Notes under the pieces: model-generated | What the model was told of the DNA's origin: nothing | Seen by the model: only the letters and a program-made list of their open reading frames with translations | Database searches by the model: none | In this document: one piece after another, positions 1-33,446 of the stretch | Layout: each line of letters opens with the position of its first letter | Numbering within the stretch: position 1 is the first letter of the stretch | Translations under genes and position numbers: made by a program | Assembly (NCBI GenBank): GCA_018433015.1 | Contig: JAHDSB010000099.1 | Span: forward strand, 1-33,446 | Direction: 5' to 3' | Length of the DNA: 33,446 nucleotides | DNA from: Clostridia bacterium | GTDB lineage: Bacteria > Bacillota > Peptococcia > DRI-13 > SV3-B141

Positions 1-1602
1 AATGATTTAAAAAAAGAAAGTGTAAGGTATGGAGGTGCAGCGACACCACCAGTTGCTCCGACTATGGAAGGGTACATTTCTACAGGCTGGGATAAAGCAT
101 TTGACAATATAACCTCAGATATGGAAATAAGAGCACAATATCAAGTATTACAGTACACTGTAAGTTTTGAAAGTAATGGAGGAAGTACAGTTGACCCTAT
201 TGCAGGAGACTACGGAACAACCATAAATAAACCGACAGCTCCTACAAAAGAGGGATATATATTTGAAGGTTGGTATAAAGATAGCGAACTAATTAACCAA
301 TGGGATTTTGAAAACGATAAAGTTCCAGCGAAGAATATAACTTTATTTGCAAAATATCACTGTATAAGTAGCGACACAAGAAAGCCAGCAAAGCGAGAGC
401 AATCCAAATCTAGGGAAGATATCAATGTCATTGTGGATGATCAGAAAAATAACAAAGATGTAAACATTTCAGATGAGAGAGAGACATTGACAATACAAAT
501 AGATTCAAATGAACCTAAGCAGATAAGAACTCAGTTAACCGGTAATATTGTGAAAAGAATGGAACAGGAAAAACAAATTTTGATAATCAAAACGGGCGAT
601 GTGAAATATTCTATTCCTGCCAAAGAAATTACAATAGATGCCGTGGCAAAAATTCTTGGAGTAAAATCGGATTCTCTTGAGGATATAGTAGTTGATATTA
701 TGATAACCAAGGTAGATGAACAGAAAAAAGCTGAGATTATAAAAAATGCAGCTACAGGAGGGTATGAAATTTTAGTGCATCCTGAGCAATTTAAGATATT
801 TGCTAAAACCGAGTCAAAAACTGGTGAGACCAAGGAAATAACCGTCTCTAATTTTACTACTTATGTTTCTAGGATATTAGAAATACCAGCGAATATTGAT
901 CCTGAGAAAGTTACAACCGGTATAATCTACAATGGAGATGGGGTATTTAGTCATATTCCTACCAGTGTATTTCAAGATGATGGAAAGTGGTATGCTAAGC
1001 TGAACTCTCTAACAAACTCAATATATTCAGTTGTATGGAATCCTGTTTATGTTGAAACTGTAGAAAGTCACTGGTCAAAAGAAGCTGTAAATGATATGGC
1101 TTCAAGACTGGTTATTAAAGCCCCGGAAAGCTTTCACCCTGATAAAGAGATCGCAAGAGGAGAATTTGCAGAGATTATTACAAAAGCAATAGGAATTTAT
1201 CGTACTCAAACAGTCCAGGAAAACCAATTCAGTGATGTAACGGTGACAAATGAACTTGGTGATGCTATAACCATTGCAGTAGACTATGGAATTATGACTG
1301 GGTATACAGATGGTACCTTTAGACCTGATGCACAAATCACTAGAGAAGAGGCGATGGTCATGTATGCAAGAGCAATGGATATTGTGAGACTTGAGGAAAT
1401 TGATAACGATAGAATTGAAACTTACAGAGATAAAGGCCAAATCTCAGTTTGGACATATGATGCAGTTAAGAAGGTAATAAATTCAGGTGTGTTTAACGGT
1501 ACAACAGAGAACACTATCGCTCCCAAGAGAACATTAACTTGTGCAGAAGCGGCAACAGCCATTCGAAACTTGTTAATTAAATCAAAATTGATTAATGATT
1601 AA
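1..1602 (+). CDS. SLH-domain surface protein with InlB-type repeats (5' truncated)
   Basis: The reading frame is open from base 1, so the gene starts upstream; an in-frame ATG at 64 falls inside a repeat and is not the real start. The first 45 residues are the end of one InlB B-type (Listeria-Bacteroides) repeat, followed by a second full copy to about residue 118 (SNGGSTVDPI, GYIFEGWYKD, ITLFAKY). A charged linker follows, then about 230 residues I do not recognise. The C-terminus has three S-layer-homology repeats: WSKEAVNDMASR to IGIY, FSDV to VMYARAM with YGIMTGYTDGTFRPDAQITREE, and a last one to NLLIKS. SLH repeats bind secondary cell-wall polymer, so the protein is probably surface-anchored; InlB repeats suggest an adhesive or structural role. 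There is no LPXTG motif. A strong hairpin follows the stop. Confidence 0.9.
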   Translation, partial: NDLKKESVRYGGAATPPVAPTMEGYISTGWDKAFDNITSDMEIRAQYQVLQYTVSFESNGGSTVDPIAGDYGTTINKPTAPTKEGYIFEGWYKDSELINQWDFENDKVPAKNITLFAKYHCISSDTRKPAKREQSKSREDINVIVDDQKNNKDVNISDERETLTIQIDSNEPKQIRTQLTGNIVKRMEQEKQILIIKTGDVKYSIPAKEITIDAVAKILGVKSDSLEDIVVDIMITKVDEQKKAEIIKNAATGGYEILVHPEQFKIFAKTESKTGETKEITVSNFTTYVSRILEIPANIDPEKVTTGIIYNGDGVFSHIPTSVFQDDGKWYAKLNSLTNSIYSVVWNPVYVETVESHWSKEAVNDMASRLVIKAPESFHPDKEIARGEFAEIITKAIGIYRTQTVQENQFSDVTVTNELGDAITIAVDYGIMTGYTDGTFRPDAQITREEAMVMYARAMDIVRLEEIDNDRIETYRDKGQISVWTYDAVKKVINSGVFNGTTENTIAPKRTLTCAEAATAIRNLLIKSKLIND

Positions 1603-1610
1603 AAGTATAA

Positions 1611-1649
1611 ACAATAATCACAATGCTATTAAAGCATTGGGATTATTGT
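1611..1649 (+). terminator. Probable rho-independent terminator of the SLH gene
   Basis: A near-perfect stem begins 8 nt after the stop: ACAATAATC and CAATGCT pair with AGCATTG and GATTATTGT around the loop ATTAA, with one A-G mismatch. A run of six T lies 12 nt downstream (1662-1667), so the U-tract is offset rather than immediate. Confidence 0.65.
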
Positions 1650-1822
1650 ATTCCGAATAGGTTTTTTGCCATTATCACCGTATGCCTAAAAATACCCATG
1701 ATAAAGATTACTACAAATTGAGTCTATTATAATGATCTTTTTTATTTAAGGAATAATACTTAAAAATACAATTTGAATTTAAGAAAGTGATGATATGACT
1801 AACAGTGATGTTGTACCCATAG

Positions 1823-2056
1823 ATTGATAAACGAGAAGTTTTAACAGGAGTAGAAACCAGGAGTTCTTCTCCTGTGAGAATATTAAGACAAGATAATTAT
1901 TAATGAAGCATTTCCGGTCTATATCCTGCCGATGAAGGAGCAGGTTATGCAGGAGGGATCATTTCGGCAGCAGTATATGGTCTTAGAGTAGCAGAAACTG
2001 TAGTTCAACGTTTTCGACCTTTAAGAGAAGTAGAGGAAATACTCTGTTACAGTTAG
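1823..2056 (+). pseudogene. Decayed C-terminal tail of a COG2509-type FAD-dependent dehydrogenase
   Basis: One frame, without any start codon context, encodes EVLTGVETRSSSPVRILRQ (1835-1891) and then, after two consecutive stop codons (TAA TGA, 1901-1906), GLYPADEGAGYAGGIISAAV and a matching tail to TAG at 2054. These are the two hallmark C-terminal motifs of the NAD/FAD-utilising dehydrogenase family COG2509 (normally LTGVETR-SSPVRI followed by GLYP-GEGAGYAGGI-SAAVDG). The two parts lie in the same frame with the expected spacing, so the relic is disrupted by stops rather than by a frameshift. The N-terminal FAD-binding region is missing from the window. I infer a gene lost by deletion and point mutation. 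Confidence 0.75.
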
Positions 2057-2319
2057 ACTCTTCTCCTAATTTCATAATATTATTAAGGATTATTATTATT
2101 AGATTTATAAAAAGTATACTTAAATAAAAAAATATACTTAAATATGGAATGATAAGGAAATGAAAATGGCGAAAATATGGTAGAATAAAACAGTATTATA
2201 GGTATTTAATAAATAAAATGTCAAAGATTCCAGATTTAATATTAAAAACATTTACATTAACAGAATTTTCAAGTAAGTGATAAAAGTAAGTGATAATTAG
2301 TTAAAAGAGGTAGGCCCTG
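2057..2319. other. AT-rich intergenic leader with short direct repeats
   Basis: No gene is visible here. Two 12-bp direct repeats stand out: TATACTTAAATA at 2115-2126 and 2133-2144, and AAGTAAGTGATA at 2271-2282 and 2284-2295. The second pair sits just upstream of the ribosome site of the next gene. The stretch must hold the promoter of the gene at 2320, but no -35/-10 pair is convincing by eye. Confidence 0.4.
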
Positions 2320-3471
2320 ATGAAACATGTAGTTAAGCTATTAATAATATTTGTAATAGGCTTATTTTTACCACTAGGAGCTTATGGGGAAGATATTAAT
2401 AAAACATCTACTAAGGAAGCACAAATCGGTTTTACTTTAAACAATGGCCAAAAGTGGCGTATCGGCTATTGTGAAAGTCAACCATACTTTGAATTTGATG
2501 GTATCCTTTATGGGATAGTAAATGGGCTTGAGGAGATGGGATGGCTTGAAAACACATCTGCATTACCCTACACTCCATTTCAAGAGGATACCGGCTCTAT
2601 GTGGCAATGGCTTGCAACTCATGATTTAGGACCTTATATCGAATTTGTAGAAGATGCCCACTATGATTTAAGTGTGGATTCAGGGGAGGAAATAATAAAA
2701 CGTTTACAAGACGATAAGGATATAGATTTAATGATATTAAACGGTACTTTAGCCGGATTAACGCTGGCAAGTGATAAGCATTCTGTTCCTTCTTTGGTTT
2801 TTGGTACCAGCAATGCTGTTAAATCTGGGATTATTGAATCGGAAAACGACTCAGGTATGAATCATATTTGGGCTCATGTAGATCCCGGAGTATTTAAACG
2901 GCAAGTAGAAGTCTTTTATGATATTTTTCACTTTAAAAAGCTAGGTATTTTGTATGTAAATGATTCATTCCGCAGGGATTTTGCCGCAGTTGATGATGTT
3001 GAAAGTGTTGCCCAAGAGAAAGGCTTTGAAGTTGTCCATCATCAGATGGTTTATGATCCTAATAACATAGAAAAATATCATAAAGATGTTTTAGAAGCTC
3101 ATGAAAAACTGGCTCGAGAAGTAGACGCTATGTATGTTACTAACGGGGCATGGGAGACCAGCAAGATATATGAACTGTTGGAGCCATTTTATAAAAAAAA
3201 GATACCAGTTTTTTCTCAGGTTGGATCTGGAGAAGTAAGGCATGGTTCCTTAATAAGTCTAGCCCGTGCTAATTATTATGGTATTGGTAGTTTCGGAGCA
3301 CAGACAATCGCAGCAGTTTTTAAGGGGATATCTCCAAGAAGTTTACCCCAGTGTTATGAAGATGCTCCTAGTATAGCTCTAAACTTAGAGGTTGCAGGAA
3401 TCATTGGGTATAAACCGACTTTTGACATACTCTTAGTAGCAGATGAAATATACCTGAAGATAGAAAGATAA
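2320..3471 (+). CDS. ABC_sub_bind-type periplasmic binding protein
   Basis: A 383-residue secreted protein with a clear N-terminal signal peptide (MKHVVKLLIIFVIGLFLP, cleavage probably near AYG-E, residue 23). No lipobox cysteine is seen. The body has the two-lobe periplasmic-binding-protein pattern of the COG2984/ABC_sub_bind (TrpX-like) family: an early lobe (IGYCESQPYFEFDGILYGI), a phrase equivalent to 'DLMILNGTLAG', the inter-lobe stretch with KLGILYVND, and the end with IGYKPTFDILLVADEIY. The ligand is unknown. No ABC permease or ATPase is adjacent. Instead the next gene, 37 bp downstream on the same strand, is an MFS protein with an extracytoplasmic sensor-like module, suggesting that the binding protein presents ligand to that sensor (inference). 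ATG start at 2320 is preceded by AAGAGG at a suitable distance. Confidence 0.8.
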   Translation: MKHVVKLLIIFVIGLFLPLGAYGEDINKTSTKEAQIGFTLNNGQKWRIGYCESQPYFEFDGILYGIVNGLEEMGWLENTSALPYTPFQEDTGSMWQWLATHDLGPYIEFVEDAHYDLSVDSGEEIIKRLQDDKDIDLMILNGTLAGLTLASDKHSVPSLVFGTSNAVKSGIIESENDSGMNHIWAHVDPGVFKRQVEVFYDIFHFKKLGILYVNDSFRRDFAAVDDVESVAQEKGFEVVHHQMVYDPNNIEKYHKDVLEAHEKLAREVDAMYVTNGAWETSKIYELLEPFYKKKIPVFSQVGSGEVRHGSLISLARANYYGIGSFGAQTIAAVFKGISPRSLPQCYEDAPSIALNLEVAGIIGYKPTFDILLVADEIYLKIER

Positions 3472-3508
3472 GGATTAATGGGGAGTCAGCAGGGATAGGA
3501 GCTTATAG

Positions 3509-5893
3509 ATGAAATCACATAAATATAAGACACGCAGATCATTAATAATAATTTTAACTATTCTACTGATCGTTGTTCTGGGATTTACAGGGGCGTTAAA
3601 TATAATGTCATTCCAGGAGAACTACTCTGACTCCTTGGTATCTTCCTATACGGTACTTGGCAGGGAAACAGTAGGGAGAATAGAATATGCTATCAAATAT
3701 GGCAAGCCCCTAGATAGTTTTTGGGGCATGGATAAATTACTTGAAGAAATAATCAGTATTTCTCCTGATGTGGATAGGGCTCAAATATTACTTCTAAATG
3801 GTCAGGTAATATATGATCAAAATGGCACGGTAGATGACAGAAAAATACCGGGAATTCTCTTAGAAAGCATTAACTTCCATGACATTGAGGACACTGATAA
3901 TTACGAAGCTTTGGTATATGATGGTGAATATTATCTGTTTTTACCTATTTATGATAGGGATAATCAATGGGTAGGTAGTTTAAATATCAAATTTGATGAA
4001 AGTGTTGTAAAATCCGTCGTCTATACCCAAATGAGCGAGCTGGTGAAATATCTTGTACTCATGGTAATTGTTGGACTGGTAGTGCTTATTTTTATCACTA
4101 TGAGGTTTTCCTTTATTGAGTATAGTGGAAGGATGAGGAGTAAGAAGTTTATAGTTTTTATTTTGGTTCTCTTAGGTTTTCTGCAAATTGTTTATGGATT
4201 CCTTAATTACAGTGTTTTTAGAAAAGCTTATTTAGAGGTGGCTCATGATAATACGGCTACCATCTCAAAGGTAATTAAAAATAATGTGAATATTGTTTTA
4301 GAAAAAGGAGTTCTGTATACCGAACTTTATAATATCGAAGATTATTTGAATAAGATACTGGCTGCCGTTCCTGAAATGGAAAATATTGAAATATATAGGG
4401 GTGATAAAGAACTACTTTATTCTACCCGGGAAAAAGAAGTTTTTCAGGATACATCTATAAATCCAGAGTATTTGCATATCCAACAGTTGACAAGGGACTT
4501 GCACGGAAAACAGGGAACTGTTCGGATAGAAATATCTCAGAAAAGCATTGCAGATAAGCTGCGCAGAATACTGTTAGACACTGCCACTGTTTTAGTTATT
4601 TCATTTATATTTATGGTTGAAGTGACTTTGTTTGTCATCTTACTGCTTGAAAAAAGAATAAGTAATGGACTAATAGAGCTTGATGGGGATCGCAAAACAA
4701 TATCGATAGTTCGTTATCTTGCATTTCTCATATTTGCAGCGGCCTATATGTCCACAAGCTTTATTCCGATATTGATGAATAAGCTTTATCAACCACTTTT
4801 AGGTCTGCCAAAAAATGTAGTATTAGGGTTACCTATTTCTGCTGAAATGTTATTTGGAGCCTTAGCCACAGTGGGAGCAGGCTACAGTTTAGATAAAACG
4901 GGGTACAAGCCTATCCTAATAAGGGGAATTATCCTTTTTTGTGCGGGAACCCTTGTTTCGGCAGTTGCTTGGGATGGAGTGTCCTTTATAGTTGCAAGAT
5001 CTATAGTCGGTATAGGGTTTGGAATAGTCTTAATGGCCCTGAGAACTATTGTCGTATCTGTACCAGATGCTTTATTGAAGAATCAAGGGATTGCAGCACT
5101 GAACTCAGGAGCTTTCGCCGGTGTAAACTGTGGAATTATAATTGGAGCAATGCTTGCCGATAGAATTGGCTATTCCCGGGTTTTCTTCGTAGCCTGTGTG
5201 CTTTTAATAATATCCTGGCGTGTAGCTAAAGCTTTTGTAGAAAATAAAATACCACAAGCAACTAATAAAGAAGTTGAAGCAAATCAATCTGACTCAAAAC
5301 CATTTATTCTTGATAAGAAAGTCTTATCATTTTTTATGTTAGTTCTAATACCTGTTTCCATTTCCGGTATGTTTTTGAATTACCTCTTTCCTATTTATGC
5401 AGATAACATGGGGGTCTCTGCTACCGGTATTGGAAGAGCATTCCTGGTTAATGGCTTACTTATTATATATGCTGGTCCAGTTCTAAGCAGATACTCAGAA
5501 AAATACTTAGGAACAAAAAAATCATTAGTGACAGCGTCACTAATGATGGGTTTGTCGATGCTTATTTTTGCTGGTTGGGGTACACTATCAGCCGCTTATA
5601 CAGCCGTTATACTGATGGGACTAGCTGATAGCTTTGGCGTGGCAGCTCAGAGTAATTATTTTTTTAATTTAAGAGCCGTTTCCCGTTTGGGTGAAGGTAA
5701 GGCAGTTGCTTACTTCAGTATAATAGGAAAGTTAGGCCAGATGCTGGGACCAATCATATTTGGTTCTGCAGCTGTCTTGGGGATGGCTGAAGGAACAGGT
5801 GTCATAGGAAGTGTTGCAGTGATTTCTTTTTCCGTATTTGCTATAGCAAATAAAGACTTTTTTATTAAGAAAAAACTGACAAAAAGATATTGA
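3509..5893 (+). CDS. MFS transporter fused to N-terminal extracytoplasmic sensor region
   Basis: The 794-residue protein has three parts. Residues 10-32 are a membrane helix, followed by about 145 residues outside the cytoplasm that look like a chemoreceptor/Cache-type sensor (DRAQILLLNGQVIYD, YYLFLPIYDRDNQWVGSLNI). Two helices (about 180-200 and 213-235) flank a short loop, then a second sensor-like segment runs to about 355, followed by a helix near 360-380. From about residue 395 there is a complete 12-helix major-facilitator domain, with GYSLDKTGYKP in the loop-2/3 position and ARSIVGIGFGIVLM in helix 4. A stand-alone MFS protein is about 400 residues, so the N-terminal half is an addition. 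No histidine kinase, HAMP or GGDEF domain is present. Substrate unknown. It follows the binding protein at 37 bp spacing with GGAG at 3498 ahead of ATG 3509. Confidence 0.82.
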   Translation: MKSHKYKTRRSLIIILTILLIVVLGFTGALNIMSFQENYSDSLVSSYTVLGRETVGRIEYAIKYGKPLDSFWGMDKLLEEIISISPDVDRAQILLLNGQVIYDQNGTVDDRKIPGILLESINFHDIEDTDNYEALVYDGEYYLFLPIYDRDNQWVGSLNIKFDESVVKSVVYTQMSELVKYLVLMVIVGLVVLIFITMRFSFIEYSGRMRSKKFIVFILVLLGFLQIVYGFLNYSVFRKAYLEVAHDNTATISKVIKNNVNIVLEKGVLYTELYNIEDYLNKILAAVPEMENIEIYRGDKELLYSTREKEVFQDTSINPEYLHIQQLTRDLHGKQGTVRIEISQKSIADKLRRILLDTATVLVISFIFMVEVTLFVILLLEKRISNGLIELDGDRKTISIVRYLAFLIFAAAYMSTSFIPILMNKLYQPLLGLPKNVVLGLPISAEMLFGALATVGAGYSLDKTGYKPILIRGIILFCAGTLVSAVAWDGVSFIVARSIVGIGFGIVLMALRTIVVSVPDALLKNQGIAALNSGAFAGVNCGIIIGAMLADRIGYSRVFFVACVLLIISWRVAKAFVENKIPQATNKEVEANQSDSKPFILDKKVLSFFMLVLIPVSISGMFLNYLFPIYADNMGVSATGIGRAFLVNGLLIIYAGPVLSRYSEKYLGTKKSLVTASLMMGLSMLIFAGWGTLSAAYTAVILMGLADSFGVAAQSNYFFNLRAVSRLGEGKAVAYFSIIGKLGQMLGPIIFGSAAVLGMAEGTGVIGSVAVISFSVFAIANKDFFIKKKLTKRY

Positions 5894-5911
5894 TAAGAAG
5901 TGGTAGTATCG

Positions 5912-6063
5912 GCGGTAATTAGCTAGCAGATAAAGTGAAACTTCATTTAGTGGGGGTTTTCTTCACCCCACTGAATGTTAGTTGAACCATTCCAGGAGCT
6001 TAGCACCGCTTATCTCCCACTTTGAGAAGAGGGAGTCTTAGCGGTGGTTAGCTATCGGATAAA
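5912..6063 (+). repeat. Two-hairpin intergenic element, copy A
   Basis: Downstream of the MFS gene lies a GGGG/CCCC hairpin (5944-5977; CATTTAGTGGGG with CCCCACTGAATG, one G-T pair) and then a second one (6004-6046; CACCGCT pairing with AGCGGTG, with an inner CTCCC/GGGAG stem). The 23 bases at 6041-6063 recur, with four changes, at 5912-5934, immediately before the first hairpin, so the element seems to be a partial tandem unit. A related two-hairpin arrangement occurs at 16349-16470. There is no U-tract after either hairpin, so I do not call a terminator. Function unknown; it may be a repeated structured RNA or a mobile intergenic repeat. Confidence 0.6.
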
Positions 6064-6085
6064 AATCCATAAGGAGTTGGACAAG

Positions 6086-6910
6086 TTGTCTTTACGTGTA
6101 GCGTTTCATGAGGAAATGTGCAGTGGTAGAAAATATTCTATCTCCGGCGGGGAAGAAATACTGATTCGTGCTGCCCGTTTTACTGATATACCTGAAATAG
6201 TTTGTTTATTAAAAAGTATTCAAATAACACCAGGAAATTTAAATGCGAAGCTTTCGATAGATAACAAAGACAGTTTTAAAAATAGGGGCGGTTTTTTTCA
6301 AATATGGAATGCGGAAGAACTTTCTCGTCTTATGCATGATGACAAAAATCTGATTTTGGTTGCTGTTGGCAATAGTAAGGGAAAAGAAGTTATATACGGT
6401 TTCTTGTGGTGCAGGCTTTCCCTTGACAGTATTTTAGTCAGTGATTGGAAGTTGGATAAAGGGATATTAAGCGCAAGTCAAATATGCAAATATAATGCTG
6501 CGTTAGAGAATAATTTGATTATTACTGCTGTAGAATGTGCTATTCACCCAAATGGTCATGGGGTTGGAATTTCCTATCGTATTATTTATGAAATGTATAA
6601 TTGGCTGTGGAAAAGAGGATTTTTATACTCAGTTTTGCAAGCTTACAGAATCCTGGGGGAGTATAAGGAAGGATTCTTTGTTAAAGGGGAATTGCCAAAT
6701 AAGGCCAGTATTAACCATATAAAAAAATATGGTGCTGTTTGCATTAAAAGAGCATTTGTACCTGATCAGACAGTTGGTAATAGAAGGATCAAGGTAAGTG
6801 CAGATGTTTTTTTACTGGATTTAGAAAATGCAGTTAAAAAGCTTGAGGATTTGATATCAAAAATTTCCTTGGAAAAACAAAAATGCTCTGGAACAGGAGG
6901 TTATATATGA
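6086..6910 (+). CDS. GNAT-family acyltransferase-like protein
   Basis: I start the gene at TTG 6086, which has AAGGAG at 6071-6076 with a 9-nt spacer. The longer frame from GTG 6044 would begin inside the hairpin element and has no ribosome site. The 274-residue product opens a GNAT fold at about residue 25 (ILIRAARFTDIPEIVCLL), and the acetyl-CoA-binding motif A region is ECAIHPNGHGVGISYRIIYE, a good beta4-alpha3 match though the usual Q/RxxGxG is changed to NGHGVG. Family members transfer an acyl group from CoA or ACP to an amine. The stop overlaps the start of the next gene by 4 nt (ATGA), so it belongs to the NHLP export operon and may act on its peptide cargo (inference). Compare the tandem GNAT at 22589. 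Confidence 0.7.
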   Translation: MSLRVAFHEEMCSGRKYSISGGEEILIRAARFTDIPEIVCLLKSIQITPGNLNAKLSIDNKDSFKNRGGFFQIWNAEELSRLMHDDKNLILVAVGNSKGKEVIYGFLWCRLSLDSILVSDWKLDKGILSASQICKYNAALENNLIITAVECAIHPNGHGVGISYRIIYEMYNWLWKRGFLYSVLQAYRILGEYKEGFFVKGELPNKASINHIKKYGAVCIKRAFVPDQTVGNRRIKVSADVFLLDLENAVKKLEDLISKISLEKQKCSGTGGYI

Positions 6911-8058
6911 AAAAAATAATTGCCACCTTTCTAATGTTATTAATATGTATCTCAGGATGCGGGACACGAGAAAACAGTGCTGGGGCATGGGAGGTCTTGT
7001 CAAACAAATTTGACGACAGCATTTTCATTGGCGTTGTAGGAACAATGTGGATTATGGAGGATGCCAGTAAGTATCTTGATGGTGTTAGATTAGCTGTTGA
7101 GGAAATAAATGCTGAGGGTGGTATTAATAATCGTGATATAAAGATCTTAGAATTAGATGACAAGGCTCAAACAATGGAAGGCATTAAAATAGCCCAGAAA
7201 CTGGTAGAAGAACCTAAAGTATCGGCTGTGATAGGTCATTGGGATTCTCATGTTACTGTACCTGCGGCAAGTATCTATGAAAATGCAGGTGTTCTAATGA
7301 TGACAGCTATGGCTACAAGCTCAAAACTGACGCAAAATGGTTACAAGTATATTTTTCGCAATATTCCAAGCGATGATAAAATGGGCGAGGAGATGGCTAC
7401 GTTTGCCGGTGAACAGGGTTTAAAGCGAATAGCAATATATTATTCAGATACGGATTATGGCCGGGGTTTGGCGAATGCCTTTGAAAAGGTCGCCCAGGGT
7501 GAAGATGTAAAGATAGTAGACAGGACCACTTATTTTATTAATGAAGATGATTTTGAACGGACCATGGAAAGGTGGAAAGCCTTTGATTTTGACGGAGTAT
7601 TTATTGCTGATTATATGCCTGATGCCGGAAGTGTAATTAAGAGGATAAGAGATGTATACCCGGATATTCCTATTATGGGTACAGACGGACTTGATTCTCC
7701 AGATTTTATTGATGTCCTTGGGGATGCTGCAGAGGGAATTGTACTAGCTACTTTACTTGATCCGGAAACTGATAATCCTGAGCTTATTCAGTTTATTAAT
7801 AATTTTGGGGAGCGCTATAATGATGAACCTGATGTGTATGCAGTTCAAGGATATGAAACTGTCAAGCTTTTGAGTGCAGCCATGAAAGCTGCCGAGGAGC
7901 TAACTCCTGATCAGATTGCAGAAGCATTAAGGGCTACAGAACAATGGCCTGGCTTAACCGGTACTTTAAAAGTTGAGGAGAATGGCGATGTTACAGGGAA
8001 AATCATTCATAAAAAAGTAGTGAGAAACGGAAAATTTGAATACATTCCTATCCCGTAG
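6907..8058 (+). CDS. LivJ-type substrate-binding lipoprotein (Peripla_BP_6)
   Basis: ATG 6907 follows AGGAGG with normal spacing and overlaps the preceding stop; an in-frame upstream ATG (6883) lies inside the previous gene and would spoil the signal peptide. The product is 383 residues. It opens with a lipoprotein signal (MKKIIATFLMLLICISGC, lipobox ISGC), so it should be anchored to the outer face of the membrane. The rest is the branched-chain-amino-acid binding-protein fold: LDGVRLAVEEINAEGGINNR, SAVIGHWDSHVTVPAA, IAIYYSDTDYGRG, and a C-terminal EALRATEQWPGLTGTL. No LivHMGF permease or ATPase genes accompany it. It sits at the head of the NHLP export genes, so it could be an export accessory or a receptor for product or producer signal (inference). 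Confidence 0.85.
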   Translation: MKKIIATFLMLLICISGCGTRENSAGAWEVLSNKFDDSIFIGVVGTMWIMEDASKYLDGVRLAVEEINAEGGINNRDIKILELDDKAQTMEGIKIAQKLVEEPKVSAVIGHWDSHVTVPAASIYENAGVLMMTAMATSSKLTQNGYKYIFRNIPSDDKMGEEMATFAGEQGLKRIAIYYSDTDYGRGLANAFEKVAQGEDVKIVDRTTYFINEDDFERTMERWKAFDFDGVFIADYMPDAGSVIKRIRDVYPDIPIMGTDGLDSPDFIDVLGDAAEGIVLATLLDPETDNPELIQFINNFGERYNDEPDVYAVQGYETVKLLSAAMKAAEELTPDQIAEALRATEQWPGLTGTLKVEENGDVTGKIIHKKVVRNGKFEYIPIP

Positions 8059-8076
8059 CACTAAGGAGGTTTGTTT

Positions 8077-9393
8077 ATGAATAACAGGATATTTCGTGAA
8101 GTGTCTATAGAACGTCTATCTTCTCCTGAACAGCTTGATCAGATGATGTCAGTTACTTCACCAAAAGCGTGGTTTTCCTTAATTGCCTTAGCTGCAATTC
8201 TATTTACTGCGATAATATGGAGTATCTTTGGAAGTATTCCCTATAAAACAAGTGGAGAGGGAATTCTGATAAAAAGCGAAGGAGTCTACAATATTAGTCA
8301 CACAAAAGGCGGAAAAATTATGGACATCAGTGTTGAAGCAGGAGATACAGTAAGAAAAGGTGACGTTGTGGCTAGGATTGAGCAGTCGGAACTTGTAGAA
8401 CAAATAGTTGATTTGGAAAAACAATTACAGGAGATTAGGAATTTTGAACTCAATACACCGGTTGTATCTACAGAACCCTCTCCTGCGCTAACTCAGTTGC
8501 ATGAATTAGCCAGAAAGGTTAGAGAAGCTAAGTCGGCAGTTGAGATCAGCAGAGCTGAGTATAATGAGATAAAAGTACAGCTGGAAAAGGCTAAGCTGAG
8601 TGCAGCTACTCAGGAAAAAGAACTTGAAAGACTTGCTGTATTATTAGAATTTGGTGCAATTGCTAAAGTTGAATATGATGCGGCCGCTGACAGTTTAGAA
8701 CAAGCAAAGCTGCAGGTGAAAGCTCTTGAAACCGGCATACATAGTGCTGAATTGAACCAAGCTCAGTTAACTGTAGAACTTTTAGAAGAACAATTGGCTG
8801 AAGTAAAAAAAGTAAATGAGATAGAGCTTGCAGAACAACTTGAAAAGCTAAAAAGAGATTTGGATTCTGGTACAAATATTGTTGCCGCTGAAGATGGCAG
8901 AGTCTTAGAAGTAAAAAAACGCAAAGGTGAACTAATTGAGCCTGGAATGGAACTTATTAGCGTAGAGCGAGAAGGAAGAACCATCAGGGATTTAGAGGTG
9001 GTGTTATATGTACCGGCTGAAGAAGGAAAACAAATATCACCTGGTCTGGAAGCGCAAATATCGCCAACAATCGTTAAAAAGGAAGAATATGGTTTTATGA
9101 TAGGTAGGGTAATTTCAGTTTCCGAGTTTCCGGCAACTTCGCAGGGCATGATGACTACTCTTGGAAGTCAGGACCTGGTTGCCAGACTTTCCCAAAGCAG
9201 TGCGCCTATTGAGGTTCGTGTTGAGTTAATAACCGACAGTAGCACAACAAGTGGCTACAAATGGTCATCTCCAAAAGGGCCCCCCATAACAATAGACAGT
9301 GGGACATTATGTGAAGGCACAGTTATGATAAGGAGTCAACGGCCCATAAGGCTGGTTATTCCCAAAGTGAAAAAGTTTATTATGGGATACTAA
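8077..9393 (+). CDS. NHLP-system HlyD-family secretion adaptor
   Basis: Start ATG 8077 is chosen because AAGGAGG (8063-8069) sits 7 nt upstream; TTG 8071 is too close to it. The 438-residue protein has a short cytoplasmic segment, one membrane helix at about residues 33-53, a lipoyl/biotinyl-like half (GGKIMDISVEAGDTVRKGD), a long alpha-helical coiled-coil hairpin (about 100-265, rich in Glu, Lys and Leu), then the returning lipoyl half (GRVLEVKKRKGELIEPGM) and beta-barrel. This is the membrane-fusion protein that pairs with C39-peptidase ABC exporters; the order adaptor, ABC1, ABC2 is that of the NHLM/NHLP bacteriocin systems. It should link the exporter to the cell exterior in this Gram-positive-like host. 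It lies 18 bp after the lipoprotein gene and 30 bp before the exporter. Confidence 0.88.
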   Translation: MNNRIFREVSIERLSSPEQLDQMMSVTSPKAWFSLIALAAILFTAIIWSIFGSIPYKTSGEGILIKSEGVYNISHTKGGKIMDISVEAGDTVRKGDVVARIEQSELVEQIVDLEKQLQEIRNFELNTPVVSTEPSPALTQLHELARKVREAKSAVEISRAEYNEIKVQLEKAKLSAATQEKELERLAVLLEFGAIAKVEYDAAADSLEQAKLQVKALETGIHSAELNQAQLTVELLEEQLAEVKKVNEIELAEQLEKLKRDLDSGTNIVAAEDGRVLEVKKRKGELIEPGMELISVEREGRTIRDLEVVLYVPAEEGKQISPGLEAQISPTIVKKEEYGFMIGRVISVSEFPATSQGMMTTLGSQDLVARLSQSSAPIEVRVELITDSSTTSGYKWSSPKGPPITIDSGTLCEGTVMIRSQRPIRLVIPKVKKFIMGY

Positions 9394-9423
9394 CCATCCT
9401 GTTTTTGGAAAGGGTGAAAAATA

Positions 9424-11598
9424 TTGAATAAAAGAAGTGCAAATAGATATAAAGTGCCAACAGTGCTACAAATGGAAGCAGTAGAATGTGGTGCTGCTTC
9501 TTTGGCAATGATATTAGGTTATTATGGAAAATATCTCCCTCTTGAAGAGTTGCGCATTGCTTGTGGTGTTTCCAGAGACGGAAGCAAAGCCAGCAATATC
9601 CTAAAAGCAGCTAAAAGATATGGTTTAGTAGCCAAGGGTTTTAAAAAAGAGCCGAATGACTTGAAGCAAATTGAGGGACCGGTGATTGTGCATTGGAATT
9701 TTAATCACTTTTTAGTACTTGAAGGATTCAAGAATAATAAGGTTTATCTTAATGACCCGGCCAGTGGACCGAGAATTGTAACTGAGGAAGAGTTTGATCA
9801 ATCCTTTACGGGGGTAGTTCTTACATTTCAAAAAGGCGAGGATTTTACACCTAGCGCAGGAAAACCGAGCATTTATTCAGCTCTACGCAAACGTCTAAAG
9901 GGTTCGGAAGTTGCCTTAGCTTTTATAATTCTGCTTGGAGCTGCCATGGTTATACCAGGATTGGTCATACCGGTTTTTTCAAAAATATTTATAGATGACA
10001 TTCTCCTTGCTAATAGAGATAACTGGTTGAGGCCTTTATTAATAGGTATGGGAATAACCGCCATATTGCGGGGGACTATGACTTGGATACAGCAGTACTA
10101 TCTTTTAAAGCTGGATACAAAGATTTCCTTGAGTACCTCAGGTCAATTTCTGTGGCACTTACTTAGGCTTCCGGCAGAGTTTTTTACACAGCGCCAAAGT
10201 GGAGATATCAGTTCTCGTATGCAAAGTAATAATAACGTTGCATCCCTTTTATCGGGTCAACTTGCTACTACGGCAATTGATTTCGTAATGATTGTGTTTT
10301 ATTTTATCTTAATGACTCGCTATAATATAGTTTTAGCTCTGGTAGGTGTGTTTGCAGCTTTCATTAATGTATTGTATTTAAAGTATGTTGCCTCAAAAAG
10401 GATTGACCAAAACCGTAAGCTTTTACAGGACAGAGGGAAACTTCAGGCAAATGCCATGTCAGGGCTCCAGGTTATTGAAACACTCAAAGCCACAGGATCT
10501 GAAGGAGACTTTTTTGCTAAGTGGTCAGGGTATCAGGCCAAAGCTTTAAATAATGAACAAAAAATGGGTGTATCAACCCAGTTCTTATCTGCAATTCCGG
10601 TATTTTTGACTTCATTAACGAATGCTGCCGTATTGGTAGCAGGAGGATTCTTTGTTATGTACGGGCAGATGACAATAGGTATGCTGGTAGCCTTTCAAAG
10701 CTTAATGACAAGTTTTATGACACCTGTTAATAACATGGTAAGTTTGGGTAGCAAATTACAGGAACTTGAAGGTGACATGAACCGTTTGGATGATGTTTTA
10801 AAGTATCCTGCTGATGATATTGTAAGTGGTGAACCGGATGATTCCGGAGAAGTAGAGTATCTTAAACAACAAGAAAAGCTTGCAGGATATATAGATATCC
10901 GTGACTTAAGCTTTGGATACAGCATCCTGGAACCTCCACTAATACAGAATTTTAGTTTGAGCGTAAAACCAGGTTCAAGGGTGGCTTTGATTGGTGGCTC
11001 GGGCAGTGGCAAATCTACCATTGCAAAACTGATTTCCGGAGTTTATAAACCATGGTCAGGAGAAGTATTATTTGATGGTATTGCAAGAGAGAGACTACCT
11101 AAAAGCGTTATTACAAATTCATTATCAGTTGTAGATCAGGATATAAATATGTTTAGTGGTACTATTAGAAATAATCTGACTTTATGGAATAATACTGTTT
11201 CTGAATTTGAAGTAATCCGTGCAGCAAAGGATGCATGTATACATGATGATATTACTGCAAAGTCTGGTGGCTATGATCACCGTCTGGACGAAGGAGGCAG
11301 TAACTTTAGCGGCGGACAAAGGCAGAGGCTGGAAATCGCCAGGGCTTTTGTACCAAATCCAACCATCCTGATTTTAGATGAAGCTACCAGTGCCTTGGAT
11401 CCTTTGACAGAAAAGTATATAGATGAAAGTATCCGACGTCGTGGCTGTACCTGTATAATAGTCGCTCATAGATTAAGTACAATTCGTGACTGTGATGAAA
11501 TTGTCGTTTTGGATAAGGGGAGAATTATAGAACGTGGCACTCATGATGAATTGATAAGAGCTGAAGGACATTATGCTGACCTTATTAATGCTAGTTAG
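9424..11598 (+). CDS. NHLP-system ABC exporter with C39 peptidase domain
   Basis: The 724-residue protein is a peptidase-containing ABC transporter of the NHLM/NHLP type. Residues about 10-140 are a C39 cysteine protease with Cys22 in VECGAASLAM, His95 in WNFNHFLVLEG and Asp111 in LNDPASG. Such domains cut leader peptides after a double glycine and export the remainder. A six-helix membrane domain runs from about 165 to 450, and the nucleotide-binding domain from about 490 has Walker A GGSGSGKST, signature FSGGQRQR, Walker B ILILDEATSALD and the H-loop VAHRLSTI. All catalytic residues are intact. The two precursor peptides at 21870 and 22185 end their leaders in VAGG, a suitable substrate. 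Start is TTG 9424 with a GAAAGGGTG ribosome site. Confidence 0.93.
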   Translation: MNKRSANRYKVPTVLQMEAVECGAASLAMILGYYGKYLPLEELRIACGVSRDGSKASNILKAAKRYGLVAKGFKKEPNDLKQIEGPVIVHWNFNHFLVLEGFKNNKVYLNDPASGPRIVTEEEFDQSFTGVVLTFQKGEDFTPSAGKPSIYSALRKRLKGSEVALAFIILLGAAMVIPGLVIPVFSKIFIDDILLANRDNWLRPLLIGMGITAILRGTMTWIQQYYLLKLDTKISLSTSGQFLWHLLRLPAEFFTQRQSGDISSRMQSNNNVASLLSGQLATTAIDFVMIVFYFILMTRYNIVLALVGVFAAFINVLYLKYVASKRIDQNRKLLQDRGKLQANAMSGLQVIETLKATGSEGDFFAKWSGYQAKALNNEQKMGVSTQFLSAIPVFLTSLTNAAVLVAGGFFVMYGQMTIGMLVAFQSLMTSFMTPVNNMVSLGSKLQELEGDMNRLDDVLKYPADDIVSGEPDDSGEVEYLKQQEKLAGYIDIRDLSFGYSILEPPLIQNFSLSVKPGSRVALIGGSGSGKSTIAKLISGVYKPWSGEVLFDGIARERLPKSVITNSLSVVDQDINMFSGTIRNNLTLWNNTVSEFEVIRAAKDACIHDDITAKSGGYDHRLDEGGSNFSGGQRQRLEIARAFVPNPTILILDEATSALDPLTEKYIDESIRRRGCTCIIVAHRLSTIRDCDEIVVLDKGRIIERGTHDELIRAEGHYADLINAS

Positions 11599-11625
11599 AC
11601 GGATGAGGTGGGGAGGCACAAGGAA

Positions 11626-14346
11626 ATGAGGGATACAGTGATTTTTAAAAATGAAGGTACTCCGGTTATTGTGGAAGGAAATAAACCGTTACTTTTAAAT
11701 AACTCTCATAATATATATCTGATAGAACAGGGCAGAGTTGCTGTATTTTTAACAGAATTAAAAGATTCCAAGGCAGTAGGCAGGAGATATTTTTTATTTG
11801 AAGCAAGCGCAGGTGACCTTTTATTTGGCATAAATTCAAGAGATACCGCAGAAACCAGCTATGGATTACTTGTATCGGGCTGGTTAGGAACAAGATTAAT
11901 TGAAGTTGAAAGAAGGAAATCAGATGCCTTAATTAATGATGAGGCCCATAGACAGATACTTCTTGAAAAGATTAACAAATGGGTTGCAAATCTATGGAAA
12001 GGTATTGAAGAACCCGGAATCCCCGAAGCAGTTTTAGGGATTGGTGATACTGAGCCTATTTCTGTAAAGGTAGATTTTGCTGGTAAAGAGCAGAGCCAAG
12101 AAGATTTTGAAAACAGCTTTCTAAAAAAAGCTGTTGCAAGAATATTTGCACAACTTCAATCAGAAAAGATACAGTTTGAAAAACAGAATGCAAATGATTT
12201 TGAGTTCATGGAAAATGCACTCAAAAAACTTGCCTCTGTTAATATGAAAAGCAAGGAAATTATACCTGATGTAATAACTGACGATCCACTGCTGTCAGCC
12301 TGCGGAATAGTTGGCAAAGCAGCGAAAATTAGAATTAAAGAACCGGCAAAATCATTGTCAGAAATACCAAGCAGTGATCCTTTAGGTGATATAGCTACCG
12401 CATCTCAGATAAAAATGCGTCAAGTAGTTCTAAGAGGGGAATGGTGGAATGAGGATAACGGTCCTCTTCTGGCCTATATGAAAGAAGATGAAAGACCCGT
12501 TGCTTTAATACCTATTTCTCCAGCTAAATACTATTTATATGATCCCTCTGAGAAAACTAAAACCCAAATAAACAGGGAAATTGCAGAAAAAATCAAGCCT
12601 TTTGGGATTGTATTTTACAAACCTTTTCCCAATAAAAAGTTAAATGCCAAAGATTTGCTTATTTTTGGTCTGGAAGGTTGCTGGAAACGTGATATAGCCA
12701 TGATACTTATTATGGGGATTTTAGGAGGTTTGTTAGGACTGCTTATTCCCATAGCAACGGGAATTGTATTTGACAATATTATTCCTGCCGGTGAAGGGGC
12801 CCAATTGCTGCAGGTAGGATTTTTTCTAGTAGCCAGTGCCTTGGCCGTAATGCTTTTTCAGTTGACTCGTTCTTTAGCTATGCTTCGCTTAGAAGGTAAA
12901 ATAGAGGGTTCCGTTCAGGCAGCTGTATGGGACAGGCTGATAGGCTTGCCTGTACCCTTTTTTAAGAATTATACATCAGGAGAGCTTGCCATGAGAGCTA
13001 TGGGTATAAGTCAGATACGGCAGACTCTTTCCGGTGTGACAATAACGACTATAATATCAAGTATATTTTCTATTTTTCAATTCCTGCTGTTGTTTTATTA
13101 TAGTTGGAAATTGGCCCTTATTGCCACAGCAATAGTAGCGTTTGCGATGCTTCTGACCTTAGCTCTGGGTTTAATACAAATACCTATGGAACGCAAAATG
13201 GTGGAAATGATGGATAGCATCACAGGAGTGGTATTAGAGTTGATAAATGGTGTTAATAAGTTCCGTGTAGCCGGAGCAGAAAAAAGAGCATTTTACCTTT
13301 GGGCCGATAAATTTGGTGAACTCTCCAAGGTATACATGAAAAAAGAAAAGCTTGCCAATTTATTGACAGTATTTAACTCTATGTTACCAATCATAAGTGC
13401 TATGATAATCTTTTTTGTTCTTCAGCACTTTGAAGAAATTACTCTGGACCCGGGAAAATTCATTGCTTTTAACTCGGCATTTATTGCTTTTTATACTGCG
13501 ATGATAGCAATGTCGGAAGCACTATTGGCGACAAATAATGTAATACCTCTATATCAAAGGTCTAAACCCATTCTGGAAAGCCTGCCGGAGCATGATGAGG
13601 CTAAGGGAAACCCGGGTGAACTTACCGGTGATATTGAGATAAATCATGTTTCCTTTAGATATAAGGAAGATAGTCCCCTGATCTTAAAAGATGTATCACT
13701 TGATATAAAAGCAGGAGAATATGTTGGTCTGGTAGGTCCGTCGGGAAGCGGAAAATCAACTCTTTTTCGAGTGCTGTTAGGATTTGAAAAGCCTGAAACC
13801 GGTCAGGTTTACTATAACGGACAGGATATAAGTAATGTAGATGTCAGATCTGTACGCAAACAACTGGGAGTTGTTCTGCAAAACAGCAAGTTGATGCCAG
13901 GAGATGTTTATTCAAATATTATTGGTTCAAATCCTGGCTTGACCATGTCAGATGCAATAGAAGCATCAAAAATGGCCGGACTTTATAATGATCTTAAAGA
14001 AATGCCCATGGGTATGCACACCATAATAAGTGAAGGCGGAGGCACATTATCCGGAGGGCAGAGGCAGCGTCTTTTGATTGCGAGAGCAATAGTTAACAAA
14101 CCTAAAATAATATTTTTTGACGAGGCTACCAGTGCCCTTGATAACAAAACACAGGATATTGTTAGGGAGAGTTTGGATGCTCTTAAAGCCACACGGGTAG
14201 TTATTGCCCATAGACTAAGTACAATTATGAATTGTGAAAAGATAGTTGTTCTTGATAAAGGGAAAATTGTTGAAATAGGCACTTACGATGAACTGATGGC
14301 TAAAAATGGACTTTTCTCAATGCTTGCTAAAAGACAGCTGGCTTAG
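11626..14346 (+). CDS. NHLP-system second ABC exporter (permease/ATPase)
   Basis: Start ATG 11626 is favoured by GGAGG at 11612-11616 (9-nt spacer) over GTG 11608. At 906 residues it is much longer than the 600-residue core of an ABC exporter; the first 350 or so residues are the extra N-terminal region of the NHLM ABC2 family, whose opening segment resembles a cyclic-nucleotide-binding-like beta barrel, with no protease motifs. The membrane domain begins near residue 350 (IAMILIMGILGGLLGLLIP) and the nucleotide-binding domain near 660 has Walker A GPSGSGKST, signature LSGGQRQR, Walker B IIFFDEATSALD and IAHRLSTI. It is expected to partner the C39 exporter, probably as a heterodimer or parallel pump (family knowledge). 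Neighbours are 27 bp and 18 bp away, consistent with one transcript. Confidence 0.9.
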   Translation: MRDTVIFKNEGTPVIVEGNKPLLLNNSHNIYLIEQGRVAVFLTELKDSKAVGRRYFLFEASAGDLLFGINSRDTAETSYGLLVSGWLGTRLIEVERRKSDALINDEAHRQILLEKINKWVANLWKGIEEPGIPEAVLGIGDTEPISVKVDFAGKEQSQEDFENSFLKKAVARIFAQLQSEKIQFEKQNANDFEFMENALKKLASVNMKSKEIIPDVITDDPLLSACGIVGKAAKIRIKEPAKSLSEIPSSDPLGDIATASQIKMRQVVLRGEWWNEDNGPLLAYMKEDERPVALIPISPAKYYLYDPSEKTKTQINREIAEKIKPFGIVFYKPFPNKKLNAKDLLIFGLEGCWKRDIAMILIMGILGGLLGLLIPIATGIVFDNIIPAGEGAQLLQVGFFLVASALAVMLFQLTRSLAMLRLEGKIEGSVQAAVWDRLIGLPVPFFKNYTSGELAMRAMGISQIRQTLSGVTITTIISSIFSIFQFLLLFYYSWKLALIATAIVAFAMLLTLALGLIQIPMERKMVEMMDSITGVVLELINGVNKFRVAGAEKRAFYLWADKFGELSKVYMKKEKLANLLTVFNSMLPIISAMIIFFVLQHFEEITLDPGKFIAFNSAFIAFYTAMIAMSEALLATNNVIPLYQRSKPILESLPEHDEAKGNPGELTGDIEINHVSFRYKEDSPLILKDVSLDIKAGEYVGLVGPSGSGKSTLFRVLLGFEKPETGQVYYNGQDISNVDVRSVRKQLGVVLQNSKLMPGDVYSNIIGSNPGLTMSDAIEASKMAGLYNDLKEMPMGMHTIISEGGGTLSGGQRQRLLIARAIVNKPKIIFFDEATSALDNKTQDIVRESLDALKATRVVIAHRLSTIMNCEKIVVLDKGKIVEIGTYDELMAKNGLFSMLAKRQLA

Positions 14347-14364
14347 TGAAAGGGGATTTTAAAT

Positions 14365-15294
14365 GTGGGACAAGATAAGTGGGCTGTATCTTTTAAGACC
14401 ATAATAAGTTCATTGTTGTTTGCTTTTGTTTTTTATGCAGTAGCCCTTTGGAGGTATCTGGCCACAGGTTATATATTTTATCTTTTTAATTTTGGGTATA
14501 TTGGAACAGCACTTGCTATAGGACTCTTTTTAAACACTTCTTTACCAAAAAAATACAGATCGTGGGGTCGCAGAATAGCTCAAATTTTAGTAGGATCTTA
14601 TCTCCTTATATATGTAGGTTTTATTTTAGGAGAGAACTTACAGCTTGAAGGATTTTTTATTTATTTGTTAATGGGAGTTTTTCAAGGTGCAACATTACAT
14701 TTTTTTATTGCCAAGATAATAGGACCTGTATTGTTTAATCGTGGTTGGTGTAGTTGGGCTTGTTGGACAGCAATGGTACTTGATGTTCTTCCCTGGAAAA
14801 AACCGGTGCACAAAAGAGTACGCTATCTGGGATTAATAAGGTATGTTCATTTTTTTGTTTCATTTGCAGTAGTGTTTTATATCTGGTTTATACTGGAAAA
14901 CAGAACAATATATGCAGATAAACTTATGGAAGTATACTGGCTGGCAGTGGGTAGTGTCTTATACTATGCAGTAGGTTTATTCTTTGGTTTTATTTTTAAA
15001 GATAATAGAGCTTTCTGTAAGTATATTTGTCCAGTCCCGGTATTGCAAAAAATTACTTCCAGATATGCTGTTATGAAGATTGAAATTAATAAAGAAAAAT
15101 GTATAGATTGTGGCTTATGTGAAAAAAATTGTCCAATGAATATTAAGCTTCTAGAATATAAAAATGCCAACAAGCGCATTTGTTCAACAGAATGTATTTT
15201 GTGCACCACATGTATTGAAGTATGTCCTAAATCAGCAGTCAGCATAACAAATAAAATTGATTTTTGTAATACGGAATACTTGGATATTTTTTAA
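14365..15294 (+). CDS. NapH-like membrane protein with two 4Fe-4S clusters
   Basis: The 309-residue protein has about six membrane helices (near 10-33, 37-56, 70-90, 97-116, 160-178, 190-212), a Fer4_5-type cysteine pair RGWCSWACW, a further conserved CKYICPVPV, and a C-terminal ferredoxin domain with CIDCGLCEKNCP and CILCTTCIEVCP, each a full 4Fe-4S binding set. It belongs to the NapH/NosR/CcoG-like polyferredoxin group that moves electrons between the membrane and soluble partners. No molybdoenzyme, nitrous-oxide or cytochrome oxidase genes are nearby. It follows the second exporter at 18 bp, so it is probably co-transcribed. Its role here is unclear; it might feed electrons to a tailoring step or keep thiols reduced. 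GTG 14365 is the start, preceded by AAAGGGGA. Confidence 0.82.
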   Translation: MGQDKWAVSFKTIISSLLFAFVFYAVALWRYLATGYIFYLFNFGYIGTALAIGLFLNTSLPKKYRSWGRRIAQILVGSYLLIYVGFILGENLQLEGFFIYLLMGVFQGATLHFFIAKIIGPVLFNRGWCSWACWTAMVLDVLPWKKPVHKRVRYLGLIRYVHFFVSFAVVFYIWFILENRTIYADKLMEVYWLAVGSVLYYAVGLFFGFIFKDNRAFCKYICPVPVLQKITSRYAVMKIEINKEKCIDCGLCEKNCPMNIKLLEYKNANKRICSTECILCTTCIEVCPKSAVSITNKIDFCNTEYLDIF

Positions 15295-15301
15295 AAAAGT
15301 G

Positions 15302-15329
15302 TGTAATACATTTTAAGTCTGTCCGTATT
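15302..15329 (+). promoter_or_regulatory. Possible ECF-type autoregulatory promoter
   Basis: TGTAAT (15302-15307) and CGTATT (15324-15329) are separated by 16 nt just upstream of the sigma gene. Many ECF promoters use a TGAAAC/TGTAAC-like -35 and a CGTA/CGTC -10 with 16-17 nt spacing, and many ECF genes autoregulate. The -35 match is imperfect and the 61-bp gap is short, so this is a suggestion only. Confidence 0.3.
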
Positions 15330-15355
15330 AAAAGTAGGTGAAGGAAATAAAACAT

Positions 15356-15934
15356 ATGGATTTCAATTTGGATATTGAAAAGATTTCTCATGAAGCCTTG
15401 CTAGTGGCTAATGCGGCTACTAATCCTGAGGCATTTGCAATAATCTATGACTTATATTTTTCCCGAGTTTATAATTACATTAGATTTAGGGTAGGAGATC
15501 CTTATCTAACTGACGATTTAACCAGCCAAGTTTTTGAAAAGGTTTTAAATAAAATTACTATGTATCAACAAAATAGAGGAAACTTTGCTGCGTGGTTATT
15601 TGCAATAGCTCATAATACTGTCCTTGATCATTTTCGCAAACAAAAAATTAGCTCACTTGTTTTTTTCGATAACCATAAGCAAAAGAATTTAGATTCTGAA
15701 CCAGAGGATGCTGTTATAGCTAAAGAATTGCGTGAAGATTTATTTACCGCTTTGAAGAGCTTGAACGACAGAGAAAGAAATATTCTTGGTCTTAAGTTTT
15801 GGTCAAGCCTAACAAATCGTAAAATAGCTGAACTTACAGGTCTTACTGAAAATAATGTAGGGATCATTATTTATCGGGCTATTAAACGTCTAAGGGTGTA
15901 TTTAAGTGACCTGGGGGTAAATAGCTATGAATGA
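15356..15934 (+). CDS. ECF-type sigma-70 family RNA polymerase sigma factor
   Basis: ATG 15356 is preceded by AAGGA at 15341-15345; GTG 15338 is a longer alternative with no ribosome site. The product is 192 residues. Region 2 spans about 25-90 (YDLYFSRVYNYIRFRV, TDDLTSQVFEKVLNK, FAAWLFAIAHNTVLDHFRKQK) and region 4 about 125-185 (LNDRERNILGLKFW, NRKIAELTGLTENNVG, RAIKRLRVYL). Regions 1 and 3 are absent, as in ECF sigma factors. It sits between the NHLP export genes and the biosynthetic genes, on the same strand, and overlaps the following gene by 8 nt. An anti-sigma factor would be expected in that position. I infer that it controls some or all of the cluster in response to an unknown signal. 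Confidence 0.88.
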   Translation: MDFNLDIEKISHEALLVANAATNPEAFAIIYDLYFSRVYNYIRFRVGDPYLTDDLTSQVFEKVLNKITMYQQNRGNFAAWLFAIAHNTVLDHFRKQKISSLVFFDNHKQKNLDSEPEDAVIAKELREDLFTALKSLNDRERNILGLKFWSSLTNRKIAELTGLTENNVGIIIYRAIKRLRVYLSDLGVNSYE

Positions 15935-16331
15935 AAAAATATTGGCAAAGATGTTTTCCGAAGAATTAGATCAATTAGCCCAAGGTAATCATGAACCTAA
16001 TAAGACTGAATTCCTTGATGAGTATGCAGAAGAAGTAAAACTGGTGGAAGCTATTCTACATGAGGATTTTAGTAGGGAAAGCTCAATAAGAGAAGATTTA
16101 AAGAAAAGATTATTAGATAAATTTAATACTCGGATAGAATCTGGGAACCAACAAAATAAGGGTTTTAATGCTGATGATGAGCTTAGTGAAGAAGATCTTG
16201 ATTTTGTAGCAGGTGGTCATTCGCTTAAAGAGGAATCAGGTTGTACTAAATGCGGCTGTAAAAGAAGTCGTGCCACAATAACTACTGCTATATGCCCGGA
16301 TTGTGGTCATAATCGGGATGATCACATGTAG
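15927..16331 (+). CDS. Sigma-coupled zinc-ribbon protein with a VAGG leader-type motif
   Basis: The 134-residue protein occupies the anti-sigma position (start overlaps the sigma stop). It has no membrane helix. Residues 1-70 are acidic and helical, with no ZAS (HxxxCxxC) motif. Residues about 83-97 read DELSEEDLDFVAGGHS, which matches the DELSDSDLDSVAGG and DELSSADLDSVAGG ends of the two precursor peptides in this cluster. The remaining 37 residues hold four cysteines in a ribbon-like pattern, CTKCGC and CPDCGH, likely binding a metal. It could be (a) an anti-sigma factor inactivated by the C39 protease, (b) a third exported cargo, or (c) a plain zinc-ribbon regulator with chance similarity. 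The motif is seen directly; the functions are inference. Confidence 0.65.
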   Translation: MNEKILAKMFSEELDQLAQGNHEPNKTEFLDEYAEEVKLVEAILHEDFSRESSIREDLKKRLLDKFNTRIESGNQQNKGFNADDELSEEDLDFVAGGHSLKEESGCTKCGCKRSRATITTAICPDCGHNRDDHM

Positions 16332-16348
16332 GCATAAACAATATTCTT

Positions 16349-16470
16349 GAATTAGATGGGGTTTCACCCCACCTGATTCTTAGAAGATGTTATCCATGCT
16401 AGTAATACTCACAAATTTGTTCGTTAGTGTCCATCTTTGATGCTCACCGCCTAATAGAGGATAGCGGTGA
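16349..16470 (+). repeat. Two-hairpin intergenic element, copy B
   Basis: A hairpin with GAATTAGATGGGG and CCCCACCTGATTC (16349-16379) is followed by TCACCGC/GCGGTGA (16444-16470) and TTAG. The layout, the GGGG/CCCC core and the AGCGGTG-TTAG ending match copy A at 5912-6063, although the middle part differs. It fills most of the gap between the zinc-ribbon gene and the ketoreductase gene, and its second hairpin ends about 32 bp before the ribosome site. No U-tract follows. Confidence 0.55.
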
Positions 16471-16516
16471 TTAGTTAAAGCAATTCGGAGTGTTGGGGAT
16501 AAAAGGAGATGATAGT

Positions 16517-17278
16517 GTGCTATTAAAAGATAAGGTCGCCATAGTGACAGGTGCTACCGGTGGAATAGGCAAGGCAGTTATCCGGAAATTATGTTCAGAA
16601 GGTGCTAAAGTGGCAGGGTTATATCGCAGTCAAAGTACGGTGGCTGATGAAATTCAGACAGAGCTTGCCGAACATGGCTTCGAGACATGCTTTTACAGGG
16701 GAGATATCACTGATGAAGCTTTTATTGCCCAAACATTCAAAAGCATTAAGGATAGATTTGGAAGGATAGATATTTTAGTGAATAATGCCGGCATTACCAA
16801 AGACGCTTTTCTTGCACAAATGCAGTGGGATGAGTGGAATGCTGTGTTTAGAACAAATTATTTAGGCACCTATGTGTGCACTAAGGAAGTTCTTCCATAT
16901 TTGCTGGAAAGCACTAATTTATGTGAGAAAAAGTATGGAAAGGTAATAAACATAATTTCTATCTCAGCACTTTTGGGGCGGGAAGCCCAAACCAATTATA
17001 GTGCATCAAAAGGTGCGGTGTTGGGCCTTACACGTTTATTCTCCAGAGAATATTCCCATAAAGGTATCTTATTTAATGCTCTGGCTCCCGGTTTAATTGA
17101 AACAGAAATGATTAGGCACCTGCCGGATAATAAGAGGACAGGCATGATTGACTCAACTAATATGAAAAGGATGGGTAAAGCAGAAGAAGTAGCTGGAGCT
17201 GTACTCTTTTTGTGCAGTAGCCTATCCGATTACTGCAATAATACTGTTTTAACAATTGATGGTGGGATGTTAAGGTAA
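16517..17278 (+). CDS. fabG: 3-oxoacyl-ACP reductase (FabG-like SDR ketoreductase)
   Basis: GTG 16517 has AAAGGAG at 16502-16508 with 8-nt spacing and gives the usual MLLKDKVAIVTG opening; GTG 16490 would add nine unlikely residues. The 253-residue protein is a classical short-chain dehydrogenase: cofactor loop TGATGGIG, NNAG at about 90-95, catalytic Ser in ISISALLG, Tyr161 and Lys165 in YSASKG, and a C-terminal TIDGGML. It should use NAD(P)H to reduce 3-oxoacyl-ACP to 3-hydroxyacyl-ACP. Next to the KS-CLF fusion and a dehydratase, it is most simply the ketoreductase of a dedicated acyl-chain-building set rather than the housekeeping FabG. The gene symbol denotes homology only. Confidence 0.88.
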   Translation: MLLKDKVAIVTGATGGIGKAVIRKLCSEGAKVAGLYRSQSTVADEIQTELAEHGFETCFYRGDITDEAFIAQTFKSIKDRFGRIDILVNNAGITKDAFLAQMQWDEWNAVFRTNYLGTYVCTKEVLPYLLESTNLCEKKYGKVINIISISALLGREAQTNYSASKGAVLGLTRLFSREYSHKGILFNALAPGLIETEMIRHLPDNKRTGMIDSTNMKRMGKAEEVAGAVLFLCSSLSDYCNNTVLTIDGGMLR

Positions 17279-17328
17279 ATGCCGGGTTCTATTTTACCGA
17301 TAAACTCAAGTTTAGGGAGGGATCAACA

Positions 17329-19575
17329 TTGGCCGTGCGCAGAAGAGTTGTAGTAACCGGTGTTGGAATATTTTCTTCAATGGGAAGAAGCAAATACGAA
17401 GTTATAGCTAATATGAAGAAAAATTCAACAGGGATTGGTGAAGTTTCCCAGTTTTCAACGGATCAGATGATCAGTAAATATGGAGCAGAAATCAAGGGTT
17501 ATGTTGCGGAACCAGAGTTAAGCAGATATAGCAAGTGTACTCAATTTGGAATACATGCAGCAAAAGAAGCCCTTAAGGATAGCGGGCTGGATATCAAATC
17601 CCATAATGCTGATACCTTTGCCCTTTGTTTTGGTACATGCAATGGGGGAGTAGCTGAATTTGAAAAAGCAAAAAAAATAGTGGATTTGGATTATGAATAT
17701 ACTATTAACTTCCCCTTGTTTCAGCAGGGAGATGGTATAGCTGAGCATTTAGGTATAAAAGGGCCGGTGATTTCTAATGTGACTGCCTGTGCAGCCAGTG
17801 GCCATTCCTTAAGCGTTGGTTATGAAATGCTCTCTCAGGGAAAAATGACGGCTGTTTTGGTAGGTGGAGCAGACGCATTATCTGAGACAGTCTATGCTGG
17901 ATTTAATAGTCTACAATCCTTAAGCCCCTCACCATGTGCACCTTTTGGTTATCCTACAGGGTTAAGCTTGGGGGAGGGTGCCGCCTTTGTAATACTGGAG
18001 CCATTAGAAAGTGCGCTAGAAAGAAATGCATATATATATGCTGAAATATGTGGTTATGGATTAGATCAGGACGCTCATCATATAACTGCTCCACACCCTG
18101 AGGGAGATGGGATAGCGCGGGCTGTTACCTCGGCTCTTAATCAGGCTGAAGTAAACCCTACGGAAATTGGTTATATAAATGTGCATGGAACAGGTACGGA
18201 AGCAAATGATGTTTGTGAATTAAAAGGAATCAGAAAAGCATTAGGGGATGATATGTTTCCCCAAATACCTCTAAGCTCCAGCAAAGCCTCTTTTGGACAT
18301 ACCTTAGGAGCTGCGGCCGCTATTGAGATGGTTAGTTCTTTAATAGCTATAAAGGAAGGCCTGCTCCCTGCTACTTTACATACTAAAACTTTGAGGGAAG
18401 GCTGCACAGAAGCCAATCATGTATTAAATGAAATGATTGCAGGATACCCACGGTATTTTTTATGCAATAATTCTGCTTTCGGTGGTCATAATTCTTCAGT
18501 TCTATTTAGGAATTGGCAGTTAAATCAGGTGTCTCACACAACTAAAAAAGAGTATTCCCCAAGAAGAGTTGGGATTATGGGAATCTCTATGGTTAATCAG
18601 TATGAACACATATCCGGCAATGATGGTATCGTAAATCATATGCAGGGCATTGATATAGAAAAAACTAGGAAAGAGGTAAAGGAGTATATTGCCTCCTTTT
18701 ATGCTAGGAGAATGAGTATAATAACCCAGTACAGTATAGCCGGGATTATCCGATCTTTAAATGATGCAAATATTGAAGTAACTGCTGATAATTCCAAGGA
18801 TATTGGATTGATTTTTGGTACCATGTATGGTGCTTCAGAGAACTTTTGTAAATATCTTAAAAAGATCTTTGAGCAGGGGTTATCCTTTGCCAGCCCTTTA
18901 TATTTCCCGGATACCTCTGCCAATACGACTCCGGGCAGTGCTGCCATGAAGCTAGGAATAAAAGGAAGTGGCACTACTGTATCAACAGGTGGTAATGAAG
19001 GCCTTCTTGCTTCTTACATAGCTTATAATTTGGTTAGGAACGGATATCAACAATTATGCCTGGTGGGAGCTGCAGAAGAAACTTCTAGCTTTAGTAATGA
19101 AGTTAACCGGGTACTAGGTTTTCATAAGGGTAAATACCCCATAACTGAGGGTAGTTGCTTTATGGTTCTGGGGGACCTGGAGGAGCAAGATAAGCTAAAT
19201 ACCAGGTGCTATGGGGAAATAAGGGGTTTTGGTTTTTCCTTTGGTATGGATAATTACCAAAATGCTGTTCTGAATGCGTTAAATGATGCAGGTATTGATG
19301 TGGGGGATATAGACTTTGTATTTTATAATGACGATGGTATTGAGGAAAAGGGACTGTGTCAGAAAAAAAGTTTGGAAGCACTTTTTGTCTCAAGAGAAAT
19401 ACCCATTAAAACCTGCAACAATGTATTTGGTTATGCCTTGTCCGTAAGCTCTATGTATCATATATATCAGGCTGCAGATTGGCTTTTCAATTCCCAGGAT
19501 CATCAGTATGCGTTAGTAGTCAGCTCATCTTATAATTGCGGGAACGCAGCTATGGTTATTGGAAGGGTGGGGTAA
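17329..19575 (+). CDS. Fused ketosynthase and chain-length-factor-like protein
   Basis: The 748-residue protein holds two ketosynthase-fold halves. The first (about 1-405) is a normal beta-ketoacyl-ACP synthase: Cys154 in TACAASGHS, His286 in NVHGTGTEAND, and His324 in SKASFGHTLGAA. The second (about 420-748) has the same thiolase fold but no catalytic residues: the Cys site reads VSTGGNEG, the first His site reads FYNDDGIEEK, and the second reads NNVFGYALS. This is the pattern of a KS and its chain-length-factor partner, which in type II polyketide systems are separate polypeptides. Together they should extend and set the length of an ACP-bound acyl chain. TTG 17329 is preceded by GGGAGGG at 7 nt. 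It follows the ketoreductase by 50 bp and the next gene by 5 bp. Confidence 0.85.
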   Translation: MAVRRRVVVTGVGIFSSMGRSKYEVIANMKKNSTGIGEVSQFSTDQMISKYGAEIKGYVAEPELSRYSKCTQFGIHAAKEALKDSGLDIKSHNADTFALCFGTCNGGVAEFEKAKKIVDLDYEYTINFPLFQQGDGIAEHLGIKGPVISNVTACAASGHSLSVGYEMLSQGKMTAVLVGGADALSETVYAGFNSLQSLSPSPCAPFGYPTGLSLGEGAAFVILEPLESALERNAYIYAEICGYGLDQDAHHITAPHPEGDGIARAVTSALNQAEVNPTEIGYINVHGTGTEANDVCELKGIRKALGDDMFPQIPLSSSKASFGHTLGAAAAIEMVSSLIAIKEGLLPATLHTKTLREGCTEANHVLNEMIAGYPRYFLCNNSAFGGHNSSVLFRNWQLNQVSHTTKKEYSPRRVGIMGISMVNQYEHISGNDGIVNHMQGIDIEKTRKEVKEYIASFYARRMSIITQYSIAGIIRSLNDANIEVTADNSKDIGLIFGTMYGASENFCKYLKKIFEQGLSFASPLYFPDTSANTTPGSAAMKLGIKGSGTTVSTGGNEGLLASYIAYNLVRNGYQQLCLVGAAEETSSFSNEVNRVLGFHKGKYPITEGSCFMVLGDLEEQDKLNTRCYGEIRGFGFSFGMDNYQNAVLNALNDAGIDVGDIDFVFYNDDGIEEKGLCQKKSLEALFVSREIPIKTCNNVFGYALSVSSMYHIYQAADWLFNSQDHQYALVVSSSYNCGNAAMVIGRVG

Positions 19576-19580
19576 AGTCC

Positions 19581-20327
19581 GTGGAAAGCAAGGAAATAAG
19601 AAAAATAATATTATCTGAAGCACATCGGGAGGAAAATCTGCGCATAGCAGCTTACCTGCTAGAAAAGGGTTGTTATCTTACTTTAATAGCTAATGAAAGT
19701 GAAAAGCTCAACAGTTTTTTTAATAATCTTACTACTGAATATCAAAGCAGATGCTTTGTTAAATGCCTTGATGAGTATACAGAAATAGGAATTTCTGGAG
19801 CTATAGACAGTATCATAGATACGATGAAGGGAATAGATGTTTTTATTAATGGACTGTCAGGTACAAATGAAACGGCCCAGCTGAATCTGTCACCTAGCTC
19901 TTTTGGTAAAGAGATAGCTTCTGATTTTGATAGATTGTTTCTTTTAAACAGAGAAATTGTTCGCTATATGGTTAGGCAAAAAAATGGTAATGTCATATTT
20001 TTAATGATTGATGATATTTTACATTTTGCTGATTATCCTGTAAGTCCCGTAAATAATCAGGGAAGGCTTGCTTTAATGAAAAGTATGGCCAAGGAACTCC
20101 TCCCCTTTAAGATAAAAATTAACTCACTTACTTTTGGAATTCATGACCGGGGGTTTAAGCCGGCAGAGAAAAGGTCTATGAAAAAGAAGCTGGAGTTTTG
20201 TGCTTTAAAACCTCCTATTCCTGAATGGAAAGAATTGTTGCCAGCACTAGATGCCCTTATATATCCGCCATTCCAGTACATGACAGGTCAAAATTATTCT
20301 GCCAGTATTGGCACCAGTAATACTTAG
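19581..20327 (+). CDS. Degenerate short-chain-dehydrogenase-like protein
   Basis: GTG 19581 lies just after the preceding stop (5-bp gap); the longer frame from 19536 would overlap the KS-CLF gene. The 248-residue protein follows the SDR layout: a first beta strand (KIILSEAHREENLRIAAYLL), a region at DVFINGLSGTNE in place of the NNAG strand, and the strand GNVIFLMIDDIL before the catalytic helix. The glycine cofactor loop (TGxxxGIG) is replaced by LSEAHREEN, and the YxxxK active site is replaced by NNQGRLA, so I expect no dehydrogenase activity. It may be a structural partner for the active ketoreductase or KS-CLF, or bind an intermediate. Such inactive SDR partners occur in other acyl-chain systems (knowledge), but its role here is inference. 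Confidence 0.6.
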   Translation: MESKEIRKIILSEAHREENLRIAAYLLEKGCYLTLIANESEKLNSFFNNLTTEYQSRCFVKCLDEYTEIGISGAIDSIIDTMKGIDVFINGLSGTNETAQLNLSPSSFGKEIASDFDRLFLLNREIVRYMVRQKNGNVIFLMIDDILHFADYPVSPVNNQGRLALMKSMAKELLPFKIKINSLTFGIHDRGFKPAEKRSMKKKLEFCALKPPIPEWKELLPALDALIYPPFQYMTGQNYSASIGTSNT

Positions 20328-20349
20328 GTTGGTTGCACCTTGTTGTCTA

Positions 20350-20435
20350 TGGCACCGCGGCACTAGGCCATCCATGGTCGTCGGCCGCTCCTTGCCATCC
20401 GTGGCACCGCGGCACTAGACCATCCATGGTCGTCG
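20350..20435 (+). repeat. GC-rich 34-bp tandem repeat
   Basis: Two 34-bp copies (20350-20383 and 20402-20435) begin TGGCACCGCGGCACTAG and end ATCCATGGTCGTCG, with one mismatch (G/A at position 18) and an 18-bp spacer. They contain palindromes CCGCGG and CCATGG, and GACCAT/ATGGTC can pair in each. The GC content is far above the surrounding AT-rich genome, suggesting an inserted repeat family rather than native intergenic DNA. It lies between the degenerate SDR and the dehydratase. Confidence 0.85.
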
Positions 20436-20450
20436 AAAGGATGAGTAATT

Positions 20451-20909
20451 ATGGATATTAAAGATAAAAAGCAAAATATTGTTTTTTCAAGAATGCCTCA
20501 TGAATTATTAAAAACAGCACCTCCCTTTTTGTTTGTGGATAAGGTGCATGAGTTTGATAAGGAAGAACAGAGAATAATCTGCTCAAAACAGGTGGGGTAT
20601 AATGAACCATATTTTGCAGGACACTTTCCCGGGGATCCTATCGTACCTGGAGTTTTAATAACTGAAATGGCAGTTCAAGCCAGTGCATTACTATTTACTG
20701 CAATTAATGATGAAGTTTTGCAGGAGGGCTATTTAGTCCGAACCAAGAATTTTAGCTTCTATAATTCGGTGCGACCCGGTAGCGGCATAATGCTAAGAGT
20801 TGAATTAGTAGAGCATGTGGGCAACTTTGTTACTACTAAGGCCCTAATAACACTTCAAGGAGAGAAAACAAGGGTTGCCAAGGGAGAGGTGGTCCTGTTC
20901 TTAAGGTGA
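20451..20909 (+). CDS. fabZ: FabZ-like 3-hydroxyacyl-ACP dehydratase
   Basis: The 152-residue hot-dog-fold protein has the FabZ signature GHFPGDPIVPGVLITEMAVQ, with catalytic His58 and Glu72. It opens MPHELLKTAPPFLFVDKV after a short extension, close to FabZ length (about 145-150). It should dehydrate 3-hydroxyacyl-ACP to trans-2-enoyl-ACP. No enoyl reductase is encoded in the window, so chains built by this set may keep their double bonds. ATG 20451 has an AAAGGATG ribosome site. The stop overlaps the next GTG by 4 nt. Confidence 0.88.
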   Translation: MDIKDKKQNIVFSRMPHELLKTAPPFLFVDKVHEFDKEEQRIICSKQVGYNEPYFAGHFPGDPIVPGVLITEMAVQASALLFTAINDEVLQEGYLVRTKNFSFYNSVRPGSGIMLRVELVEHVGNFVTTKALITLQGEKTRVAKGEVVLFLR

Positions 20910-21916
20910 AAAGTATTTGGGAAAAATTAGGAGCAACTGAAATTATAATGGATTTGCCCCTTTGGGTAGATAATATTCACTGTTTCTTGTTTAGAGGGAA
21001 GGATGGCTGGGATCTTCTTGATACGGGCATTTATACTCCTGGAGCAATGGAAACGTGGAAAGAGACCTTTCGCAAGCTAAGGATAAATCCCTTAGATATC
21101 AGGCAAATTGTTGTTACCCATGACCACGTGGATCATTTCGGGGCAGCAGGTGAATTACAGAAGCTGACCCAGGCCCCGGTTAAAATGATGATGCAAAAGA
21201 ATAGCTTAGTTTCTTTAAAGGATTGGTTAAAGGCAATTCTTGATGAAGATAATGCATTTAATTACTTTGGCCTGCCTAGGGAGTTAAAAGAAAAAGTTAT
21301 TTGGGAAAAAATCACCCAATTTAAAAACTGGGCCCCCAGTATTCCGAACATTGAGGATATAAGTGATCAGGAGACCATATTCCTTGGCTGTGAGCGTTAT
21401 CAGATACTTAAATTGGCCGGACATTGTACTAATCAGATTTGTTTTTATCACCCGGATTTGGAAGTGCTTTTTGCAGGTGATACGCTGGTAACACCTAACC
21501 ATTTGAATATCACCACTAAAGAACCGTTGACGGAGTATTTTAATTCTTTAGAACTGCTGCAAAAAAAGAAAATAGCCTATCTGATTCCTTCACACGGCAA
21601 GCCTTTTACAAGGGTTAAAATTCGCATAGGACTTATAGCTGAATATAGAAAACAGCAATTGGCAGCACTGAAGGAATACTTAGCAAAGGGAAGCACTGTA
21701 TATCAAGCATATCTTTTCTTGCTATCCTCCAGCGGAGCCTTATCAGACTTGTTTTTTGGATTAACGGAGGTTTATTACTTTTTAGAGCACCTGGTTACAC
21801 AAGGGGATATAAAAATGATAACTACAAAAGATTGCTTTTATTATCTGAATTTGAAAGGAGGTGAAAGAAATGAAATGGACGAGAGAAGATCTGGATGCAG
21901 CAATGGTAAAGATTGA
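20906..21916 (+). CDS. Metallo-beta-lactamase-fold hydrolase
   Basis: A 336-residue MBL-fold protein with the dinuclear metal motif THDHVDHFG (His72, His74, Asp76, His77), a further metal His in LAGHCTNQ, Asp in LFAGDTLV and a final His in IPSHGKPF. The N-terminus (WVDNIHCFLFRG, WDLLDTGIYTPGA) matches the glyoxalase-II-like branch. It may release an acyl or thioester intermediate, as MBL-type thioesterases do in some polyketide pathways (knowledge), but thiolesterase or lactonase activity is not proven here. The GTG start overlaps the dehydratase stop, and its own last 47 nt overlap the first precursor gene in another frame, so expression is tightly coupled. Confidence 0.82.
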   Translation: MKSIWEKLGATEIIMDLPLWVDNIHCFLFRGKDGWDLLDTGIYTPGAMETWKETFRKLRINPLDIRQIVVTHDHVDHFGAAGELQKLTQAPVKMMMQKNSLVSLKDWLKAILDEDNAFNYFGLPRELKEKVIWEKITQFKNWAPSIPNIEDISDQETIFLGCERYQILKLAGHCTNQICFYHPDLEVLFAGDTLVTPNHLNITTKEPLTEYFNSLELLQKKKIAYLIPSHGKPFTRVKIRIGLIAEYRKQQLAALKEYLAKGSTVYQAYLFLLSSSGALSDLFFGLTEVYYFLEHLVTQGDIKMITTKDCFYYLNLKGGERNEMDERRSGCSNGKD

Positions 21917-22151
21917 GGAGCTTGCAAGTACAGATATGGAGTTTAGAAAGCTTTGCCTAAGTGACCCACATGCAGCTATTAAGGAAGCTACTGGTAAGGA
22001 TGTAGACCCTGGCTATAAGCTAAAATTCTTAGAAAACGAAGATGGATATGAAACCTTCGTATTGCCGGACTTCAAAGGCTCAGGGGATGAACTGAGTGAT
22101 TCTGATTTGGATAGCGTAGCAGGTGGCGGAACAAAATGGGACATTGGATAG
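21870..22151 (+). CDS. NHLP-family precursor peptide 1
   Basis: ATG 21870 has AAAGGAGG at 21854-21861 with 8-nt spacing, giving 93 residues. The leader is of the nitrile-hydratase-leader-peptide type (IKEATGKDVDPGYKLKFLE, YETFVLPDFKG) and ends DLDSVAGG, a C39 double-glycine cleavage site. If cut there, the core is only GTKWDIG: seven residues with one Lys, one Trp, one Asp and no Cys. It is one of two tandem near-identical leaders with different cores. The start lies within the preceding MBL gene. The leader is intact; only the core length is unusual for the family. Confidence 0.9.
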   Translation: MKWTREDLDAAMVKIEELASTDMEFRKLCLSDPHAAIKEATGKDVDPGYKLKFLENEDGYETFVLPDFKGSGDELSDSDLDSVAGGGTKWDIG

Positions 22152-22184
22152 GATGTTATTCTACTAGATTAGGGGTGAATTAGA

Positions 22185-22466
22185 ATGGAATGGACCAGAG
22201 AAGATCTGGATGCAGCAATGGCTAAGATTGAGGAGCTTGCAAGTACAGATATGGAGTTTAGAAAGCTGTGCCTTAGCGATCCCCATGGAGCGATTAAGCA
22301 GGCAACCGGTAAGGATGTAGATCCTGGCTATAGATTAAAATTCATAGAAAATGAAGGTGGATATGAAACCTTCGTACTACCGGATTTTAAAGGCTTAGGA
22401 GATGAGCTGTCTAGTGCTGACTTAGATTCAGTAGCTGGTGGAGGCTCTTCAACTAAAAGTTTTTAA
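22185..22466 (+). CDS. NHLP-family precursor peptide 2
   Basis: A 93-residue paralogue of the preceding peptide, 33 bp downstream, with an AGGGGTG ribosome site before ATG 22185. The leader is nearly the same (ASTDMEFRKLCLSDPHGAIK, VDPGYRLKFIENEGGYETF), ending DLDSVAGG. The predicted core is GSSTKSF, again seven residues with a single Lys but otherwise unlike core 1. The leader/core contrast in conservation is what is expected of RiPP precursors: the part read by the maturation and export proteins is kept, the product part varies. Confidence 0.9.
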   Translation: MEWTREDLDAAMAKIEELASTDMEFRKLCLSDPHGAIKQATGKDVDPGYRLKFIENEGGYETFVLPDFKGLGDELSSADLDSVAGGGSSTKSF

Positions 22467-22477
22467 TTAGTTTTGGT

Positions 22478-22530
22478 AAGCATATCCGTATTTGGGCATT
22501 TAAATCGTAAAGTCCAAATACGGAGTGCTT
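22478..22530 (+). promoter_or_regulatory. Strong intercistronic hairpin after the precursor genes
   Basis: TCCGTATTTGG (22485-22495) pairs perfectly with CCAAATACGGA (22514-22524), extended by AAGCA (22478-22482) and TGCTT (22526-22530). No U-run follows, only TGTCC, so it may be a leaky terminator or a 3'-stabilising hairpin that keeps precursor mRNA more abundant than the downstream enzyme mRNA. Confidence 0.6.
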
Positions 22531-22588
22531 TGTCCTGTAAAAAACCTAAATTTTGGCTATGGTATTGATGCAAATTGGAGGAAGCAAA

Positions 22589-23473
22589 GTGTATTATATA
22601 GAGCAATTAAATGAAACTATGATCAAAGATTTTGAAAAACTAACATATACCGAGTTTAGGCCTCTGCTTTACAAAGCAGGAGGTGATTCGTCCGTTATTG
22701 CCTTTGGCGCATTTAGTTATCCTGCTCAGCCGATAGGACTCATCCTTGGAGAAGTTACAAAAGATGGCTGTATGTTTATCTACACAGTATTTGTTAAGCC
22801 CAAATATCGCAGATGTGGTGTAGCGACAGCCTTATTTAAAGAAATGGAGCAGGCTGCGGTGGCTAAAAATTGTTGTGGGCTTAGCCTGGGATTTATCCAC
22901 GATAATCCATATAGTGAACTGTTTAATAAATTGCTCCAAAAATGTGGTTGGGAAAGACCTGCTCAAACCGTAATGCTTCTTTATAAAATGAATATGGAGG
23001 ACCTTCTTGCGGAGGATGCACCAATATTTGCAGAAATGGAGTTACCTGCCGGTTTAACTGTAAGCAACTGGCAGGAGCTTAGTAAGCAGGAGTTTGAAGA
23101 AATAAAAAAAGGCAAGGGCATTTGGTACCCTGAGTTGACATCTCCCTTTTTGGAAGAGGAACGAGTTGACCCCTTTAATTCAGTATTCCTAAGAGATGAA
23201 AACAGGGAGATAATCGGTTGGACAATAACTCATCGCTTAGATTCAGAAACTATGCTCTATCGTAATATCTTTGTGAAAGATGAATATCGCTCCATGGGCT
23301 ATGCAATGCTCCTAATGGGGAATGCCATTTGGCGTCAATATGACCGGGGGATTTATAAGCTGATGTTTTGCGTTCATGTGAAGAATAAGAACATGAATAG
23401 AATTGTAAGTAGGTTTATGAAACCATTTAAATATACAGTTAAAAAGAAGCTGCAGTTCAGTAAGATTTTATAG
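22589..23473 (+). CDS. Tandem-domain GNAT acyltransferase
   Basis: GTG 22589 with GGAGG at 22577-22581 (7-nt spacer) is a better start than TTG 22553. The 294-residue protein contains two GNAT folds. The first has VFVKPKYRRCGVATALFKEME, the acyl-CoA pyrophosphate loop (R-R-C-G-V-A). The second has IFVKDEYRSMGYAMLLMGNAI (R-S-M-G-Y-A). Both motif A regions look usable. In RiPP and polyketide-peptide systems, GNAT proteins attach acyl groups to Lys, Orn or the peptide N-terminus (selidamide and goadvionin precedents). Placed directly after the precursor peptides and directly before the acyl carrier protein, it is the best candidate for joining chain to peptide (inference). It has a hairpin upstream and is 23 bp from the ACP. 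Confidence 0.8.
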   Translation: MYYIEQLNETMIKDFEKLTYTEFRPLLYKAGGDSSVIAFGAFSYPAQPIGLILGEVTKDGCMFIYTVFVKPKYRRCGVATALFKEMEQAAVAKNCCGLSLGFIHDNPYSELFNKLLQKCGWERPAQTVMLLYKMNMEDLLAEDAPIFAEMELPAGLTVSNWQELSKQEFEEIKKGKGIWYPELTSPFLEEERVDPFNSVFLRDENREIIGWTITHRLDSETMLYRNIFVKDEYRSMGYAMLLMGNAIWRQYDRGIYKLMFCVHVKNKNMNRIVSRFMKPFKYTVKKKLQFSKIL

Positions 23474-23496
23474 TTATAAAGAGGGGAGCAGTTATT

Positions 23497-23781
23497 ATGT
23501 CAGATATAGAAAAAATAAAACAAGTTATCAAGGAAGATATTTTAATCAAACGTCTGGAATTAGAAGATATAACGGCTGAAGAGATTGAGGATAATACACC
23601 TTTATTTGGTGAAGGCTTGGGACTTGATTCTGTTGAAGCCCTTGATGTTGTAGCGGGATTAGAACAATCTTTTGGCGTAAAGCTCCAGGGTGTTTCTCCC
23701 AAGGAATTCCAAAAGCACTTATACTCTGTAGAGACTATTGCCCAATATGTGGTTGCTAAGGATGGAAAGATAATTGCCTAG
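23497..23781 (+). CDS. Acyl carrier protein
   Basis: A 94-residue acyl carrier protein with the phosphopantetheine site Ser45 in GLDSVEALDVV and the usual acidic helices (EEIEDNTPLFGEGLGL). It should be activated by the phosphopantetheinyl transferase at 26404 and carry the chain built by the KS-CLF, reductase and dehydratase. It is distinct from the carrier domain inside the following NRPS. Start ATG 23497 follows an AGAGGGGAG ribosome site. No dedicated malonyl transferase is in the window, so the host FabD presumably loads it. Confidence 0.9.
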   Translation: MSDIEKIKQVIKEDILIKRLELEDITAEEIEDNTPLFGEGLGLDSVEALDVVAGLEQSFGVKLQGVSPKEFQKHLYSVETIAQYVVAKDGKIIA

Positions 23782-23822
23782 TTTATTTTGACTTTAATTT
23801 ATATCAATTCAGGGGGGATGTT

Positions 23823-26324
23823 ATGAATAGCCTTAATGGAAAGGCTTTACATAGCTTATTTGAAGAGCAAGTTAAAAAAACTCCTGATAATATTGCTGTT
23901 GTGTATAGAGATAGGGAGTATTTAAGGTATTTTGAGTTAAATCAGCAAGCCAATCAGTTTGCAAAAAAGCTTCTAGCAGAGGGTTTAAAAAAGGACCAGG
24001 TTGTAGCACTTAAAATGAATCGGTCCCCTGCTTTTATTATTGCTATCTTAGGAATCTGGAAGGCGGGAGGTATTTATTTACCGATAGATACCAGTTTGCC
24101 TAAGGAACGAGTGAATTACTTAATTAAAAACGCCTGCCCTAAGTTTGTTATTGAAGATGTCGATTTTGCTGAAATTGAAAAATATTGTCCCGACAACTTA
24201 CAAGAGTCCATTTTTGGAGACGATTTGTCATGTCTTATGTATACTTCTGGCTCTACGGGTTTACCTACGGGAGTGTTAATAGAGCACAGGGCTGTAATAA
24301 ACGGAATTGTCTGGGCTCAAAAACATTTTAATTATAGCTCGGAGGATGTTTTTTTAGTTAAAACTTCAATATCATTTGTGGACTCTTTACGCGAAATATT
24401 TTCTCCTCTCATAAGTGGAGGAAGAATATCAATTCTAGGTGCTGAAGGGAGTCGGGATATTAGGGAAATTATTGCTGGAATCGAAAAAGATAAGGTAAGC
24501 TATATAGGTTTTGTACCGACAATGCTTGCCGTTTTTTTAGAATATATTAGGGAGAACAAAGCTTATTCTAAGGTTAAAAGCCTTAAAACTGTTTTTGTCA
24601 GCGGAGAAGCCTTGAATTTAAAGCTGGTACAGGATTTTAATGAAACCCTATATAAAATAAATAGCACGGTTTTATATAATACATATGGGTTAACTGAGGC
24701 TAATGATATTACCTTTGAAAACTGTTCCCAAGAAGATGATTTGCCATGTGTTTCAATAGGTAAACCTGTTGATAATGTAAATATCTATATCTTAGATGAT
24801 GAGTTGAAAGCCCTACCTGCAGGTGAGGTCGGAAATCTCTGGGTTGCAGGTTGTGCTCTTTTAAGAGGCTATCATAATAATCTGGAATTGACTGAGAAGA
24901 AATTTAAAGCTTTGCCCGGCGTAAAGGGGAAGGCTTTTTACACCGGAGACCTGGCTCGCTGGCTTGAGGACGGTAGACTTCAGCATATGGGAAGAAAAGA
25001 CCGGCAGGTAAAAATCCGAGGTAATAGAGTGGAATTGGGTGAAATTGAATACCGACTATTGAAGCTTGATGGCATAGAAAAGGCGGTTGTTACTTCAATC
25101 CCTGAATCAGGTAATACCGGGAGGAGCAACTGTAGTTTAGTTGCCTATTATGTATCGGAAAAGATACTGGAAATAAGAGGAATTCGTAATTATCTTTTAA
25201 CTGTTTTACCCGATTTCATGATTCCTAATTATTTTATTAAAATGAGGGAGCTACCTTTAACCCCTACAGGTAAAATTGATGTAAAGGCTTTACCTAAGCC
25301 CAATGAACTGGAGAGACCTAGGCAAAGTTCCAGGGTAAAACCATTATCGCCCACTAATGAGATTGAAGAAAAGCTAACAGCTATCTGGGAAGAATTATTG
25401 GGGACATATAATATTGGAGTAAACGAAGATTTCTTTGAATTAGGTGGTCATTCTTTGCTGGTAATCATGACGACCCTCCGGATTCAAAGGGAGTTTAAAG
25501 TAGAAATTTCTCTGTTTAATCTTTTTAGGGCCAGGACAATACAGGAGCAAGCCAAATTGATTGAAGCCCAGAAGAAAAAGAGGGGCTTACCAAAGGACAA
25601 AAATATTGCCTTATTAAATCAAAAAAAAGCAAGAAGTTTGTTTTGCTTCCCACCTGTTGGAGGATATGGATTATATTTTTTACAATTTGCTAGGGAAGCT
25701 TCTAAACATTCAGTTTATGGTTTTAATTTTATTGAACATGAGAATCGCTTACAAGAATATACATCCCACATCATAAAACGTCAGGGCGAGGGACCATATA
25801 TTTTACTGGGTTATTCAGCAGGGGGAAACCTGGCCTTTGAATTGGCGAAGGAAATGGAAAGACTGGGGCTTCAGGTAGGGGCATTAATCCTGGTTGATAG
25901 TATCAAAAAACAAACTGTAACATATCGCTCTGATATAGAACGGGATAAAGTGATTAAAATGCTGTATAATGATATTATTTTCAAAGACTTTGAACATTAT
26001 ATTCCCAATGAAGAAATTAAGAGGTTTGTTCTGGAAAAGGCCAAGAAAAATCTTTTATATATGGATCAGTTGGTAAATGAAGATGAAATTTCTGCTGATA
26101 TTCATCTTATTCGGAGAGGTACAGAAAAATCCAGCATTGAATTATCTTATCTTCAGGGAGAGGATTTATCTTGTGAAATTGCTTCCTGGAAAAAATCAAC
26201 AAAGGGAAAATTATATGAATACCAAGGATATGGAGCTCACTTTGACATGATGCAAGGAGATTATGCCAAAGAAAATGCCAGAATCATTGAAAAAATATTA
26301 GGTACTATTTACACCACAGGATAA
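23823..26324 (+). CDS. NRPS module: adenylation, carrier and thioesterase (A-T-TE)
   Basis: The 833-residue protein has an adenylation domain (about 1-510) with MYTSGSTGLPTG (A3, near 138-150), YNTYGLTEAND (A5), FYTGDLARWLEDGR and KIRGNRVELGEIE (A7-A8) and PTGKID (A10); a carrier domain with the Ser in FFELGGHSLL (near 544); and a thioesterase with Ser in LGYSAGGN (near 665) and His in GAHFDMM (near 805). There is no condensation domain. By hand alignment to GrsA the binding-pocket code is V-D-R-G-F-S-T-D-I-K: Asp235, which holds the alpha-amine, is Val. That suggests a substrate other than an ordinary alpha-amino acid, such as a beta-amino, hydroxy or keto acid. It should load one unit on its own carrier and hand it off or release it. 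Start ATG 23823 has AGGGGGG. Confidence 0.88.
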   Translation: MNSLNGKALHSLFEEQVKKTPDNIAVVYRDREYLRYFELNQQANQFAKKLLAEGLKKDQVVALKMNRSPAFIIAILGIWKAGGIYLPIDTSLPKERVNYLIKNACPKFVIEDVDFAEIEKYCPDNLQESIFGDDLSCLMYTSGSTGLPTGVLIEHRAVINGIVWAQKHFNYSSEDVFLVKTSISFVDSLREIFSPLISGGRISILGAEGSRDIREIIAGIEKDKVSYIGFVPTMLAVFLEYIRENKAYSKVKSLKTVFVSGEALNLKLVQDFNETLYKINSTVLYNTYGLTEANDITFENCSQEDDLPCVSIGKPVDNVNIYILDDELKALPAGEVGNLWVAGCALLRGYHNNLELTEKKFKALPGVKGKAFYTGDLARWLEDGRLQHMGRKDRQVKIRGNRVELGEIEYRLLKLDGIEKAVVTSIPESGNTGRSNCSLVAYYVSEKILEIRGIRNYLLTVLPDFMIPNYFIKMRELPLTPTGKIDVKALPKPNELERPRQSSRVKPLSPTNEIEEKLTAIWEELLGTYNIGVNEDFFELGGHSLLVIMTTLRIQREFKVEISLFNLFRARTIQEQAKLIEAQKKKRGLPKDKNIALLNQKKARSLFCFPPVGGYGLYFLQFAREASKHSVYGFNFIEHENRLQEYTSHIIKRQGEGPYILLGYSAGGNLAFELAKEMERLGLQVGALILVDSIKKQTVTYRSDIERDKVIKMLYNDIIFKDFEHYIPNEEIKRFVLEKAKKNLLYMDQLVNEDEISADIHLIRRGTEKSSIELSYLQGEDLSCEIASWKKSTKGKLYEYQGYGAHFDMMQGDYAKENARIIEKILGTIYTTG

Positions 26325-26366
26325 GACTCTTTCTTTTATAAGCGGTAGTCTATATCCTATGGTGTA
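26308..26366 (+). promoter_or_regulatory. Long imperfect hairpin across the NRPS stop
   Basis: TTACACCA-C-AGGATA-AGACT (26309-26327, including the stop codon) pairs with AGTCT-A-TATCC-TA-TGGTGTAA (26346-26366) with one mismatch and one bulge. No U-tract follows. It may block ribosome read-through or act as an mRNA boundary between the NRPS and the PPTase gene. Confidence 0.5.
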
Positions 26367-26403
26367 AGCAAGATTAAGAATTAACATAAAGAGTTGAATA
26401 TAA

Positions 26404-27054
26404 ATGTTAAAAGTAGTGGCTTTACATTGTAGCGAAAAACTTGATAGTCAAATATTTCAGGAAATCCTTTCATTTCTAGATGAGGATGAACAAAAAAAAA
26501 TATTAAGTTTTTACAGATGGCAAGATGCCCAGAGAAGCTTGCTGGGGAAGTTCTTAGTCCGTGCCATCATCTGTAAAAGGTTTCAGGTTAAAAACGGGGA
26601 TATTAAAATTATGAGAAGTAAAATGGGAAAACCTTATGCATATAATATTCCTCAGGGATCATTTAATATATCTCATTCTGGTGCTTGGATTGTTGGAGCG
26701 TTTGACAGTTTACCTGTAGGTATTGATATAGAGCAAATTAAGGAAATAGATCTTGATATGGCGAGGAAAATACTTGATATAGACGACTTTGAAGAGCTGA
26801 TGAGGAAGAAGGAATCCGGACTTTCGGATTATTTTTACAAGTGCTGGACTTTTAATGAAAGCTATTTGAAGATGCTGGGACAAGGGATTTCTATTCCCTT
26901 GTTAAGTGTTAAAAAACTTTCTGATAAAGCTTTTTTAAAGACTTATCCCATCGACACCAATTATGTATTATCAGTATGCTCTAATTCTCATATATTTCCA
27001 GAAAATATTACATTTACGGATATTAAGAAGCTTCTTAAATGTATAGAGGTCTAG
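26404..27054 (+). CDS. Sfp-type 4'-phosphopantetheinyl transferase
   Basis: A 216-residue protein of the Sfp/Gsp type (usual length about 220-240). It contains the magnesium-binding VGIDIEQIKEIDL and the second motif FYKCWTFNESYLKMLGQGIS, and the substrate-binding NISHSGAW. In the family the second motif is normally W-x-x-KE-S-x-x-K; here the first Lys is Asn (WTFNES), while the Glu and the later Lys are kept, so activity is probably retained. It should convert the apo-ACP at 23497 and the NRPS carrier to holo forms. It is the last gene of the cluster, 79 bp after the NRPS, and is followed by a terminator. ATG 26404 has only a weak AAAGAGTTG-type ribosome site. Confidence 0.88.
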   Translation: MLKVVALHCSEKLDSQIFQEILSFLDEDEQKKILSFYRWQDAQRSLLGKFLVRAIICKRFQVKNGDIKIMRSKMGKPYAYNIPQGSFNISHSGAWIVGAFDSLPVGIDIEQIKEIDLDMARKILDIDDFEELMRKKESGLSDYFYKCWTFNESYLKMLGQGISIPLLSVKKLSDKAFLKTYPIDTNYVLSVCSNSHIFPENITFTDIKKLLKCIEV

Positions 27055-27079
27055 ATAATAGATATGGAAGAATTAAACT

Positions 27080-27101
27080 GAGCCTGGAAATAGGCTCTTT
27101 T
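27080..27101 (+). terminator. Rho-independent terminator at the end of the cluster
   Basis: GAGCCT and AGGCTC (27080-27085 and 27092-27097) pair with a 6-nt loop and run straight into TTTT. It lies 26 bp after the PPTase stop and marks the likely end of the co-directional gene run. Confidence 0.8.
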
Positions 27102-27127
27102 GTATTAATAATAAGCTTTTATTTAAT

Positions 27128-27150
27128 ATTGATATATATCGATCATCTAT
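27128..27150 (+). promoter_or_regulatory. Orphan copy of half of the PadR-cassette promoter/operator
   Basis: These 23 bases match 30711-30733, the -35 and left operator arm of the PadR gene, with one change (TTGATA instead of TTGACA). The -10 and the right arm are missing and no plus-strand gene follows within 600 bp. It looks like a broken-off duplicate (see the fragments at 29182-29283). Confidence 0.8.
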
Positions 27151-27156
27151 CTTGAA

Positions 27157-27198
27157 ATAAAAAAGAGCAAATTCCACTAAAATAGTGAATTTGCTCTT
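27157..27198 (-). terminator. Terminator of the minus-strand membrane protein gene
   Basis: AAGAGCAAATTC and GAATTTGCTCTT form a long stem with ACTA/TAGT inside it and a single bulge. Read on the minus strand it ends in a run of T (the A-run 27157-27164), as expected for the gene ending at 27207. Confidence 0.75.
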
Positions 27199-27206
27199 AA
27201 TCATTA

Positions 27207-27668
27207 TCAACATTGATTTACTTCTCTAGATTTTAATCTTATTACAAAAGTAAAGAATACTATAGCAGGTAACAAATAAATCAAAAAAATTATATAAAAA
27301 GTGGATTTAGAAGAACTGAAGAGAGATGTCATCCCTTGCCATATTTTTATATGTGAATCGTAGATATTAACAGAAATAAGTTCATCAACATGGATATATT
27401 TCTCCGAATCTCCTTTTTTATATATCTGTCCACTTAACATTTCTTCTGAATATATCCAACCCTCATTATTCATATATTCTCTAAAGCTGGGGTTTTCTTC
27501 ATTGGGCAGGAATTTCATAAGGTATAAATTATGGGGATATAATTTAACAATTTTAGCTTCAGAAAATACAAATTTTCCTAAGGGGATTACAGGTATTAGC
27601 ATGCCATAAAGAAAAATCAATCCTGCAATCATCAGAAGGACTATTTTTTTTGCTCTGGGCTTTTTCAT
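27207..27668 (-). CDS. Hypothetical two-helix membrane protein
   Basis: A 153-residue protein on the minus strand with a ribosome site (GGAG, 7 nt) before its ATG at 27668. It has a membrane helix at about 9-28 (IVLLMIAGLIFLYGMLIPVI), then about 90 soluble residues, probably outside the cell, and a second helix at about 124-145 (YIIFLIYLLPAIVFFTFVI). I recognise no family. It is not part of the co-directional cluster, and it sits between the cluster terminator and a MATE exporter together with a broken copy of a PadR promoter, so it may have come in with other DNA. Confidence 0.6.
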   Translation of the reverse strand: MKKPRAKKIVLLMIAGLIFLYGMLIPVIPLGKFVFSEAKIVKLYPHNLYLMKFLPNEENPSFREYMNNEGWIYSEEMLSGQIYKKGDSEKYIHVDELISVNIYDSHIKIWQGMTSLFSSSKSTFYIIFLIYLLPAIVFFTFVIRLKSREVNQC

Positions 27669-27810
27669 AATTTTTCTCCTACAGATTTGTTATAAAATAA
27701 TGCTAAAAGGTATTTTATTAATGTATATTAAAAATTATCAGATATCAAGGGGTTTTAAATAGGTGTATAACAATTCATAGATTTCATAGTCTAAGGGAGA
27801 TTACTATATT

Positions 27811-29172
27811 ATGAATAAAACAACCCAATTAGGTGAAGAGAAGATCTCTACCTTGTTAATAAAATTTTCTATTCCCGCTATTACAGGGATGTTAGTGAAG
27901 GCCCTATATAATGTAGTGGATAGAGCATTTGTGGGAAGAGGAGTGGGATCTTTAGGTATTGCAGGAGTGACAGTTGTTTTTCCCCTAATGATGTTTTTAG
28001 TGGCCTTTGGTATGCTTATAGGATTAGGGGGCGGTGCTCTATGTTCGTTATATTTAGGTAGAGGAGAAAAAGAGCAAGCTAATGTAATTCTAGGTAATGT
28101 TGTAATACTGGATGTAGTTGTGATAGGTACTTTGTGTCTAGGTGGATTGTATTTTATGGAGCCTATCTTAGAGTTATTTGGTGCTAGTGAACTGGTAATG
28201 CCGTATGCCAAGGATTATTTTCGTATTATTTTATGGGGCGGCATATTTAATGAGATAGGCTTTGGTGTCAATAATTTTATTCGGGCAGAAGGTAATCCTT
28301 TAATAGCTATGTGTACCATGCTTATCGGTGGTATTTTGAACATTGTCTTGGACCCTTTATTTATTTTTGTCTTTGACTTAGGTATTAAGGGGGCGGCCTG
28401 GGCTACTGTTATATCACAAATAGCATCATCTATCTGGGTAATGCATTATTTTTTGCGGGGTAATAGCGTATTAAAAATTTATAAAAAGAATTTAAGATTA
28501 AGAGTAGACATAGTGAAAAAGATTATTAAAATGGGTTCTGCCCCGTTTGCAATGCAGATTGCAGCCAGCTCCATTCAAGTGATTTTAAATAATATATTAG
28601 GAATATATGGGGGAGATTTAGCGATTTCGGGGGTAGGGATTATCAATAGTTTTTTGATGGCTATGCAAACCTTATTATTTGGAATTAATCATGCAGCTCA
28701 ACCCATCATCGGATTTAATTATGGAGCAAGGAAATATGAACGAGTGAAGGAAACTTTGAAATTAGCTATTTTTGCGGGTACATTTATTGTTTCAACAACC
28801 TATATTTTGCTTAAAATATTCCCTACGGAAATTATTACTTTATTTAATAGAGATAATCAAGAACTTATAGAATTTGGCTCCAGAGCAATACAGATTTTTT
28901 TATTTGCCCTGCCGGTTGTAGGTTTTCAAATAGTCAGTGCTAATTATTTTCAAGCTGTGGGAAAGCCATATAAAGCTATGATACTGAGCTTATCTAGGCA
29001 AGTAATTATCTTTTTACCGGCAGTCTTGATACTACCTAAGTTTTGGGGATTAGATGGTGTCCTACTTGCTCAACCGGTTGCTGATATTACGGCAGCTATT
29101 TTAACAGGAATTTTATTAATTTTTGAAGTTAAAAGATTAGATCAGGATTATAAAAGTGCTAATTCCATTTAA
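27811..29172 (+). CDS. MATE-family efflux transporter
   Basis: The 453-residue protein has the 12-helix MATE layout. The first repeat opens ISTLLIKFSIPAITGMLVKALYNVVDRAFVG, and the second has NHAAQPIIGFNYGARKYERVKE. It is a Na+ or H+ driven multidrug and toxin exporter of the MepA/NorM branch. It is on the same strand as the cluster but beyond its terminator, so it may be independent or could provide a second exit or resistance function for the product (inference). AAGGGAG lies 11 nt upstream of ATG 27811, a slightly long spacing. Just after its stop are fragments of a PadR cassette. Confidence 0.88.
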   Translation: MNKTTQLGEEKISTLLIKFSIPAITGMLVKALYNVVDRAFVGRGVGSLGIAGVTVVFPLMMFLVAFGMLIGLGGGALCSLYLGRGEKEQANVILGNVVILDVVVIGTLCLGGLYFMEPILELFGASELVMPYAKDYFRIILWGGIFNEIGFGVNNFIRAEGNPLIAMCTMLIGGILNIVLDPLFIFVFDLGIKGAAWATVISQIASSIWVMHYFLRGNSVLKIYKKNLRLRVDIVKKIIKMGSAPFAMQIAASSIQVILNNILGIYGGDLAISGVGIINSFLMAMQTLLFGINHAAQPIIGFNYGARKYERVKETLKLAIFAGTFIVSTTYILLKIFPTEIITLFNRDNQELIEFGSRAIQIFLFALPVVGFQIVSANYFQAVGKPYKAMILSLSRQVIIFLPAVLILPKFWGLDGVLLAQPVADITAAILTGILLIFEVKRLDQDYKSANSI

Positions 29173-29181
29173 CTTTAGAAA

Positions 29182-29283
29182 AGGATATGTATGGCTATCA
29201 GATGACTGAGAAACAGAATAATTTATGACATGAGAACTAGGAGATACTTGGGTATTATTTTAAGTGGTATATTCTTTGGTATT
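29182..29283 (+). pseudogene. Fused fragments of a duplicated PadR/FtsW-like cassette
   Basis: Bases 29182-29210 match 30846-30874 of the intact PadR gene with one change (DMYGYQM in frame). Bases 29216-29283 match 31651-31718 of the following membrane-protein gene with about four changes (IYDMRT, YLGI, FFGI). About 780 bp present in the intact cassette are missing between the two fragments. Only remnants remain, without a start. This is a deletion-decayed copy. Confidence 0.85.
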
Positions 29284-29302
29284 ATAATTAATAAAATAAT
29301 AA

Positions 29303-29330
29303 ATGAGGATACCATAGTTGGCATCCTCAT
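29303..29330. terminator. Probable bidirectional terminator
   Basis: ATGAGGAT (29303-29310) pairs with ATCCTCAT (29323-29330), with CC/GG inside, leaving a loop of about six bases. The flanks are T-rich on the plus side and A-rich on the other side, so it could work in either direction. It follows the cassette remnant and the MATE gene. Confidence 0.55.
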
Positions 29331-29381
29331 TTCATTAGAAGCTGGTGTTGACACTGTAGTTTTTGATTTATTTCTCAACCA

Positions 29382-29401
29382 GGGGGCGTAGCCCCTTCTT
29401 T
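29382..29401 (+). terminator. Short GC hairpin with U-rich tail
   Basis: GGGGC and GCCCC pair around the loop GTA and are followed by TTCTTT. It is a compact terminator-like signal on the plus strand just before the minus-strand hydrolase gene ends at 29403. Confidence 0.5.
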
Positions 29402-29402
29402 A

Positions 29403-30422
29403 TCACATAAGTTGATTCAAGAATTCTAAAATAGTTTTACAGTATTCATCATCATCCAAAATATTTTTAAAATCACAATTTTCTACAATAAAGTGTTCCT
29501 GCGAATTCCTCATCCATGTATGAACATTAGGATTTGCTTTCTTCAATCTTTCTGTACTGATTGAAGGCACCTCGGTATCTCCTGTACAAGCAACTAATAA
29601 AACGGGACGTTCTTTAGCATTTTTAATTTGTTCTATTGGTTTGACTTTATTTACTGTATCAGTACCAAACACCGTTTGTAAAGCGAGTTTCACAAGGGGT
29701 TTTTCTATTATTCTAATAGAGCCTGGTATATGGTATTGTTCGGCCAAGTCCATTACTACATCTTCAAAAGATGAATAAGCTGACATTGCAATTATAGCAT
29801 CTATATCATTAATTTGTCCGAAAGCATTAATTGCAATTGAACCACCCATTGATACACCATGTAATACAATCGGAACATCTTCATATTTTTCATTATTTTT
29901 TATATAGTTGACAACAGCACGAACATCATTTGTTTCCTCATATCCCAAGCAAATTCGATTGCCATCACTTTGCCCATGTCCCCGAACCTCAAGAAGTATA
30001 GTTGCATAACCGTTTCCCTTCATCCATGCAGCATGGCCGTAAAAATAGGTTATGGAAGGTTGGACAATTCCTGTCAAATATATGATTACAGCTTTAGGTT
30101 TTTCTACATAAATTTCGGAACACCAAACATTTAACTCGTCTTCTGTTTCTAAATATATTTGCGTTTCATCAAGTGAGTAATCTGACGCATAATAAATATC
30201 CTGCAAAGGATATTTTTCTGTTGCATAACCTTTGTAATCAATATGGTGGTTAAGAAATAAAGGAATTGCAACAAAAGGCGTGATAATCATAAATACACAA
30301 CATATAATCAATGTGATTACGGCTACTTTTATAATGCTTTTTAACAATCTTTTTTTAGTAGAGTGTTCAGTTATGTTATTCAATTCAATATTTTCCCATC
30401 CTGTTTCATTGCGATAATCCAT
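29403..30422 (-). CDS. Membrane-anchored alpha/beta hydrolase
   Basis: The 339-residue protein has a cytoplasmic N-terminus, one membrane helix at about 30-55 (IKVAVITLIICCVFMIIT), and an alpha/beta-hydrolase domain of the YfhR/BAAT type. It contains the nucleophile elbow VVLHGVSMGGSIA, GHGQSDG near the oxyanion strand, an Asp in CTGDTEVP and a His in QEHFIVEN, a complete Ser-Asp-His triad. Substrate unknown; esterase, thioesterase or peptidase roles are possible. On the minus strand, ATG at 30422 with GGGTGGG upstream. It is convergent with the MATE gene and divergent from the PadR gene, with a 356-bp gap, so it has its own promoter. Confidence 0.82.
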   Translation of the reverse strand: MDYRNETGWENIELNNITEHSTKKRLLKSIIKVAVITLIICCVFMIITPFVAIPLFLNHHIDYKGYATEKYPLQDIYYASDYSLDETQIYLETEDELNVWCSEIYVEKPKAVIIYLTGIVQPSITYFYGHAAWMKGNGYATILLEVRGHGQSDGNRICLGYEETNDVRAVVNYIKNNEKYEDVPIVLHGVSMGGSIAINAFGQINDIDAIIAMSAYSSFEDVVMDLAEQYHIPGSIRIIEKPLVKLALQTVFGTDTVNKVKPIEQIKNAKERPVLLVACTGDTEVPSISTERLKKANPNVHTWMRNSQEHFIVENCDFKNILDDDEYCKTILEFLNQLM

Positions 30423-30710
30423 TAATTCCCACCCGCTTACATAAATACATGTACTAAAACCAGCCGTTTAATATAAATGAAACAAAACCCAAATCCATCT
30501 AATTAACCATGTTACTATATTTAACAGTCTTTTAAAAGAATACAATTTTAATAATAATTGAGAGAAGTAGTTTTACGATGACGTGATAAAATCACAATCA
30601 TTGACTTTATGTGATATAAAAATTTCAGTGTTAAACAAACTATTTTCTTTCCTACTTTTTTAATCACCTTATTTTTCTCCTTGCTTTTAATTTTAATATT
30701 TGAGTTTACT
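30423..30710. other. Intergenic region between divergent genes
   Basis: AT-rich spacer that must hold the promoter of the minus-strand hydrolase. I see no open reading frame, RNA gene or clear repeat in it. The PadR promoter lies at its right end. Confidence 0.4.
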
Positions 30711-30765
30711 ATTGACATATATCGATCATCTATATATATTTATGATATATAGATGATCGATATAT
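30711..30765 (+). promoter_or_regulatory. PadR promoter with a perfect 21-bp inverted repeat operator
   Basis: TTGACA (30712-30717), 17-nt spacer and TATATT (30735-30740) form a near-consensus sigma-A promoter. A perfect 21-bp inverted repeat (30717-30737 and 30745-30765; arms with ATATATCGATCATC and its complement) separated by 7 nt overlies the spacer and -10. Such a site matches a dimeric PadR-type repressor blocking RNA polymerase, so autoregulation is likely. The start codon is 13 nt downstream of the second arm. Confidence 0.85.
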
Positions 30766-30778
30766 AGGGGGATAATTC

Positions 30779-31120
30779 ATGACTATTAATAAAAGCTTAT
30801 TAACGGGCAGTACAACCATGCTCATACTAAAGTTACTTGATGATCAGGATATGTATGGCTATCAGATGATTGAGGAACTTGCCAAAAGGTCAGATCATAC
30901 CTTTTCTTTAAAGGCAGGAACCCTTTATCCTTTACTACATACCCTGGAAGATCAGGGGATGGTAAGATCTTATGAAAGAAATGCCGATAACGCCAGAGTC
31001 AGAAAATATTATAGCCTTACTAAAAAAGGGGATGAAATGCTTGCTGAGCAAAAGCAGGAATGGAAAACTTACATCTCTGCTGTTAATCAAGTGTTACAAG
31101 GAGGTGTGAATTTTGCCTGA
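30779..31120 (+). CDS. PadR-family transcriptional regulator
   Basis: A 113-residue winged-helix protein of the PadR type (MLILKLLDDQDMYGYQMIEELAKR, FSLKAGTLYPLLHTLEDQGMV, RKYYSLTKKGDEML). ATG 30779 follows GGGGG with good spacing. It is preceded by a palindromic operator, so it probably represses its own transcript. The stop overlaps the start of the next gene by 8 nt. It is unlikely to regulate the biosynthetic cluster, because the only other copy of its operator in the window is a truncated one at 27128. Confidence 0.92.
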   Translation: MTINKSLLTGSTTMLILKLLDDQDMYGYQMIEELAKRSDHTFSLKAGTLYPLLHTLEDQGMVRSYERNADNARVRKYYSLTKKGDEMLAEQKQEWKTYISAVNQVLQGGVNFA

Positions 31121-32465
31121 GGATACTAAAATAAAACAATTCTTAGTAACAGTCTGTGAACAAATAAGATGGAAAAAGGCTCATAGTGTGATTTCTCAAG
31201 AGCTTGAAGATCATATAATTGACCAAAAAGCGGCGTTTGTAGCTGAGGGATTAGACGAAGATACTGCTACGGATAAAGCACTAGCAGAAATGGGAGATCC
31301 TATTCTTATTGGCTCGGAGCTTGACCATACCCACAAACCTAAAATTGAATGGAGCATAATTTCCTTGACTGGCATTATACTTATGCTGGGAATTGCTGTT
31401 AGATTACTTGTTACTTCTGAATTTAACATGCAGGGGGTGTTGATAAACAGTATAATAAGCGTGGTACTGGGTATGGCTTGTATGACAATTGCTTACTTTT
31501 TAGATTTTACAACCATAGGAAAATACCCCAAGTCAATTTTTTTAGGGCTTATTGGTGTATCACTTGGCGTCATGGCGGTATCACCGGTTATAAATGGAAG
31601 ATATTTTTATGTACAATTTGTTTTATTGCTTTTTCCTACAGCTTTTGCAGGAATAATTTATGACATGAGAACTAAGGGATACTTGGGTATTATTATAAGT
31701 GGTTTATTCTTTGGTATAGTAGCATGTATTGCTTTTATCATCCCCAGCTTTTCAAGTGTGCTACTATATTCGTTAACCTGTCTTATTTTACTTACCTTTG
31801 CCATTACAAAAGGGTGGTTTAATGTTAATAAGCTAATGGCACTATTGCTTGTGTATATCCCCATGATTATTACATTATTTGGTATTGTAATTAGTAAACC
31901 TTATCGTATCAAAAGACTGTTAATAGCCATAAATCCCTTTCTTGACCCCAAGGGTGCCGGATACATTGGGACAATAAAAAGAGATTTGTTAGCCCACGCA
32001 AAGTTCTTTGGTCAGGGAGACTTAGGAATAAATTCCGGGCTCATGTTACCAAATATAAATACTGATTATATACTAACTTATTTAATACATAGACTTGGTT
32101 GGATATCATTTATCGTGATAATGACTGCCATACTAGCTTTCATTATCCGTGCTTTTATCCTCTGCTCCAGGCAAAAAAGCGTTCTGGGAAAATTAGTATC
32201 CACTTCCGTCTTAATTACATTTACAATGCAAGTTGTTCTTTATGTTGTAAACAACTTAGGGTTCCAATTGTTTCCTCCCTTAACAATGCCCCTTATTTCT
32301 TATGGAGGAACAGCCACAATAATAAACATGACTCTCATTGGTATCATGCTTTCGGTATATAAGTCAGGGCACCTAGTTCATGATAATCTAAGGACTTCTA
32401 TATGGAAAAGGAACAAGCTAATTGAGATAGTTGACGGTAAAATTATTATCGATTTGCATAAATAA
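31113..32465 (+). CDS. FtsW/RodA/SpoVE-family protein with N-terminal permease-prefix domain
   Basis: TTG 31113 is preceded by AAGGAGGTG and overlaps the PadR gene. The 450-residue protein has a soluble N-terminal helical domain (about 1-75; ITQ-type ELEDHIIDQKAAF, permease prefix domain 1 family), then about ten membrane helices. The C-terminal region has the FtsW/RodA/SpoVE pattern: GQGDLGINSG, LPNINTDYILTYLI (the conserved Asp of the HTD position kept as NTD), and PPLTMPLISYGGTATIIN. The usual Glu of the following EELG is replaced by HRLG. Family members polymerise peptidoglycan. It is a PadR-linked accessory form, probably stress- or sporulation-related (inference), not the essential housekeeping FtsW. 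Confidence 0.82.
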   Translation: MPEDTKIKQFLVTVCEQIRWKKAHSVISQELEDHIIDQKAAFVAEGLDEDTATDKALAEMGDPILIGSELDHTHKPKIEWSIISLTGIILMLGIAVRLLVTSEFNMQGVLINSIISVVLGMACMTIAYFLDFTTIGKYPKSIFLGLIGVSLGVMAVSPVINGRYFYVQFVLLLFPTAFAGIIYDMRTKGYLGIIISGLFFGIVACIAFIIPSFSSVLLYSLTCLILLTFAITKGWFNVNKLMALLLVYIPMIITLFGIVISKPYRIKRLLIAINPFLDPKGAGYIGTIKRDLLAHAKFFGQGDLGINSGLMLPNINTDYILTYLIHRLGWISFIVIMTAILAFIIRAFILCSRQKSVLGKLVSTSVLITFTMQVVLYVVNNLGFQLFPPLTMPLISYGGTATIINMTLIGIMLSVYKSGHLVHDNLRTSIWKRNKLIEIVDGKIIIDLHK

Positions 32466-32469
32466 AGAA

Positions 32470-32502
32470 TGCTAGCAGATATATCTGCTAGCACAGTTTT
32501 TT
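32470..32502 (+). terminator. Rho-independent terminator of the PadR cassette
   Basis: TGCTAGCAGAT and ATCTGCTAGCA (32470-32480 and 32483-32493) form a nearly perfect hairpin that is followed within 3 nt by TTTTTT. It begins 4 bp after the gene's stop. Confidence 0.9.
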
Positions 32503-32581
32503 CTAAATTAGCAAGGTATGAACATATTTTATCTTATGTAGATGCTCACAAAAATCAGTAAAGATTACTTATTATTATCTT

Positions 32582-32617
32582 AAAAATTGGCGTCTCTTTA
32601 TTATGTAAATAAAGAGA
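32582..32617 (-). terminator. Terminator of the minus-strand ATC-hydrolase-like gene
   Basis: On the minus strand TCTCTTTATT pairs with AATAAAGAGA around a 5-nt loop, followed after a few bases by TTTTT (A-run 32582-32586). It lies just downstream of the stop at 32623. Confidence 0.65.
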
Positions 32618-32622
32618 AGTGA

Positions 32623-33087
32623 TTAATTTTCATTTATTATTGTATAGTTGAAAATGCAGCAGGAATCTCCATTTGTTAGACATTTTGGTCGGTCCAGCTT
32701 CATACCGAAGCCTTCATAAAGAGCATAATCAATCTGACAGTAGAGAGCTCCTAGGGCCAGACCTTCATTACCATATTGAGCCCAGGTTTCTGCCATGGGA
32801 CAATAAGTGACTAATCCATTTTCATCCCGTTTCCAATCTGGTGTGCCAAAGTCCTTAATCTTGTTGTAAGTATCTTTTCCAATAGGGGATAGTCCAAGGG
32901 ACAATGCATCATGTTTCATAGCTTCAATTCGAGATTTGGCCATGTTTTCAACTGCTGCTTTGATAGCTTTCTTGCCTTCTTCTTCACCAAGACGCTCAAT
33001 CAATTCTTTTGCCATAAAATAATACATTTCAGCCATTAGTTTTGACAAACGCATAGGGAGTGGTTGGTTATATTTAATATCGCTCAT
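32623..33087 (-). CDS. L-2-amino-thiazoline-4-carboxylate hydrolase-like protein
   Basis: A 154-residue protein on the minus strand whose C-terminus has the ATC-hydrolase family pattern: YCPMAETWAQYGNEG, ALYCQIDYALYEGFG, and CLTNGDSCCIFNY. Named members hydrolyse aminothiazoline carboxylate in L-cysteine formation, but most family members are uncharacterised and many sit beside regulators, so the exact reaction is uncertain. I start it at ATG 33087; a TTG at 33093 sits closer to the same AAAGGAGA ribosome site. It has its own terminator and does not belong to the clusters on its left. Confidence 0.8.
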   Translation of the reverse strand: MSDIKYNQPLPMRLSKLMAEMYYFMAKELIERLGEEEGKKAIKAAVENMAKSRIEAMKHDALSLGLSPIGKDTYNKIKDFGTPDWKRDENGLVTYCPMAETWAQYGNEGLALGALYCQIDYALYEGFGMKLDRPKCLTNGDSCCIFNYTIINEN

Positions 33088-33093
33088 TATCAA

Positions 33094-33446
33094 AGTATCT
33101 CCTTTTTATAGTTGTGTTTTGTATATAACATTCATAAAATATTTGAAAACTTGATTTTTCAAAATACTCGTTGAAAAATAGGGAATTGATTGTGTCCCTC
33201 CTTTGTTGATCATTTTTTGGCTTACCTGTCATATCCTCTTTTTCAAAGTTATCTTAACGTTGGGATTCAAAGGGCTATTCCTTGGTTTTCTGCTAAGTAT
33301 GAACCTTCATTTTGTAAGCTCCGATCATAGCAAGCATCCCCGTAACCTCATTTTACCACGGATGTTAGTGGATAAAGACAAAAACCAGCATTCATCCTCA
33401 ACTTGCTTACTTCTTTGATTGCACTTTAACAGAAAATTTAAATAAA
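33094..33446. other. Terminal non-coding stretch with no recognised gene
   Basis: About 350 bp at the right edge, including the promoter of the minus-strand gene. A 71-residue plus-strand frame (33203-33418) has no ribosome site, atypical composition and no recognisable family, so I leave it out. No repeat, RNA or transposon end is clear. Confidence 0.4.

Follow-up and report, generated by a model that had tools for sequence, protein, structure and literature searches.

The protein encoded at positions 15927–16331 (+ strand, 134 aa) of the window, as we call the whole 33,446-nucleotide stretch of DNA analysed here, is probably a soluble anti-sigma factor, because its residues 1–70 share homology with the N-terminal ends of DUF4367-bearing membrane anti-sigma factors. 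Behind this segment it carries a mimic of the leader end recognised by C39 exporter peptidases, followed by a cysteine ribbon. It is a member of an undescribed family, spread across several bacterial families, that joins an anti-sigma-like segment to a leader mimic; nearly every genome in which the family was found also has a C39 exporter protease. From these sequence relationships we lean slightly towards a scheme in which the exporter and the sigma factor would compete for the soluble anti-sigma protein, with expression coupled to the presence or occupancy of the exporter.

The ORF lies in a cluster with the genes of an NHLM-type exporter: the HlyD subunit (8071–9393, +; TIGR03794, E=2.8e-122), the C39-peptidase ABC exporter proposed as the partner of the mimic (9424–11598, +; TIGR03796, 1137 bits; PF03412, E=1.9e-39), in which the catalytic residues Q16, C22, H95 and D111 are intact, and the second ABC subunit (11608–14346, +; TIGR03797, E=1.1e-296). 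An ECF sigma factor gene (15356–15934, +) matches TIGR02937 (E=1.8e-29) and Pfam Sigma70_r2 and r4; its match to TIGR02952 (E=3.5e-47) is below the cut-off of that model. The ATG at 15356 is a more likely start for this gene than the GTG at 15338. Two NHLP precursors, at 21861–22151 (+) and 22185–22466 (+), match TIGR03793 below its cut-off (E=5e-11 and E=1e-9, respectively), and their leaders end in DELSDSDLDSVAGG and DELSSADLDSVAGG. Also encoded in the window are fatty-acid-synthesis-like proteins, a tandem GNAT acyltransferase, a carrier protein, an adenylation enzyme and a phosphopantetheinyl transferase. The exporter, sigma, precursor and GNAT genes were identified with family models, and the others from the sequences themselves. 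It is noted that the acyl-chain genes, between 16490 and 27054, flank the two precursors, both of which have short cores with a single lysine each. The combination of NHLP precursors, GNAT and C39 exporter resembles the clusters of selidamides, which are lipidated RiPPs (PMC9505594), and by this analogy 16490–27054 seems to be a selidamide-like lipidated RiPP cluster with its own acyl-chain genes. A NapH-like Fe-S membrane protein is encoded between the exporter and the sigma gene (14365–15294) and is kept in the closest related cluster, described below.

The earlier note had placed the ORF in the usual position of an anti-sigma factor, and this is supported by both gene order and homology. 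Its first 8 nt lie within the ECF sigma gene, which has its stop at 15934, and such an overlap is also seen in the closest relative, G038, and at loci L025, L027, L004 and L033. The N-terminal domain (residues 1–70; 15927–16136, +), with the motif DFSxxSxIRExLKKRLL, aligns with the N-termini of membrane DUF4367 anti-sigma factors at an hhalign probability of 97.9% (E=3.6e-13). The reference DUF4367 proteins are anti-sigma factors by position, beside ECF genes; in profile searches, proteins directly behind ECF sigma genes were found to have the same 70 residues, followed by a membrane segment and a DUF4367 domain. In another ECF pair from Firmicutes, an N-terminal fragment of 39 residues from the anti-sigma factor is enough for sigma binding (PMC3397946). 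The 134 residues of the ORF contain no long hydrophobic stretch that could form a membrane segment, and no Pfam family matches it, the DUF4367 and anti-sigma domains included. A profile search of the PDB with the N-terminal domain gave nothing significant (best E=0.12), and two AlphaFold2 models, the first led by the L025 homologue, were of low confidence (mean pLDDT 55–59). The window's own genome encodes, elsewhere (L043; contig C32, ~9.7 kb), a second ECF sigma factor paired with a membrane DUF4367 anti-sigma factor; the N-terminus of the latter shows homology to that of the ORF.

The leader mimic, DELSEEDLDFVAGG, occupies residues 84–97 (16176–16217, +). C39 peptidases recognise hydrophobic leader residues at −12, −7 and −4 and cut after GG, GA or GS (PMC6363468; PMC10885120). 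The ORF has L, L and V at these contact positions and glycine at both −2 and −1. The motif was scored with a matrix built from residues −12 to −3 of 51 GG-cargo leader motifs from related loci, the GG itself being excluded. It reached 19.8. Among the 342,046 10-mers that 815 long proteins from these loci provide, only nine scored as high, each of them a real VAGG cargo leader; the highest-scoring 10-mer that is not a leader reached 14.2. This test rules out a chance origin of the motif. An ordinary NHLP precursor was likewise ruled out, as the nitrile-hydratase-like leader domain TIGR03793 is not detected in the ORF at E<=1. Both observations of the earlier note, that the sigma-coupled ORF contains a motif like the VAGG leaders and that the rest of it is unrelated to NHLP leaders, were thus borne out. 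The match of the ORF in NCBIfam is motif-length only, to the CTB bacteriocin leader family (residues 85–100, E=4e-4). When the ORF is compared with the leaders of NHLP and Nif11-type RiPP precursors, the last 13 residues, which form the C39 recognition part, are closely alike, whereas the remainder is unrelated; most members of the leader-mimic family also differ from these leaders in having Ala-Ala instead of Gly-Gly.

Behind the GG, residues 98–134 (16218–16328, +) form a ribbon of the pattern CxxCxC...CxxCGH. It has five cysteines (C106, C109, C111, C123 and C126) and not four, as stated earlier. The whole cluster, in the same gene order, was found in 'Clostridiaceae bacterium BRH_c20a' (G038; contig LADT01000006.1), from another family of the same class. 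The G038 ORF is 57% identical overall, and keeps the GG (DELNEEELDYAAGG) and all five cysteines. Conservation between the two is highest in the ribbon after the GG (78% identity, dN 0.13, dS 0.96), compared with 51% in the N-terminal domain and 15% in the linker. The CxxC pairs are also present in L025 and L027, and in these four proteins the ribbon may stabilise the protein or serve in metal or redox sensing. A direct scan of viral contigs for relatives of the ORF found none; a scan of genome contigs with the single ORF sequence also gave none, and with an alignment only the already known G038 contig. An inverted repeat, GGGGTttcACCCC, without a T-run, lies between the ORF and the FabG-like gene at about 16360–16376 and is a possible attenuator; the corresponding gap in G038 has only 22 bases.

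The wider family was detected with a short profile, A3, consisting of the anti-sigma-like segment and the motif. Motif-bearing members were found in 12 of the 398 genomes of a phylum sample and in 50 of the 121 genomes of one bacterial family, f40, which is probably Negativicutes because some of its loci carry TolC-like genes. Since A3 itself includes the motif, at least one match in each positive genome was read and confirmed as a family member and not a precursor. Most members are 50–90 aa long, with the pattern ...DFSxxSKVKDSLLxxLL...LSDDELDxVAAAGNP... followed by variable charged tails, and most have no conserved domain beyond the motif. The short relatives have only about 32 residues in common with the anti-sigma domain. 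Even after removal of the motif, the N-terminal part of these relatives aligns with the anti-sigma domain of the long soluble form (hhalign 89.6%, E=1.9e-6) and with that of the membrane form (87.9%, E=3.2e-6). Pfam and NCBIfam have no family entry covering these small proteins, and among open-licence papers we found none that connects either double-glycine leaders or NHLP systems to anti-sigma factors.

Within 66 distinct family motifs, the positions contacted by C39 are well kept: position −12 is occupied by L in 43 motifs and by M in 20, position −7 by L in 64 (by L or M in nearly all) and position −4 by V in 40, otherwise by A, L or I; −8 is E or D in 57. The residues at −2 and −1 are Ala-Ala in 63 motifs and Ala-Gly in one; Gly-Gly is seen only in the window and G038, which are thus the only members with a pair from the C39 set GG/GA/GS. 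Precursors in the family loci retain GG. An ECF gene is present within 10 kb in 37 of 42 complete 20-kb windows around members, and 25 of 78 members have one on the same strand no more than 350 bp away.

The family is tightly linked to C39 exporters. A C39 domain is present in 59 of the 398 genomes of the phylum sample; with the window's own genome set aside, it is found in all 11 motif-bearing genomes against 58 of 397 overall (p=2.7e-10). In f40, an NHLM-grade C39 domain (E<1e-25) occurs in 49 of 50 family-positive and 9 of 71 family-negative genomes (p=2e-23), and the assembly of the single exception, G501, is fragmented and 8% contaminated. Because the genomes are related, the comparison at genus level is fairer than the genome counts: 14 of 14 genera against 0 of 16 (p=7e-9). 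At the level of loci, 27 of the 42 complete windows have a C39 gene no more than 10 kb away. Four loci (L091–L094) have an ECF gene nearby and no C39 gene within 10 kb, and two (L104, L105) are distant from any ECF or C39 gene. The domain also occurs in G341 (L029, L098), where it leads into another C-terminus that lacks the motif; no C39 gene is present within 10 kb of it, although the genome has one elsewhere. GG-bearing homologues beside sigma genes in genomes without an exporter, which the earlier note had named as evidence against its proposal, were looked for and none was found.

A candidate promoter for the sigma factor was first hinted at, as GTAA-N17-CGTA, in an unguided dyad search upstream of genes that otherwise returned mostly A+T noise. 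In its full form, TGTAAT-N16-CGTATTA, it stands before the sigma/anti-sigma pair at 15302–15330 (+) and is the single exact site in the 3.75-Mb genome; a looser scan of the window gave no second exact site. G038 has one such site before its sigma gene and one further site elsewhere (L200; contig C34, 23530), near HlyD/ABC-type export genes and not clearly connected. Across the collected loci, TGTAAT-N16-CGTA occurs at 51 sites, compared with 0–5 at other spacings and 0–3 with permuted −35 boxes. The exact sites of G158, G129, G059 and G175 all fall within the leader-mimic family loci of those genomes, and 28 of 49 promoter sites in family loci precede cargo or small-protein genes. We infer from this co-occurrence that the window's ECF sigma factor reads TGTAAT-N16-CGTATTA. 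A promoter unique in the genome, directly before the sigma gene and shared with family loci, supports a sigma factor that would be autoregulated and dedicated to the cluster.

Considering that 63 of the 66 motifs have Ala-Ala at the scissile positions, docking on the exporter fits the family better than cutting by it, and is the more likely family-wide function as judged from the motifs. The simplest reading would be that the family keeps the residues that fit the C39 groove and has lost those needed for being cut; we infer that these C39 domains do not cut the Ala-Ala motifs. The GG is present in, or was regained by, the window's branch, and cleavage of the window's own protein is possible. 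In the mechanism we propose, the N-terminal domain would bind the ECF sigma factor encoded upstream, as its homology suggests, and the leader mimic and cysteine ribbon would replace the membrane anchor and sensor of the DUF4367 cousins. The conserved contact residues suggest the leader groove in the C39 domain of the exporter as the docking site of the mimic; the mimic could thereby tether the anti-sigma domain to the exporter, as a transmembrane segment does in the membrane cousins, and true cargo would compete with it for the exporter. An exporter that is present and has not been filled by precursor would hold the anti-sigma protein, leaving the sigma factor free to turn on its own operon from TGTAAT-N16-CGTATTA. 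In the window's version, with its intact GG, the anti-sigma protein held at the exporter might also be cut. Once precursors fill the exporter, the anti-sigma protein would return and the operon would be shut down. The sign of this control, with an idle exporter switching the sigma factor on and a cargo-filled one switching it off, is the one we favour as a guess, and the opposite is possible. As to the more general proposal, that these proteins are widespread, undescribed regulators that read exporter occupancy through leader mimicry, most of them docking uncut and the window's branch acting as a cleavable switch, we hold it tentatively and a little less readily than its converse.

Association alone does not separate docking from a different explanation, since the ECF circuits to which the motif-bearing proteins belong go together with exporters. 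The motif could belong to the surface that binds the sigma factor, as an acidic amphipathic helix whose likeness to a leader arose by convergence, in an ECF branch that regulates exporter clusters. Residues 88–94 of the motif are indeed predicted to be helical, at low confidence. Such a surface should be weighed against the absence of the motif from the membrane anti-sigma factors that share this N-terminal domain and from the G341 protein, which has no C39 gene within 10 kb. It must also account for a position-by-position match to C39 leaders in spacing and residues, with a score equal to that of real leaders, and we consider convergence of this kind rather unlikely. The earlier note had proposed a different route to the same end, in which C39 cuts after VAGG, splits the sigma-binding part from the ribbon and so frees the sigma factor. 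The window and G038 retain all minimal C39 determinants including the GG (PMC6363468), the C39 catalytic residues are intact, and the ribbon after the GG is the most conserved part. As a family mechanism, however, cleavage is not supported: Ala-Ala lies outside the C39 set (PMC6363468; PMC10885120), the homologues in which conservation of the GG was to be checked do not have it, apart from that of G038, and a cut in most relatives could not act through domain separation, because no conserved domain follows the motif. We regard this route as improbable. What survives of that proposal is the tie between expression and the exporter, in another form and for a larger family.

Two further explanations seem to us quite remote. 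The ORF itself could be export cargo, its N-terminal part being an unusual leader and the 37-residue cysteine ribbon the secreted product; the GG is intact and the ribbon strongly conserved in the two closest members, and cargo genes are close by. Yet the ORF overlaps a sigma gene, its N-terminus is homologous to anti-sigma factors and not to leaders, and the tails of its relatives are charged, variable and unlike products. To the same low degree, the small proteins might be plugs or inhibitors that guard C39 against futile cleavage and take no part in regulating the sigma factor. Ala-Ala at the scissile position would suit a non-cleavable competitor, and some members are away from ECF genes, but the segment in common with anti-sigma factors and the frequent closeness to an ECF gene argue against it.

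The preferred reading, competition between exporter and sigma factor for the anti-sigma protein, has parallels among known systems. Like membrane anti-sigma factors whose sensor is a DUF4367 (PF14285) domain, the ORF has the homologous N-terminal domain and a gene directly behind an ECF sigma gene; where those have a membrane anchor and an outer domain, it has the leader mimic and the ribbon. Zinc-binding (ZAS-type) anti-sigma factors are also soluble, cysteine-bearing and encoded next to ECF genes, whereas the ribbon of the ORF is C-terminal, separate from the anti-sigma-like domain, and no Pfam anti-sigma family matches. FlgM, the exported anti-sigma factor of the flagellum, ties sigma activity to an export machine, the type III system. 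The logic is common to both, but the ABC/C39 exporter is unrelated to the type III system and export of the anti-sigma protein itself is not implied. It is for the most part unclear how producers of RiPPs and bacteriocins keep the synthesis of precursors in step with their capacity for export. If the proposal is true, the substrate-recognition site of the exporter would double as a sensor for the cluster's sigma factor, a direct molecular link, and the defined promoter sequence exposes the regulon of the family and makes the idea easy to test.

Several family loci deserve mention for their gene content. Long-form relatives at L089 and L090 (G158, G129) stand beside Nif11-like precursors with cysteine-containing cores, a radical SAM/SPASM-like protein and an NHLM exporter. 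At L093, L094 (G059, G175) and L099 (G343), leader-mimic proteins with other cysteine-rich tails are encoded before the ECF gene, not behind it. G484 and G493 have multiple small leader-mimic paralogues at several loci, with up to four matches per genome, some of them adjoining GG precursors with no ECF gene nearby.
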